A stretch of DNA of 64,000 nucleotides from Arthrobacter alpinus (lineage in GTDB: Bacteria; Actinomycetota; Actinomycetes; Actinomycetales; Micrococcaceae): NCBI RefSeq assembly GCF_001294625.1, contig NZ_CP012677.1:1-64000 (forward strand), read 5' to 3'. This document shows, in pieces, positions 1 to 64,000 of the stretch (positions within the stretch are counted from its first letter, which is position 1; each line of letters opens with the position of its first letter). Made by a program: the position numbers and the translations under genes. Under the pieces are notes generated by a model. The model ran no database searches. It saw nothing but the letters and a program-made list of their open reading frames with translations, and was not told the DNA's origin.

Positions 1-592
1 CGCCAAACCGCATCGAGATGGTCAACGAGCCAGGCCCTTTTCGATCCAAAGCCACCCAGGTGCTGCGCTGGCCAATCTCGTCGCAGGTGCCGTCAACGAA
101 GATGCCGTTCGGGGAGAGCCTGGCGCACACGGTGGCCCAGATCAGCTGGACATCGGCCTCGTCGTATTGGCGCAGCACATTGAAAGCCCGAACCATGGTG
201 GCGTGACCGGGAACGGGGATTTCAAAACCGCCCACCGCGAAATCCAGGCCATCATGCTCCAACGGCTTGGCGATGCGAACCCGCTCGGGCTCAATTTCTA
301 TGCCCGTAACATGGACGTCCGGGCACACGGCATGGATCCGGGCGTAGAGTTCCACCGCAGTTGTGGGGGAGCCGCCGTAGCCCAGGTCCACCACGAGCGG
401 GCGCCCGCCCGGGGCCTGGTCCTTGCGCAGCCGCCACGCCTGCGGCCCGGCCAGCCAGCGATCCACCCGGCGCAGGCGGTTTGGGTTGGTGGTGCCGCGG
501 GTGACATTGCCAAATGGCTTGCCGCGCTGGCGGATGCGGCGTTTTGCGGGGTCGGCGGAGGCAGCTTTCACCCTCTGCGCGCGTTGAACCAC
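1..592 (-). CDS. Class I SAM-dependent methyltransferase, partial (C-terminus beyond window)
   Basis: The reverse strand stays open from a stop codon near 663 down to base 1. It carries a Rossmann-type SAM-binding motif I (VVDLGYGGSP), followed about 25 residues later by the acidic motif GIEIEPERV, and further on VRAFNVLRQYDEADV and a typical late methyltransferase strand. These are hallmarks of class I methyltransferases; the substrate cannot be told. The C-terminus is cut by the window edge. The start is uncertain: no ATG is in frame, and GTG at 592 is the most upstream usual start, without a clear ribosome-binding site. It is divergent from gpmA, with about 200 bases between them. Confidence 0.7.
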   Translation of the reverse strand, partial: MVQRAQRVKAASADPAKRRIRQRGKPFGNVTRGTTNPNRLRRVDRWLAGPQAWRLRKDQAPGGRPLVVDLGYGGSPTTAVELYARIHAVCPDVHVTGIEIEPERVRIAKPLEHDGLDFAVGGFEIPVPGHATMVRAFNVLRQYDEADVQLIWATVCARLSPNGIFVDGTCDEIGQRSTWVALDRKGPGSLTISMRFG

Positions 593-663
593 GGGGTCAA
601 GCGTAAATGCCGGCAGGCCAATGGTTGCAAGTTCGTGGCGCTCCTCACGTCCGCACTTTCGCT

Positions 664-733
664 ATGCGTTGAACCCGCCCCGGATTCTGCGCCAGTGCAC
701 AAGATGCGCTGAACCCGCCCAGGGTCTGGCGCA
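664..733. repeat. Imperfect direct repeat between methyltransferase and gpmA
   Basis: Two copies of a roughly 29-base sequence, both containing TGAACCCGCCC, begin at about 664 and 704. They lie in the divergent intergenic region and could be regulatory or a small local duplication. Confidence 0.45.
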
Positions 734-793
734 TGGCGGAATTGCGGGCGTAGCAATTCCGGTCCTTCCGGCACCGCCCGGTACGATGGGAGC

Positions 794-1540
794 ATGACTT
801 ATACGTTGATTTTGCTCCGACATGGCCACAGTGAGTGGAATGCCAAAAACCTTTTCACCGGCTGGGTGGACGTTGACCTCAACGACCAGGGCCGCACGGA
901 AGCCGTTCGCGGCGGTGAGCTGCTGGTGGAAAACAACCTTCTTCCGGACATCTTGTATACCTCGCGCCTGAAACGAGCCATCAACACCGCCAACTTGGCG
1001 CTGGAGGCGGCGGACCGCGGCTGGATCGACGTCAAGCGCGACTGGCGCCTGAACGAACGCCACTACGGTGCATTGCAGGGCAAGGACAAGGCCCAGACCC
1101 TGGCCGAATACGGTGAGGAGCAGTTCATGCAATGGCGGCGCAGCTACGACACCCCGCCGCCGCCCCTGGATGACGACAGCGAATTCTCGCAGGCCCACGA
1201 CCCCCGTTACGCAGACCTCGGGGATGCCTTGCCGCGCACCGAGTGCCTCAAGGACGTCCTGGTCCGCCTGCTGCCGTACTGGGAGTCGGACATCAAGGCA
1301 GACCTGAAGGCCGGCAAGACGGTTCTGGTCACGGCCCACGGCAACTCCCTGCGCGCCCTGGTCAAGCACCTGGACGGCGTCTCCGATGAGGCCATCGCTT
1401 CGCTGAACATTCCCACGGGTATCCCACTGGTCTATGAGCTGGACGAGAATTTCGCGCCCATCACACCAGGCGGGAAGTACCTGGACCCGGAGGCTGCCGA
1501 GGCCGCTATTCAGGCAGTCGCCAACCAGGGCAAAAAGTAG
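794..1540 (+). CDS. gpmA: 2,3-bisphosphoglycerate-dependent phosphoglycerate mutase
   Basis: This cytoplasmic glycolytic enzyme interconverts 3- and 2-phosphoglycerate. The 248 residues match the usual dPGM length. The signature RHGHSEWN lies at residues 9-16, with the phosphorylated histidine at His10. The substrate loop LNERHYG is at about 86-92, and the second catalytic histidine sits in AHGNSLRAL (His182). The ATG at 794 has a GGGAG only a few bases upstream, an unusually close ribosome-binding site. The gene converges with phoU, and the two share a long hairpin between their stops. The gpm next to phoU/senX3/regX3 arrangement is common in actinobacteria. Confidence 0.96.
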
Positions 1541-1552
1541 CTTCCACAGTTT

Positions 1553-1612
1553 AAAGTACGACGGCGGCGGGTCACCTTTGTTCAAAAAGGTCACCCGCCG
1601 CCGTCGTACTTT
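1553..1612. terminator. Bidirectional terminator between gpmA and phoU
   Basis: A perfect 20-bp inverted repeat (arms 1553-1572 and 1593-1612) with a 20-base loop that can itself pair weakly lies between converging stops. A-rich and T-rich ends flank the stem, so it can work in both directions. Confidence 0.85.
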
Positions 1613-1645
1613 TGTGAAAAAAGATCCCGACGTGAAGCGGGGCAG

Positions 1646-2308
1646 CTACGCGGTGAGGAAGTCCTCGGGCTGCCATTCGCCGGTGACCAGGTAGGAGACT
1701 TTGCGGGCCACCGAGACGCCGTGGTCGCCGAAGCGCTCAAAGTAGCGGCTGGCCAGGGTGACATCCACGGTGGTGGCGGCCGTTTCCTGCCATTCCGGGG
1801 CGGCCATGGCCTGGAAAACTGTGCGGTGGAGTTTGCTGATCTGTGCCTTTGCCGCCATGATGTCGCTGACCAGTTCCAGGTCGCGGGAGTCAAGCAGCTC
1901 GGTGACTTTCTCGGAGATGAGAATGTCCAGTTGCGCCAGCTCCGCGAACGTCGCCGTCAGGGATGCCGGGATCACCTGCTGTGGGAAGCGTAGCCGGGTC
2001 AGCTGGGAAATATGCCTGGCCAGGTCCCCCATGCGCTCCAGCGAGGCACTCATCCGCAACGATCCCACGATCATGCGAAGGTCGCTTGCCACCGGCCCCT
2101 GCAACGCCAAAACGTCGATGGCGCGCTCATCCAAATCGTTTTGCAGGAAATCGATGCGGGCATCAGCGGCAATGACTTCCTGGGCTGCTTGCAGATTAGC
2201 CGTGGCGAAAGCCTGGGTGGACTTACTGATGGCGTCGTTCACCAGCGAGGAGATCTCAATCAAGCCCTCCCCAATTTGGTGAAGTTCGGCCTGAAAAACT
2301 TTGCGCAC
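1646..2308 (-). CDS. phoU: Phosphate signalling protein PhoU
   Basis: PhoU is a cytoplasmic helical-bundle protein linking the Pst phosphate transporter to the sensor kinase; in phosphate excess it keeps the Pho regulon off. The 220 residues match the family length. Two copies of the three-helix PhoU repeat are visible, with signature patches RMIVGSLRMSASLERMGDLA near residues 80-100 and a similar RYFERFGDHGVSVA near the C-terminus. The start is GTG at 2308 with AAAGGA upstream. It is divergent from senX3-regX3, and the shared intergenic region carries a Pho-box-like repeat, which suggests feedback control. Confidence 0.93.
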   Translation of the reverse strand: MRKVFQAELHQIGEGLIEISSLVNDAISKSTQAFATANLQAAQEVIAADARIDFLQNDLDERAIDVLALQGPVASDLRMIVGSLRMSASLERMGDLARHISQLTRLRFPQQVIPASLTATFAELAQLDILISEKVTELLDSRDLELVSDIMAAKAQISKLHRTVFQAMAAPEWQETAATTVDVTLASRYFERFGDHGVSVARKVSYLVTGEWQPEDFLTA

Positions 2309-2377
2309 GCGTATTTCCTTTCATGGATTGCCCCAGACATGGCGGGCTCGATCTTGAATCAGCATGCCAGTTGCACA

Positions 2378-2416
2378 TGAACGCGGCGGCACCGCAAGGT
2401 GAACGTTAGTTGAACG
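2378..2416 (-). promoter_or_regulatory. Pho-box-like direct repeats between phoU and senX3
   Basis: TGAACG occurs at 2378, 2400 and 2411, that is at spacings of 22 and 11 bases. On the minus strand this reads as CGTTCA units with 11-base periodicity, including CGTTCAACTAA followed directly by CGTTCACCTTG. Actinobacterial PhoB/PhoP-type boxes are 11-base direct repeats of a GTTCACC-like unit, so this is a likely RegX3 site for phoU and/or senX3-regX3. Confidence 0.65.
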
Positions 2417-2474
2417 GTGGGCACCGGAAGCTGCTTTGAGGCAAGGACCCCGGATCTGCGCATACTCTTGTGAT

Positions 2475-3725
2475 GTGAACCCTTTGCTCATTGGAGTTGC
2501 CGCCGGGCTGATTGGCTTGGCCCTGGGCGTGTTTGGCATGCTCGCCTTCAGCGCCAGCGAACGCGCCAGGCGCCTCACCGTGGACATTCGCGAACCGGCC
2601 CTGCCCGATGGCTCCGCGGAGGTACTCTCGGTGGTCGGCAAGGCGTTCATCGTCATAGACATTGTCGACGGCGTGGTGCGGGCAAGTCCCGGAGCCTACG
2701 CCTTTGGACTGGTGCGGGGCCACACCGTGGTTCACCAGGAACTGTTGGACCTGGCCCACAGGGTGCGTCGCGACGGCGTCATCGAGGAACGTGAGCTGCT
2801 ACTGCCCCGAGTCGTGTTGTCGGGGAAAGGCCCCGGCACGACGGCGGCGCCCGGGGCCCCGGTTGCCGCTCTTGGCGCGCTGGGGGAGGGGTCAACCTCG
2901 CAGGGCGCTCTGGTGCTTGCGGTGAGGGTGGCGCCGCTGGGCGAGGAGTACATCTTGCTGCTCGCCGACGACAGGACCGAGATTGCCAGGACGGAGGCAG
3001 TGCGGAACGACTTTGTGGCAAACGTTTCGCACGAGCTGAAAACCCCTGTCGGCGCCATCTCCTTGCTGGCCGAGGCACTGGAATCCGCGCCGGAGGATGA
3101 AGCCACAGTCCGCCGTTTTGCCAAACGCATGATCACCGAATCGGCTCGCCTGGCCGCCCTGGTGCAGGACATTATTGAACTTTCCAGGCTCCAGAGCAAG
3201 GACATCGCCCAGGCCGGCACCGAGGTGGATATGAACGCCGCCATCGCCGAGGCCGTGGATAGGACCAGGTTGCCGGCCCAAAGCAAGAACATCACACTGG
3301 TCGTGGGCCCTCACCTACCTGCTCGGGTTCACGGAGACCAAGGCCAACTGGTGACGGCGTTGCGGAACTTGATTGATAACGCTGTCCGTTATTCCCCGGA
3401 AAACACCCAGGTGGGGATCGGGCTGGCGGTGGATGACGGCGTCGTCTCCGTCAGCATTTCCGATCAGGGCGACGGCATGAGCCCCGAGGACCAGGACCGG
3501 GTGTTTGAGCGTTTCTACCGGGTGGATGCTGCCCGTTCACGGCACACCGGCGGTACCGGCCTGGGGCTGAGCATTGTCAAACACATCGTGGGCAACCACG
3601 GCGGGGAGGTGTCGCTGTGGTCCGCTCCCAAGACCGGTTCCACGTTTACGGTGCGCCTGCCCCAACTTTCTTTTCACACGGACGACGACGGCCGGAGCCT
3701 TCGCGCGGCCCGGCACCAAAGCTGA
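2475..3725 (+). CDS. senX3: Sensor histidine kinase SenX3
   Basis: This is the membrane-associated sensor kinase of the phosphate two-component pair; it phosphorylates RegX3. The GTG at 2475 puts the hydrophobic segment PLLIGVAAGLIGLALGVFG right at the N-terminus; an ATG 39 bases upstream is in frame but would add a poorly fitting leader. A PAS-like region follows (about 50-150). The H-box NVSHELKTPVGA carries His186, the N-box LIDNAVRYS has Asn302, and the G boxes SDQGDGM and GGTGLGLSIVKHI end the ATPase domain. At 416 residues it is near the mycobacterial SenX3 size. regX3 follows after 30 bases; PhoU is the expected partner across the divergent promoter. Confidence 0.92.
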   Translation: MNPLLIGVAAGLIGLALGVFGMLAFSASERARRLTVDIREPALPDGSAEVLSVVGKAFIVIDIVDGVVRASPGAYAFGLVRGHTVVHQELLDLAHRVRRDGVIEERELLLPRVVLSGKGPGTTAAPGAPVAALGALGEGSTSQGALVLAVRVAPLGEEYILLLADDRTEIARTEAVRNDFVANVSHELKTPVGAISLLAEALESAPEDEATVRRFAKRMITESARLAALVQDIIELSRLQSKDIAQAGTEVDMNAAIAEAVDRTRLPAQSKNITLVVGPHLPARVHGDQGQLVTALRNLIDNAVRYSPENTQVGIGLAVDDGVVSVSISDQGDGMSPEDQDRVFERFYRVDAARSRHTGGTGLGLSIVKHIVGNHGGEVSLWSAPKTGSTFTVRLPQLSFHTDDDGRSLRAARHQS

Positions 3726-3755
3726 ACCCAAGGATCACAAAGGAGCACAACGAGC

Positions 3756-4436
3756 TTGAGCAGAATTTTGATAGTTGAAGACGAGGATTCCATCAGCGAC
3801 CCCTTGTCCTTCTTGCTGGCCAAGGAAGGCTATGAGGTCGAGGTTACTGACAACGGGCTGGAGGCACTACTCGCCTTCGAACGCAGCGGGGCCGATCTGG
3901 TCCTCCTTGATTTGCAGTTGCCTGGCATGAGCGGCACCGAGGTTTGCAAACAGTTGCGCCAACGCTCCAACGTGCCCGTCATCATGCTGACCGCCAAGGA
4001 TTCGGAGATCGACAAGGTGGTGGGCCTGGAGCTGGGCGCCGACGACTATGTCACCAAGCCGTATTCGTCCCGCGAACTGATCGCCCGCATCCGCGCCGTG
4101 ATGCGTCGCCAAGGTGAACCTGACGAGCTTGTCAGCTCCACCGTCCACGCCGGCCCTGTCCGCATGGATGTGGAACGCCATGTGGTGAGTGTTCACGGCG
4201 AGGGCGTCACTTTCCCGTTGAAGGAGTTCGAACTGTTGGAAATGCTGATGCGCAATGCCGGACGCGTCCTGACCCGGGGGCAGCTCATCGACAGGGTTTG
4301 GGGCGCTGACTATGTTGGTGACACGAAAACCCTTGACGTGCATGTCAAACGGATTCGCAGCAAGATTGAGCCGGATCCGGCGGCGCCGAGGTTTCTGGTG
4401 ACCGTGCGCGGGCTTGGCTACAAGTTCGAACCGTAA
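3756..4436 (+). CDS. regX3: Response regulator RegX3 (OmpR/PhoB family)
   Basis: This DNA-binding response regulator is the partner of SenX3 and controls phosphate-starvation genes. The receiver domain (residues 1-115) has the acidic pocket EDED at 8-11, phospho-acceptor Asp52 in LLDLQLPGMSG, and the conserved Lys101 in VTKPYSSREL. The C-terminal winged helix (about 130-225) has FPLKEFELLEMLM and TRGQLIDRVWG, and ends in VTVRGLGYKFEP, typical of PhoB-type regulators. The start is TTG at 3756 with AAGGAG ten bases upstream. The TAA stop is itself the first part of a 35-bp hairpin. Confidence 0.95.
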   Translation: MSRILIVEDEDSISDPLSFLLAKEGYEVEVTDNGLEALLAFERSGADLVLLDLQLPGMSGTEVCKQLRQRSNVPVIMLTAKDSEIDKVVGLELGADDYVTKPYSSRELIARIRAVMRRQGEPDELVSSTVHAGPVRMDVERHVVSVHGEGVTFPLKEFELLEMLMRNAGRVLTRGQLIDRVWGADYVGDTKTLDVHVKRIRSKIEPDPAAPRFLVTVRGLGYKFEP

Positions 4437-4507
4437 CGAACACACAAGGAGGCGGGGCGGATCATCTCTTCTGAGATGATCCGCCCCGCCTCCTTGTGTG
4501 TTCGTTA
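4434..4507. terminator. 35-bp perfect hairpin, bidirectional terminator regX3/lpqE
   Basis: The arms 4434-4468 and 4473-4507 are perfectly complementary over 35 bases with a four-base loop (TTCT). The left arm begins with the TAA stop of regX3, and the right arm ends just before the stop of the lipoprotein gene on the other strand. Confidence 0.85.
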
Positions 4508-4518
4508 GTAGAAAAAAG

Positions 4519-5067
4519 CTACGGCGTGGGAGTCGCCGTCGAGGTGGGTACCGCCGTGGGCGTGGGAGTCGCCGTCGGCACCAGCGTCTTGTACTCGGTC
4601 AAGGTGCCTTCCAAGACGGGCACGTTCAACGTTCCGGTCTCAGAGCCGCTGCCTGACAGGCGCAGGTTAATGGTCTCCATGGCACCGGGGGCCGAGCTGA
4701 TGGTGCTCAGAATGGCCTTGTCGCTTTTGCCGTTGAGAACCAGGGGCACGCCAGGCTTGACGCTTACCTCGGTCTGGGACCCTTGGGCGCCGCTTATGGT
4801 CAGCGTGAGGTCAGAGGTGGAGGTGTTGTAGAACGTGCCAAGGACACGTCCGGGTGCGTCGACCCCACTGGAGATGATCAGTACATTGCGCAGCTCCAGG
4901 CTGCCCATGTCGAGCTTGACGCCGTCGGAAGCCGCATAGTTCATGGTGGTGCTTTGCGGGTTGATGGCACTGCAACCGGTGAACGCCAGGGCGCCGATTC
5001 CGATGGCGGCAATCAGGCTCAGGCGCTGTACTCGTTTGGCTCCGGGGATGCCGGCAACGTTTCTCAC
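4519..5067 (-). CDS. LpqE-like lipoprotein
   Basis: This 182-residue exported protein has a positively charged N-terminus, a hydrophobic stretch (residues 15-30) and a lipobox-like FTGC with the lipidated cysteine at Cys32. The mature part has beta-rich character (LRNVLIISSG, LVLNGKSDKA), and the tail is a low-complexity Thr/Pro run (TPTPTAVPTSTATPTP). The start is GTG with AGGAG upstream. In Mycobacterium lpqE lies directly beside carD, and this gene holds the same place and orientation, so the name rests on synteny plus lipoprotein features. The function is unknown. It is divergent from carD. Confidence 0.72.
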   Translation of the reverse strand: MRNVAGIPGAKRVQRLSLIAAIGIGALAFTGCSAINPQSTTMNYAASDGVKLDMGSLELRNVLIISSGVDAPGRVLGTFYNTSTSDLTLTISGAQGSQTEVSVKPGVPLVLNGKSDKAILSTISSAPGAMETINLRLSGSGSETGTLNVPVLEGTLTEYKTLVPTATPTPTAVPTSTATPTP

Positions 5068-5345
5068 GTCAGTAACTCCTCATGGAAATGTTCAAGATAA
5101 TCTCCCACCAGCTTATCTGCTTACACGGTAAAAGCATGCTTTCGCCATGGCACGTGATGCCACACATCATTGTGGGGGGTATTGCCCTGCACCTGTGCGC
5201 CGTTTAGTCAAGGGGTCCAAGTATTCGCCATTTGTTGGAGCAATTGCGCGGACAGCGTAGATCGGCGGTCCTCTGACCTGCGGAAATACAGGGGAGTAGC
5301 GGCAATTTCGTGGTAAACTAGAACTATTGGAAAGGGAGAATCCAC

Positions 5346-5828
5346 ATGCTTTTTGAGGTCGGCGAGACAGTAGTTTACCCGCACCACGGTGCGGCCAAGA
5401 TCGAAGAGATCAAGATGCGCACCGTCCGGGGTGAAGAGAAGATGTATCTCAAACTTAAGGTTGCGCAGGGTGATTTGACCATTGAAGTGCCCGCGGAAAA
5501 CGTGGACCTCGTTGGGGTTCGTGACGTTGTGGGCAAGGAAGGTTTGGAGCACGTGTTTGAAGTGCTTCGTGCCGAATTCACGGAGGAACCCACCAACTGG
5601 TCGCGCCGGTACAAGGCCAACTTGGAAAAGTTGGCTTCCGGTGACGTTATCAAGGTTGCAGAAGTTGTGCGCGACCTGTGGCGTCGGGACCATGACCGTG
5701 GCTTGTCCGCAGGCGAGAAGCGCATGCTGGCCAAGGCCCGTCAAATCCTAATTTCCGAGCTTGCGTTGGCGGAAAAGACGGATGAAGAGAAGGCTGCTGA
5801 AGTCCTTGACGAGGTCTTGGCGTCCTAG
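5346..5828 (+). CDS. carD: RNA polymerase-binding transcription factor CarD
   Basis: CarD binds the RNA polymerase beta subunit and stabilises open promoter complexes, notably at rRNA promoters. The N-terminal Tudor-like RNAP-interaction domain begins [20 protein letters not shown] (residues 3-22), with the [14 protein letters not shown] strand following. The C-terminal helical DNA-binding domain includes [12 protein letters not shown] and the conserved [21 protein letters not shown]. The 160 residues match the actinobacterial protein. The ATG at 5346 has GGGAG seven bases upstream. A hairpin follows the stop, and ispD starts about 100 bases on. Confidence 0.95.
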
Positions 5829-5864
5829 CCGCTGGCATACCCTGCTCAGCAAATATTAGTATTT

Positions 5865-5901
5865 CGAAGAACCCCGGCCTCCTTGCTGCCGGGGTTCTTC
5901 G
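5865..5901 (+). terminator. Terminator-like hairpin after carD
   Basis: A perfect 14-bp inverted repeat (5865-5878 with 5888-5901, nine-base loop) follows carD by 36 bases. There is no strong T-tract, so it may be partial, letting transcription run on into ispD. Confidence 0.65.
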
Positions 5902-5924
5902 CGTCTCGGCGTTAGTGTTGAGTC

Positions 5925-6707
5925 ATGATTGAGGTTGCAGAAGGACAGTGTGCCGTGGTGATTGTCGCGGCGGGGTCAGGGCAGCGGTTGGGGCACGGTG
6001 TTCCCAAGGCACGGGTTCCGCTCGGAGGTGAACCCATGTTGGTGCACGCCGTCAGGGGTGTGCTGAAGGCCGGCATGGCCGGACAAATTTGTATTGCCAT
6101 CCCCGCCGGAGACGCCGAGATTGAGGGTATCTGTGCTCAGTTGGCGGGCGAGGCAGCGGCGGCCGGGGTGAACGCCTTCTCCGTGGTGGAAGGCGGCGCC
6201 GACCGTTCCGCCTCCGTACGGGCCGCCCTGGCTGTCATGGGCGACGCCGTCACAACAGTTTTGATTCACGACGCCGCCCGTCCGTTGGCCCCCGCCGGAG
6301 TGTTTGACCGGGTGACGGCGGCGCTACGGGACGGCGCCAAGGCCGTCATCCCGGCCCTGGCCGTGGTCGACACCATCAAAACCGTGATCCCGGCGGAACT
6401 GCCAGCCACCGGCGCTGGCGTGGAGAAGGTTTCCGGCACCCCCGCCCGCCACCAGCTGAGGGCTGTGCAAACGCCCCAGGGATTTGACCTGGCCATCCTG
6501 CGCCGCGCCCACGAGTATGCGCTGACGCTGGATGAGGTCACGGCGGCTGCCATCACCGACGACGCCATGCTGGTTGAGGCCATCGGCGAGGACGTCTATG
6601 TTGTCCAGGGCTCCACGCACAGCCTGAAGATCACCTCACCCACTGACTTGCTGTTGGCCGAGGCCATGTTGCAGGGGCCGTTGCGCCCACGCTGGGTCGA
6701 GGGATAG
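5925..6707 (+). CDS. ispD: 2-C-methyl-D-erythritol 4-phosphate cytidylyltransferase
   Basis: IspD is the third step of the MEP isoprenoid pathway, joining CTP and methylerythritol phosphate. The nucleotide-binding loop [19 protein letters not shown] (residues 11-29) contains the conserved glycine-rich turn and Lys28. [13 protein letters not shown] lies at 90-102, and the metal-binding IHDAARPL has Asp116. RAVQTPQGF and TDDAMLVE complete the fold. The 260 residues are slightly long for the family. The start is ATG at 5925. ispF begins two bases after the stop, so the pair is translated together. Confidence 0.93.
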
Positions 6708-6709
6708 CC

Positions 6710-7228
6710 GTGAGTTTTTCACCGGGTAGCCTGCCGCGGACGGGTATCGGCATCGACATCCATGCCTTCGCCCCCGTCGAGGATGCCGTTCCCCTTTGGC
6801 TGGCCGGCCTTTTTTGGGAGGGTGAGACTGGTCTCTCAGGCCATTCCGACGGCGACGCCGTAGCCCACGCTGCCGCCGACGCCCTGTTCTCGGCCGCAGG
6901 GGTGGGGGATTTGGGCACCCACTTTGGTACCGACCGGCCCCAGTACAAGGGCGCCAGTGGGGTGCGGTTGCTGGCCGAGGCCGCCCGGATCGTACGGGCG
7001 GCAGGCTTTGAGATCGGCAATGTTGCCGTGCAATTTGTGGGCAACCGCCCCAAGTTCAGCCCGCGCCGGCTCGAGGCGGAAGCCGTCCTGACGGCCGCCG
7101 CCGGTGCGCCTGTCTCGGTCAGCGCCACTACCTCCGACGCGCTGGGCTTCCCTGGACGTGGCGAAGGCATCACCGCTTTGGCCACGGCACTTGTCATCAA
7201 GACCACCACCCCGGTGCCTGAAAGGTAA
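6710..7228 (+). CDS. ispF: 2-C-methyl-D-erythritol 2,4-cyclodiphosphate synthase
   Basis: IspF cyclises the MEP-pathway intermediate with release of [14 protein letters not shown] (residues 10-20) supplies metal ligands Asp16 and His18, and the third ligand is His53 in [20 protein letters not shown] and [14 protein letters not shown] are family signatures. The 172 residues are normal for the trimeric enzyme. The start is GTG at 6710, immediately after ispD. cysS begins nine bases after the stop, so ispD-ispF-cysS forms one operon, as in mycobacteria. Confidence 0.94.
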
Positions 7229-7237
7229 CCTAGAGCC

Positions 7238-8656
7238 GTGACCCTGCGCTTTTATGACTCCGCCTCCGCCCATGTCCGCGACTTTGCCCCGCTCCGGGAG
7301 GGCAAGGTGTCGTTGTACTACTGCGGCGCCACGGTCCAGGGCGAGCCGCACATCGGGCACGTCCGCTCCGCCCTGGCGTTTGACCAGCTGACCCGCTGGT
7401 TGCAGGTAAGCGGCTACGGCGTGACGGTGATCCGTAACGTCACGGACATCGACGACAAGATCCTGCTCAAGGCCGCCGAAAACAACGAGCCCTGGTGGGC
7501 CCTCGCATACCGTTTCGAGCAGGCCTTCCAGGACGCCTATAACGCACTGGGCATCCTCAAGCCAACGTATGAGCCCCGCGCCACGGGCCACATCCCGGAG
7601 ATGCACGCGCTGATTGCCCAGCTCATCGAGCGCGGCCACGCCTACCCCGCCCTGGACGAATCCGGCGACGTGTACTTCGATGTCAGGTCCTGGAAAAAGT
7701 ACGGCTCCCTGACGAATCAGAACATCGATGACATGCAGGCCGCGCCCGACGCCGACCCCCGGGGCAAGCGGGATCCTCGCGACTTCGCGCTGTGGAAGGG
7801 GTTCAAGGACGGCGAACCGGAAACAGCCAAATGGGAGTCCCCTTGGGGTGCCGGCCGTCCCGGCTGGCACCTGGAATGCTCCGCCATGGTCACCAAATAT
7901 CTCGGCACCGAGTTCGACATCCACGGCGGCGGGTTGGACCTGCGCTTCCCGCACCACGAAAACGAAATGGCCCAGTCGCAAGCTGCAGGCCACGGCTTCG
8001 CCAATTACTGGATGCACAACGGCATGGTCACCTTTGAGGGTGAAAAAATGTCAAAGTCCATCGGCAACACCGTCAACCCTCGCGAGATGCTCGAGCTCGC
8101 CCGCCCGCTCGTGGTCCGCTACTACCTGGGCCAGGCGCACTACCGTTCGGTATTGGACTACCGGCCAGGGTCGCTCACGGAGGCGGCGGCCGCCGTCGAA
8201 CGCATAGAGACGTTCGTGCAGGCGGCATTGTTCAGGCTCTTCCCCGGTGGCGACTTCGGCTACATTGGCACCCGCCCGGATGCCTTCGGTGCCGCCATGG
8301 ACGACGATTTGAACATCCCGGCGGCACTGGCCGTGCTGCATGAAACTGTCCGGGCCGGCAATACCGCCCTGGCTGCCGGTGACACTGCGACCGTGCAGGA
8401 ATCGTTCTTGGCGGTCATGGGCATGACAGATGCCTTGGGCATCAACCCGGTGGATGCGCAGTGGTCCCGCGGGCAGGGCGCCGAGGCGGAACTGAACGCC
8501 CTTGACGTGCTGGTCAAGGCCAGGCTGGAGGCGCGCGCACTGGCCCGGACGCAGAAAAATTGGATCGAATCAGATGCCATCCGGGACAACCTGTCGGCGG
8601 CCGGCGTCGAGATCGCCGATTCCGCTGACGGGTCCACCTGGTCGCTGAAGAAGTAG
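7238..8656 (+). CDS. cysS: Cysteinyl-tRNA synthetase
   Basis: This class I aminoacyl-tRNA synthetase charges tRNA-Cys. The zinc ligand Cys29 opens the motif [13 protein letters not shown], with the HIGH signature at residues 38-41. GWHLECSAM and HHENEMAQS supply the other zinc/substrate residues. The KMSKS loop is at 270-274 ([10 protein letters not shown]). The C-terminal helical anticodon-binding region ends [19 protein letters not shown]. At 472 residues it has normal length and is intact. The start is GTG at 7238. Confidence 0.96.
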
Positions 8657-8901
8657 TCCCCAGGTAGTCCCACCGCTTGCAAGCTCGTCGCGGGGTCCTC
8701 GCAGCTGTTGGCCCACCGGGTGAGACTGCGCACTTTTTCCGCCGCATATCCCCAAAGTGGCGTGCAGGCCGTAAGCTAATAGCTACGGGTGTGTACTTTC
8801 CCGTTATCTCGTGTGCCTAAAATGCGCGCACGGACACATTAGTTTGACGACTTCGGGGCCTTGGAAACTTCAGGCGCCGCACCAATCGTAAGGGTTTTAC
8901 C

Positions 8902-9906
8902 ATGGCCAATAGTTCACGCTCCGGGGCAGTACGCAAGCTCAAGAAGGGTCCCAGCGTCGGCACGGGTGGCCATGGTCGGAAGGCACTTGAGGGCAAGGGC
9001 CCCACTCCGAAGGCTTCCGAGCGGACCTACCACAAGGCGTTCAAGAGCAAGGAACTCTCCGAGCGTTCGGCAGCCAAGCATGCAACAGCCCCCCGCGGCG
9101 GCAACAGTGGCCGCCCCCGCAGCGGCCCCAAGGGCCGTGCCACCGAAGAGCTGGTCACCGGGCGCAACTCCGTGGTTGAGGCGCTGCGCGCCGGCATCCC
9201 CGCGAAGGTTCTCTACGTCGCTGTCCGCGTTGACATGGACGAGCGCGTACGCGAATCCATCAAGTTGGCCGCAGAACGCGGCATCCCGCTGCTCGAGGCA
9301 CAGAAGCCCGAGCTGGACCGTCTCACCGAGGACGCCATCCACCAGGGCCTGGTCCTGCAGATCCCGCCGTACGAATACGAAGATGCTGTGGACATGGCTT
9401 CGGAGGTCATGGCGAAGTGGAAAAAAGGTCACATTTCCAACGCCCCGCTGATCGTGGCTCTGGACGGCATCACCGACACCCGCAACCTCGGTGCCATCAT
9501 CCGCAGCGTCTCGGCGTTCTCCGGCCACGCCGTCGTCATCCCCGAGCGCCGCAGCGCGGGCGTGACGGCTGCCGCTTGGAAAACCAGTGCCGGAGCAGCC
9601 GTCCGTGTGCCCGTCGCCAAGGCCCCGAACTTGAACCGGGCCATTGGCGCGTTCCAGAAGATGGGCTACTTTGTGCTGGGGCTCGACGGCGACGGCGACG
9701 TTTCGCTGCCCGATCTCGGTCTGGCCCGGGACCCGATCTGCATCGTCGTCGGTTCCGAAGGCAAGGGCTTGTCCCGCCTGGTCCGGGAAAACTGCGACCA
9801 GATCGTCTCCATCCCGATCAACTCGGCCATGGAGTCCTTGAACGCCTCCATGGCGGTTGGCATCAGCCTCTACGAGGTCTCCAAGCAACGCGCTACCCAG
9901 GCCTAA
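8902..9906 (+). CDS. rlmB: 23S rRNA (guanosine-2'-O-)-methyltransferase RlmB (SpoU/TrmH family)
   Basis: This SPOUT-class enzyme methylates a ribose in 23S rRNA. The first 85 residues are a basic, low-complexity extension rich in Lys, Gly, Ser and Arg, common in actinobacterial members and probably RNA-binding. The substrate-binding domain begins ELVTGRNSVVEALRAG. The three knot motifs are present: NLGAIIRSVSAFSG (from Asn195), VVGSEGKGLSRL (from about 283) and SLNASMAVGISLYE near the C-terminus. The start is ATG at 8902. About 245 bases separate it from cysS, so it may have its own promoter. glgX starts four bases after its stop. Confidence 0.92.
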   Translation: MANSSRSGAVRKLKKGPSVGTGGHGRKALEGKGPTPKASERTYHKAFKSKELSERSAAKHATAPRGGNSGRPRSGPKGRATEELVTGRNSVVEALRAGIPAKVLYVAVRVDMDERVRESIKLAAERGIPLLEAQKPELDRLTEDAIHQGLVLQIPPYEYEDAVDMASEVMAKWKKGHISNAPLIVALDGITDTRNLGAIIRSVSAFSGHAVVIPERRSAGVTAAAWKTSAGAAVRVPVAKAPNLNRAIGAFQKMGYFVLGLDGDGDVSLPDLGLARDPICIVVGSEGKGLSRLVRENCDQIVSIPINSAMESLNASMAVGISLYEVSKQRATQA

Positions 9907-9909
9907 TCA

Positions 9910-12063
9910 ATGCCCTCCACGGTTGTCGAATCTGTCGGCACGCTGGGGACTGCGTTGTCTCGCCGTTTCCCCCTGGGTGTCAGCCGGCTGGCTCATGAGC
10001 ACGGGGCGGACGCCGCCAATGTGGCGGTGTACGCCCCTGACCTGGCACGCGTGGTCCTGTGCTACCGGCCGCCCGGCGGGCACTGGAAGGCGATGTTACT
10101 GCCGGATGTGACCGAAGGCGTGCACCACGGCTTGGTTGCCGATATGCCGGCAGGCAGCCACTACGGCTTTTTCACCGACTTTGACACCACCTCAGCGGAT
10201 ATGCCGGAGGTGGATCCGGAGGCGGTTCAGCTCCTGCTTGACCCGCATGGCCGGTATATCGACGAACACACGGCCCCAGATGGCACCGTCAAGTACACCT
10301 CGGTGCGGATGGAGTCGGCCTTTGACTGGGGTACCGTCAAGCGGCCCAAGACCCCGTGGCGCAACACCGTGATCTACGAGGCCCATGTGCGTGGGCAGAC
10401 CATGCTGCACCCGGAGATTCCGGAGGAGATCCGCGGCACCTACGCGGGCATGGCCCACCCCGTGATGATCAAGCACCTGACGGACCTGGGCGTGAGCGCC
10501 GTCGAGCTGCTGCCGATCCACTTCCATATCGACGAGCCGCACCTGCACGGCACGGGCATGCGTAACTACTGGGGCTACAACACGCTGGGCTATTTTGCGC
10601 CGCAGGTTGACTATGCCAGCGCCGAGGCGCGGGCCAAGGGGCCACAGGCCGTCCAGGACGAACTCAAGGGCATGATCAAGCTGCTGCACATGGCAGGGAT
10701 CGAAGTGATCCTTGACGTGGTTTACAACCACACGGCGGAAGGCGGCCAAGGCGGGCCGGCCCTGAGCTGGCGCGGGCTGGCCGAACAGCAGTACTACCGC
10801 ATGAAGGACGGCCGCTATGTGGACACTACGGGGTGCGGCAACACGCTGAACTTCGGCAACCCCCACGTCATCAAGATGGCCATGGATTCGCTGCGGTACT
10901 GGGTGGAAGAATTTCACGTCGACGGGTTCCGCTTCGATCTGGCCGTCTCGCTGGCCCGCAACGGCGTCCACGAATTCACCCGCGAGCACCCTTTCCTGCT
11001 TGCCGCGGCAACCGACGGGCTACTGGCCTCCACCAAACTGATTTCCGAGCCGTGGGACGTGGGCTACGGTGGCTGGCAGACAGGGAATTTTCCCTCTGGC
11101 TGGTCCGACTGGAACGACACGTTCCGGGACAAAATCCGGGAAGTGTGGCTCAGCGACAGAGCCGCACAATTTGACGGACATCACCACGGCAGCCTGGGTA
11201 AGTTGGGGGATGCGCTGGGTGGCTCGGCGGCACTGTTCGCCGAAACTGGTCGCAGCCCCATGGCCTCGGTGAATCTGATCACCGCCCACGACGGCTTCAC
11301 CCTGACCGACCTCACCGTGTACAACAGCAAACACAATGAGGACAACCAGGAGGATAATCGGGACGGACACAGCGACAACCGGAGCTGGAACCATGGCGTG
11401 GAGGGTATCAGCGACGACCCCGCCATCTTGGTCCAGCGTGCCCGCACGGCCAGGAATCTGATGGCCACCATGCTCCTGGCCCTCGGCGTCCCGCTCATCA
11501 CGGCCGGCGACGAACTTGGCCGTAGCCAGGGCGGAAACAACAACGCCTATTGCCAGGACAACGAGATTGCCTGGCTTGACTGGAGCCTGGATGAGGAAGC
11601 CCGGACTATGCTGGCGGCCACCAAAAGGCTGTTGCAGATCCGCAAGGACTTCTTGGCCGAGCAGCCCAGCAGCTACCCCGCCCGCGGGGGAGAATCCTTC
11701 ATCCACTGGTTCGGTGCCGACGGGCTGCCCATGACCGACGAACGCTGGGGCAACCCGCACGAACGCGTCCTGACCATGCTCGTGGGGTCCCCCAACGGGC
11801 AGGTGGATGGTCTGGCGGTCTTTAACGCCGGAATCACCGACGAGTCGGTCGTGCTTCCGGCTAACCCCCGCTTCGCCCAGGACCCCGACGGTGCGCCCCG
11901 CCCCTACATGCTGCGCATGACCACCGAGGCGCCAGCCTGGGACGACGACGGCGAACCCACCTTTAGCTTGCCTCGTTCCATCGCGCTGGTCCCGGCCGGG
12001 CAAGCGGTCCTCGTGGAGGCCAATACGGTCCAGATCTACCGCAACGACTTGACCCCCCGCTGA
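9910..12063 (+). CDS. glgX: Glycogen debranching enzyme GlgX (GH13 isoamylase type)
   Basis: GlgX hydrolyses alpha-1,6 branches of glycogen limit dextrins. An N-terminal CBM48-like beta domain (about 20-130) precedes the catalytic barrel. The four GH13 regions are present: DVVYNHTAEG, GFRFDLAV with nucleophile Asp343, ISEPWDVG with acid Glu380, and TAHDGFTLTD with Asp461. GNNNAYCQDNEIAWLDW is characteristic of GlgX/isoamylase. At 717 residues it has the expected size. It begins four bases after rlmB and ends against glgP, which converges on it across a 24-bp hairpin. Confidence 0.92.
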   Translation: MPSTVVESVGTLGTALSRRFPLGVSRLAHEHGADAANVAVYAPDLARVVLCYRPPGGHWKAMLLPDVTEGVHHGLVADMPAGSHYGFFTDFDTTSADMPEVDPEAVQLLLDPHGRYIDEHTAPDGTVKYTSVRMESAFDWGTVKRPKTPWRNTVIYEAHVRGQTMLHPEIPEEIRGTYAGMAHPVMIKHLTDLGVSAVELLPIHFHIDEPHLHGTGMRNYWGYNTLGYFAPQVDYASAEARAKGPQAVQDELKGMIKLLHMAGIEVILDVVYNHTAEGGQGGPALSWRGLAEQQYYRMKDGRYVDTTGCGNTLNFGNPHVIKMAMDSLRYWVEEFHVDGFRFDLAVSLARNGVHEFTREHPFLLAAATDGLLASTKLISEPWDVGYGGWQTGNFPSGWSDWNDTFRDKIREVWLSDRAAQFDGHHHGSLGKLGDALGGSAALFAETGRSPMASVNLITAHDGFTLTDLTVYNSKHNEDNQEDNRDGHSDNRSWNHGVEGISDDPAILVQRARTARNLMATMLLALGVPLITAGDELGRSQGGNNNAYCQDNEIAWLDWSLDEEARTMLAATKRLLQIRKDFLAEQPSSYPARGGESFIHWFGADGLPMTDERWGNPHERVLTMLVGSPNGQVDGLAVFNAGITDESVVLPANPRFAQDPDGAPRPYMLRMTTEAPAWDDDGEPTFSLPRSIALVPAGQAVLVEANTVQIYRNDLTPR

Positions 12064-12142
12064 CCGTTGAGGGGACACATCACCCCCTTCCCAGCCTAGG
12101 GTCACCTTCGGCGTGGGTGGGGTGATGTGTCCCCTCAACGGT
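12063..12142. terminator. 24-bp perfect hairpin between glgX and glgP
   Basis: The arms 12063-12086 and 12119-12142 are perfectly complementary, with a 32-base loop. The left arm starts in the glgX stop codon and the right arm ends two bases before the glgP stop on the other strand. Confidence 0.82.
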
Positions 12143-12144
12143 TG

Positions 12145-14769
12145 TTACGCCGTGGTGGTCAGGCCCAACTCGGCGGGGCTAGCCATGGCGGCGTGCCGGG
12201 GGAGGACCTGAACGCCGTAGCCAAAGCTGCCGGAGCGGTCAATGAGTAGGTCGGCCGCGAACTGGTAGCGTCCGCCGCCCAGATCGGTGGCGGACTCCAT
12301 CGCCAGGGTTCGGGTGTCGATCAGCTCGTCGTTTTCGGCAACCTTGCCGTACTTGACCAGGACGCTCACCTCCGCCGGTGACAGCCCGGCCAGGTGCACA
12401 TTTGCCCGCACTTGCAGGCTCTGGCCGATCTGCGGTTCGTCGGCGAGGCCGTGGGATTCCACATGCTCTATGTGCACCCCGCCCCAGGCCGAACGGACCG
12501 ACTCGATCCACGCAGCAAACTCGCGGGCGCTGGCATAGTCGTGTGCATGCGCCTCCCGGCCGGCAACGGCTGCTGGCTGGTAGAGTCGCTGCACGTATTC
12601 CTTGACCATGCGTTCGGCGGATACGGCCGGGCCCAGGTGGGCGAGGGTGTGCCTGATCATGGAAATCCAGTGCGATGGCAGCCCGTCGCCCTGTGGCTGG
12701 GACGGGCCGGCAGCGCCGGCGGCGGCCGAAACCACGTCGCCGTAAAAGCGCGGTGCAACCTGGTTTTCCAACAGCTCGTACAGGGCAGCGGACTCAATGT
12801 CGTCCCGTTCCGCATCGCTGGTGCCACGGTTTGCTGTGGGGATCGCCCAGCCATTCTCGCCGTCGTAGTGTTCATCCCACCAACCGTCCATGACGGAGAG
12901 GTTCAGGGAACCGTTGATGGCCGCCTTCATGCCGGAGGTGCCGCAGGCCTCCAAGGGGCGCAAGGGGTTGTTCAGCCACACGTCGCAGCCGGGGAACAAG
13001 GTGCGTGCCATGGCGATGTCGTAGTTGGGCAAGAACACAATGCGGTGACGGACCTCGGGGTCATCGGTGAACTGGACCAGGTCCTGGATCATCTTCTTGC
13101 CGGCGTCGTCGGCAGGGTGCGATTTCCCGGCGATCACCAACTGGATGGGGTGCTTGGGGTGCAGCAGCAACGCCTTCAGGCGGGCGGGGTCGCGCAGCAT
13201 CAGGGTCAAGCGTTTGTAGGTGGGGACGCGGCGGGCAAAGCCGATGGTCAGCACGTCGGGGTCCAGAGCCGCATCGGTCCAGGCCAGTTGGGCGTCGGCG
13301 GCACCGCGCTTTTTCCATGAGGAGCGCAGACGACGCCGGGCATCGGCCACCAGCGCTGAGCGCAGACGACGGCGCAGGGCCCAGACATCGGCGTCGCTCA
13401 CGTCATAGACCTTGGACCAGTCCGGACCATCCAGCACATCTGTGCCAAATCGTTCCCGGGCCATGGCGGCCAGCTGCGGGTCAACCCAGGTGGGCACGTG
13501 CACGCCGTTGGTAACGGAGGTGATGGGGATGTCCTGGTGGTCAAAGCCGGGCCACAGGCCTGAGAACATCTCCCGGGAGACCACACCGTGCAGCTTGGCC
13601 ACACCGTTGGCGCGCTGGGCCAGGCGAAGGCCCATGACGGCCATGTTGAACACCTCGGGGTCGCCGCCGTCGTAGTTCTCCGCGCCCAGGGCAAGGATCC
13701 GGTCCACCGGGACGCCCGGGGCCAGTTCGCCGGCAAAGAAGTACTCGATCATGCCGCGGGGGAACCTGTCGATTCCGGCGGGGACCGGAGTATGGGTGGT
13801 GAACACGGTGGACGCGCGCCCGGCGGTCAGCGCCTCGTTGAAAGACAGCGGCACGGAGGTGAGTGCCGGGTCCATGAGTTCGCGGATACGCTCGATCCCC
13901 AGAAACCCGGCGTGGCCCTCATTGGTGTGGAAGACTTCGGGCGCGGGCGTGCCGGTGAGCCGAGCGTGGATGCGCAGGGCCTTAACTCCGCCCATGCCCA
14001 GGAGCAGTTCCTGCGCCAAGCGGTGATCGCCTCCGCCACCGTAAAGCCGGTCGGTGACACCGCGGGCGGCGTCGTCGTTCTGCGCCACATTGGAATCCAG
14101 CAGCAGCAGCGGCACCCGGCCCACGTCGGCACGCCAGATATGGGCGTGCAGCACCCGTCCCTCGGGCAGTGGCAGCGAAAGAATGGCGGGTGTTCCGTCC
14201 TCCTCTCGCAGCAGCGTCAAGGGCAGGGCGTCGGGGTCCAGCAGCGGGTAAGTCTCTTTTTGCCAGGCATCCTCTGACAGCGATTGCTTGAAATAGCCTG
14301 CCTGGTACAGGAGCCCGACGCCGGTCAGCGGCACCCCGACGTCGGAGGCGGTCTTGAGGTGGTCGCCGGCAAGGATTCCCAGGCCGCCAGAGTATTGGGG
14401 GAGCACTTCGGTGATGCCGAATTCGGGGGAGAAGTAGGCGATGCTCTGTGGTGCCTGCGCACCTAGGGACTGGTACCACCGCGGTTCGGACAAATACTGG
14501 GTGAGGCTGCGCTCGGCATCCTCCACCCGGGCAACAACAGCAGGGTCCTGCGCCAAAGCCTGCAGTTGTTCGCGGGAGATCGCCGCGAGCATGGCCAAGG
14601 GATCGTGGTGTGCCTGCTCCCACAGTGCGGGGTCAAGGGATTCGAAGAGTTGTCGGGTGGGCACATGCCAGGACCACCGCAGGTTGGTGGCGAGTCGGGG
14701 GAGGGCGCCGATCTGCTCGGGGACAACTGTACGGACTGTGAATCTACGAATTGCCTTCATGCCGGTCAC
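12145..14769 (-). CDS. glgP: Alpha-glucan (glycogen) phosphorylase
   Basis: This enzyme releases glucose-1-phosphate from the ends of alpha-1,4-glucans with pyridoxal phosphate. The N-terminus (LPRLATNLRWSWHVPTRQLF) matches the DUF3417-type extension of the actinobacterial phosphorylase subfamily. VFHTNEGHAGF and FTTHTPVPAGIDRF lie mid-protein, and the PLP site EACGTSGMKAAIN has the cofactor lysine at about Lys615, followed by GWWDEHYDGENGW. At 874 residues it is full length. The GTG at 14769 is used here; an in-frame ATG nine bases further in is an alternative. It is divergent from glgE. Confidence 0.93.
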   Translation of the reverse strand: MTGMKAIRRFTVRTVVPEQIGALPRLATNLRWSWHVPTRQLFESLDPALWEQAHHDPLAMLAAISREQLQALAQDPAVVARVEDAERSLTQYLSEPRWYQSLGAQAPQSIAYFSPEFGITEVLPQYSGGLGILAGDHLKTASDVGVPLTGVGLLYQAGYFKQSLSEDAWQKETYPLLDPDALPLTLLREEDGTPAILSLPLPEGRVLHAHIWRADVGRVPLLLLDSNVAQNDDAARGVTDRLYGGGGDHRLAQELLLGMGGVKALRIHARLTGTPAPEVFHTNEGHAGFLGIERIRELMDPALTSVPLSFNEALTAGRASTVFTTHTPVPAGIDRFPRGMIEYFFAGELAPGVPVDRILALGAENYDGGDPEVFNMAVMGLRLAQRANGVAKLHGVVSREMFSGLWPGFDHQDIPITSVTNGVHVPTWVDPQLAAMARERFGTDVLDGPDWSKVYDVSDADVWALRRRLRSALVADARRRLRSSWKKRGAADAQLAWTDAALDPDVLTIGFARRVPTYKRLTLMLRDPARLKALLLHPKHPIQLVIAGKSHPADDAGKKMIQDLVQFTDDPEVRHRIVFLPNYDIAMARTLFPGCDVWLNNPLRPLEACGTSGMKAAINGSLNLSVMDGWWDEHYDGENGWAIPTANRGTSDAERDDIESAALYELLENQVAPRFYGDVVSAAAGAAGPSQPQGDGLPSHWISMIRHTLAHLGPAVSAERMVKEYVQRLYQPAAVAGREAHAHDYASAREFAAWIESVRSAWGGVHIEHVESHGLADEPQIGQSLQVRANVHLAGLSPAEVSVLVKYGKVAENDELIDTRTLAMESATDLGGGRYQFAADLLIDRSGSFGYGVQVLPRHAAMASPAELGLTTTA

Positions 14770-14933
14770 CCTAGCCTATGAAGGTTTCACCAAGACAGCC
14801 CCACGGTGTTATGTATCCGTTCATGACGAAAAGGTCGGTGCAGGGGAGAAAAAGACCTCCCGCACAAAGCCGAATCGCTCAATATTGCCGTTGCCCTTAG
14901 CAATATGTGAGGGGAGTCGCTAACGTCTAGTTT

Positions 14934-17090
14934 GTGAGTACCTCCAAGCCAGCACGCCATGCAAGCATTGCCAACAGCCTCGCTGCACCAGCCACGGCTC
15001 CCATTCCTGCGCCGGGACCTGCGCCGGACGTCCCGGACTACCCAGCGGCGCCCACGGCCCGGATCCCGCGCCCCGGGCCGGGAGGGGGCCTGCGTTTTGG
15101 CAGGATTCCCATCACCAATGTCCAGCCGGTCATTGAGGATGGTGCCTTCCCGGCCAAGGCAGTACGCGGGGGCGACGTGCAGGTGCGTGCCGTGGTCTTC
15201 CGGGAAGGGCACGACGCCGTGGGCGTGCACGCCGTCCTCTTCAACCCCAGCGGGGTTGAAGTCCAGCGAACCCGCCTGGAGTCCCTGGGCAAAGGAACCG
15301 ACGCCTGGGGAGGGGTGGTGACCCCGACCTCCGAGGGTGCCTGGTCGTTCGCCGTGGAGGGGTGGACGGATCTGTATGCCACCTGGGCCCACAACGCTGC
15401 GGTCAAAATCAATGCTGGCGTGGACGTCGAGGTCATGCTGGCGGAGGGTGCGCAGCTTCTGGCGACGGCGGCCGGGGAATCCTCCCACGCCACTGACGCC
15501 AAGACGTTCAAGCATGCGGCGAAGGCGCTCGCGGACGGCACGCTGAACACCAACGACCGCCTGGCTGCGGGAAACAGCGGGCCCGTGCGGGCCGCCGTCG
15601 CACGCTTCCCGCTGCGGGACCTGGTGACCCGCAGCCGGCGGTATCCCTTGCAGGTGGAGCGCGACGCCGCTGGCCGCGGTGCCTGGTACGAATTATTCCC
15701 CCGCTCCGAAGGCGCTAGGCGCAACCCTGACACTGGCGCCTGGACCAGCGGGAACTTTACGACGGCGGCCCACCGCCTCCCGGCCGTCGCCGCCATGGGC
15801 TTTGACGTGGTGTACCTGCCCCCCATCCACCCCATCGGCACCATCAACCGTAAGGGGCCCAACAACACGCTCACCGCAGGCCCGGGGGATCCGGGTTCGC
15901 CCTGGGCCATCGGCTCGGCAGCCGGCGGGCACGACGCCATCCACCCCGATCTGGGCAGCTTTGCCGACTTTGACGCGTTTGTGGCCGCCGCTAATGACCT
16001 GGACCTAGAGGTAGCCCTGGACCTGGCGTTGCAATGCGCACCTGACCACCCCTGGGCCACCGAGCATCCGGAATGGTTCACCACCCGCATCGACGGCACC
16101 ATTGCGTACGCGGAAAACCCGCCCAAAAAGTATCAGGACATCTACCCGCTGAACTTTGACAATGACCCTGCCGGGCTGTCCACAGAGATCCTGCGGATAG
16201 TGCGCCTGTGGATTGACCACGGCGTGCGAATCTTCCGCGTGGACAACCCGCACACCAAGCCCGTCTGGTTCTGGGAATGGCTCATCGGCACCGTGAACGC
16301 AGAACGTCCGGACGTGGTGTTCCTAGCCGAGGCGTTCACGCGCCCGGCCATGATGGCAGCGCTTGGCCGGGCCGGCTTCCAACAGTCCTACAGCTACTTC
16401 ACTTGGCGCAACACCAAGGAAGAGCTGGAGGAATACTTGTTCCACGTCAGCCGCGAATCGGCAGGCTACTTCCGGCCCAATTTCTTCGTCAACACCCCTG
16501 ACATCCTCAGCGAGTACCTGCAATTCGGAGGCCCGGCGGCGTTCAAAATCCGCGCCATCCTGGCCGCCATGGGCAGCCCCCTATGGGGTATGTACGCCGG
16601 CTATGAGCTTTTTGAGCATGTGGCCAGGCCCGGCGCCGAGGAGAACATCGACAACGAGAAGTACGAGTACAAGGACAGGGATTTCGCGGCATTCCAGGCC
16701 GAGGGCAAGTCGCTGGCTCCGTTCATTACGGCGCTGAACAGGATCCGCCGGGCACACCCGGCTCTGCTGGATTTGGAGAACCTGACCCTACATACCAGTT
16801 CCGACGACGCCACGCTCGTGTTCAGCAAACACAAGCGGATTGCCGCCACAGCGCAGGAACCGGCACGCAAGGACACCATCATCGTGGTGATCAACGTCGA
16901 CCCGCACAGCATGCGCCAAGGCCAGGTGACCCTGGATCTGGACGCGTTGGAACTGGACGGGCTCTCCGCCGAGGGCACCTTCGAGGTCCAGGACCTTGTC
17001 ACGGGCGCCACCTGGAATTGGAGCAAACAAAACTATTTCCGCCTGGATGCACAGTTGGAACCCGCCCACATCCTGCACGTGCGGCGGTAG
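14934..17090 (+). CDS. glgE: Alpha-1,4-glucan:maltose-1-phosphate maltosyltransferase GlgE
   Basis: GlgE extends alpha-glucan chains with maltosyl units from maltose-1-phosphate. The GH13_3 core begins FGRIPITNVQPVIEDG. The catalytic triad is Asp437 (FRVDNPHTKP), Glu466 (FLAEAFTRP) and Asp523 (NTPDILSEY); the spacings of 29 and 57 are the same as in the characterised Streptomyces enzyme. The first ~55 residues are an Ala/Pro-rich extension. The start is GTG at 14934. The stop is two bases before the next start, so GlgE is coupled to the maltokinase-GlgB fusion that makes its donor and branches its product. Confidence 0.95.
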   Translation: MSTSKPARHASIANSLAAPATAPIPAPGPAPDVPDYPAAPTARIPRPGPGGGLRFGRIPITNVQPVIEDGAFPAKAVRGGDVQVRAVVFREGHDAVGVHAVLFNPSGVEVQRTRLESLGKGTDAWGGVVTPTSEGAWSFAVEGWTDLYATWAHNAAVKINAGVDVEVMLAEGAQLLATAAGESSHATDAKTFKHAAKALADGTLNTNDRLAAGNSGPVRAAVARFPLRDLVTRSRRYPLQVERDAAGRGAWYELFPRSEGARRNPDTGAWTSGNFTTAAHRLPAVAAMGFDVVYLPPIHPIGTINRKGPNNTLTAGPGDPGSPWAIGSAAGGHDAIHPDLGSFADFDAFVAAANDLDLEVALDLALQCAPDHPWATEHPEWFTTRIDGTIAYAENPPKKYQDIYPLNFDNDPAGLSTEILRIVRLWIDHGVRIFRVDNPHTKPVWFWEWLIGTVNAERPDVVFLAEAFTRPAMMAALGRAGFQQSYSYFTWRNTKEELEEYLFHVSRESAGYFRPNFFVNTPDILSEYLQFGGPAAFKIRAILAAMGSPLWGMYAGYELFEHVARPGAEENIDNEKYEYKDRDFAAFQAEGKSLAPFITALNRIRRAHPALLDLENLTLHTSSDDATLVFSKHKRIAATAQEPARKDTIIVVINVDPHSMRQGQVTLDLDALELDGLSAEGTFEVQDLVTGATWNWSKQNYFRLDAQLEPAHILHVRR

Positions 17091-17092
17091 CC

Positions 17093-20000
17093 GTGGACAC
17101 CCCGCTCCTTGAGTTGCTGACACCGTGGCTGGTGCGCCAGCGCTGGTACCCGCTCAAGGACTCCTCCGGCCACGGATCCAAGGTGCGCGTGGCCGGCGCG
17201 TTGGAGCTCCCCTCGCCCACGCCAGGGGTGAGGTTCCGTGTCATGCTGCTCGCCGTCGAGCCTGAGAGCCCGTCAAGCCCGGCGGAGGACCCCTCCGACG
17301 CCGGAGTGCCAGTGACGCTGCAGGTTCCAGTTGGGATATACAACAGGGCCCAGGAGCAGTTGCCGCAGGCGTCCCTGATCGGCTCCCTGGGGGCGGCCGG
17401 CTGGGTCTATGAGGCAATGGTTGACCCCCACTTCATGAACGCCTGGCTGGCCGGAATTTTTGGGTCAGTTCCTCTGGCGCAGGTACAGGCATGGCACAGC
17501 GACACCCTGCGGACAGTGTCGCCCTCCGTGACAGGGCTGCGGGTTCTTGGGGCCGAACAATCCAACACCTCTGTGGTGTTTGAGCTTGCCGGGCAGGCGC
17601 TCATCGCCAAGTTCTTCAGGGTCCTGCACACCGGGCTCCACCCCGAAGTGGAGGTTGGCCGGGCACTGGCCCACGCGCAGAACCCGTTTGTTCCACAACT
17701 CCATGCCGCCGTGACGCTCCTGCCCGGCTACACGACACTTTTCGTCATCCACAGCTTTGTCACCGGAGCGCGCAACGGGTGGGAAAGTGCGTTGGTGGCG
17801 GCATCAAAGGGGATCGATTTCACCGCACAGGCATGCTCCATCGGCCAGGCCCTGGCCCAGGTCCATGGCGGGCTGCGTAGCACCATGGGGGTCACTACCT
17901 GCCCGGAGGATCAGCGTGGAGCGTTTGTGGAGGCGATCATCGCACGGCTCACGTGGGCCTGGGGACTGGCAGGGTCCGCCGTCGGATCTTATGAGCAGAT
18001 CCTCCAGGAGGTGATGGCGGCGTTGCGTGCGGTGGGTGAGCTACCAGAGCTGCAGCGCATCCATGGTGATTTGCACCTGGGCCAATTGCTGCACGCCACC
18101 GAACAGGGAGGGCAGCGCTGGTACATCCTTGACTTTGAGGGTGAACCGTTGCGCCCCCTGGCCGACCGGAGGCAACTGGATGTGCCCCTGCGGGACGTGG
18201 TGGGCATGTTGCGCTCCTTTGACTACGCGGGCGCGCAAGCACTGCGCAGCCATTCCGTCACCGCCGGCCAGGCCGACGGCTGGGTCGCGGCCTGCGGTGC
18301 GGCGTTCCTGGACGGTTACCGGAGTGCACTGCCAGCTTGCGGCGGTGACAGCATTGATGAAGAGTCGGCCCTATTCATGGCATTGTGGCTGGATAAGGCG
18401 CTCTACGAGGTGGTTTACGAGCTGGCGAACCGGCCCAATTGGGTGGAGGTTCCGGTGAAGGCTGTTCAGGATTTTTTTCAATCAAGGGAAAGTAGTGTGG
18501 ACATGGGACACAAGAAGACAGCCCCCCTGGAGGTCGACGCAGGAGTTTTGGCGAGTGTGTCCGAGGGCCGCTACCACGCGCCACACTCGGTGCTTGGCGC
18601 GCATCTGAGCATCAGCCCGGAGGGTCAGGAACTTCTCACCATCCGCACATTGCGCCACCTAGCAGAAGCCGTTTCAGTGGTGTCCGCGGCAGGAAGCACC
18701 CCCATGACGCATGAGTACGGTGGTGTCTGGGTTGCTGTGCTGCCGGTGGAGGAGGCCGGTCACGTCCCCGACTACCGGCTCGACGTCCTTTACTCCGACG
18801 GCCTGCGCCGCGTCGATGATCCTTACCGGTACCTGCCCACAGTGGGTGAGCTCGATTTGCACCTGATGGCCGAGGGGCGGCACGAGACCCTGTGGACCGT
18901 CTTGGGCGCGCACGTCCACCGCTACCATTCCAGCCTGGGCGAGGTGGCCGGCGTCGGGTTCGCGGTCTGGGCACCCGGGGTCGCCGCGGTGAGGGTCGTT
19001 GGCGAGTTCAACGGCTGGGACGGGCGGGCCCACGCCATGCGCAGTCTGGGAACCAGCGGCGTCTGGGAACTGTTTATCCCCGATGCGGCCGTCGGGGATC
19101 GCTACAAGTTTGAGATCCTCACCGAGCAAGGGCAATGGCTGCAAAAGGCCGACCCCATGGCGTATGGGACCGAGGTCCCGCCACTGACAGCCTCACGGGT
19201 GGTGGAATCCACCTACTCCTTCAAGGACTCTGCGTGGATGGCTGCCCGCGCAAAACGGGATCCGCACAATTCGCCCATGAGTGTCTACGAGGTGCACCTG
19301 GGCTCGTGGCGGAAGGGCCTGGGATACAAGGAGTTGGCCACCGACCTTGTGGAGTACGTGAAATGGCTCGGCTTCACCCATGTGGAGTTCATGCCCGTCT
19401 CTGAACACCCCTTCGGCGGGTCGTGGGGCTACCAGGTGACGTCGTACTTTGCGCCCACCTCCCGTTTTGGTCATCCCGACGAGTTCCGGTTCCTGGTCGA
19501 TTCACTGCACCAGGGCGGCATCGGCGTCATCATGGACTGGGTGCCGGCTCATTTCCCCAAGGACGAATGGGCGCTGGCAAACTTCACGGGCAGGGCGTTG
19601 TATGAACACGCCAACCCGCAATTGGGTGAGCACCCCGACTGGGGAACGCTCATCTTCGATTTTGGCCGCAACGAGGTACGGAACTTTCTGGTGGCCAACG
19701 CGCTGTACTGGATGGAGGAGTTCCACATTGACGGACTCCGCGTGGATGCCGTCGCCTCCATGCTTTACCTTGACTACTCCCGTGAGGAAGGGCAGTGGAG
19801 CCCCAACCGCTACGGCGGCAGGGAAAACTTGGAGGCTGTGAGCTTACTGCAGGAAATGAACGCCACGGCGTACCGCTGCAACCCGGGCATCGTCACCATT
19901 GCTGAAGAGTCCACGGCCTTCCCCGGGGTTACGGCGCCCACCAGTGCCGGCGGGCTCGGCTTCGGTATCAAATGGAACATGGGCTGGATGCACGATTCCC

Positions 20001-20713
20001 TGACCTACATGGCCGAAGACCCCATCAACCGAGGCTGGCACCACAACCAGATCACCTTTTCACTGGTGTACGCCTTCACCGAGAACTTCCTGCTCCCCAT
20101 CAGTCACGACGAGGTGGTTCACGGCAAGGGCTCGCTCCTGCGCAAAATGCCCGGCGACCGCTGGCAGCAACTTGCCAATCTACGCGCCTACCTGGCTTTT
20201 CAATGGGCGCATCCTGGCAAGCAGTTGATCTTCATGGGCACCGAATTTGGTCAGGAGGCCGAGTGGAGCGAACAACATGGACTCGACTGGTGGCTGGCGG
20301 AGACCCCGCAGCACCACGGGATCCAGCTGCTGATCAAGGAACTCAACGCTGTCTACTCGCAGGTTGCCGCCCTGCACGAACTGGATAACACCCCGGAGGG
20401 CTTCGGCTGGATCAACGGAGGGGACACCGCCAACAACGTTCTGTCCTTTATTCGCTGGGACAGTGCTGGGAATCCGCTGGTGTGCATTATCAATTTCGCC
20501 GGGGTCGCTTACGAAGGATTCCGGGTGGGCTTGCCGCTGCCTGGTGAATGGCAGGAGGTCCTGAACACCGACCATGCTGAGTATGGCGGTTCCAATGTCC
20601 GCAATGCAGGGGTGATCACGGCCGACGGCGAAGCCTGGGATGGCCAGCCGTCCTCCGTTGCGCTGCGGATCCCACCCCTGGGAGCCCTTTATCTCAGGCC
20701 CGCGACGGGCTGA
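17093..20713 (+). CDS. glgB: Maltokinase-GlgB fusion (maltokinase / 1,4-alpha-glucan branching enzyme)
   Basis: One uninterrupted frame of 1206 residues carries two enzymes of the GlgE pathway. The first ~460 residues are maltokinase (Pep2/Mak): LLTPWLVRQRWYPLKD at the start, the catalytic loop RIHGDLHLGQLL with Asp326, and the metal motif LDFEGEPLRPL with Asp347. From about residue 490 it is GlgB: GVWEL/YKFEIL in the CBM48 domain, GLRVDAVASML with nucleophile Asp885, IAEESTAFPGV with Glu938, and SHDEVVHGK with Asp1006; spacings match E. coli GlgB (53 and 68). The GTG at 17093, two bases after the glgE stop, is chosen because kinase homology begins there. The kinase makes maltose-1-phosphate for GlgE and the second half branches the product. 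Confidence 0.93.
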   Translation: MDTPLLELLTPWLVRQRWYPLKDSSGHGSKVRVAGALELPSPTPGVRFRVMLLAVEPESPSSPAEDPSDAGVPVTLQVPVGIYNRAQEQLPQASLIGSLGAAGWVYEAMVDPHFMNAWLAGIFGSVPLAQVQAWHSDTLRTVSPSVTGLRVLGAEQSNTSVVFELAGQALIAKFFRVLHTGLHPEVEVGRALAHAQNPFVPQLHAAVTLLPGYTTLFVIHSFVTGARNGWESALVAASKGIDFTAQACSIGQALAQVHGGLRSTMGVTTCPEDQRGAFVEAIIARLTWAWGLAGSAVGSYEQILQEVMAALRAVGELPELQRIHGDLHLGQLLHATEQGGQRWYILDFEGEPLRPLADRRQLDVPLRDVVGMLRSFDYAGAQALRSHSVTAGQADGWVAACGAAFLDGYRSALPACGGDSIDEESALFMALWLDKALYEVVYELANRPNWVEVPVKAVQDFFQSRESSVDMGHKKTAPLEVDAGVLASVSEGRYHAPHSVLGAHLSISPEGQELLTIRTLRHLAEAVSVVSAAGSTPMTHEYGGVWVAVLPVEEAGHVPDYRLDVLYSDGLRRVDDPYRYLPTVGELDLHLMAEGRHETLWTVLGAHVHRYHSSLGEVAGVGFAVWAPGVAAVRVVGEFNGWDGRAHAMRSLGTSGVWELFIPDAAVGDRYKFEILTEQGQWLQKADPMAYGTEVPPLTASRVVESTYSFKDSAWMAARAKRDPHNSPMSVYEVHLGSWRKGLGYKELATDLVEYVKWLGFTHVEFMPVSEHPFGGSWGYQVTSYFAPTSRFGHPDEFRFLVDSLHQGGIGVIMDWVPAHFPKDEWALANFTGRALYEHANPQLGEHPDWGTLIFDFGRNEVRNFLVANALYWMEEFHIDGLRVDAVASMLYLDYSREEGQWSPNRYGGRENLEAVSLLQEMNATAYRCNPGIVTIAEESTAFPGVTAPTSAGGLGFGIKWNMGWMHDSLTYMAEDPINRGWHHNQITFSLVYAFTENFLLPISHDEVVHGKGSLLRKMPGDRWQQLANLRAYLAFQWAHPGKQLIFMGTEFGQEAEWSEQHGLDWWLAETPQHHGIQLLIKELNAVYSQVAALHELDNTPEGFGWINGGDTANNVLSFIRWDSAGNPLVCIINFAGVAYEGFRVGLPLPGEWQEVLNTDHAEYGGSNVRNAGVITADGEAWDGQPSSVALRIPPLGALYLRPATG

Positions 20714-20747
20714 GAAACTGGCCGCCGGACTGACACCACCTTGCCGT

Positions 20748-20943
20748 TTGGTTAACGCGGCAAGATGGTGTTAGAGTTAGTACCCCGCCGGACGAACAGT
20801 TCGGCAGGGAATCAGATAACTCACCATGGCAGCCTTGAAAATAGGCTCGATGATGCGTGTTCAAATGAAAGTTTGAACTTCGTGTCAAGTGAAATCACTC
20901 TGAATCTTCGGATTTGACTTCTTGGAAGTCATTCCCGTAAGCT
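20748..20943 (+). promoter_or_regulatory. Putative tandem promoters of rRNA operon 1
   Basis: TTGGTT (20748-20753), 18 bases, TAGAGT (20772-20777) forms a first candidate, and TTGACT (20914-20919), 18 bases, TAAGCT (20938-20943) a second. Both resemble actinobacterial housekeeping promoters. A CTTGCCG/CGGCAAG inverted repeat (20740-20764) overlaps the first. The 20714-20936 stretch holds no gene. Confidence 0.5.
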
Positions 20944-21025
20944 TGAAAAGTTGCTCCGGCACTGATCGTCATGGTTCTTCTGCTTGTTTGCAGGGTTTTT
21001 GTGGTGTGTTGGCTGGGTGTGGTTG

Positions 21026-21050
21026 TTGTTTGAGAACTCAATAGTGTGCC
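21026..21050 (+). promoter_or_regulatory. boxA-like antitermination element in rRNA leader
   Basis: TTGTTTGAGAACTCAATAGT in the leader resembles the nut/boxA region of actinobacterial rRNA operons. A very similar TTGTTTGAGAACTACATAGT precedes the 23S gene at about 23147, and both recur in operon 2. Confidence 0.55.
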
Positions 21051-21202
21051 AAGTTTTATTGATACCAATTTATTGTATTGAATTGGTTATTTGACTGTTT
21101 GTTGCCGCCCCTGTGGTGACGGCAGTCTTTAGCTGGTTTCGAATTTAGTGCACATGGCTGTAACCTTTTTCCGGTTTGGTTGTGTGTGTCTGTTTGTTTT
21201 AT

Positions 21203-26477
<5,275 letters not shown>

Positions 26478-26679
26478 CCACACAAACACTCCCATACAGG
26501 GTGCGAATAAATCAAAAGCTATTCACACCCCACAAGAGTAACAAAGCATGCTCGCGTTCACTATGTGGTTCCCAAACAACAAACCCAACGTTCGTTGTTA
26601 ACACGGGAACAAAACAACACAAGACACCCTTGTGACTAACCCCACCACCAGTGCGGGCACATCACAACCAGGAATCTTG

Positions 26680-26685
26680 TATAAT
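26680..26685 (+). promoter_or_regulatory. Consensus -10 (TATAAT) in the 23S-5S spacer
   Basis: TTGTATAATAGAAT sits about 70 bases before 5S and occurs at the same place in operon 2 (34386). No convincing -35 is shared, so an internal promoter is possible but unproven; it may simply be spacer sequence. Confidence 0.3.
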
Positions 26686-26753
26686 AGAATAACTGATTGA
26701 TCCACACAACACCCAACAAACCACCCAACCAGATACCTGGTCCTGGGAATAAA

Positions 26754-26872
26754 GTTACGGTGGTCATAGCGTGGGGGAAACGCCCGGTCCCATTCCGAAC
26801 CCGGAAGCTAAGACCCACAGCGCCGATGGTACTGCATTCGACAGGATGTGGGAGAGTAGGACACCGCCGGAC
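26754..26872 (+). rRNA. rrf: 5S ribosomal RNA (operon 1)
   Basis: GTTACGGTGGTCATAGCG, the conserved CCCGGTCCCATTCCGAACCC block and the closing GGACACCGCCGGAC identify a 5S gene of about 119 bases. Start and end pair as the terminal stem. Confidence 0.95.
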
Positions 26873-26888
26873 AAACAGTAAAAAGGTC

Positions 26889-26918
26889 GAGGCCCCACAC
26901 CACACGGTGCGGGGCCTC
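26889..26918 (+). terminator. Terminator of rRNA operon 1
   Basis: GAGGCCCC (26889-26896) pairs with GGGGCCTC (26911-26918), extended inward almost without mismatch; the following bases are CCTCATTT. The same hairpin follows operon 2. Confidence 0.8.
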
Positions 26919-26981
26919 CCTCATTTAACCAACCACCACCACCAACCCACCACCAACCAACCACCAGGAAGCCACACCTGC

Positions 26982-28119
26982 TTAACCGAAGGCGGAGATC
27001 GCGGTGATGTGCTGGCCCAGAATCAAGGTATGGATCTCGTCTGTTCCCTCATAGGTGCGCACTGACTCGAGGTTGTTGCCGCCAAGAATGGTGCGGGCTT
27101 GGGAGCAGATCTTGATGGCCTCACTGGTGTTATTGAGGTTGCCTGCAGATATTTGAGCGGGTGCTAGAGCGCCCGCATCTTTCAGGCGTCCCAGATGGAT
27201 CGCCAGGAGCTGGCCCTTCCCCAGTTCAAGGGCCAGTTCACCAGCTTCTCCTGCGTGAGCGCGAAGCCGGCCAGTGGCTTGCCAAGTACTTGCCGTTCCT
27301 GGGAGTAGCTCAGGGCCGTTTCGTAGGCATCACGGGCTGCACCCATGACCCCCCACGTGATCCCTTACCGGGCCTCATTCGGGCATTCCAACGCGCTCCG
27401 GGGACCTTTTGCGCCTGGAAGCCGCGTCAATGCACGTACCCGCACCGAATCGAGGACAATATCGCATTGAATTCAAGCTTGCATGGGGAGTTTGCGGGCA
27501 ATAGGGGTAGCAGTGAACCCCGGAGTATTGGTGGGAACTATAAAGCCGCGCATGCCACTGTCGGTCATCGCCTAGACAATGGCAATGTTGGCTGTACTCG
27601 CCAAGCCAATCCACCGCGTGCCACCGGTGATGGTCCAGTCGGCATCGGCATCGGTGCCGGTGCCTGCCCGCCGGGCATACGTAGTCATTGACGCTGGATC
27701 GGAACCCGCGACTGCTTCGGTCAGCTTTAATCCGCCGATGGTTTGCCCCGAGGCCATGGATGGCAATCAGTTGAGCTTCTGCTCCTGCGAACCGTGCCGA
27801 TGAATGCGGTTATCGCCAAGGAACCTTGAACACTGACCAAAGTCCGGATCCCGGAATCGCCAGCATCCAGCTCCATGACCGCTGTCCCGTAGTCAACTGC
27901 GGTTCGGCCACCACACGCGTATCCGTGCGATGACATCGCCAACAGCCCCAAGGCACCGAGCTCTCCCGCCAGATCCAGTGGAAATACGTCATCCTCATAC
28001 CAAGAAGCAATATTCGGTTTCACCCTAGTATCGACAAACTCCCGTACTGTGTCCCTCGACTGTGACTCGGTGGCAGTCAGAAGCCCGGAAACACCGAGCA
28101 GATCGGAATTCTGATTCAT
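26982..28119 (-). pseudogene. Glutaryl-CoA dehydrogenase-like acyl-CoA dehydrogenase, decayed
   Basis: The start (ATG at 28119, GGGAG upstream) and end (FG-TAA at 26982) of an acyl-CoA dehydrogenase are both present, but the frame is broken many times. The N-terminal part reads LLTATESQSRDTVREFVDTR and LGALGLLAMSSHGYACGG. A frameshift near 27800 is followed by KLN-stop-LPSMASGQ, where families have Trp. Next come LTEAVAGSDPASMTTYARR and GTRWIGLAS, then more stops. Further pieces are GFIVPTNTPGF, GVMGAARDAYETAL and GKPLAGFALTQEKLVN. The end reads ILGGNNLESVRTYEGTDEIHTLILGQHIT, lacking about a dozen residues expected after GGN. Family naming is by these motifs. The gene is dead and lies between the two rRNA operons. 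Confidence 0.88.
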
Positions 28120-28661
28120 AGCTAGCACTCCCTGAATGCAGATCAACAATCCTCCCTGAATACTAACCCCCGCAGGAGCGCAGCAGAGGGAGGATCCGCA
28201 CCAGCATTACATAGTACGGTCGAGCTATAATAAGCGCCATAACGAGGGATACGCCTGCCATGGAAAACCAAGTATGGGATGCATCAGTTAATACATGTTT
28301 GCTATAAAGCCGCCACTGGCGCTATTGGAGGCAAGAGTGAAGGGCCAGCACCGGCTCGGCAAGCGGTGAAGGGGCGAGGGAAGGGCCAGGGGGCGTCCAA
28401 TATGGCGCAACCACTGGTTCGCAGGGTATTTCCTCAGGCTCCGCTGGGTTTCTACACAGGTTTAGGTTTTATAGTTATTGGTGCGCAGGGTCACACTGCT
28501 TCAGCTAGCTTTGTGGTTGAAAGGTGTGTATTGTTTTTCGAGTTGCCTTGGTTGTTTGGGGCAGGGATTCGTAGGGTTTTGGACTGTTTTTGGGTTCTTG
28601 ATCTGTGGGTTTGTTGGGTTTGTTCGTTGTTTAGCGGATTTGCTTTATGGATTCTTTGCGG
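28120..28661. other. Intergenic region upstream of rRNA operon 2
   Basis: I see no credible gene. It differs completely from the region in front of operon 1. TTGGTT (28548-28553), 18 bases, TAGGGT (28572-28577) is a candidate upstream promoter with the same geometry as the one before operon 1. The stretch after 28440 is GT-rich, and a frame across it lacks coding character. Confidence 0.5.
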
Positions 28662-28668
28662 GTAAGCT
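28640..28668 (+). promoter_or_regulatory. Putative proximal promoter of rRNA operon 2
   Basis: TTGCTT (28640-28645), 17 bases, TAAGCT (28663-28668). The -10 lies in the sequence shared with operon 1, but the -35 is unique to this copy. Confidence 0.45.
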
Positions 28669-28927
28669 TGAAAAGTTGCTCCGGCACTGATCGTCATGGT
28701 TCTTCTGCTTGTTTGCAGGGTTTTTGTGGTGTGTTGGCTGGGTGTGGTTGTTGTTTGAGAACTCAATAGTGTGCCAAGTTTTATTGATACCAATTTATTG
28801 TATTGAATTGGTTATTTGACTGTTTGTTGCCGCCCCTGTGGTGACGGCAGTCTTTAGCTGGTTTCGAATTTAGTGCACATGGCTGTAACCTTTTTCCGGT
28901 TTGGTTGTGTGTGTCTGTTTGTTTTAT

Positions 28928-34202
<5,275 letters not shown>

Positions 34203-34459
34203 CCACACAAACACTCCCATACAGGGTGCGAATAAATCAAAAGCTATTCACACCCCACAAGAGTAACAAAGCATGCTCGCGTTCACTATGTGGTTCCCAA
34301 ACAACAAACCCAACGTTCGTTGTTAACACGGGAACAAAACAACACAAGACACCACAAATGGTCAATGACCAATGTAAAAGTCTTGTATAATAGAATAACT
34401 GATTGATCCACACAACACCCAACAAACCACCCAACCAGATACCTGGTCCTGGGAATAAA

Positions 34460-34578
34460 GTTACGGTGGTCATAGCGTGGGGGAAACGCCCGGTCCCATT
34501 CCGAACCCGGAAGCTAAGACCCACAGCGCCGATGGTACTGCATTCGACAGGATGTGGGAGAGTAGGACACCGCCGGAC
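34460..34578 (+). rRNA. rrf: 5S ribosomal RNA (operon 2)
   Basis: Same sequence as the first 5S gene. The spacer in front of it carries a 27-base patch (34354-34380) that replaces the 46-base patch of operon 1 (26629-26674). Confidence 0.95.
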
Positions 34579-34594
34579 AAACAGTAAAAAGGTC

Positions 34595-34624
34595 GAGGCC
34601 CCACACCACACGGTGCGGGGCCTC
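34595..34624 (+). terminator. Terminator of rRNA operon 2
   Basis: The same GAGGCCCC/GGGGCCTC hairpin as after operon 1. The repeats end shortly after it, in ACC-rich sequence. Confidence 0.8.
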
Positions 34625-34729
34625 CCTCATTTAACCAACCACCACCAACCAACCCACCATTGTCTTGAAGCGCCGTCGGCTCGGTAGATTGTCAGTGACT
34701 GGGCATAGGGCTGAGCAAAAGGGGCAAAC

Positions 34730-36601
34730 ATGGCGAATACGCAACCACATCACGACGGTTCATCGCTGTACGTTGCGAATCAACGGCCGGCCGTAAATGA
34801 GCATTGCAAGCTCAGAATGCGTGTGCCCACGGTTTGGGGGAGTGCCTCACGCGTTTGGGTACGGAGCCTGCAGGACGCGGAGCCGCGCTATGACGAGGCC
34901 GTATGCCTTGGCGATCAAGGAGATGGCTGGGTTTGGTGGGAAGCAGCCATACAGGTGGTGAACCCCGTGGCGCTCTACAGATTCGTTGTTGAGGTGCCGG
35001 GCGTCAATGGCTCCGACGATCAGTATTTCCCGTTTAACAATGCCGGGTTGTTTGCCCGCGACACCTCTGATTACCATGACTTCCGGATCACCACTGCCGT
35101 GCCCGCACCAGAGTGGTCCCGTAATGCCGTCATGTATCAGGTGTTCCCTGACCGCCTTGCCAGGTCTCAGGCGGCAAACACCCGGGCCACCCCGGACTGG
35201 GCCCTAGCGTGCACATGGCAGACCCCCGTTGAAGGCGCCGGCCCAGATGTTGCACGCCAATTCTACGGAGGTGACCTTGCCGGAGTGAGCGCGAAGGTCG
35301 ACTACCTGGCCGGGTTGGGGGTCGACATCATTTACCTGACACCATTCTTTCCGGGTCGCTCCAACCACCGCTATGACGCGTCGACCTTTGAACACGTTGA
35401 CTCCCTCCTGGGCGGCGACCAGGCCCTGATCGACCTCGTGGCAGCGGCTCATGCGCGAGGCATGAAGGTGATGGGCGACCTGACCGCCAACCACACCGGT
35501 GACGCCCACGAATGGTTCCAGCGGGCGCAAGCGGATCCGCAGTCACCCGAGGCCGACTACTACTTTTTCAACGAAGACCACACCGACTATGAGTCGTGGT
35601 GGGGCGTGAAGTCGCTACCCAAGCTCAACTGGGCCTCTCCAGGGCTGCGGGATGCCTTTGTGACGGGTGCCCATTCCGTTGTGGCGAAGTGGCTCTCACC
35701 GCCCTTTAGCTTGGACGGCTGGCGGATTGACGTCGGCAATATGACGGGCAGGCTCGGCGCCCAGGACCTGAACGGCGAGGTTGCAGCCCTCATTCAGAAG
35801 CGCGTCTTGGAGATCAATCCGGAGGCCCTGTTGCTGGGCGAGGAGACATCGGATGCAGGCGTGGACGTGGATGGTTTTGGTTGGCAGGGCGCCATGACAT
35901 ATTCCAACTTCACCCGGCCCATGTGGCAGTGGTTGGCGGACACCGACGCCCGGGCGGATTTCTTCGGCACACCCTTCTCCGGACCGAACAAGGTTGCTGC
36001 GCAAACGGTGCTGGCCACACACTGTGATCTCTCCAGCGCGTTCAGCTGGCCTGTCCGCAACGCCACCATGAATGCCTTGAACACCCATGACACTGCGCGT
36101 GCGGCGTCGGTCATGATCCCCGGCGGCCCGCTGGTTGCTGCTGCGCTCTCAATGTTGTTGCCGGGCATACCCGTGGTCTTTTCCGGTGACGAATTTGGGC
36201 TTGAGGGCGATCGTGGTGAGTCTTCCCGCACGCCGATGCCCTGGGATGAGCCGGAACGGATTGTGACGGACTTGCGGGCGGATTATGTTGCGCTGACCGG
36301 ATTGCGTCATAGCAGCGCTGCTCTGTCCCGGGGAGCCATGCGGTGGTTGATGGCCGACGGCGATGTCCTGGCTTTTGTGCGCGAGTCACCACAGGAGTCG
36401 CTGTTGGTGATCGCGACGCGTGCGCACGTTCAGGGCCTGGGGTTGGCCGACCTGGGGTTGGATGAGGCCGAACAGGCTGCCATGGCCGCCACCGCGCCCG
36501 TCTACCACTCGGGCGGCTACCTTGTGTACAGCGATGTCAACCTCAACGGCCCGGGCGTCTATGTCTGGCGTCTTCCGGGCGTTCAGGTTCCTGCGGAATA
36601 G
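34730..36601 (+). CDS. GH13 alpha-amylase family protein (cyclomaltodextrinase/neopullulanase-like)
   Basis: This is a 623-residue, probably cytoplasmic glycoside hydrolase; no signal peptide is seen. An N-terminal beta domain (1-120) precedes the barrel, which opens AVMYQVFPDRLAR, typical of maltodextrin-degrading GH13 enzymes. The catalytic residues are all present: DLTANHTGD (region I), GWRIDVGNM with nucleophile Asp334, LLGEETSD with acid Glu371, and NTHDTAR with Asp454. PGIPVVFSGDEFGLEG and SRTPMPWDE follow. It likely cleaves maltodextrins to glucose and maltose, the latter being the substrate of the maltokinase half of the fusion 14 kb away. The exact specificity is not decided. It is not TreS. 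Confidence 0.85.
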   Translation: MANTQPHHDGSSLYVANQRPAVNEHCKLRMRVPTVWGSASRVWVRSLQDAEPRYDEAVCLGDQGDGWVWWEAAIQVVNPVALYRFVVEVPGVNGSDDQYFPFNNAGLFARDTSDYHDFRITTAVPAPEWSRNAVMYQVFPDRLARSQAANTRATPDWALACTWQTPVEGAGPDVARQFYGGDLAGVSAKVDYLAGLGVDIIYLTPFFPGRSNHRYDASTFEHVDSLLGGDQALIDLVAAAHARGMKVMGDLTANHTGDAHEWFQRAQADPQSPEADYYFFNEDHTDYESWWGVKSLPKLNWASPGLRDAFVTGAHSVVAKWLSPPFSLDGWRIDVGNMTGRLGAQDLNGEVAALIQKRVLEINPEALLLGEETSDAGVDVDGFGWQGAMTYSNFTRPMWQWLADTDARADFFGTPFSGPNKVAAQTVLATHCDLSSAFSWPVRNATMNALNTHDTARAASVMIPGGPLVAAALSMLLPGIPVVFSGDEFGLEGDRGESSRTPMPWDEPERIVTDLRADYVALTGLRHSSAALSRGAMRWLMADGDVLAFVRESPQESLLVIATRAHVQGLGLADLGLDEAEQAAMAATAPVYHSGGYLVYSDVNLNGPGVYVWRLPGVQVPAE

Positions 36602-36673
36602 CGCACGTGTCGGTGGCGCCGCCGCGGTTCTCCTAAACTGAAGGGAACCGCCGATGGGAACCAAGGGCGGGCC

Positions 36674-38089
36674 ATGATGGAAAGGTTTTGCGCGACCATG
36701 ACAACAACGAATACTCCACTGAACCACCACCTTGAGCGCGAGCTCCGGGCTGCGTTGCGGCAGGGGCAGCTGAGCCTGAGCCCTGCCGACCTGAAAACCT
36801 TTGCAGTGGACCAGGGACCTGTCACCGACTATCAGGAACCGGTGGCGGTTGTGTGGGCGGAATCGGTGGCCGACGTCCAGGCCGTGGTACGACTGGCCGG
36901 AAAGTATGCAGTCCCCATCGTGGCCCGCGGCGCGGGGACAGGCGTGTCCGGGGGTGCCCACGCGACGGCGGGTTCTCTGGTGTTGAACCTTGAGCGGATG
37001 AACAAGATCCTCGAGCTGAGCCCCGAGGATGAGATTGCCCGGGTGGAGCCCGGTGTGGTCAACGCCGACCTGAACGAGGCGGCGGCGGCATTCGGCTTGA
37101 TGTTCGCCCCTGACCCGGCGAGCTACAAGGTCTCAACGATTGGCGGTAACGTCGCCACCAACGCAGGTGGGCTGCGGTGCGCCAAGTATGGGGTGACCCG
37201 CGATGCAGTGCTGGGCCTGGAAGTGGTCCTGGCCGACGGCACGCTGATCCGCACAGGGCACCGAACCTTCAAGGGCGTGGCCGGATATGACCTCACGGGC
37301 CTGTTCGTGGGCTCCGAAGGCACCCTGGGGATCGTGGTGTCCGCCACTGTGAGGCTGAAATACCTTCCCGCCGATATCCGGACCCTTGCCGTCTTCTTCC
37401 CCGATGTGCAATCGGCTGCTGCCGGTGTGCTGGCCTTGGGAGCAGCCAGGGTGCAGCCATGCATCTTGGAAATGCTTGACGGGCCCAGCATGGAGGAACT
37501 GGACTTCCGTAATGGCAGCAAGCTAGCCAGCAGGGGAACAGCCCTGCTGTTAGTTCAGTTCGACGGGCTGTCCGCTGGGCAGGAAGTGCAGATCGCCACA
37601 GTGGCCCTGCAAGCAGCAGGCGGTTCCGTCAGTGAGGAAGACTCCCAGGAAGCCGCGGATCTGGTTGAGTTGCGGCGCAACTCCCGGGGCATGGATGTGG
37701 ATACTGAAAACCGGGTGGGTGAGGATGTGGCTGTTCCCCGCTCTCAGCTGGTGCACTACATTGTTGCGCTGGAGGAGATGGCGTCCCGCCACGGGGTGGG
37801 CCTGCGCGTGATCGCCCATGCCGGAGACGGCAATCTACACCCCACGTTTTGGGTTCCGGGCATGGATGCACAAAGCATTAGTGCACTCAACGCGGCCCTG
37901 GACGAATCCATCGATAAGGCCCTGGAACTTGGCGGCACCATCACCGGCGAACATGGGATTGGCCAATACAAGCGTCGGTGGCTGCCGCTTGAACAGGCTC
38001 ACGAAGTACTGCAGATTCAACTAAATATCAAGAAACTCTTTGATCCGCAGGGAATTTTGAACCCGGGGAAAGCCATTCCCGGGGCCTGA
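36674..38089 (+). CDS. FAD-binding oxidoreductase (GlcD/D-lactate dehydrogenase type)
   Basis: This flavoprotein belongs to the VAO/PCMH superfamily and oxidises a 2-hydroxy acid such as glycolate or D-lactate. The FAD-binding half has PIVARGAGTGVSGGAHA (about 85-101) and IGGNVATNAGGLRCAKYGV, followed by FVGSEGTLGIV. The cap domain leads to the C-terminal signatures VIAHAGDGNLHPTF and GEHGIGQYKRRWL. At 471 residues it matches GlcD-like proteins. The first ATG (36674) has AAGGG nearby; an ATG 24 bases on (36698) is an equally plausible start. No iron-sulfur partner gene is adjacent, so the substrate is unknown. Confidence 0.88.
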   Translation: MMERFCATMTTTNTPLNHHLERELRAALRQGQLSLSPADLKTFAVDQGPVTDYQEPVAVVWAESVADVQAVVRLAGKYAVPIVARGAGTGVSGGAHATAGSLVLNLERMNKILELSPEDEIARVEPGVVNADLNEAAAAFGLMFAPDPASYKVSTIGGNVATNAGGLRCAKYGVTRDAVLGLEVVLADGTLIRTGHRTFKGVAGYDLTGLFVGSEGTLGIVVSATVRLKYLPADIRTLAVFFPDVQSAAAGVLALGAARVQPCILEMLDGPSMEELDFRNGSKLASRGTALLLVQFDGLSAGQEVQIATVALQAAGGSVSEEDSQEAADLVELRRNSRGMDVDTENRVGEDVAVPRSQLVHYIVALEEMASRHGVGLRVIAHAGDGNLHPTFWVPGMDAQSISALNAALDESIDKALELGGTITGEHGIGQYKRRWLPLEQAHEVLQIQLNIKKLFDPQGILNPGKAIPGA

Positions 38090-38189
38090 CAGGCCGTAAT
38101 ACTTGACTAACGCGTGCCAAATCGGGCAGGGTACTTCAGGGGGAACTTGGTCCGAATAGCGGACTATTCGACTAACTTGGAAGTCATCC

Positions 38190-38816
38190 ATGACATTCTC
38201 ATCGCGTCCGTTTTGGCACGCTACGGCCCGCCGGGCAGTGGTTGCCGCCATGGTATCGGCCCTCTGCCTTGCGGTCAGTGCGGTATTGGCTGCTTCCGCC
38301 CACGGCGCTGAAGGGTCCCGCGCAGCGCTTCGGTCAGCCACCGTGATTTCACTGAGCGCGGCTCCGATGCAGGTCAGGGCGACGGAAAAGGACCCGGTGG
38401 GAGCGCCAACAGTGGAGACTGCGCCGCCGGCGGGGACTCCACTCCCTCCCGCGACGACGGCTACCGTCCCCGCTGCGCCCGAGCAAAAGCCGGCGCCCGC
38501 GCCACCGGAAAAGCGAGTGGCGCAGCCTGAACCAGCGGTGGCAACACCTGAGCGCACCACAGAAACTCCGACCGTTTCCGAGGCACCGTGGCCCACCTAC
38601 ACTCCCACCGAGACTCCCCAAACCTTTGTGCCAGCCTCACAGGCCTCACAAGAGACAGCCGCGGTGACCGAGGCTGAACTCTCACTGACCAATGAAACCT
38701 CGGGCGGGGTAAATCTGATGACCTGGATGATGCTGTTGCTGGGCGTGACAGTGCTGGCCGGCCTGGGCGTGGGCATCTATGCTTTGTTGCACGTCCGCGG
38801 CAGGCACCACAGCTAA
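38190..38816 (+). CDS. Pro/Thr-rich exported membrane-anchored protein, function unknown
   Basis: I do not recognise a family. The 208 residues have a signal peptide-like N-terminus (AVVAAMVSALCLAVSAVLAASAHG, about 16-39), a long Pro/Ala/Thr/Glu-rich middle of low complexity, and one C-terminal membrane segment (MMLLLGVTVLAGLGVGIYALL) with a short basic tail. This layout suggests a surface stalk anchored from the C-terminus. Start ATG at 38190. It converges with the DUF4032 gene; the two stops are only four bases apart, with no hairpin between them. Confidence 0.65.
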   Translation: MTFSSRPFWHATARRAVVAAMVSALCLAVSAVLAASAHGAEGSRAALRSATVISLSAAPMQVRATEKDPVGAPTVETAPPAGTPLPPATTATVPAAPEQKPAPAPPEKRVAQPEPAVATPERTTETPTVSEAPWPTYTPTETPQTFVPASQASQETAAVTEAELSLTNETSGGVNLMTWMMLLLGVTVLAGLGVGIYALLHVRGRHHS

Positions 38817-38819
38817 CTG

Positions 38820-40187
38820 TCAGTCGCCGTGGGCGCTGTCCGGGAGCACGCCGCTCTCCAGCATTTTGATAGTGTCCGTATCCGTGCTGAGCATGATGGC
38901 GTCCTCATCGCGGCGGTACCGCAAAATGGTGTCAACGTAGGACTGCACAGCCTCGGCCAGCGGAACGTTGCGTTCCTCCTCCTGAGACTTGTACCAGCGG
39001 TGTTCCAGGATCTCATGGACCACTTCCGCCGGTTCCAGCTTGCCGCCAAGCTCGCGCGGGATGGCCCGTACTATGGGCTCAAAAATGCTGCTGACCCAGT
39101 TGTGGGCACTGATTTCCTCGTCAGTGCCGGCCCCGGAATCGACCCTGAAGGAGTCCATGGCGTTGAGCAGGCGCCTGGCCTGGTTTTCCTGGGCGTCAAT
39201 GCCCGTTAGGCGGAGAAGGCGCCGCTGGTGGTGCCCAGCGTCGACCACCTTCGGCTGAAGATGGATGGTGGAGCCGTCTGCAGTGGTTTTGATGGCGTAC
39301 TCCTCAACATCAAAGCCAAGCTCGTTCAGACGGCGGATGCGGGCGCCCACGCGCCAGCGGTCCTCCAGCTCGAAGGACTCCTTCTCCGTCAATTCCGCCC
39401 AAAGCCGGCGGTAGCTTTCCATGATCAGCTGACTGGTGGCCACAGGATCGACCTTTTCCTCAATCAAGCCACCTTCAAGTAGATCCATCAGCTCCCCGGC
39501 GATGTTGACCCTGGCGATCTCCAGATCGTACTCACGCTGTCCCGTGGACAGGTCCGGGTAGAGCTCACCGGTTTCGGCGTCCACCAGGTACGCAGCGAAA
39601 GCGCCGGCGTCGCGCCGGAACAAGGTGTTGGAGAGGGACACATCGCCCCAATAGAACCCGACAAGGTGCAGACGCACCAGCAGCAGCGCCTGTGCGTCAA
39701 TAAGCCTGGTGAGCGTTTCGCGGCGCAGCTTCTGAGAGAACAGGGCCCGGTACGGAAGGGAGAACTTCAGATGCCGGGTGACGAGCACAGGGTCCAGGGG
39801 GGCGCCCGTGGGGGTGGTGCGCCCGGTAATCACGGCGACGGGCTCCACGCAGGGCACGTCCAGACGGGCCAGTTTGCGCAGCATGTGATATTCGTGCCGG
39901 GCGACGTGCTCGGAGGTTTCCTTGATGGCGATGACGGAGCCGTCCATGTGCGCGAACCGCACCACGTGGCGGGAGATGCCGCGGGGGAGGGCTGCGAGGT
40001 TTGCCGCGGGCCACTCTTCAAGTTTGATGTGCCAGGGCAGGTCCAACAGTCCCTGGTCGGCCGTGGCGGCCGTGATATTCAACGACCCCATGACCTGGGC
40101 CGGAGGCGCTGACTTGCGTGGCAGCTTGCCGATCTGTTCAAAGTCTGTGGGCTCGTGGTTCCACTGGGCGCCGGGTAAATCAGTCAT
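38820..40187 (-). CDS. DUF4032 domain protein, kinase-like fold
   Basis: Cytoplasmic protein of 455 residues. The N-terminal half resembles lipopolysaccharide/protein kinases: a strand with the ATP lysine (VIAIKETSE), a catalytic-loop-like HLVGFYWGDVSLSNTL and a metal-loop-like YLVDAETGELY. The C-terminal half (ELEDRWRVGARIRRLNELGFDVEEY onward) matches the DUF4032 pattern found in actinobacteria. Its substrate is unknown. ATG at 40187 (AGAGAG upstream) is preferred over an in-frame GTG/ATG 63 bases further out. It follows the ABC ATPase gene on the same strand, separated by a hairpin. Confidence 0.8.
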   Translation of the reverse strand: MTDLPGAQWNHEPTDFEQIGKLPRKSAPPAQVMGSLNITAATADQGLLDLPWHIKLEEWPAANLAALPRGISRHVVRFAHMDGSVIAIKETSEHVARHEYHMLRKLARLDVPCVEPVAVITGRTTPTGAPLDPVLVTRHLKFSLPYRALFSQKLRRETLTRLIDAQALLLVRLHLVGFYWGDVSLSNTLFRRDAGAFAAYLVDAETGELYPDLSTGQREYDLEIARVNIAGELMDLLEGGLIEEKVDPVATSQLIMESYRRLWAELTEKESFELEDRWRVGARIRRLNELGFDVEEYAIKTTADGSTIHLQPKVVDAGHHQRRLLRLTGIDAQENQARRLLNAMDSFRVDSGAGTDEEISAHNWVSSIFEPIVRAIPRELGGKLEPAEVVHEILEHRWYKSQEEERNVPLAEAVQSYVDTILRYRRDEDAIMLSTDTDTIKMLESGVLPDSAHGD

Positions 40188-40214
40188 GGAATAATTCTCT
40201 CTTAAAAGCGCAAA

Positions 40215-40256
40215 ACGCGGTTGCCTGCCGGATAAATATCCAACAGGCAACCGCGT
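40215..40256 (-). terminator. Terminator after the sugar-ABC ATPase gene
   Basis: Perfect 13-bp inverted repeat (40215-40227 with 40244-40256), 16-base loop, just past the ABC ATPase stop on the minus strand, with TTTTGCG beyond the stem. Confidence 0.75.
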
Positions 40257-40287
40257 CTGCGGGTCTCGACAGGCTCGATCAATCTTG

Positions 40288-41388
<1,101 letters not shown>

Positions 41389-41661
41389 AGTAATAATTCC
41401 CTTCATCGGCAGGTACGTGCCGAACGATCCTCAAGTGAATGGTTGTTTATGCAGTTATTCAGGCCGAAATCCACCAAGGGCAGATACAACACTGATGTAT
41501 GAAGTATGGCACATTCGCATGGTGCGATGCGTCACACTCGGTGATTTCAGTGTTTAGGCCAGTTCCAGTTTATCGGCACCCACGCGCACGTGCTATCCCA
41601 TGATTCCCCGCTCCGCGGACCGTTGGGCGCCGATGATGCCCGGTGAGAGAAAAATGGCCTC

Positions 41662-42501
41662 TTACGGGTGTTTGCGAGTTGCTAAAAGTAGTTCAAGGAC
41701 AGCTGGCAGCTCCTGTGGGGAGGCGATACGGAACGCGGCTGCGGTGGTGCCGGCGCCCACCTTGATGCCGACGTCGCCGGCGCCGAGAGCGGTGAAGGCG
41801 TGCTCGTCGGTGACGTCGTCGCCGGCAAAGATCACGGCGGTGGCGTCACTGACCGTGCGCAGCAGCCGAAGGCTTTCGCCTTTGTTGGCGTTGATGACGG
41901 AGATTTCCAGCACCATTTTGCCTTCGGTGATGAACAGGCCGGGGTCCTGGCCCAGTGCGGCGCGAACCGCGGCGACGGCGGCCCGCCCGGCTTCCGGGGT
42001 TGCCTGGCGGTAATGCAGCACCACGCCGGCCGGTTTTTGTTCCATGACGGTGCCCGGGTGCAGGTGGACGGCTAACTGCACGGCGGACTGGACCCGGCCA
42101 CGGGCATGCTCCTGCGTTTCGGTCAGCTCCAAACCCGGGGAGCCTGGCCCCAACCAGACCTCGGCGCCATGGCTGCCCACCAGCAGTGTCTGTTCCGGTG
42201 GTGTGGCGACCGCACGCAAACTGGCCAGGGCGCGCCCAGAGACCAGCGCCGTCGTCGTACTCTCCACGGCAGACAAGGCTGCGAAGGCGGAGGCAGCGGC
42301 GGGTAGTGGGCGGGCGTCCTCGGCGCGGGGGACCAGGGGTGCCATGGTGCCGTCAAAGTCCATCGCGACCAACAGGTGCGCGGTGCGGGCAACGTGGACG
42401 ATGGCGGCGTGCAAGTCTGCGCTGAGGCCGGCTGAGCCCAGGCCGTCTGGGCCCAGTCCGTGTGGGCCCAGTCCGTGTGGCAGCGGGTTAGCGGTCGTCA
42501 C
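41662..42501 (-). CDS. otsB: Trehalose-6-phosphate phosphatase
   Basis: OtsB removes phosphate from trehalose-6-phosphate. The HAD motif I is MDFDGTMAPL with the nucleophile Asp; motif II-like LVSGRALASL, and motif IV FAGDDVTDEHAF are present. GTG at 42501 is chosen because it overlaps the end of otsA by 14 bases, giving 279 residues; a frame open further upstream lies inside otsA and is not needed. The N-terminus carries a PHGLG-type five-residue repeat encoded by 15-bp tandem DNA repeats. otsA-otsB form one translationally coupled unit. Confidence 0.9.
   Translation of the reverse strand: MTTANPLPHGLGPHGLGPDGLGSAGLSADLHAAIVHVARTAHLLVAMDFDGTMAPLVPRAEDARPLPAAASAFAALSAVESTTTALVSGRALASLRAVATPPEQTLLVGSHGAEVWLGPGSPGLELTETQEHARGRVQSAVQLAVHLHPGTVMEQKPAGVVLHYRQATPEAGRAAVAAVRAALGQDPGLFITEGKMVLEISVINANKGESLRLLRTVSDATAVIFAGDDVTDEHAFTALGAGDVGIKVGAGTTAAAFRIASPQELPAVLELLLATRKHP
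42436..42480 (-). repeat. 15-bp tandem repeat in the 5' end of otsB
   Basis: Three units at 42436, 42451 and 42466; the last two are identical and the first differs at two bases. In frame, they encode repeats of the type PHGLG, so copy number can change without frameshift. Confidence 0.8.
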
Positions 42502-43957
42502 GCACGGCCTCGTTTTGAAGGGCGAGTAAGAAGTCCTCGCTCCAGCGTTGGACGTCGTGGGAGAGGATCTGCTTGCGCATGGCCCGCATGCGGCGTGCGG
42601 ACTCGGCCTTGGGCAGCGTGATGGCGTGGGCGATGGTGGCCTTGAGCCCGTCGATGTCATGCGGGTTGATCAGCAGTGCCTGCTTGAGCTGGTCGGCGGC
42701 GCCGGTGAATTCGCTCAGGACCAGGGCGCCGGTGTTGTCGGAACGGGCCGCCACATATTCCTTGGCCACCAGGTTCATACCGTCGCGCAGGGCGGTGACC
42801 AGCATGACGTCCGCGGCTAGGTAGAGGGCAACCATCTCCTCCACCGGGTAGTTGTGGTGCAGGTAGCGAACGGCGGTGTTTTGGATGGTGTCGAACTGGC
42901 CGTTGATCCGCCCCACCATGCCCTCCACTTCCTCGCGCAGCTGCCGGTAGGTTTCCACGCGTTCGCGGCTGGGGCTGGCCACCTGGATCAACGCGGCATC
43001 TTCAACCGTGATGACACCGTCGTCCAGGAGTTCACCGTAGGCCTTGAGCCTGTGCGTGATGCCCTTGGTGTAGTCCAGCCGGTCAACGCCCAGCAGGATG
43101 GTTTTCGGGTTGCCTAGGTCCTCCCGGATTTGTTTGGACCGGGCGATGATGTCCGGGCGGGCGGCCAGTTCCTGGATCCGGCCCACGTCGATGGAGATGG
43201 GGAATGGCTCGGCACGGGCGATGTGGCTGATCGAGTCGTCGCGCTCCTTGACGTGGACCTGCTGGGCCTTGACGCTGGCGCCGAGGAAACGGCGGGCCGA
43301 GCGCAGGAAGTTGGCGGTGTCGTTGGGGCGTTGGAAGCCGATGAGATCGGCGCCCAACAAGCCGTCAATAATCGCCTGGCGCCAGGGCAGCTGGGCGAAG
43401 ATCTCCGGCGGTGGGAACGGGATGTGGTTGAAGAAGCCAATGCGCAGGTCCGGGCGAAGGTGGCGCAGGTAGCGGGGGACGAGCTGCAACTGGTAGTCCT
43501 GCACCCAGACGGTGGCGTTCTTGGCCGCTGCGCTGGCTGCCGCCTCGGCAAAGCGCCTGTTCACCTTCCGGTACGAGTCCCACCACGTACGGTGGAACTC
43601 CGGGGGTGCGATGACGTCGTGGTACAACGGCCACAGGGTGGAGTTGGAGAAGCCTTCGTAATACAGTTCCACCTCGTCGCTGGAGAGCGGGACGGGGATC
43701 AGGTCCATGCCCTCGTGGTGGAACGGCTCCAGGATCTCATCGGGCGCACCGTGCCAGCCAACCCATGCCCCGTCCCGGGAGGCCATGACGGGAGCCAGCG
43801 CCGTGACGAGACCTCCTGGCGCGCGTCTCCATCCGACGTCGGCGGTATCAGTGGAATCCCTGTCAATGGGCAGACGATTGGAAACCACCAGGAATTCCGA
43901 TGCGCCGTGGATAGGCTCCTGGGAGCTGGTCTCAAGGGGCTGCAACTTTTCCGGCAC
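42488..43957 (-). CDS. otsA: Trehalose-6-phosphate synthase
   Basis: GT20 enzyme that joins a nucleotide-activated glucose to glucose-6-phosphate. The N-terminal VVSNRLPID and WRRAPGGLVTALAP (substrate loop), WVQDYQLQLVP, and GFFNHIPFPPPEIF blocks are all conserved. LGVDRLDYTKGI carries the phosphate-binding Arg/Lys, and TALRDGMNLVAKEYVA binds the nucleotide. 489 residues, full length. The start at 43957 lacks an obvious strong ribosome-binding site. The end overlaps otsB. Confidence 0.95.
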   Translation of the reverse strand: MPEKLQPLETSSQEPIHGASEFLVVSNRLPIDRDSTDTADVGWRRAPGGLVTALAPVMASRDGAWVGWHGAPDEILEPFHHEGMDLIPVPLSSDEVELYYEGFSNSTLWPLYHDVIAPPEFHRTWWDSYRKVNRRFAEAAASAAAKNATVWVQDYQLQLVPRYLRHLRPDLRIGFFNHIPFPPPEIFAQLPWRQAIIDGLLGADLIGFQRPNDTANFLRSARRFLGASVKAQQVHVKERDDSISHIARAEPFPISIDVGRIQELAARPDIIARSKQIREDLGNPKTILLGVDRLDYTKGITHRLKAYGELLDDGVITVEDAALIQVASPSRERVETYRQLREEVEGMVGRINGQFDTIQNTAVRYLHHNYPVEEMVALYLAADVMLVTALRDGMNLVAKEYVAARSDNTGALVLSEFTGAADQLKQALLINPHDIDGLKATIAHAITLPKAESARRMRAMRKQILSHDVQRWSEDFLLALQNEAVRDDR

Positions 43958-44123
43958 GTGGGCTCCAATAAGTAGGTGTTGATTTGGTGCCAGCTTAGCC
44001 GGTGTGGGGAATCGGCACAGGGAAGTGGGCTGCCTTAGGCTTTCTCCAAGGTTCGTCGCCTAAGATGATTCACAGAGTTGCCGCCATGCGGCCCTATTTC
44101 CATGCCCACAGACCTGAGGAACT

Positions 44124-45020
44124 ATGAGCTCCAAGAACCAACCACGGCCGACCAGTGCAGAACGCACAGCAAAGGCGCGCGAGCAGGCCAAGACGATTCG
44201 TGATGCGCAGCTCAAGAAGGAAAAGCGCAACAGCTGGCTGATCCGTGGCGGTGTGCTTGCCGCAGCCGTGGTGATTGTGGTCATCATCGCCTTGATCGTC
44301 ATCCAGACGAACAAGGCCAATGAGCCAGTTGCCACCACCGGTCCGGTCCCTGCAAACACCAACGTGTATGGTGGGATCGAATTTGGCAAGGACGGCGTGC
44401 TGATTCCCCCAACCACTACCGACGCCTCTGTTGATACGGGGAAGCTACCGGCGATGCCGACGGCCGCCCCCACGGCGGCGTTTGGCCTCGATGGAATCGG
44501 CATTAAGGCTACGGACGCTGGCAAGCCGGCTCAGGCCGTTATTTACTTGGACTTCATGTGCCCGGCATGCAATAGCTTCGAAAAGCAGTACAGCGAGCAA
44601 CTGACGACGTGGCAGAACGATGGCACCATCACGCTGGAATACCGTCCCCTGAACTTCCTGGACCGCTTCTCCTCCGGTACCAACTACTCCTCACGCGCCG
44701 CAGCTGCGACCGCCTGCGTGGCTGATACCTCACCGGAGAAGTACAAGGCGTTCTTTGATTCCTTGTTCACCAACCAGCCTGCTGAGAACAGCAAGGGCCT
44801 GGACAACGCGACACTGAAGAAGCTGGCCACCGAGGCGGGGGCAGCCGATATCAGCAGTTGCCTTGACAACAAAACCTACCGTCCTTATGTTGCCAACGGC
44901 AGTGGCTTGGCGTCAGCACACGGCGTCAATGCCACACCGACGGTGTTCATCGATGGTAAGCAGTGGAAAGACGGCACCTTGCCTGACTTCGTCAAGGGGA
45001 TCGTCGCCGCCAAGAAGTAG
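44124..45020 (+). CDS. Membrane-anchored DsbA-like thiol-disulfide oxidoreductase
   Basis: This is a 298-residue protein with a charged N-terminal cytoplasmic stretch, one membrane helix (about 46-63, VLAAAVVIVVIIALIVIQT) and an extracytoplasmic thioredoxin/DsbA domain. The redox site is CPAC (Cys146, Cys149) in YLDFMCPACNSF, and the cis-proline loop is TPTVFIDG near residue 272. Two further cysteines lie in the helical insert. It likely forms or shuffles disulfides in exported proteins. Start ATG at 44124. A hairpin with a following T-run ends the unit before tRNA-Thr. Confidence 0.88.
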   Translation: MSSKNQPRPTSAERTAKAREQAKTIRDAQLKKEKRNSWLIRGGVLAAAVVIVVIIALIVIQTNKANEPVATTGPVPANTNVYGGIEFGKDGVLIPPTTTDASVDTGKLPAMPTAAPTAAFGLDGIGIKATDAGKPAQAVIYLDFMCPACNSFEKQYSEQLTTWQNDGTITLEYRPLNFLDRFSSGTNYSSRAAAATACVADTSPEKYKAFFDSLFTNQPAENSKGLDNATLKKLATEAGAADISSCLDNKTYRPYVANGSGLASAHGVNATPTVFIDGKQWKDGTLPDFVKGIVAAKK

Positions 45021-45058
45021 GTTTTTGCCCTAGTTTCTTCCTGGAGCCTTTCTGGAAT

Positions 45059-45114
45059 CGGCCCCTGCGTTTGCATGCTTGTTGCGCAGTATGTTCACTG
45101 CGGGGGCCGGTTTT
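45059..45114 (+). terminator. Terminator after the DsbA-like gene
   Basis: CGGCCCC (45059-45065) pairs with GGGGCCG (45103-45109), followed by GTTTTC. The loop is long and may fold further. Confidence 0.5.
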
Positions 45115-45164
45115 CAGTTTCTGGCACTTCTTACGGTAGCCTTGTATAGCGCTTGATTGCGTTT

Positions 45165-45238
45165 GCCTCCTTAGCTCAGCTGGCCAGAGCACCGCTCTTG
45201 TAAAGCGGGGGTCATCAGTTCGAATCTGATAGGGGGCC
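45165..45238 (+). tRNA. tRNA-Thr (anticodon TGT)
   Basis: A cloverleaf can be drawn: acceptor GCCTCCT with AGGGGGC (one wobble), D-arm AGCTCAGCTGGCCAGAGC, anticodon stem CCGCT/AGCGG around the loop CTTGTAA giving anticodon TGT, and T-arm ATCAGTTCGAATCTGAT. It reads codon ACA. The 3' end is the likely attachment site of the element that follows. Confidence 0.95.
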
Positions 45239-45273
45239 CAAAAAGCCCGGAAACACAGGGATTTTGGAAGTGA

Positions 45274-45297
45274 GAATGGCCCCGAAAGGGGCTATTC
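45274..45297. other. Hairpin downstream of tRNA-Thr
   Basis: A ten-base stem with one mismatch around a GAAA loop (core GGCCCC-GAAA-GGGGC). It may terminate the tRNA transcript or belong to the attachment region. There is no T-run. Confidence 0.5.
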
Positions 45298-45303
45298 GTC
45301 CTT

Positions 45304-45336
45304 AACTCTCCACAAACTCTCCAGATTAACTCTCCA
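45304..45336. repeat. Three tandem AACTCTCCA repeats next to the attachment site
   Basis: AACTCTCCA occurs at 45304, 45315 and 45328, spacings 11 and 13, about 65-100 bases from the tRNA 3' end. Tyrosine integrases bind such short arm-type repeats beside the core site, so these are candidate integrase arm sites. Confidence 0.5.
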
Positions 45337-45488
45337 TTTTCGTTATTTGCCGCTAGTTACCGCTGTTTTTGTCGGGTCCTCATGAGGCTCATGATCCTCT
45401 CAAAGTGGAGATTTGTCAGCCCCTAGCGGTGGGACTGGTGCTGCCGATTCTGGGGCGGGTGCGTCCGATTGTGAAGCCTGTTCGTCAG

Positions 45489-45815
45489 CTAGTTGAGCTT
45501 GTCGACACCCGTTGGCCGGTACGCCTCCGTGACTGACCTGGTGTCCAAGTCCTCGCGGGTTTCTTCGATGTAGTGCTCCTGGGGCATGGAAATTTTGGAA
45601 TGGCCGGCCTGATAGGCGGTGGCTTCCGGCCCCATGGTCCGGGCGATACGCGTGGCCGTGGCTTTCTTGAAAGTCTTCAGCGCCACCCATTCGTAGCCGG
45701 CCAAATCAGCAGCTTTCCCCCAAAGTTTCCACGAAGGCGCCGGATGTGCAGCTGCTGCCCAAAAAGATGAAACATATTGCGGCACTGAGTTCGCCACGGG
45801 CGAAGCTCGCACCAT
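45489..45815 (-). pseudogene. C-terminal remnant of a tyrosine recombinase (integrase)
   Basis: About 65 residues near the C-terminus (GYEWVALKTFKKATATRIARTM... GHSKISMPQEHYIEE) closely resemble residues 329-395 of the intact integrase at 50938-52233, including the GHS box and catalytic Tyr. The rest of the protein is missing and the upstream frame has no homology, so it is truncated. The second catalytic Arg is Lys here (TFKK against TFRK). It lies 250 bases from the tRNA, where an integrase of a tRNA-inserted element normally sits, and so marks an older insertion or partial duplication. The stretch 45816-46124 upstream of it holds no gene I can support. Confidence 0.82.
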
Positions 45816-46124
45816 CCCGCCACATTTCTTGAAAGTACCAGTATTTCCGAGACCGGCGTGGAACTAGTCAACCAACAACCGCCACACGGCCAGCGGCCAA
45901 GATGTCACAATAGGAACCGTCAGGCAGACAGCCAGCCCTGATCAACAAGAAGCCCTACCTCATGAAAGTTTGAGGTTAGATTTGGGGTCATCAAATAAGT
46001 AGGGGCCGTGGCGTACGGAATTATTGGCGTTGACTAAGCCATTCATGATTCCAAAGGACTATGAACCGTGTTAGGTGATTACGGGCCCAGCCACTTCTGC
46101 ATGGCCGATTAATTGTCGGTGCAG

Positions 46125-46163
46125 ACGACGGGTGCATCACGCTGAACGTGATGCACCCGTCGT
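46125..46163 (-). terminator. 17-bp hairpin terminator of the minus-strand trio
   Basis: Perfect 17-bp inverted repeat (46125-46141, 46147-46163) with a five-base loop, located 11 bases past the stop of the C2H2-finger gene. Confidence 0.8.
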
Positions 46164-46173
46164 GCACGGTGGC

Positions 46174-47334
46174 CTAGTTCCTTCCAGGTGAACTATCGAG
46201 CCACGCCCTAAAACCAGCCAGTTCCTTATCGGAAGTAGCTTTAGTCTCATGCAGCTGCCCTATTTCAACTTGCATAGCGTCGATCTGGTTCTGTAGCCCG
46301 GTGATGAGCTTTTCCTGCTGGTCATGTTCTTCCTCGGCCGCAATATCAGTGCCGAGGATGCGTCGGATTGCATCAAGTTGCTCTTCCGGGGTCATCTCGC
46401 TGACCGTCGGATCATCGTCATCATCGCGCTGTGGGTCTTTGGCGCGTGCCTCGATGATCGCGCTAGCAATGCTCTCAGGCGTAGATAGTCCTAGTTCCAT
46501 GGCTTGAGCGATTTCGTTGGCTAGGCGGGTGATCCCGCTGCTTTGCCGTGGGGTTGGTTCCCACGAAAGACCTTTCACGAAATTTCGGTTGGGGTTGGCC
46601 ACGGCTTTTTTGCGGTCTTCAAGAGAATGCTTCCCCATGTGCCCGTTGATGCTGTGGTGGCTGCCGCGTTCAAAATCACACAAGGCACAGCGGAACGCTT
46701 TGCTTCCGTCCTCGTATTCCACTTCGAGGATTGCGGAAGAGTCACGCAGAACACCATAATTCTGGGTCTGGTATTCCTTCACACCGTAGGGCTTGATGCT
46801 TTTAGCCTTACGACTTCCTTCAGACGCCGAAGGTAAAGGCACTGTAGGCGATGCCGGGGGCAGTTCAGTCTCAGCCGGTGTGTCCACCGAAGGGTCGGTA
46901 GTTGTTGGTTCTTCCAGTGGCGCTGTTTTGTCGGCTTCCAATGGCAGGTAGCCTTCACTTTCCGCGTGCTCGTCGGCAAAAGAAAGGCATACTTCTGCGT
47001 ACTGTTCGGCACGTTTCAGGTATTCGATACGCTGATCCGGGCTTGGAAGGAACGCTTTGACGATCTGATTGAACATTCTGCGGAATTGCGCGTCGTTGGT
47101 GATTGTGAACTTTTTGCCTTGTTCCTTCGTCGAGACGATCTGGAACTTGTTCTCAGCTGTACGCTCTATCGGGCACTGGACCGAGTGCGCGAAGATCAAG
47201 AGCGCGTATGCGTCGCGTGGAACTTCTGAAGCATACAGGCGAAAAGCTGGGGCAGTCCCCACTTTTCGATTGAGAGCTTTTTCAACATGGGCCTTAGGGG
47301 TGGTTGCAGGTTTATTTCTGGTGGGTGTAGCCAA
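46174..47334 (-). CDS. C2H2 zinc-finger-like coiled-coil protein, function unknown
   Basis: This 386-residue protein is not a family I can name. Residues 20-130 form a helical/beta domain (FRLYASEVPRDAYALLIFAH, RRMFNQIVKAFL). A Glu/Thr/Pro-rich linker follows (135-170), then a canonical C2H2 finger C-x2-C-x12-H-x3-H with Cys216, Cys219, His232 and His236. The C-terminus is strongly acidic (DDDDDPTVSEMTPEEQ) and then a coiled coil (about 335-375). Such eukaryote-like fingers are uncommon in bacteria. It is the last gene of a three-gene minus-strand unit, 12 bases after the 566-residue gene, and is followed by a hairpin. The finger suggests nucleic-acid or protein binding. Confidence 0.75.
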   Translation of the reverse strand: MATPTRNKPATTPKAHVEKALNRKVGTAPAFRLYASEVPRDAYALLIFAHSVQCPIERTAENKFQIVSTKEQGKKFTITNDAQFRRMFNQIVKAFLPSPDQRIEYLKRAEQYAEVCLSFADEHAESEGYLPLEADKTAPLEEPTTTDPSVDTPAETELPPASPTVPLPSASEGSRKAKSIKPYGVKEYQTQNYGVLRDSSAILEVEYEDGSKAFRCALCDFERGSHHSINGHMGKHSLEDRKKAVANPNRNFVKGLSWEPTPRQSSGITRLANEIAQAMELGLSTPESIASAIIEARAKDPQRDDDDDPTVSEMTPEEQLDAIRRILGTDIAAEEEHDQQEKLITGLQNQIDAMQVEIGQLHETKATSDKELAGFRAWLDSSPGRN

Positions 47335-47346
47335 AGGGTATTCCTC

Positions 47347-49047
47347 TTAGTTTGTGGATTTGTTATCTAGGTGGGCGCCGATATAGCCGATGGTGACGCG
47401 CCCATTGGTAGGCCATGTGTCTTCAAAATGGAGGCGTGGTGAGCGTCCGCGCCCGGTTGCTAGAGGTATGTGCGCGTACATGATCATCTGGCCCGTAGGG
47501 TCTATTTCCGTTGGAACAGCGAAAGTTCTCTGTTCGCGCATTCTTTGGTTCTTTTGAACTGTGTCGGATTCGTGGGCGCTGATCTGGCGGATACGCATAT
47601 AATGCCCGTGTTCGGGATTCCGCTGGTATTGGAAGATTCCACCTTCGAAGGCCGTGTCGGCTCGAGCCTGAGCGTATGCGTCAAAGGTGCGTAGTACTTC
47701 CCACGTCTTTTGAACTACGCTGACCCCAAGGTCGGTGAATTCATCCAGTTCTACGGTTGTCTCCGCGTCGCCACAGTATAGGACTCCTGGAATCTCACCA
47801 ATTCGCTCTAGTAGTTCAGTGAAGGTCTCTGGCGGTTTGACTGATTCAAGATGAGGCACGACGGGGAGGTAGGCAGACTCATCACCTCTATCCCACAGCT
47901 TTCGTTTAAGTACACGGTTATCGGCATGGATGCGGTCTGACTGGTCCTGCTGGGAGGACAGCTCAAGGTTGAGAACTTCATTGTCTTCTATGAGGTTTTT
48001 GAGATACTTTTCGGCATCCTCGGCGCGATTGCGAAGTTCGCTGTTTTCCTGGTCCGACATTTCAAGAAGTTCGGTCAGTTCCTTGTTCTCATCCTGAAGT
48101 TCAGATGATACTGAGCTATTCTCAAGTCCAGCGGATGATAGGTGCTGTCGCACGACCTTGCGGAATGCTACATCAGCCTGACGTAAGACGTCTGGTAACT
48201 CCGCGCTGGCAAGCTCAGCGACAAGCGACCGGCGAAGAATCGAGTTCAGCTTCTTGGAGTGCTCACCGACGATTCGATGATGTTGCATGATTCGGTGAAC
48301 ATAACCGTCTAAAGGGTTCTCAAAATTTACCCCAGTCTTGTATGTGCGAATTGCGCCCGGCATAAGTCCGTGCGCTGTTCCCGCCCACTCATTGAAAGCA
48401 TCCAGCTTCTCAGGCGCGATCATGTGCACGCTGGTAAGTCCCTGCGTCCCGCGTAGAACGTCCCGGATTGTCTCTTGCCACAGCGTAGGCGTTTGCCGTA
48501 TTGGAGGGGTGCTGACAAGTACCATTCCTCGCCGGTCGTCATCTTGAATCGAGTTCAGCACAACGTCTAATGACTCCGCGGACTCAGCGAGCGAGTGACC
48601 AGTGGGAAGCAGGGTTTGCCCGTCATAGAATTCCACAGCGTCGAGCAATGTTCTTACGAAAGTTGGTGTGGCGGTATCGCGAGGCCTTTCTCCGTAACGA
48701 CCTTTTTCTAGTGGAGGGTGAATATCAGCTAAAAACCATACGGTTTCACCGCTTGTGGCGAGTGTAATGTGAGTTTTGGCTGTTTGGTTCAGTCCATCTT
48801 CCTGCCACGGCGCTTTATCCCACTGCTCGGTGTATACCCAGCGGAAGGCCTTCGTGCCATTGTCGAGTTCGCGGTACTGGTGCTGAAGGGTATGACCTTT
48901 AGCGCTGTCAGACTTCTGTTCACGCTCTGGAAGATCCTCGAATCCTTTGGACTTGAACCAGTTTTCTAAGATGCCTGCAATCTTCCGCTCAGCGTCATGC
49001 GCGCTGGTAGACGCGAGCGTTCTAAACCCAATCAATGAATCCCTCAT
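47347..49047 (-). CDS. 566-residue coiled-coil protein, function unknown
   Basis: I do not recognise this family. The N-terminal ~130 residues are a mixed fold (RKIAGILENWFKSKGFEDL, FRWVYTEQWD, TVWFLADIHPP). Residues 150-270 look like an alpha/beta domain (VVLNSIQDDDRRGMVLVSTPP, VHMIAPEKLDAF, AIRTYKTGVNFENPLDGYVHR). A long Glu/Leu/Asn-rich coiled coil follows (about 320-395). The C-terminal domain contains YCGDAETTVELDEF, then a conserved-looking end LHFEDTWPTNGRVTIGYIGAHL. There is no signal peptide or membrane helix. ATG at 49047 lacks a good ribosome-binding site, so it may depend on upstream translation. It lies 70 bases after the XRE-membrane gene and 12 before the finger gene: probable co-transcription. 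Confidence 0.75.
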   Translation of the reverse strand: MRDSLIGFRTLASTSAHDAERKIAGILENWFKSKGFEDLPEREQKSDSAKGHTLQHQYRELDNGTKAFRWVYTEQWDKAPWQEDGLNQTAKTHITLATSGETVWFLADIHPPLEKGRYGERPRDTATPTFVRTLLDAVEFYDGQTLLPTGHSLAESAESLDVVLNSIQDDDRRGMVLVSTPPIRQTPTLWQETIRDVLRGTQGLTSVHMIAPEKLDAFNEWAGTAHGLMPGAIRTYKTGVNFENPLDGYVHRIMQHHRIVGEHSKKLNSILRRSLVAELASAELPDVLRQADVAFRKVVRQHLSSAGLENSSVSSELQDENKELTELLEMSDQENSELRNRAEDAEKYLKNLIEDNEVLNLELSSQQDQSDRIHADNRVLKRKLWDRGDESAYLPVVPHLESVKPPETFTELLERIGEIPGVLYCGDAETTVELDEFTDLGVSVVQKTWEVLRTFDAYAQARADTAFEGGIFQYQRNPEHGHYMRIRQISAHESDTVQKNQRMREQRTFAVPTEIDPTGQMIMYAHIPLATGRGRSPRLHFEDTWPTNGRVTIGYIGAHLDNKSTN

Positions 49048-49117
49048 AATGTGGTGGTTTTATGGTTTTCTGTAACTTGTTTATCAGCAAGGGCGGACAT
49101 TTCTTGCACTACTTGCT

Positions 49118-50503
49118 TTAGCTGTGGGCATCCCGTGCGATCAACCCACGCACCCAGTCTTCAAGGTTGTCTAGGTCTAGTTGGGAGAGTACGAGGCTTT
49201 CGTTTACCCAGTCTTTGGAAAATGTGGCGCTCTTCTCCTGATTTCCCGTGAGCTCGGGCTCATTGACTGTCGTGACCCCCAACCAGACCGGCAATGCTCG
49301 GGTATCGAGAATGATGCTGAGTAGCTTCAGCTGGACTTTCAAAAGTTCCTGGGCAGACTGAGAAAGGGTGTCCCACTTGATCGATTGGTCTTCAACTGTG
49401 TCGGTAGCATGCGCCAAAACAAGGGGTGCCACATGCCGGGCGTGTATAGTCTGACCGAGCAATTCGGCACGTTGGATGATCACTTGTTGCGTTTCATTCC
49501 ACGACGCGGCCTGTTGCGATGCTTCTTCCATATCTTCCAATGCTTGCTGCGCGGCATCGAGCTTTTCAGCCTCGGCATCAGCCTCTCTTCGTAGCTTTCG
49601 GCCTTTCCAGACGAGAACCCCTCCCACCGCTAGTAGTGCAGGCAAAGCAACTATCCCAGTTAGAACTGCGGTGCCGCCAGCGACGCCCATGCCACCAGCT
49701 GCTAGCGAGCCACCACCGAGCCACGCCAGCGTCGCACTAGAGGCGGCTGCACCAGACAATGAAGCGATAGCTGTCCCAGTTGAGGCAGTTGCCGCAGCCG
49801 AGACTGCCGCAAACACTCCGGTTGCAGTTCCGGCGCCTAGCCCGACGCCAGCGATAGCGCCGGCTGTACTGTCAGTCAGCGTCTTAAGGACGCTAACTTG
49901 TGTCTGCTTCCTTAAGCCGCGAATTTCAAATTCTTGAGTTTTTGCCTTACCGCCGAATGCCCCAACCTTCATGGCAGCAGACAACTCGACACGTTGGGCG
50001 TCAAGTAGAGGCTTCCAATCGATTATTGACGCAGTTTCAAGGAACGGAAGGATGAAGTTATTGCGCGCATTTTCAAGTGATTTTTCGGAGTTCTTAAGCT
50101 GGAATGCCACTCGATCATTCAAGAGGTTCGATCTGGCGATGATTTGAGTTCGTTTTGAGTCGTTCTCTTCGTAAACCGGTCCAGCAAGGGCCCGAGCGAG
50201 GGGGGCCTGCCTAGGAGGAACCGCGAGTTCGCGCTCGGTCTCATTCTCCAGTTCTGTTTCGCTGTGTCCGAGGGCATCGAGTAGACGTTGGCGGTGTCGG
50301 CCTGTCGGATCAGTCTTTCCTGATTCAATGCGGGAAATGGCCACTGCGGCACTCTTAGGGCTCTCTTCGCTGCCGTATCCGGCAGCGCGGCCAAGATCCT
50401 GCTGGCTCTTACCGTTTACCCTCCGCCACTGCTTCCCCCACCCTTTTAGTACCGTCGCCTGGGCGGTAAGGCGCATGTCTCTAACCGAACGTTCGGTGGC
50501 CAT
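49118..50503 (-). CDS. XRE-type HTH protein with Gly/Ala-rich membrane segment
   Basis: Residues about 20-80 form an XRE-like helix-turn-helix (WRRVNGKSQQDLGRAAGYG... AAVAISRIESGKTDPTGRHR). A helical linker leads to a long Gly/Ala-rich hydrophobic stretch (about 213-300: AGAIAGVGLGAG, ASTGTAIASLSGAAASSATL, WLGGGSLAAGGMGVAGG, LPALLAVGGVLVWKG). It resembles glycine-zipper-like membrane hairpins seen in various bacterial membrane proteins. A basic/acidic coiled coil (305-350) and a C-terminal domain follow. DNA binding and membrane insertion in one 461-residue chain is unusual; it could be a sensor-effector. ATG at 50503 with AGGAG about 12 bases upstream. First gene of the minus-strand trio, divergent from a small gene over an operator-like repeat. 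Confidence 0.78.
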   Translation of the reverse strand: MATERSVRDMRLTAQATVLKGWGKQWRRVNGKSQQDLGRAAGYGSEESPKSAAVAISRIESGKTDPTGRHRQRLLDALGHSETELENETERELAVPPRQAPLARALAGPVYEENDSKRTQIIARSNLLNDRVAFQLKNSEKSLENARNNFILPFLETASIIDWKPLLDAQRVELSAAMKVGAFGGKAKTQEFEIRGLRKQTQVSVLKTLTDSTAGAIAGVGLGAGTATGVFAAVSAAATASTGTAIASLSGAAASSATLAWLGGGSLAAGGMGVAGGTAVLTGIVALPALLAVGGVLVWKGRKLRREADAEAEKLDAAQQALEDMEEASQQAASWNETQQVIIQRAELLGQTIHARHVAPLVLAHATDTVEDQSIKWDTLSQSAQELLKVQLKLLSIILDTRALPVWLGVTTVNEPELTGNQEKSATFSKDWVNESLVLSQLDLDNLEDWVRGLIARDAHS

Positions 50504-50529
50504 CTGTTGACACTCACTCCTGGATTCAC

Positions 50530-50570
50530 CTAAACTCAGGCTAACTTAGGGCTAACTTATTGTAGCCCTA
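50530..50570. promoter_or_regulatory. Operator-like repeats in the divergent promoter of the trio
   Basis: GGCTAACTTA occurs in tandem at 50539 and 50550 (11 bases, one helical turn), and TAGGGCTA (50548-50555) forms an inverted repeat with TAGCCCTA (50563-50570). A TTGACA lies at 50507. This 90-base region separates the XRE gene and the small plus-strand gene, so autoregulation by the XRE protein is plausible. Confidence 0.55.
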
Positions 50571-50593
50571 ACCAAATATAACAAGGAGTAGAC

Positions 50594-50941
50594 ATGAGCG
50601 CGAGTAATCCCAGCGGTTCGCAAGATGAATTCAATCCCCCTGAGGAGCAGACGAGACCTGACAGCTTCAGGCATCCAGCGAATATAACTAATCAAACTGG
50701 CCCGCTCGGGACAGCGTCAATTGCCGCTGTTGGGATAGCGATCACCGCCGGTATTTTGATTCAAGACCCTCGGCTGCGCCAGGTCTGCCGCAGCGTTGTA
50801 CAAGACCCCAAAGTACATCAAGCGATTAAGGAGGCAAACGAGGCAGTCTTTCGAGAGATTTCTGCATCATGGCGCCGTCACGGTGGCATTGCAATCCTGG
50901 CCTCGGTATTTCATGCGGGCGTGGCTGTGCCGCGTAATTAG
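50594..50941 (+). CDS. Small protein with one hydrophobic segment, function unknown
   Basis: 115 residues. The N-terminal third is polar (SGSQDEFNPPEEQTRP), then LGTASIAAVGIAITAGILI (about 38-56) could span the membrane, and the C-terminal part is helical and basic (VHQAIKEANEAVFREISASWRRHGG). A strong AAGGAG lies eight bases before ATG 50594, supporting real translation. It is divergent from the XRE-membrane gene and converges on the integrase gene, whose last bases overlap its stop. No family recognised; a link with the trio (for example as antagonist or accessory) is only inferred from position. Confidence 0.6.
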   Translation: MSASNPSGSQDEFNPPEEQTRPDSFRHPANITNQTGPLGTASIAAVGIAITAGILIQDPRLRQVCRSVVQDPKVHQAIKEANEAVFREISASWRRHGGIAILASVFHAGVAVPRN

Positions 50942-52233
50942 AGCCTGAAAGATGCCGCTGTTTTTGGAGGGTTTTCGAGAGGCTCAGTTTCCTTCGTCTG
51001 TAGGGCCTGTCCGTCAGCTGATTGAGCCTGATCATGCTTGGGTCGCGCTTGTTTAGATTTGCGTGACGGCTTGAAAACATCAATGACAGCCCTAGTATCC
51101 AAAGCCCCGCGGCGTTCTTCAATGTAGTGCTCCTGCGTCATGGACACCTTCGAATGGCCAGCCTGATAGGCGGCGGCCTCAGCTCCCATGGTCCTAGCAA
51201 TCATGGTTGCATTGGTTTTCCTGAAAGTCTTCAGTGTCACCCAGCCGTAGCCAATCGCGTCCGACGCTTCACGCCAGACTTTGCCAACGTTGTTCGCATC
51301 TGTCACGGTGCCGGTGGAGGATGGATAGATCAGGCCCAGCGGGTTGGAGATCGCAGATCTTGTTTGGCGGAGGCGGCGTTTGCGTAGTTGCTTGACTAAG
51401 AAATCAGGGACCGTGAGCTGGCGGATGCCGTGTCTGGTCTTGGGATGGTCCTGAATCCTGACTCCACCAACGGTGGTTCTGATGACAGTGGTGTGGACAA
51501 AGATGGTGGGCGGGTTTGCCTCCAAGTCGAGGTCTTCCCATAGCAGTGAGAAGAGCTCCCCCGGTCGAACACCCAGAGCGACCATGCCGTCCGCTATTTC
51601 GTGGAGTTCTTGTGAACGCGGCCGGCCAAGCGCCGGGGCTCGTTCCCACGCAATGAGTTTCTTCCGCAGGTTCTGATACTGTGCCGCGTCCAAAGCCTGA
51701 GGCTTCTTCGTCCGAAGCCGGGGAATTTGTACCCCGAGAACCGGATTGACGACGACGGCGTCGTGGCGCAGAGCAACCTTGAACATCCAAGAGAGCACCG
51801 CGCCGCAAGTTCTGGCAGTGGAAGGCCCCGAGTCCTCGACAACTGAGCGAATGAAATGGTCAACAAGGCCAGAAGTCGCCTCGCCAATTCTGATCGAGCC
51901 GATCCTGGGAGAGATGTGTTTCTTCACCATGTAGGCGTATTTGTCCTTGGTGCGTGCAGCCCTGTCGGACGCCTCCAGGTCCACAAGAAATATCTCAATG
52001 AGACGGTCGATCTTATCGGTACTGGTGACCAAGCCGAATCGCGGGGTCTTGCGGTTGGCAAGCTTTTGTTGCAATTCTCGGCGTGCGGCAGCCGCGGACG
52101 GGCCCCGCGCCTCCACCCGGCGGACTTTTCCGTCCATGTCACGGTAGCGGGTCTCAGCGAGCGAAGTCTTGGCTGACGTACGCTTGGTATGGATGGTTCC
52201 CCACGCACCGAGGGGGAGGGGTTGTCTACTCAT
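50938..52233 (-). CDS. int: Tyrosine recombinase (site-specific integrase)
   Basis: Catalyses integration and excision of the element. 431 residues: an N-terminal arm-binding region (YRDMDGKVRRVEARG), a SAM-like core-binding domain (IDRLIEIFLVDLEASDRAART... about 73-170) and the catalytic domain (180-375). Catalytic residues: Arg223 (GVRPGELFSLLW), Lys265 (HPKTRHGIRQL), Arg338 (LKTFRKTNAT), His360 (QAGHSKVS) and Tyr370 (EHYIE). The histidine usually three residues before the second Arg is Lys335. The C-terminus has a ~50-residue polar extension. ATG at 52233 with AAGGAG upstream. The excisionase gene lies 25 bases upstream on the same strand. It is 5.7 kb from the tRNA. Confidence 0.95.
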   Translation of the reverse strand: MSRQPLPLGAWGTIHTKRTSAKTSLAETRYRDMDGKVRRVEARGPSAAAARRELQQKLANRKTPRFGLVTSTDKIDRLIEIFLVDLEASDRAARTKDKYAYMVKKHISPRIGSIRIGEATSGLVDHFIRSVVEDSGPSTARTCGAVLSWMFKVALRHDAVVVNPVLGVQIPRLRTKKPQALDAAQYQNLRKKLIAWERAPALGRPRSQELHEIADGMVALGVRPGELFSLLWEDLDLEANPPTIFVHTTVIRTTVGGVRIQDHPKTRHGIRQLTVPDFLVKQLRKRRLRQTRSAISNPLGLIYPSSTGTVTDANNVGKVWREASDAIGYGWVTLKTFRKTNATMIARTMGAEAAAYQAGHSKVSMTQEHYIEERRGALDTRAVIDVFKPSRKSKQARPKHDQAQSADGQALQTKETEPLENPPKTAASFRL

Positions 52234-52258
52234 CTGATGGTCTCCTTATTTTTAGATG

Positions 52259-52474
52259 TCAAGTCTCCGATTGGAGTGAGATCCAGTGATCAAGATCCGT
52301 CCGGTTAACGCGCACGTGGCGCCCGATCTTGTATGCGTGGGGACCAACTCCCCTTGAACGCCACTGGTAAAAGGTTGGCAGCGGGATCTGCAGCTCACGG
52401 CAGATCTCGGTCGGGGACAACCACTCTTCAGCGAAGGCTTGAGTGGTTGTTGGCTCGGCTGGCTGATCGGTCAT
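52259..52474 (-). CDS. xis: Excisionase-like helix-turn-helix protein
   Basis: 71 residues with the HTH_17/MerR-like fold of actinobacterial excisionases: WLSPTEICRELQIPLPTFYQWRSRGVGP followed by the wing KIGRHVRVNRTDLDHWI. ATG at 52474 is chosen because of a perfect AAGGAG eight bases upstream; an open frame continues further out but without support. Directly upstream of int and co-directional, the usual xis-int arrangement, where it steers the integrase towards excision. Confidence 0.88.
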   Translation of the reverse strand: MTDQPAEPTTTQAFAEEWLSPTEICRELQIPLPTFYQWRSRGVGPHAYKIGRHVRVNRTDLDHWISLQSET

Positions 52475-52833
52475 TTTGGGCTCCTTAATTGTGTGGCATT
52501 CATCATTCCATGCCATATACCCATCAAAGCTGCATGACTTTGGATGGGGAGTCAGGATTCGTTGGGCGGTATCCACAATTAACAGATTTGCAGCTGGTCG
52601 CATCTGATTGTTGATGCAGGTCTATTCGGATTCGTTCTACAGTTGCGAAGCCTTGAGGCACCTCAATAAATACAAGATTTCCGTGGGCAGGCGGATGATC
52701 CGCAGCTGTGGACTCACCACTGACTACCGGTGCAGCAGTTGTTTCACGGAAACGGCAAAGCCTCTGGTGGCCTTGTCGCAGTCGATGTCCCAGACGATAC
52801 TTGAGGAAGCCACAAGATTTGGATCGGAGAGAG
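52475..52833. other. Divergent control region between xis-int and the XRE regulator
   Basis: 359 bases without a gene I can support; short frames on both strands lack ribosome-binding sites and family features. GGATTCGTT occurs twice (about 52556 and 52629). The region probably carries the promoters for excision and for the regulator. Confidence 0.5.
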
Positions 52834-53343
52834 ATGGCGGACCAGGAAACCCCAAGTGCATCGCCGGGGCCAGGACTCACGCCGCAAGGAGAACTTTCCA
52901 GACGGCTTAAACTTCTCCTCGACACTGCCGTCGCCGAGCGGGGCCAGCCATTGACCTTTCGGGAAATCAGCGAGGCACTGGCGACCCGCGGCGTGAACTT
53001 GTCTAGGGCACGGTGGTCCTACTTGAAGGACGGCAAAGGGCACGTAATCCAAGACCGGCCATTGCTGACGGCCCTGGCAGGCTATTTCAACGTAACCCCT
53101 GACTACCTGATGGCTGTCGGGGACATAGAAATTTCCGAAGAAGTTTGGGAGCAGCTTGAACCTGTCCACTCATTGCGGGCCGACAGGGTGAAGTCCTTCG
53201 CACAACAAACGCTGGGGGATGTTTCACCGGAGACGTTGGAGGCCATCACCGAATACCTCAACGCAGGTGTTCCCCCGCGTCCGGGGAGAGGGGCTGCCGG
53301 CGATTTCGCAGATAGTCCTGATGAGCCTCCAATAGAACCGTGA
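52834..53343 (+). CDS. XRE-like transcriptional regulator
   Basis: 169 residues. A helix-turn-helix region (LSRRLKLLLDTAVAERGQPLT, FREISEALATRG, LSRARWSYLKDGKG, then LLTALAGYFNVTPDYLM) resembles actinobacterial XRE/EspR-type proteins. A C-terminal helical domain follows (ISEEVWEQLEPVHSLRADRVKSFAQQ), ending in a Pro/Gly-rich tail. ATG at 52834 with GGAGAGA just upstream; an open frame runs further upstream but the extension looks non-coding. Divergent from xis-int, it is the probable repressor of the element. Its 3' end overlaps the ArsR-like gene on the opposite strand by 86 bases. Confidence 0.75.
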   Translation: MADQETPSASPGPGLTPQGELSRRLKLLLDTAVAERGQPLTFREISEALATRGVNLSRARWSYLKDGKGHVIQDRPLLTALAGYFNVTPDYLMAVGDIEISEEVWEQLEPVHSLRADRVKSFAQQTLGDVSPETLEAITEYLNAGVPPRPGRGAAGDFADSPDEPPIEP

Positions 53344-53620
53344 TTCGGTCGTCATCGACGGAATAGCGAGGGGACCTGCCGTGCCGGCGGCCCTGGACGA
53401 TGTCCACAATGATGACGCCGGTTTTTTCAAGCGCCAGAAGATGCTGGGCGATGCTCGCCTCCCCGGCGCTCACGGCGTCCACAATGTCGCCACGGGGTAC
53501 TGGGCCGCGTTCCTCCAGGAACCGGATAATTTCGTTGCGCCCTCGATTGCCGAAAGCCTCAATGGCGGCTTCCACATCCGAGGTCCAAGCCAAATCTACC
53601 GGGTGCGTGATCTTAGGCAT
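53258..53620 (-). CDS. ArsR-like winged-helix regulator
   Basis: 120 residues with a compact winged helix: VEAAIEAFGNRGRNEIIRFLEERGP, PRGDIVDAVSAGEASIAQHLLALEKTGVI, then the basic wing QGRRHGRSPRYSVDDDRI. This is the ArsR-type pattern without visible metal-binding cysteines. ATG at 53620 is preferred to more upstream starts, as the first conserved residues (MPKITHPVDLAWTSDVEAA) follow directly; the ribosome-binding site is weak. Divergent from the sigma-like gene. Confidence 0.72.
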   Translation of the reverse strand: MPKITHPVDLAWTSDVEAAIEAFGNRGRNEIIRFLEERGPVPRGDIVDAVSAGEASIAQHLLALEKTGVIIVDIVQGRRHGRSPRYSVDDDRITVLLEAHQDYLRNRRQPLSPDAGEHLR

Positions 53621-53791
53621 GTCTCTATTCTGCCCCTTTATCCACAGGTTTACATAGACCCCGTTGACATGGGCAAATCCGGTGACGACACTAGTTAATA
53701 TCATCTTTCGGAATCTGGCACCCGTGCTGGAAACCATCCGGGCCGCAACGCCGCCGTATGTTCGTGACAGCGAGAAGGCCATTTTCATAGC

Positions 53792-54727
53792 GTGCAGTTC
53801 TTACGAACGAAGACGACGATGGTCACCTATGCATCAGCTCGAACGTCCCACCGCAAAGACCAGCTTCCGGGCAATTTCAGGCCTGATTCCGAGGCCAACG
53901 GTCCTGTTATCCGTGGCGAGGACGTCATGACTGCCGTGGATGATATTTCCCGGTTTGTTCGCTCACGCCTGGCCCGGGCTGGGTTTCCCAACGAGACGGA
54001 CGACGTACTTCAGGACATACGCATCGCAGTATGGTCTGGAGTGTCGCGGGGACGGTACCAACCGCTGCCCGGCATCCGATTCGGGGCATGGGTCCAGGGC
54101 ATTGCCAATAACGTTTGCACAGCTCACATCGCCAAAGCATCCGCCCATTTCACGGTTCCCCTCTTCACGGAGGAATCCGACGACCACCCAGCCTTCGACC
54201 GGCCACAGGAAGCCGTGCCGGAGCCTGCCGGTGTTGCCGATCGGGATTGGGCGATCAATGTCCTGAAACTGACACGGATGTGCGCCGGCGAAGAAGCCTG
54301 GGGCTCAGCCATGTTCCTTCTCTTGGATGACTATGACGACAGCAGCGGCGTAGCAACCACTGTTGTTGACCGGGCAGACACCCCTGCCTATCGCAGGGCG
54401 CGCAGGGATTTGAAATTCGTGCGCCAAGTGGCCATCACGGTAAGGAACGCACTGGCCGTGGTGGATTCCAACGACGCAAATGAGGCCGTCATGGCTACGA
54501 GCGCCTCGGAGTGCCTACCCACCGAGTTGCATCGCACCATCGCGGCAACGATCGTTGTTCCCAAGTTGAGCGGACCGGAACGTCTCGCCGCACTTCCCGT
54601 CATAGCAGCCAAGACTAACGTCACCCCCCGGTACGTCGCAGTCCAGACCGGACGTGCCAGGGCGCTGTACCTGGCGGCACTGAAGGTCATTCGGATGTCA
54701 CACCCGGCGCAGGCCATGCCAATGTGA
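53792..54727 (+). CDS. Sigma-70 region 2-like protein, putative element-encoded sigma factor
   Basis: 311 residues by the longest frame. Residues about 47-115 resemble sigma region 2: ISRFVRSRLARAGFPNETDDVLQDIRIAVW, then FGAWVQGIANNVCTAHIAK, i.e. the core-binding and -10-recognition helices. The rest is helical (VLKLTRMCAGEEAW, ARRDLKFVRQVAITVRN), and the end (IAAKTNVTPRYVAVQTGRARALYLAALKVI) looks like a region 4-type helix-turn-helix. The start is uncertain: GTG 53792, ATG 53819 or ATG 53927 are all in frame, the last keeping all recognised sequence. It stands just ahead of the conjugation operon and may drive it. Confidence 0.68.
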   Translation: MQFLRTKTTMVTYASARTSHRKDQLPGNFRPDSEANGPVIRGEDVMTAVDDISRFVRSRLARAGFPNETDDVLQDIRIAVWSGVSRGRYQPLPGIRFGAWVQGIANNVCTAHIAKASAHFTVPLFTEESDDHPAFDRPQEAVPEPAGVADRDWAINVLKLTRMCAGEEAWGSAMFLLLDDYDDSSGVATTVVDRADTPAYRRARRDLKFVRQVAITVRNALAVVDSNDANEAVMATSASECLPTELHRTIAATIVVPKLSGPERLAALPVIAAKTNVTPRYVAVQTGRARALYLAALKVIRMSHPAQAMPM

Positions 54728-54924
54728 CGCTGAGGCTACGAACGTCGCTTCGCCCCGCGCCCTTTTGTACCCAGTAATCACGCACCGACCGTGGCAGCTC
54801 GCATCAAGGTCGTTGGGACGCGCACGACGGCGGGGCCTGGCTTGGGACGCCGCCGCAGGTTCTACGCGACTGGATCATATGCCCTGGCCTCCTTTGCTGC
54901 ATGGAGGGGTAAAGGAGGTCTCCA

Positions 54925-55647
54925 ATGCACGGACTATCAGCATGGAAGAGCTACCTGCCCCGTTCCCGGCGGCAGTGGTTTCTGATCGCAATACTGGGAG
55001 TCCTAGCGACCGTGGTCATCGTATTGTTTTTGGCCCCAGGCGTCGGCACGTCCCAACGGGCCACGAGTGTTCCGACATCCCTACCCGTGGCGAGCCAAAT
55101 GGCGACAGATTCAGGTTCTGGAGTCGCAGCGATTACAGCGCCGACTGATGTTACGGTGTCGCCGGGGGAGCCTCAGACCCTCGATTTCCAGAAGTACGCC
55201 GAGGACACTGCCCGTGCGCTGTACACCTGGGATACACGGACCTCAAGCTATACGCAGACATATGCGCATGTGCGCAGTTGGTGGATGGTCCTCTCAGATG
55301 GTTCCAACCCGCTCACCGTGTACACGCAAGAGTTTGAGGAAACTGGGATTAACTCGGCAGCATTCGCGCAACTCTCCGCCTATGGCGCCTACCGGACGGC
55401 CACAGTTGTCCAAACCAGCTGTGACAATGCGCTGGCACAATTTCGGGACCATCCGGCCCCGTGGGCCGGGCTGCATGTCTGCACCATGACGGTCAGCGTA
55501 ACCGACCGCTCCGAGGCAGATCCGCACGCGACTGCTTACCGTGTTCCGGTCAGCGTCATGGTGAACTGCCCGCCGGCGGTAACGGCGCCGGCTAATCGTT
55601 GCGCACTGGCCGGTTTTTACACCTCGGCCAGCAGAATCGTCTACTGA
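54925..55647 (+). CDS. Single-pass membrane protein of the conjugation operon, unknown
   Basis: 240 residues: a short basic cytoplasmic start, one membrane helix (about 18-38, WFLIAILGVLATVVIVLFLAPG), a Ser/Thr-rich spacer, and an extracytoplasmic domain (80-240) with three cysteines (SCDNAL, VCTMTV, NCPPA/RCALAG). The position as first gene of the secretion operon resembles bitopic VirB8/TcpC-type scaffold proteins, but I see no decisive motif. A full AAGGAGG seven bases before ATG 54925 suggests high expression. The stop overlaps the next start (TGATG). Confidence 0.68.
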   Translation: MHGLSAWKSYLPRSRRQWFLIAILGVLATVVIVLFLAPGVGTSQRATSVPTSLPVASQMATDSGSGVAAITAPTDVTVSPGEPQTLDFQKYAEDTARALYTWDTRTSSYTQTYAHVRSWWMVLSDGSNPLTVYTQEFEETGINSAAFAQLSAYGAYRTATVVQTSCDNALAQFRDHPAPWAGLHVCTMTVSVTDRSEADPHATAYRVPVSVMVNCPPAVTAPANRCALAGFYTSASRIVY

Positions 55648-56807
55648 TGCCCACGACAGCCCTGGCCGCGATCGCGAAAGCGCGACTGATCCAGAAAGCA
55701 CTTGCCGCGCTGGTCGTGGTGGTCCCCGTGGGAATGGTCGCCCTGCTCGGCGGGACAAGCATCCTTGTTGCCCAGATCGCTGGTACAAGCTCATCCTGCA
55801 CGTCGGCATCTCAAGAATCGGCGTCCACTGGAACTGCTCTACAACCGGCAACCCCACTGAGCAACGGCGTTGGGAGCATCACGATTCCGGGGCCCGGCGG
55901 CGTACCCCTGGTACTTGACCCTCAGCAGCAAAGTGTCGCCGGAAGCTATATGACGGTGGGCCAGCCCCTGGGTGTGTCGGAGAAGGGGATCCAGATTGCC
56001 ATCATGGTCGCTCTTCAAGAATCCGGGCTGAAGATGCTGGCCAATCCTGCTGTCCCCGAATCGCTGAGCATGCCCCATGACGGTCTGGGCTACGACCATG
56101 ATTCCCTCGGATCAGCCCAACAGCGCCCCAGCGCAGGGTGGGGGAGCGTCCAAGAACTCATGACTCCCGCCTACGATGCCCAAGCTTTCTTTGGCGGTCC
56201 GCGGGGACCCAACCACGGCTCCCCTCCTGGTCTTCTGGACATCCCGGGCTGGACGTCCATGGGTCTGGGACAGGCGGCCCAGGCTGTGCAGGTGTCCGCG
56301 TTCCCGGAGCTCTACGAACGTTGGGCGCCCACGGCTCTGGCCATCATGGCGTCCGTCAATGGGACGAACGTCCCGCAAACTTGCCTACAAGCGGCGCCTG
56401 CAGACGCACCGTCCTCACCGCTAGTCCCGGCCAACCTGAGCGGGATACGGCAAGCCATTCTCCGGTATGCCCAGGAAGGTGTGGGTGGCAGTTATGTGTG
56501 GGGCGGAATGTCGTTCAAGGCGTGGGATTGTTCCGGTTACGTGCAATGGATCTATGCCCAGGTAGGGATTGCGTTGCCTCGGACGGAGCAGTGGCTGGCT
56601 GGGCACCCCACTTCCGCGCCGCAGCCGGGAGATCTGGTGGTTCAGAATCCGGATGGGCCAAACCATTGGGGTCATGTCGGTATTTACGCGGGGGCAGGGA
56701 TGATGTACAGCGCTTTGAATCCCACGGTGGGCACACTGCTCCATCCCGTGGGCTGGAATCCCGGAACACAGTACTTCACCCTTCTCGAACCCGCACCCGC
56801 CGCCTAA
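55647..56807 (+). CDS. NlpC/P60 cell-wall hydrolase of the conjugation machinery
   Basis: 386 residues. An N-terminal membrane anchor (ALAALVVVVPVGMVALLGG, about 19-37) is followed by a helical domain (IQIAIMVALQESGLKM... about 110-230) resembling transglycosylase-like modules of such proteins. The C-terminal NlpC/P60 peptidase (about 262-370) has catalytic Cys295 in AWDCSGYVQWIYAQVG and the His in NHWGHVGIYAG (His340/His343). It probably opens peptidoglycan for the transfer channel, as VirB1/TcpG-type proteins do. ATG 55647 overlaps the previous stop, indicating coupled translation. Confidence 0.87.
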   Translation: MPTTALAAIAKARLIQKALAALVVVVPVGMVALLGGTSILVAQIAGTSSSCTSASQESASTGTALQPATPLSNGVGSITIPGPGGVPLVLDPQQQSVAGSYMTVGQPLGVSEKGIQIAIMVALQESGLKMLANPAVPESLSMPHDGLGYDHDSLGSAQQRPSAGWGSVQELMTPAYDAQAFFGGPRGPNHGSPPGLLDIPGWTSMGLGQAAQAVQVSAFPELYERWAPTALAIMASVNGTNVPQTCLQAAPADAPSSPLVPANLSGIRQAILRYAQEGVGGSYVWGGMSFKAWDCSGYVQWIYAQVGIALPRTEQWLAGHPTSAPQPGDLVVQNPDGPNHWGHVGIYAGAGMMYSALNPTVGTLLHPVGWNPGTQYFTLLEPAPAA

Positions 56808-56910
56808 AGTTCGACGGCGAACGCAAGTCATGCAGGTCGGGGCCAGATGGCTCATGGAAGTGGAGAAGCAAACGCAAGGTCTGCGTCTAACATCCGGATG
56901 GAGTAGTGTC

Positions 56911-57198
56911 ATGAATTTCGCGCCAGTGGACCCCGGAATCGTCCCCAATAGCAGCTTTCCCTTCTTGGACTCCCTCAAGCAGATTGGTGGAGGAATCTTG
57001 GTCGGCGCCTTTATTGTCATCGCCATTGTGGCGATCATTGGGGCCGCCATGCTTTTGGCGGGAAAACTTAGCCAATCCTCGAGGCTGGCCTCTGGCGGCG
57101 GGATGATCTTGCTGTGGACCGGTCCCATCGCGGCGATCCTTGGTGGGATCAACGGCTACATCCTGTGGTCTCAGACCGCCTTCCACCTCGGGTTCTGA
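56911..57198 (+). CDS. Small two-helix membrane protein (possible VirB2/TrbC-like)
   Basis: 95 residues with two membrane helices: ILVGAFIVIAIVAIIGAAMLLAG (about 29-51) and GGGMILLWTGPIAAILGGINGYILW (60-84). Size, topology and position between the hydrolase and the VirB6-like gene fit a pilin-like or TcpD-like channel component. ATG 56911 has GGAG within ten bases; an open frame extends further upstream without support. The VirB6-like gene begins nine bases on. Confidence 0.65.
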   Translation: MNFAPVDPGIVPNSSFPFLDSLKQIGGGILVGAFIVIAIVAIIGAAMLLAGKLSQSSRLASGGGMILLWTGPIAAILGGINGYILWSQTAFHLGF

Positions 57199-57207
57199 GC
57201 GTTCGTC

Positions 57208-58719
57208 ATGCCACCGCTGGAATGTACCTTCGGAGGATGGTGGCCCCTGGGCTGCGGGGTTGTGTCCGCAGTCAAGGACACCGTCACATCAAGTATTAGC
57301 GGATTCTTTGCCGGCATTTTGGAGAGCATCGCCTCTTGGTTATGGTCCTTCATTTCCGGGGCGTTCGGTGTCTCCGATGTTGATGACTCCCAATGGACGG
57401 CGGTCCAAGGGCTGACGAGCTGGTGGGTCGTTGTCATGATGACACCGTTGGTTGCCGTCATGATCCTGCAACTGGTCGCGGGCCTCATCTCACAACAACC
57501 ACGCCGGATCTGGCGGGCACTGATCGGCGGTTTTGTTGCCGTGCCCGTCGTCGGCGGGGCCGTGTATCTCATGCAGGCCCTGACCCATGTCAGCGACAGC
57601 GCCTCAACGGCCCTATTGAACACCATGGGTCCAGACCCGTACGTGGTCTTCATGCGACTCTTTGGCTTCCAACGAGGGCCAACCGGGTCCGGTCAGGCAT
57701 GGATTGTCAGCCCGATCGGTGGGCAAGCCTCGACAGGGGACCAAATCACCGGCACCATCGTCATCACCGTCTTGGCAACCCTCATTGTCTGGGTGTTGGC
57801 GTTCATCCTGATGTGTTCGATGATCTTCCGTTCCTTCGCCCTGATCGTGCTGGCAGCGGTTGCCCCGGTGGCCCTGATGCTGATGCCATGGGAGAAGACC
57901 AAGTCTTGGGCTGGGCGGTGGTGTGAGATCGTCGTTGCCCTGCTGCTCGCGAAACCACTGGCAGCGACTGTTCTGGCCGTGGCCGTCAAGCTATACGCCA
58001 ATTCCACCTCCTTTGCTGGGATGGCGGCCGGCGCTGTGGGCATGACCCTCGCCTGCGCAGCACCGCTGATGGCTCTGAAACTAGTCGGATTCGCTGGCGG
58101 GGAACTGGCGGCAGCAGCCCAAACAGCAGGTGGAGGCCATATCGCCCATACGGGGGCCAACTTTGCCGGACGTCAGCTGGGGCAGCAGCTCCGTGGCCAC
58201 CACATGCTCACCTCCGGAAGCATGAAAAGCCCGAAAGTGGTGCAGTCGAGCGAGAAACCAGAGACGGCTCACGTGAAGGATTCTGCTGATTCCGGTGCGG
58301 CATCCTCGCCAGAGAAGCCCAAGATTCAACAACGCCCGTGGGCGGCGGCGAAACCCGAGTCTCCTGCGCCGCAGGATCCTACCCGTCAGGCTCCGGCCGC
58401 ACGGCCTCCTACCGCGGAGGCTCCTACTGCGTCGGGTCCAGACCCGGCATCGGCAACCCCGGCCTCGGGTCGACCCCAGTATTCTGGACAGCCCCGCGCG
58501 CCTCAGTCACCGCCGACGGGGAACCCTGCCTCGGCAGGGAAGAACGCGCCGGCATCACCACAGCAGGCCAGCCCCAGCGTGCCGCGACCAGGAGTAAGCC
58601 CATCGAGTCCTGGCGCCCCACGCCCTAACCCATCATCTGGGCCAAAGCCGCAGCCACCGATATTCCGGACCGACAACCCACCCATCAGACCGCCCCACAC
58701 TGGAGGACATCATGAGTGA
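57208..58719 (+). CDS. VirB6/TrbL-like conjugal transfer membrane protein
   Basis: 503 residues. The first ~310 contain six or more membrane helices (WWVVVMMTPLVAVMILQLVAGLI, GGFVAVPVVGGAVYLMQAL, IVITVLATLIVWVLAFILMCSM, SFALIVLAAVAPVALMLMPW, IVVALLLAKPLAATVLAVAVKLY, GMAAGAVGMTLACAAPLMALKLVG), the TrbL/VirB6 layout. FRSFALIVLAAVAPVA is typical of actinobacterial homologues. The last ~190 residues are a cytoplasmic Pro/Ala/Ser-rich disordered tail. The 3' end overlaps the next gene by eight bases. Confidence 0.82.
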   Translation: MPPLECTFGGWWPLGCGVVSAVKDTVTSSISGFFAGILESIASWLWSFISGAFGVSDVDDSQWTAVQGLTSWWVVVMMTPLVAVMILQLVAGLISQQPRRIWRALIGGFVAVPVVGGAVYLMQALTHVSDSASTALLNTMGPDPYVVFMRLFGFQRGPTGSGQAWIVSPIGGQASTGDQITGTIVITVLATLIVWVLAFILMCSMIFRSFALIVLAAVAPVALMLMPWEKTKSWAGRWCEIVVALLLAKPLAATVLAVAVKLYANSTSFAGMAAGAVGMTLACAAPLMALKLVGFAGGELAAAAQTAGGGHIAHTGANFAGRQLGQQLRGHHMLTSGSMKSPKVVQSSEKPETAHVKDSADSGAASSPEKPKIQQRPWAAAKPESPAPQDPTRQAPAARPPTAEAPTASGPDPASATPASGRPQYSGQPRAPQSPPTGNPASAGKNAPASPQQASPSVPRPGVSPSSPGAPRPNPSSGPKPQPPIFRTDNPPIRPPHTGGHHE

Positions 58720-60184
58720 GGACAGCAACGCCCTGCAACCGGTGAGTTTTCCGAGGCATGAACGCCGCGGCGTCATCGTGGGGTTGCAGTGGTACCAACT
58801 TGGCCTCGCCGGGGGCGGTGTCCTCATTGCAGGAGTGTCCTCGGCCATCGGCGGGCCAGCTGGCTTCCTTGGATCCAGCCCGGCCTGGATCTTCCTGCTA
58901 CTCTTTGGCGTCCTGCAATATGCGAGAACCCCATATCCACTCTGGGCGCTGGCTGGGACCCGGTTTCTGCTGCGGAAGCTGACCGGGCAGACTTCCTACT
59001 TCCTGCCTACCGAGGACCCTGTCCCAGTCGGTACCTTGGTTCTTCCCGGCGGGCTCGCGTCCTTGGCCATCCACCGCACTGTCATGGGTGAATGCTTCAT
59101 TGTGGATACCCAGTCCCACGAGGCCTTCGTAGTCCTGCGCTGTAGGGCCGGCGCTTTTGCCCTGCTGGATGATGACGACAAGGCTTACGCCGTCCAGGGC
59201 TGGTCCCGGGTACAGGCCTCCCTGGCCAAGCGGCCCGTCGTAGCCAGGATTGCCGTCCAGGACCACACGGTCCAGTTTCCAGCCACGGCCCTCCAAGACT
59301 ATTACGACCAGCAAGTGACCTCCCGTGGCGGAGAAACCCCCGCCACCGGCTGGGGCGACAGCTCCTACAAGGACCTTATCGCCGCGGCAGGGACGGCATC
59401 GAGCCACGACATTCTCCTGACACTGGTGTTGAACACCGCCAAGGCCCGACGCCGGATCCATGACGCCGGCGGCGGAGCCATCGGACTGGAGCACACCCTG
59501 CGCTCAGAAATCCATGCCCTGCGCACCGGGCTCAAAACCCACGGGGTGATCGTGGAGGAATGGCTGGGAGATAGGAGCTTCGCCGCGGTCCTGCGAGGAG
59601 CGTTTGACCCTGAATCGGTCATGCGTATCGCCCAACGGACCGGGGACTTTAAGGGCGTGGACCCGAGCCAAGGCGGCCCTATGGCTTTGGAAGAACACTG
59701 GTCCTACATTCGCACCGACAGCGGCTTCCATCAAACCTTCTGGATCGCGGAATGGCCCCGCCAAAAAGTCTTCCCAGGATTCCTGCACCCGCTGGTCTAC
59801 GTCGGCGGCTTCCGGCACACCGTCACCCAGGTCATCAAGGCCATCCCCACCGACCAGGCACTCAAGGACATCCGCTCGGCCCAGGAAGCACATGAGACCA
59901 GGCGGCGGATCAACGCAAAGTTTGACCGTCCCAGCACACGCGAACAACGGGCTGAGGAAGAAGAAGTCCAACAGCGCGAGGAAGAGATCGTCGCCGGCCA
60001 CGGTGACGTCCGCCCCGCCGCGTACATCACCATCACCGGGAACTCTCTGGAAGAACTCTCCAGCCACCGACAGGAACTCGAATCAGCGGCCGCCAGCGCC
60101 TTTGTCGATCTGCGGCTGCTCGTGGGAGAGCAATGGCCGGCCTTCATCGCCGGGGGACTGCCCTTGGGAGGGGGACTGAAATGA
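58712..60184 (+). CDS. SCO6880-family conjugation protein (VirB3-like plus VirB4 N-terminal domain)
   Basis: 490 residues. Two N-terminal membrane helices (GLAGGGVLIAGVSSAIGGPAG and AWIFLLLFGVLQYA) give a PrgI/VirB3-like hairpin. A VirB4 N-terminal-like domain follows (AFVVLRCRAGAFALLDDDDKAYAVQGW, TLVLNTAKARRRI, FHQTFWIAEWPRQKVFPGFLHPL, VTQVIKAIPTDQAL). There is no Walker motif. The ATPase is a separate gene whose ATG overlaps this stop (ATGA), so a VirB3-VirB4 polypeptide appears split in two. ATG at 58712. Confidence 0.85.
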   Translation: MSEDSNALQPVSFPRHERRGVIVGLQWYQLGLAGGGVLIAGVSSAIGGPAGFLGSSPAWIFLLLFGVLQYARTPYPLWALAGTRFLLRKLTGQTSYFLPTEDPVPVGTLVLPGGLASLAIHRTVMGECFIVDTQSHEAFVVLRCRAGAFALLDDDDKAYAVQGWSRVQASLAKRPVVARIAVQDHTVQFPATALQDYYDQQVTSRGGETPATGWGDSSYKDLIAAAGTASSHDILLTLVLNTAKARRRIHDAGGGAIGLEHTLRSEIHALRTGLKTHGVIVEEWLGDRSFAAVLRGAFDPESVMRIAQRTGDFKGVDPSQGGPMALEEHWSYIRTDSGFHQTFWIAEWPRQKVFPGFLHPLVYVGGFRHTVTQVIKAIPTDQALKDIRSAQEAHETRRRINAKFDRPSTREQRAEEEEVQQREEEIVAGHGDVRPAAYITITGNSLEELSSHRQELESAAASAFVDLRLLVGEQWPAFIAGGLPLGGGLK

Positions 60185-61638
60185 AAACCACCCAGCAGGC
60201 TGTCGCCTTCATTCCAAGCCAAGAGTCCCGCAGCGCTAGGCGAGAACGCCGAGGGCTGCAGGGCCAAGTCGTCGCCGGCGGACAGGAACCCTTCTGGAAG
60301 AAGATGGGACTGTTGGCCGGCGACGAGGAAGGACCCGCCACCACGAACCCGCAGCCATACGGTTCGCATTCGCTTAAAGGCCCGCACCGGCTGCACCCGG
60401 CCCCTCACCGTGCCTCCACAATGACCTTCGCCGCAGCGTATCCCTTCATCACCGAATCCGGGCTCGGCCACGAAGGCACCTACATCGGCAGCGATGTTTT
60501 CGGCTCCGGCGCCTTTACCTACGATCCCTGGGTCCTGTACGAGAAGGGCGTCATCAGCGGCCCCTCCATCGTGATCATTGGCACCGTGGGCACCGGCAAA
60601 TCCATGTGCGCGAAGTCCCTCGTAGCCCGATCCATCACGCTGGGCCGCAAAGCCGCCGTCGCCTCCGATCCCAAAGGCGAATGGGTCCCCGTGGCGAACG
60701 CTGTGGGCGGCAAGGTCATATCCGTGGGCCCTGGCCGGTCTACCCGGGTCAACCCCCTGGACGCAGGTCCGCGCTCCCGGGATCTCTCGAACGCACAATG
60801 GCAGGCCGTGGTCCGGCAACGACGCCGGCAACTGCTGGTCGCCCTCGTATCCCTCATGAGACAGGGCGTTCCGATGCATCCGGTCGAACACACCGCCCTA
60901 GACATGGCGCTGACCGAGGCGGTAGCCGCCAACGAGACACCCACACTACCCATGGTGCTGGGATACCTGCTCAACCCCTCGAAGGAGACCCGGCAATTGG
61001 TGGGCCCTGATGGTGGCCGGGCGGTCGCCCATTCCCTGAGGCGCACCGTGTCCGGGGACCTGGAGGGCATGTTTGATGCACCCTCCACGGTCTCCTTTGA
61101 CGCCGATGCGCCCATGATGGTCATGGACACCTCGGCCCTGATCGGCGCCTCGGAACAAGCACTGTCTCTGGCTGCCGCCTGCGGGGCCACCTGGTTGGAA
61201 GCGGCCATCACCAACCCTGATGGCGGCAAACGCATCGTGGTCTACGACGAGGGCTGGCGCATGCTGGCCGACCCCTACATGCTGGTCAAAATGAGCGAAC
61301 AATGGCGCCTGGCCCGCACCTACGGCATCGCGAACCTGTTGATCATGCACAAGGTCGCAGATCTGAATGAGATTGGCGACAGCGCCAGCGGCCACCGCCA
61401 AAAAGCTCTGGGCCTGCTCACCGAGGCGGACACACGAATCATTTTTCGCCAAAAGCACGACTCCATGCGCCTGACTAAAGAGGCGCTCGGACTCACCGAG
61501 GCCGAATGCGGCCAGGTGGAGGAACTACCAAAGGGCGTCGGGCTGTGGAAGGTCGGCAACCGTTCCTTCGTCGTCGCCAACCAGGTCACCAGCGACGAAC
61601 TCAAGGTCTTCAGCACCGATCACAGGATGCTGCCATGA
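60181..61638 (+). CDS. VirB4/TraC-like conjugation ATPase
   Basis: 485-residue cytoplasmic ATPase powering the secretion channel. After a basic N-terminal region, the RecA-like domain begins near HEGTYIGSDVFGSGAFTYDPW. Walker A is GTVGTGKSM with Lys140, SDPKGEWVP is the following conserved strand, and Walker B is IVVYDEGWRML with Asp356-Glu357. YGIANLLIMHKVADLNE and ADTRIIFRQ are typical of VirB4 C-terminal domains. ATG 60181 overlaps the upstream stop (ATGA); its own TGA overlaps the VirD4 start in the same way. Confidence 0.9.
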   Translation: MKTTQQAVAFIPSQESRSARRERRGLQGQVVAGGQEPFWKKMGLLAGDEEGPATTNPQPYGSHSLKGPHRLHPAPHRASTMTFAAAYPFITESGLGHEGTYIGSDVFGSGAFTYDPWVLYEKGVISGPSIVIIGTVGTGKSMCAKSLVARSITLGRKAAVASDPKGEWVPVANAVGGKVISVGPGRSTRVNPLDAGPRSRDLSNAQWQAVVRQRRRQLLVALVSLMRQGVPMHPVEHTALDMALTEAVAANETPTLPMVLGYLLNPSKETRQLVGPDGGRAVAHSLRRTVSGDLEGMFDAPSTVSFDADAPMMVMDTSALIGASEQALSLAAACGATWLEAAITNPDGGKRIVVYDEGWRMLADPYMLVKMSEQWRLARTYGIANLLIMHKVADLNEIGDSASGHRQKALGLLTEADTRIIFRQKHDSMRLTKEALGLTEAECGQVEELPKGVGLWKVGNRSFVVANQVTSDELKVFSTDHRMLP

Positions 61639-63446
61639 GCATCGTGCACGCAGACTCCACACCCCTCATCACTGTCGGCCTGCTGTGCGCAGCAGGGTAT
61701 GTCGGATTCAGCGCCCTCACCGCGGCCGCCGCGAACATGGCTTCGCAGTGGAAGTGTGGGCAGGGGTTGAACGGCCCAGCGAGTCCGGTGGCCGCCGTCG
61801 GACTTTTTACCGGAAACTTTTCCGCCATTGGACAGCCGCCGCAGGGTTGTGAGGTGGGCGTCGGCGCCGTCTGGGCCCTGCTCGGCCCGGTGCTGGTCCT
61901 GCTGCTGGTGGCGGTGGTTGCGGCATGGCTGATGTGGCGCAGCTGGCGCCAATCCGGGGCATGGCTACGGCAAGACATCCTCGGCCGGGACGGCATGGCC
62001 CAGCGCGCCGAATTGGTGCGTGAGTTCGGCAGGCGGGCCGCCCTCAAACGAGGCAGGATCACCCGCCCCGGACTCAAACACCCACACCTATCTGACGTGT
62101 CCTGGACCCTTGGTACATCGCGTGGCACAAAGGTTCACGTCTCGACCGAGGAATCCATGGTCATCCAAGGAGCCCCACGCTCCGGGAAAGGACTCTTTGT
62201 CGTCATCAATGCCATCTTGGATGCACCAGGAGCGGTGGTGACCACCTCCACCCGTGCCGACAACCTTGCCGTCACCATGAAAGCCAGGGCCACCGAAGGG
62301 CGCCCCGTAACGGTCTTTGACCCACAAGGCATGTCAGGACTGACGTCCACGCTACGGTGGTCCCCGGTGCGTGGCTGTGAGGACCCGGACGTGGCCGTCC
62401 GGCGGGCCCTGGTCATTTCAGCGGATTCGAAAATGAGCGGCGAAAACGCCGCATGGCAGAAGCGGGCACAAATCGTACTGCAATGCCTGCTCCACGCAGC
62501 GGCTCTCTCGGGGGAGGGCATCCAGGCCTTCCGGCGCTGGTCATCAAACCCCACACTGGCCACCGAGGCCCTGGACATCCTGCACGGGCCACGGGCAGCC
62601 CTGGGTTGGCATTCAGACCTGATGGGCATCCTCGAAGACGACCCCCGAAACACCTCAAACTCATGGATCGGCGTCTCCGCCGCCGTCGCACCCCTATCCT
62701 CACCCAGAGTCCTCGCAGCCCTTGACCCGGCGAACCGGGAGGACGAATTTGATCCCAAGGCCTTCATCCGTGACCGCGGGACCCTGTACCTGATCGGCAC
62801 CAAGTCCGGGGCAGCAGCGGCGGGACCATACCTCTCAGCGCTCATTGATGACATCGACGCCGCGGCCAGGGACATGGCCTTCACAGCCCCGGGCGGCAGG
62901 CTGGATCCGCCCCTGTCCCTGATCCTGGATGAAATCGCAAACCTCTCGCCCTGGCCCGGGCTGCCGATCGTGCTCTCCGATGGCGGCGGCATCGGGATCT
63001 CCACCATGGTCGTGCTCCAATCCCTGTCCCAGGCACGCTCAGGCTGGTCCATCGAGGAAGCCTCCACCATTTGGGAATCGGCCATCATCAAGGTCATTTT
63101 CGGTGGTGGTTCGGACGAGCGGGACTTGCGCGACCTAGCGTCCTTGTTGGGGGAGCGGCGCCATACCTACAGGACCCACTCGTGGTCATCCCAAGGCAGG
63201 CAGGAAGGCGAACAGATCCGGGACCTGCCCGTCATTGCCTTGCACGAAATCCGGCGCCTGCCCGCCGGGACTGCCCTGATGCTGGGCCGGCGCACCCGAC
63301 CCATCCTGCTGGACCTGCGCGGCTGGCACCAACGCCCCGACGCAGCCGCACTGGGCCGCTCCAAGATCGAAGCCGAGGACGCCCTCGCCCAAGGCCACAT
63401 CCACCAACAAGACCTGGAACAGGAGATCCGTGATGAACCTATTTGA
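61635..63446 (+). CDS. VirD4/TraG-type coupling protein
   Basis: 603-residue membrane ATPase that delivers the relaxosome to the channel. Two N-terminal membrane segments (ITVGLLCAAGYVGFSALTAAAA and VWALLGPVLVLLLVAVVAAWLMW) precede the motor domain. Walker A IQGAPRSGKGLFVV carries Lys185, and Walker B SLILDEIANLSPW has Asp432-Glu433. FLVVTTSTRADN-like and VVLQSLSQARSGWS motifs are typical of the family. Translationally coupled to the VirB4 gene (ATGA); the end overlaps the DUF4913 gene by 14 bases. Confidence 0.92.
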   Translation: MSIVHADSTPLITVGLLCAAGYVGFSALTAAAANMASQWKCGQGLNGPASPVAAVGLFTGNFSAIGQPPQGCEVGVGAVWALLGPVLVLLLVAVVAAWLMWRSWRQSGAWLRQDILGRDGMAQRAELVREFGRRAALKRGRITRPGLKHPHLSDVSWTLGTSRGTKVHVSTEESMVIQGAPRSGKGLFVVINAILDAPGAVVTTSTRADNLAVTMKARATEGRPVTVFDPQGMSGLTSTLRWSPVRGCEDPDVAVRRALVISADSKMSGENAAWQKRAQIVLQCLLHAAALSGEGIQAFRRWSSNPTLATEALDILHGPRAALGWHSDLMGILEDDPRNTSNSWIGVSAAVAPLSSPRVLAALDPANREDEFDPKAFIRDRGTLYLIGTKSGAAAAGPYLSALIDDIDAAARDMAFTAPGGRLDPPLSLILDEIANLSPWPGLPIVLSDGGGIGISTMVVLQSLSQARSGWSIEEASTIWESAIIKVIFGGGSDERDLRDLASLLGERRHTYRTHSWSSQGRQEGEQIRDLPVIALHEIRRLPAGTALMLGRRTRPILLDLRGWHQRPDAAALGRSKIEAEDALAQGHIHQQDLEQEIRDEPI

Positions 63447-63966
63447 CGACGACGAAGCCGCAGACAAGCTCTTCGGCGACCTCACCGCGGGCGAGCCTCT
63501 TGAAGGGCCTCGCGGCAGTCTGGTGGATCCCACCTATCGATGGCGGGACCTTGACCGTGTGAGCGCACCCAAAGCGTGGACAGCGTTGAGCGGGTGGGTC
63601 TCATGGTTCGTGACAACCTACCGGCTCACGACCTCGGTCGTCCCTGACTGCTGGTGGCGGCACCCCGAGCTCGTCGCCGAACTGTACGCCCTGCAAAAAG
63701 CTGAACTTGCCTCCTACACTCCAACAGATACTGGCTTCGGCCCGCTCGGGTTCCACGAACGGCTACCCCCGGCCATCGAACGCCTGAGGCAGGAAACCAG
63801 AACCATCGGCTGCGTGGGACTCCAAACCCACCGCGAGACCAGCCCCCGGCTGCTGCCCACCGATGACCCGGAGTTCCTGGCGTGGAGCGCCGAACCACAC
63901 CAAAAGGCGACTGACAATTCAACGAAAGCTGGTCATGTCGTTGAGGGCAGTTCGCGCCATGGATAA
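63433..63966 (+). CDS. DUF4913 domain protein
   Basis: 177 residues, soluble. The central block WVSWFVTTYRLTTSVVPDCWWRHPELVAEL, followed by ELASYTPTDTGFGPLGFHERL, matches DUF4913, a family found next to conjugation genes in actinobacterial mobile elements. ATG at 63433 with AGGAGA upstream is preferred over GTG three bases earlier. It overlaps the VirD4 gene by 14 bases and is the last complete gene in the window. Confidence 0.85.
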   Translation: MNLFDDDEAADKLFGDLTAGEPLEGPRGSLVDPTYRWRDLDRVSAPKAWTALSGWVSWFVTTYRLTTSVVPDCWWRHPELVAELYALQKAELASYTPTDTGFGPLGFHERLPPAIERLRQETRTIGCVGLQTHRETSPRLLPTDDPEFLAWSAEPHQKATDNSTKAGHVVEGSSRHG

Positions 63967-64000
63967 GTATCACCGCAAACACGGAGAAAACTCTTAGAAG

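Follow-up and report, generated by a model that had tools for sequence, protein, structure and literature searches.

A candidate defence cargo with an XRE-glycine-zipper fusion at the tRNA-Thr end of an integrative element in Arthrobacter alpinus

Genes between the integrase and tRNA-Thr

The window, a stretch of 64,000 nucleotides from Arthrobacter alpinus (contig NZ_CP012677.1, positions 1 to 64,000), contains a run of three minus-strand genes, P1, P2 and P3, with a small divergent gene, P4. An integrase gene and a tRNA-Thr(TGT) flank the run, which occupies the end of an integrative element (Table 1). P1 and P2 are separated by 70 bases and P2 and P3 by 12, with no terminator-like match inside either gap. 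The stem of the hairpin that follows P3 was matched in none of 1000 dinucleotide shuffles of the 80-base stretch, and it is possible that this is a terminator lacking a U-run. P3 starts with TTG and the ATG of P4 has AAGGAG upstream, while no obvious ribosome-binding site was seen for P2. When the 90-base gap between P1 and P4 was shuffled 1000 times, the inverted repeat within it was equalled once. The promoter-like sequence beside it is a consensus match only, one such match being observed in the region against a mean of 3.0 in shuffles. The genes, their spacing, the hairpin, the divergent gene and the operator-like repeat had all been described in a sequence-only reading of this DNA, and each was found where it had been placed.

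Table 1. Coordinates of the cargo genes, their domains and the neighbouring features of the element
Feature	Position	Strand	Details
tRNA-Thr(TGT)	45165..45239	+	presumed integration target
Integrase C-terminal-end remnant, between cargo and tRNA	45530..45728	-	similarity to 51084-51282
Perfect hairpin 3' of P3	46125..46163		stem 17 bp, loop 5 nt, without U-run
P3: one C2H2 finger and C-terminal coiled-coil-like stretch	46174..47334	-	ORF, 386 aa
P3 finger C-x2-C-x12-H-x3-H, residues 216-236	46627..46689	-	exact motif match
P2: HEC-07-like; N-terminal globular region, coiled coil, NsnC-like C-terminal domain	47347..49047	-	ORF, 566 aa
P2 C-terminal domain, residues 406-561, with LHFEDTWPTNGRVTIGYIG end	47365..47832	-	NsnC profile 182-311
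P1: XRE helix-turn-helix, Gly/Ala-rich (glycine-zipper-like) membrane segment, helical C-terminal part	49118..50503	-	ORF, 461 aa
P1 Gly/Ala-rich membrane segment, residues 206-300	49604..49888	-	shared core TASTGTAI-x2-LSGAAA...LAWLGGGSLAAGG
P1 XRE domain, residues 14-95	50219..50464	-	single-sequence model, pLDDT block means 54-88
Sigma-70-like promoter match TTGACA-18-TAAACT facing P4	50507..50536	+	beside operator-like repeat; consensus match only
Direct repeat GGCTAACTTA, two copies	50539..50559		copies at 50539 and 50550; overlaps inverted repeat
Operator-like inverted repeat between P1 and P4	50546..50571		perfect 9-8-9, TTAGGGCTA...TAGCCCTAA
P4: divergent, one predicted transmembrane helix	50594..50941	+	ORF, 115 aa
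Tyrosine integrase of the element	50938..52233	-	Pfam Phage_integrase E 1.4e-6
Excisionase-like HTH_17 protein	52259..52603	-	HTH_17 E 2e-12

The integrase remnant resembles its counterpart in the intact gene at 74% over 199 nt, or 78% over 169 nt in a second comparison. In another genome of the same genus (locus L066) an integrase 67% identical over 398 aa adjoins the same tRNA-Thr, and this sibling element carries PDC-M09AB at the same end. Loci L065 and L072 were also considered as copies of the element and set aside, the integrase, the excisionase and three other element genes being unmatched in the stretches examined. Candidates for the right end are two tRNA-like copies, both imperfect, of 19 nt (at 96818) and 38 nt (at 139144).

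P1 and the Gly/Ala-rich membrane segment

P1 joins an XRE helix-turn-helix to a Gly/Ala-rich membrane segment, as had been proposed from its sequence. The match to Pfam HTH_3 has an E of 0.0013, under the gathering score. A single-sequence structure model of P1 (overall pLDDT 48) is usable for the XRE part alone, for which the best Foldseek matches were ClgR, C.Esp1396I and an M. smegmatis XRE protein (probability ~1.0, E at least 0.02). By these HTH_3 and fold matches P1 has the Cro/CI-type helix-turn-helix that marks XRE regulators. A sequence search of solved structures with P1 returned coiled-coil or chance matches only.

The PADLOC profile PDC-M09A covers residues 194-334 of P1 with an E of 9.6e-21, corresponding to the core only, whereas the full member in L066 matches at 1e-142. 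Insertion of this segment in the membrane is predicted from its composition and hydropathy, which peaks from residues 216 and 280. In an alignment of 11 sequences from zipper genes, as we call those encoding the segment, all 21 invariant columns fall within it. P1 could be mainly a membrane-anchored transcription regulator, with P2 and P3 as unrelated hitchhikers, and both the XRE fold and the absence of linkage between the genes across genomes would fit this. Conservation in the family is, however, highest in the zipper core, which is also present in the PDC-M09A protein of L066, in which no helix-turn-helix was detected; we consider such a role very unlikely.

That the fusion of an XRE domain to the zipper segment recurs is established: no fewer than three further genomes have it (L064, L177 and L181, aligned with P1). 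HTH_3 is matched clearly above the gathering score in L177 and L181 (E 1e-7 and 1.7e-8) and, as in P1, under it in L064 (E 0.00036). In L064 the gene lies 2.6 kb from Lamassu LmuABC, and the L177 locus also contains a palindrome, together with a small divergent gene for a hydrophobic protein. The latter is a DUF1232 gene, and P4, which has no significant family match in Pfam or other profile searches, was not counted as its relative. P4 has a predicted transmembrane helix from residue 38 (hydropathy 2.1), and among 99 other genomes it gave one match, marginal and frame-broken.

Some other zipper genes occur in pairs. In L066-L072 they adjoin PDC-M09B genes (by PADLOC for L066 and by sequence match for the other six), and in L073 the partner of the zipper gene is BnzB-like (E 3e-6). 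P1 shares with PDC-M09, a PADLOC candidate made up of A and B, the membrane core of PDC-M09A, but differs in having an XRE domain and no PDC-M09B neighbour: PDC-M09B was unmatched by P2-P4 and by the genes called at 44-144 kb. The likeness to Bunzi (BnzA/BnzB) lies in L073; P1 itself matches BnzA at E 0.14, and P2-P4 have no BnzB match.

P2, P3 and the company of P2 relatives

Residues 122-391 of P2 match positions 138-402 of the 553-position HEC-07 profile (E 8.6e-17, 59 bits, 265 of 553 positions), and residues 406-561 match the NsnC profile (182-311 of 316) with an E of 9.8e-8. This additional C-terminal domain, in which P2 differs from HEC-07, holds 7 of the 12 invariant residues in an alignment of 17 sequences of the P2 family; some relatives consist of the N-terminal part alone (L149). 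P2 had been described as a 566-residue coiled-coil protein. The length is right, but the coiled coil is confined to about residues 280-390 and the remainder looks globular. A structure model built from five sequences (pLDDT 59) had no Foldseek match at E <= 0.001, and so no fold is claimed for P2; the sequence search of solved structures again gave coiled-coil or chance matches only. NsnC is the PADLOC label for what we take to be a component of Menshen. Menshen is described as a DUF262 gene together with a predicted OLD-family nuclease (PMC10952713). P1-P4 match neither in Pfam or PADLOC. A literature search by name found no account in print of HEC-07, PDC-M09 or PDC-M09A, all PADLOC candidates, its one match being by title a COVID test study, and for NsnA/B/C there were no phage-defence titles among the 20 matches listed of 153.

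The exact finger motif ascribed to P3 is present, but as a Pfam match it is not significant (E 0.14), and against solved zinc fingers it is weak (best E 0.015). Weak Pfam matches to PlyG, bacilliredoxin and roughex were dismissed as chance. A search of 294 other genomes of the taxonomic family gave no relative of P3; in 295 other genomes of the class sample a single marginal frame-broken match was seen (E 0.003) and no convincing relative.

Within the taxonomic family, P2 relatives were seen mostly in the company of defence genes. Hma, BREX, type I/IV restriction or PDC-S37-like genes were found near 8 of 11 family loci as against 1 of 29 controls, a count that is partly circular because the reference proteins were drawn from P2 and zipper loci. 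Recognised defence genes lay near 2-4 of 27 loci in the wider class and 1 of 10 other loci. To offset the circularity, 76 control proteins were scanned independently with PADLOC, the best match having an E of 7.6e-40. Large neighbours were hand-picked for PADLOC in six family loci, all of which (6/6) gave very strong defence matches: HmaA/HmaB in L029, PglX/BrxL/DrmD-like in L030, BrxC in L031, HmaA/B/C with a type IV REase in L032, and a type I and a type IV REase in L034 and L035 respectively. A PDC-S37/Hhe-like giant occurs in L078 (E 1e-277). For P2 in the window, no defence neighbour was identified at 44-144 kb with the reference set used. Left out of the counts were loci with the P2 gene uncalled (L036, L132, L135, L155, L157), partial matches (L041, L042), duplicates of L029 and L030 (L077 and L079) and one locus with the zipper gene uncalled (L179); 8 of the 9 plasmids with a match were taken in. 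L157 holds a type IV REase match.

It is also conceivable that the run serves the element itself as a maintenance or conflict module, with P1 and P4 an addiction or entry-exclusion pair that is not directed against phage. An XRE gene transcribed divergently from a small membrane gene, with an operator-like repeat between them, would be in keeping with this, as would the position next to the integrase at the end of the element. On the other hand PDC-M09A/B and Bunzi-like pairs have the same membrane core, as does a gene near Lamassu, and the family relatives of P2 lie in defence loci, with which an added maintenance role would still be compatible. We regard this explanation as distinctly unlikely.

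Separable modules and a possible mechanism

The sequence-only reading had gone further and suggested that P1, P2 and P3 could be an undescribed sensor-effector system. In a single conserved and wholly unrecognised system of this kind P3 or P2 would sense, P1 would kill and P4 would give immunity. The shared strand, the short gaps free of terminator-like matches and the lone hairpin after P3 favour such a unit. Across the genomes sampled, however, its genes did not recur as neighbours. A zipper gene was found near P2 relatives in 0 of 48 P2-positive loci besides the window, and, where a zipper gene was called, a P2 relative accompanied it in 0 of 27 loci, the window aside. L064, L177 and L181 have no P2-like gene in the stretches examined, P3 is an orphan in our searches, and in G066, G305 and G311 P1-like and P2-like genes lie far apart within one genome. 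PADLOC profiles, moreover, already touch both P1 (PDC-M09A) and P2 (HEC-07, NsnC). A single new multi-protein defence system is accordingly improbable, and the repeated trio that the neighbourhoods of homologues had been expected to reveal did not appear. In the loci counted the homologues never co-occurred as neighbours, which had been named beforehand as counting against the trio; matches to unrelated housekeeping or transfer functions, named alongside it, were not found. Searched singly, P1, P2 and P3 had no relative in viral contigs, where L081-L083 were recovered with alignments, and none in phage records; plasmid records gave none for P1, P3 or P4.

On balance we favour the view that P1-P4 are defence cargo of the tRNA-Thr integrative element, made up of at least two separable modules in one operon-like run. 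In this the earlier proposal of accessory cargo at a tRNA-borne element, probably for defence and with a membrane-acting component, has held up. The defence reading would apply to P1 and P2 separately, with a mechanism drawn from their sequences and gene company.

What is new here is the XRE-glycine-zipper fusion, and we infer that P1, with P4, would be a self-regulating membrane effector. By binding the operator-like inverted repeat, the XRE domain may repress the promoters of both P1 and P4. Infection would relieve this autorepressed state, and the Gly/Ala segment, which P1 has in common with PDC-M09A and a Bunzi-like pair, could then insert and oligomerise in the membrane, leading to depolarisation; P4 may restrain P1. 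RexAB and other membrane-depolarising abortive systems couple a sensor or regulator to a membrane effector. The working idea would be the same, with no sequence relation claimed, but here regulator and effector would be one chain. P2 would be an accessory defence protein of the HEC-07 family in which a HEC-07-type region is followed by an NsnC-type domain (P1-P4 include no DUF262 protein or OLD-type nuclease), and, judging from the company of its relatives, it probably targets invading nucleic acid or works with restriction machinery. P3 may be a zinc-finger protein peculiar to this element, with a helper role that perhaps involves nucleic-acid binding. A bolder version, which we think improbable, would make XRE-zipper proteins a new class of one-chain immune device, harmless as an operator-bound repressor beside a divergent small membrane gene and released to the membrane by an infection signal that P2 and P3 would give here.

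For this actinobacterial integrative element, the integrase-tRNA end is a site at which siblings differ in defence cargo, and where a broken integrase or extra excisionase copies persist beside that cargo. If the reading is correct, P1 would be a simple example of a defence effector carrying its own DNA-binding switch, and the PADLOC families PDC-M09A, HEC-07 and NsnC would be tied together through shared domains.

Cargo genes and the element that carries them

Three minus-strand genes with a divergent small gene, an operator-like repeat and a 3′ hairpin had been described in the sequence-only reading, and this description stands on inspection of the reading frames and on shuffling. P1 (461 aa) joins an XRE domain to a Gly/Ala-rich, glycine-zipper-like membrane segment (the zipper), P2 (566 aa) resembles the PADLOC candidate defence family HEC-07, P3 (386 aa) carries an exact C2H2 motif and P4 has 115 aa. 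The gap between P1 and P4 holds a perfect 9-8-9 inverted repeat, reached in 1/1000 shuffles, and also a direct repeat. On the 3′ side of P3 there is a perfect 17-bp hairpin (0/1000 shuffles). P4 has a good ribosome-binding site and none was obvious for P2. The four genes are flanked by a tyrosine integrase and a tRNA, and their third-position G+C is 0.53-0.56 as against 0.74 in the gene across the tRNA, as would be expected of acquired DNA.

Features of the cargo segment and its borders in the window
Feature	Position	Strand	Remark
P1	49118-50503	minus	
P2	47347-49047	minus	
P3	46174-47334	minus	
P4	50594-50941	plus	divergent
Tyrosine integrase	50938-52233		
tRNA-Thr(TGT)	45165-45239		
Gene across the tRNA	44124-45020		
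Broken integrase end	45530-45728		between cargo and tRNA; matches 51084-51282

Beyond the integrase lies an excisionase-like gene, followed by genes that by look would belong to a conjugative element of the T4SS type (ATPases, membrane proteins and a coupling protein). The right end of the element has two candidates, at 96.8 kb and 139.1 kb. L066, a locus in a genome of the same genus (G052), shares the tRNA-Thr(TGT), has an integrase 67% identical to that of the window and matches the genes at 52.7-57.2 kb. Its cargo, identified by PADLOC as the candidate defence families PDC-M09A (E 1e-142) and PDC-M09B (E 4e-239), has an extra excisionase-like copy (6651-6869) on one side and the excisionase-integrase pair (10026-11473) on the other. 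In the window the cargo occupies the opposite side of the integrase, bounded by it and by the broken integrase end. The presence of a spare recombination gene beside the cargo in both cases suggests accretion through nested integration, of which the broken integrase end and the extra excisionase copy look like scars.

Further along the same chromosome, at ~77-96 kb (G000:C1; L167, L168), a C5 DNA methyltransferase look-alike (85562-86713) and several large unknown genes are present, perhaps as a second cargo region. Within the window, two 250-aa ORFs with identical translations (22596-23348 and 30321-31073, ~7.7 kb apart) lie perhaps in a repeated rRNA-like region.

P2 relatives and their neighbours

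Residues 122-391 of P2 match HEC-07 (E 8.6e-17) and its C-terminal end matches NsnC (E 9.8e-8), both by PADLOC; NsnC we take to belong to Menshen. The similarity to HEC-07 extends beyond coiled coil, since in the P2 relative of L032 it spans residues 109-252, ahead of the coil. Relatives were found in 14/295 family and 44/296 class genomes, the source genome included in each, and in 9 plasmid records. The two halves are separable, since a number of class matches cover the N-terminal half only (for example L149, 355 aa, HEC-07 E 2.7e-17) and a few the C-terminal half only. Within a single class family (f26), proteins consisting of the HEC-07-like N-terminal half alone occur in several genomes (L149-L154).

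PADLOC was run on large neighbours, picked by hand, of family P2 relatives. It named HmaA and HmaB in L029; PglX, BrxL, a HEC-06/Orf5-like protein (GmrSD in Pfam) and a DrmD-like protein in L030; BrxC, 4.5 kb off, in L031; HmaA, HmaB and HmaC with a type IV REase in L032; a type I REase in L034; and a type IV REase in L035. L078 has Hma genes by sequence match and, after its P2 relative, a 2142-aa protein (9674-16102) whose domains are HEPN_Swt1, DUF4011, a helicase and an MTES_1575 nuclease and which PADLOC matches to PDC-S37 (E 1e-277) and Hhe (E 8e-122); similar giants follow the P2 relatives of L037 and L038. The giant of L037 (1295-7933) has 2212 aa and the same four domains. Passages of one paper describe Hma as a helicase, a methyltransferase and an ATPase (PMC8565338); another handles the system as BREX-related, its passages on Hma making no mention of HEC-07 (PMC12839542). 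In a literature search covering sources other than bioRxiv, neither HEC-07 nor PDC-M09 was found used in this sense.

A set of 16 reference defence proteins served to count defence company by sequence match and, because the set was drawn from the counted loci, the count is partly circular: 8/11 family loci in which the P2 gene was called (L036 being dropped from the 12), 2/27 class loci at E < 1e-20 or 4/27 at E < 1e-6 (31 fetched, 4 dropped) and 1/10 other P2 loci, giving 11/48 or 13/48 overall against 1/29 controls. An independent control, PADLOC at E <= 1e-20 on 76 proteins of at least 440 aa from 19/20 family control loci (L205 was omitted, BREX genes having already been seen there), returned 10 families, each represented once and the strongest at E 7.6e-40, whereas each of the six scanned family P2 loci had a defence match at E < 1e-80. 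Within the family, P2 relatives thus show enrichment near defence genes. Class-wide they lie mostly away from recognised defence genes, which counts against a universal link.

No P3 relative was found at E <= 0.001 in the 294 other family genomes, nor any in the plasmid collection, phage collection or viral contigs; the class sample gave one marginal, frame-broken match (E 0.003). P4 likewise had one marginal frame-broken match among 99 other genomes and none among plasmids.

P1, its relatives and their partners

Residues 194-334 of P1 match PDC-M09A (E 9.6e-21, PADLOC), and the Gly/Ala-rich core, TASTGTAI-x2-LSGAAA...LAWLGGGSLAAGG, holds all 21 invariant columns of an alignment of 11 sequences. 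Hydropathy peaks begin at residues 216 and 280, a profile compatible with two or more membrane helices. What sets P1 apart is its XRE domain. Searches with P1 and with a zipper profile matched 20 of 295 family and 12 of 296 class genomes respectively, the source genome included in each, and together 30 other genomes. Reading-frame inspection showed at least three of the 30 to carry the XRE-zipper form (G086, G376 and G454, at L064, L177 and L181), a lower bound as the HTH profile scan was applied to part of them. P1 and these three proteins can be aligned across both the XRE part and the zipper, and are less similar in the C-terminal part; the HTH exceeds the Pfam cut-off in L177 and L181 and is under it in P1 and L064.

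The L064 gene is 2.6 kb from Lamassu LmuA, LmuB and LmuC. L177 has a 7-2-7 palindrome, and its divergent neighbour is a 107-aa DUF1232 gene; the arrangement resembles the P1-P4 layout, the small divergent genes being unrelated by family. The L181 gene adjoins a 302-aa gene that matches no Pfam family and, by look, an IS66-type transposase. Foldseek matches to the modelled XRE part of P1 are mostly XRE regulators, restriction-modification controllers among them; none passes E 0.001, but the kind of protein matched fits an autoregulated defence gene.

Among other zipper genes, a PDC-M09A-type gene adjoins a PDC-M09B gene in L066-L072 (L066 by PADLOC, the other six by sequence match), weaker PDC-M09B-like partners occur in L065, L175 and L176, and the partner in L073 is BnzB-like. 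Several genera of the family also carry a 550-583 aa protein combining cysteine-rich parts with the same zipper core (L182-L187), with no PDC-M09B match seen in the fetched stretches.

A proposed stack of modules and a possible mechanism

A zipper gene was present in the fetched stretch at 0/48 P2-positive loci and a P2 relative at 0/27 zipper loci (28 minus L179, gene uncalled), and the few genomes with both carry them far apart (G066, on one contig ~77 kb apart, G305 and G311). The trio P1-P2-P3 is therefore no conserved unit in this sample. The simplest reading of the cargo segment is a stack of defence modules, P1 with P4 and P2 with or without P3. A rare or recent joint system is the less likely alternative. 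That the cargo serves in defence is likely, and that it works as one system is unlikely.

For the stacked modules, the domains, the operator-like repeat and the gene company form the observed base of a mechanism in which the XRE domain of P1 would autorepress its own gene, the zipper would insert into the membrane and depolarise the cell, P4 may restrain P1, and P2 could be a nucleic-acid-side sensor or helper. It is the XRE-zipper fusion that deserves specialist attention.
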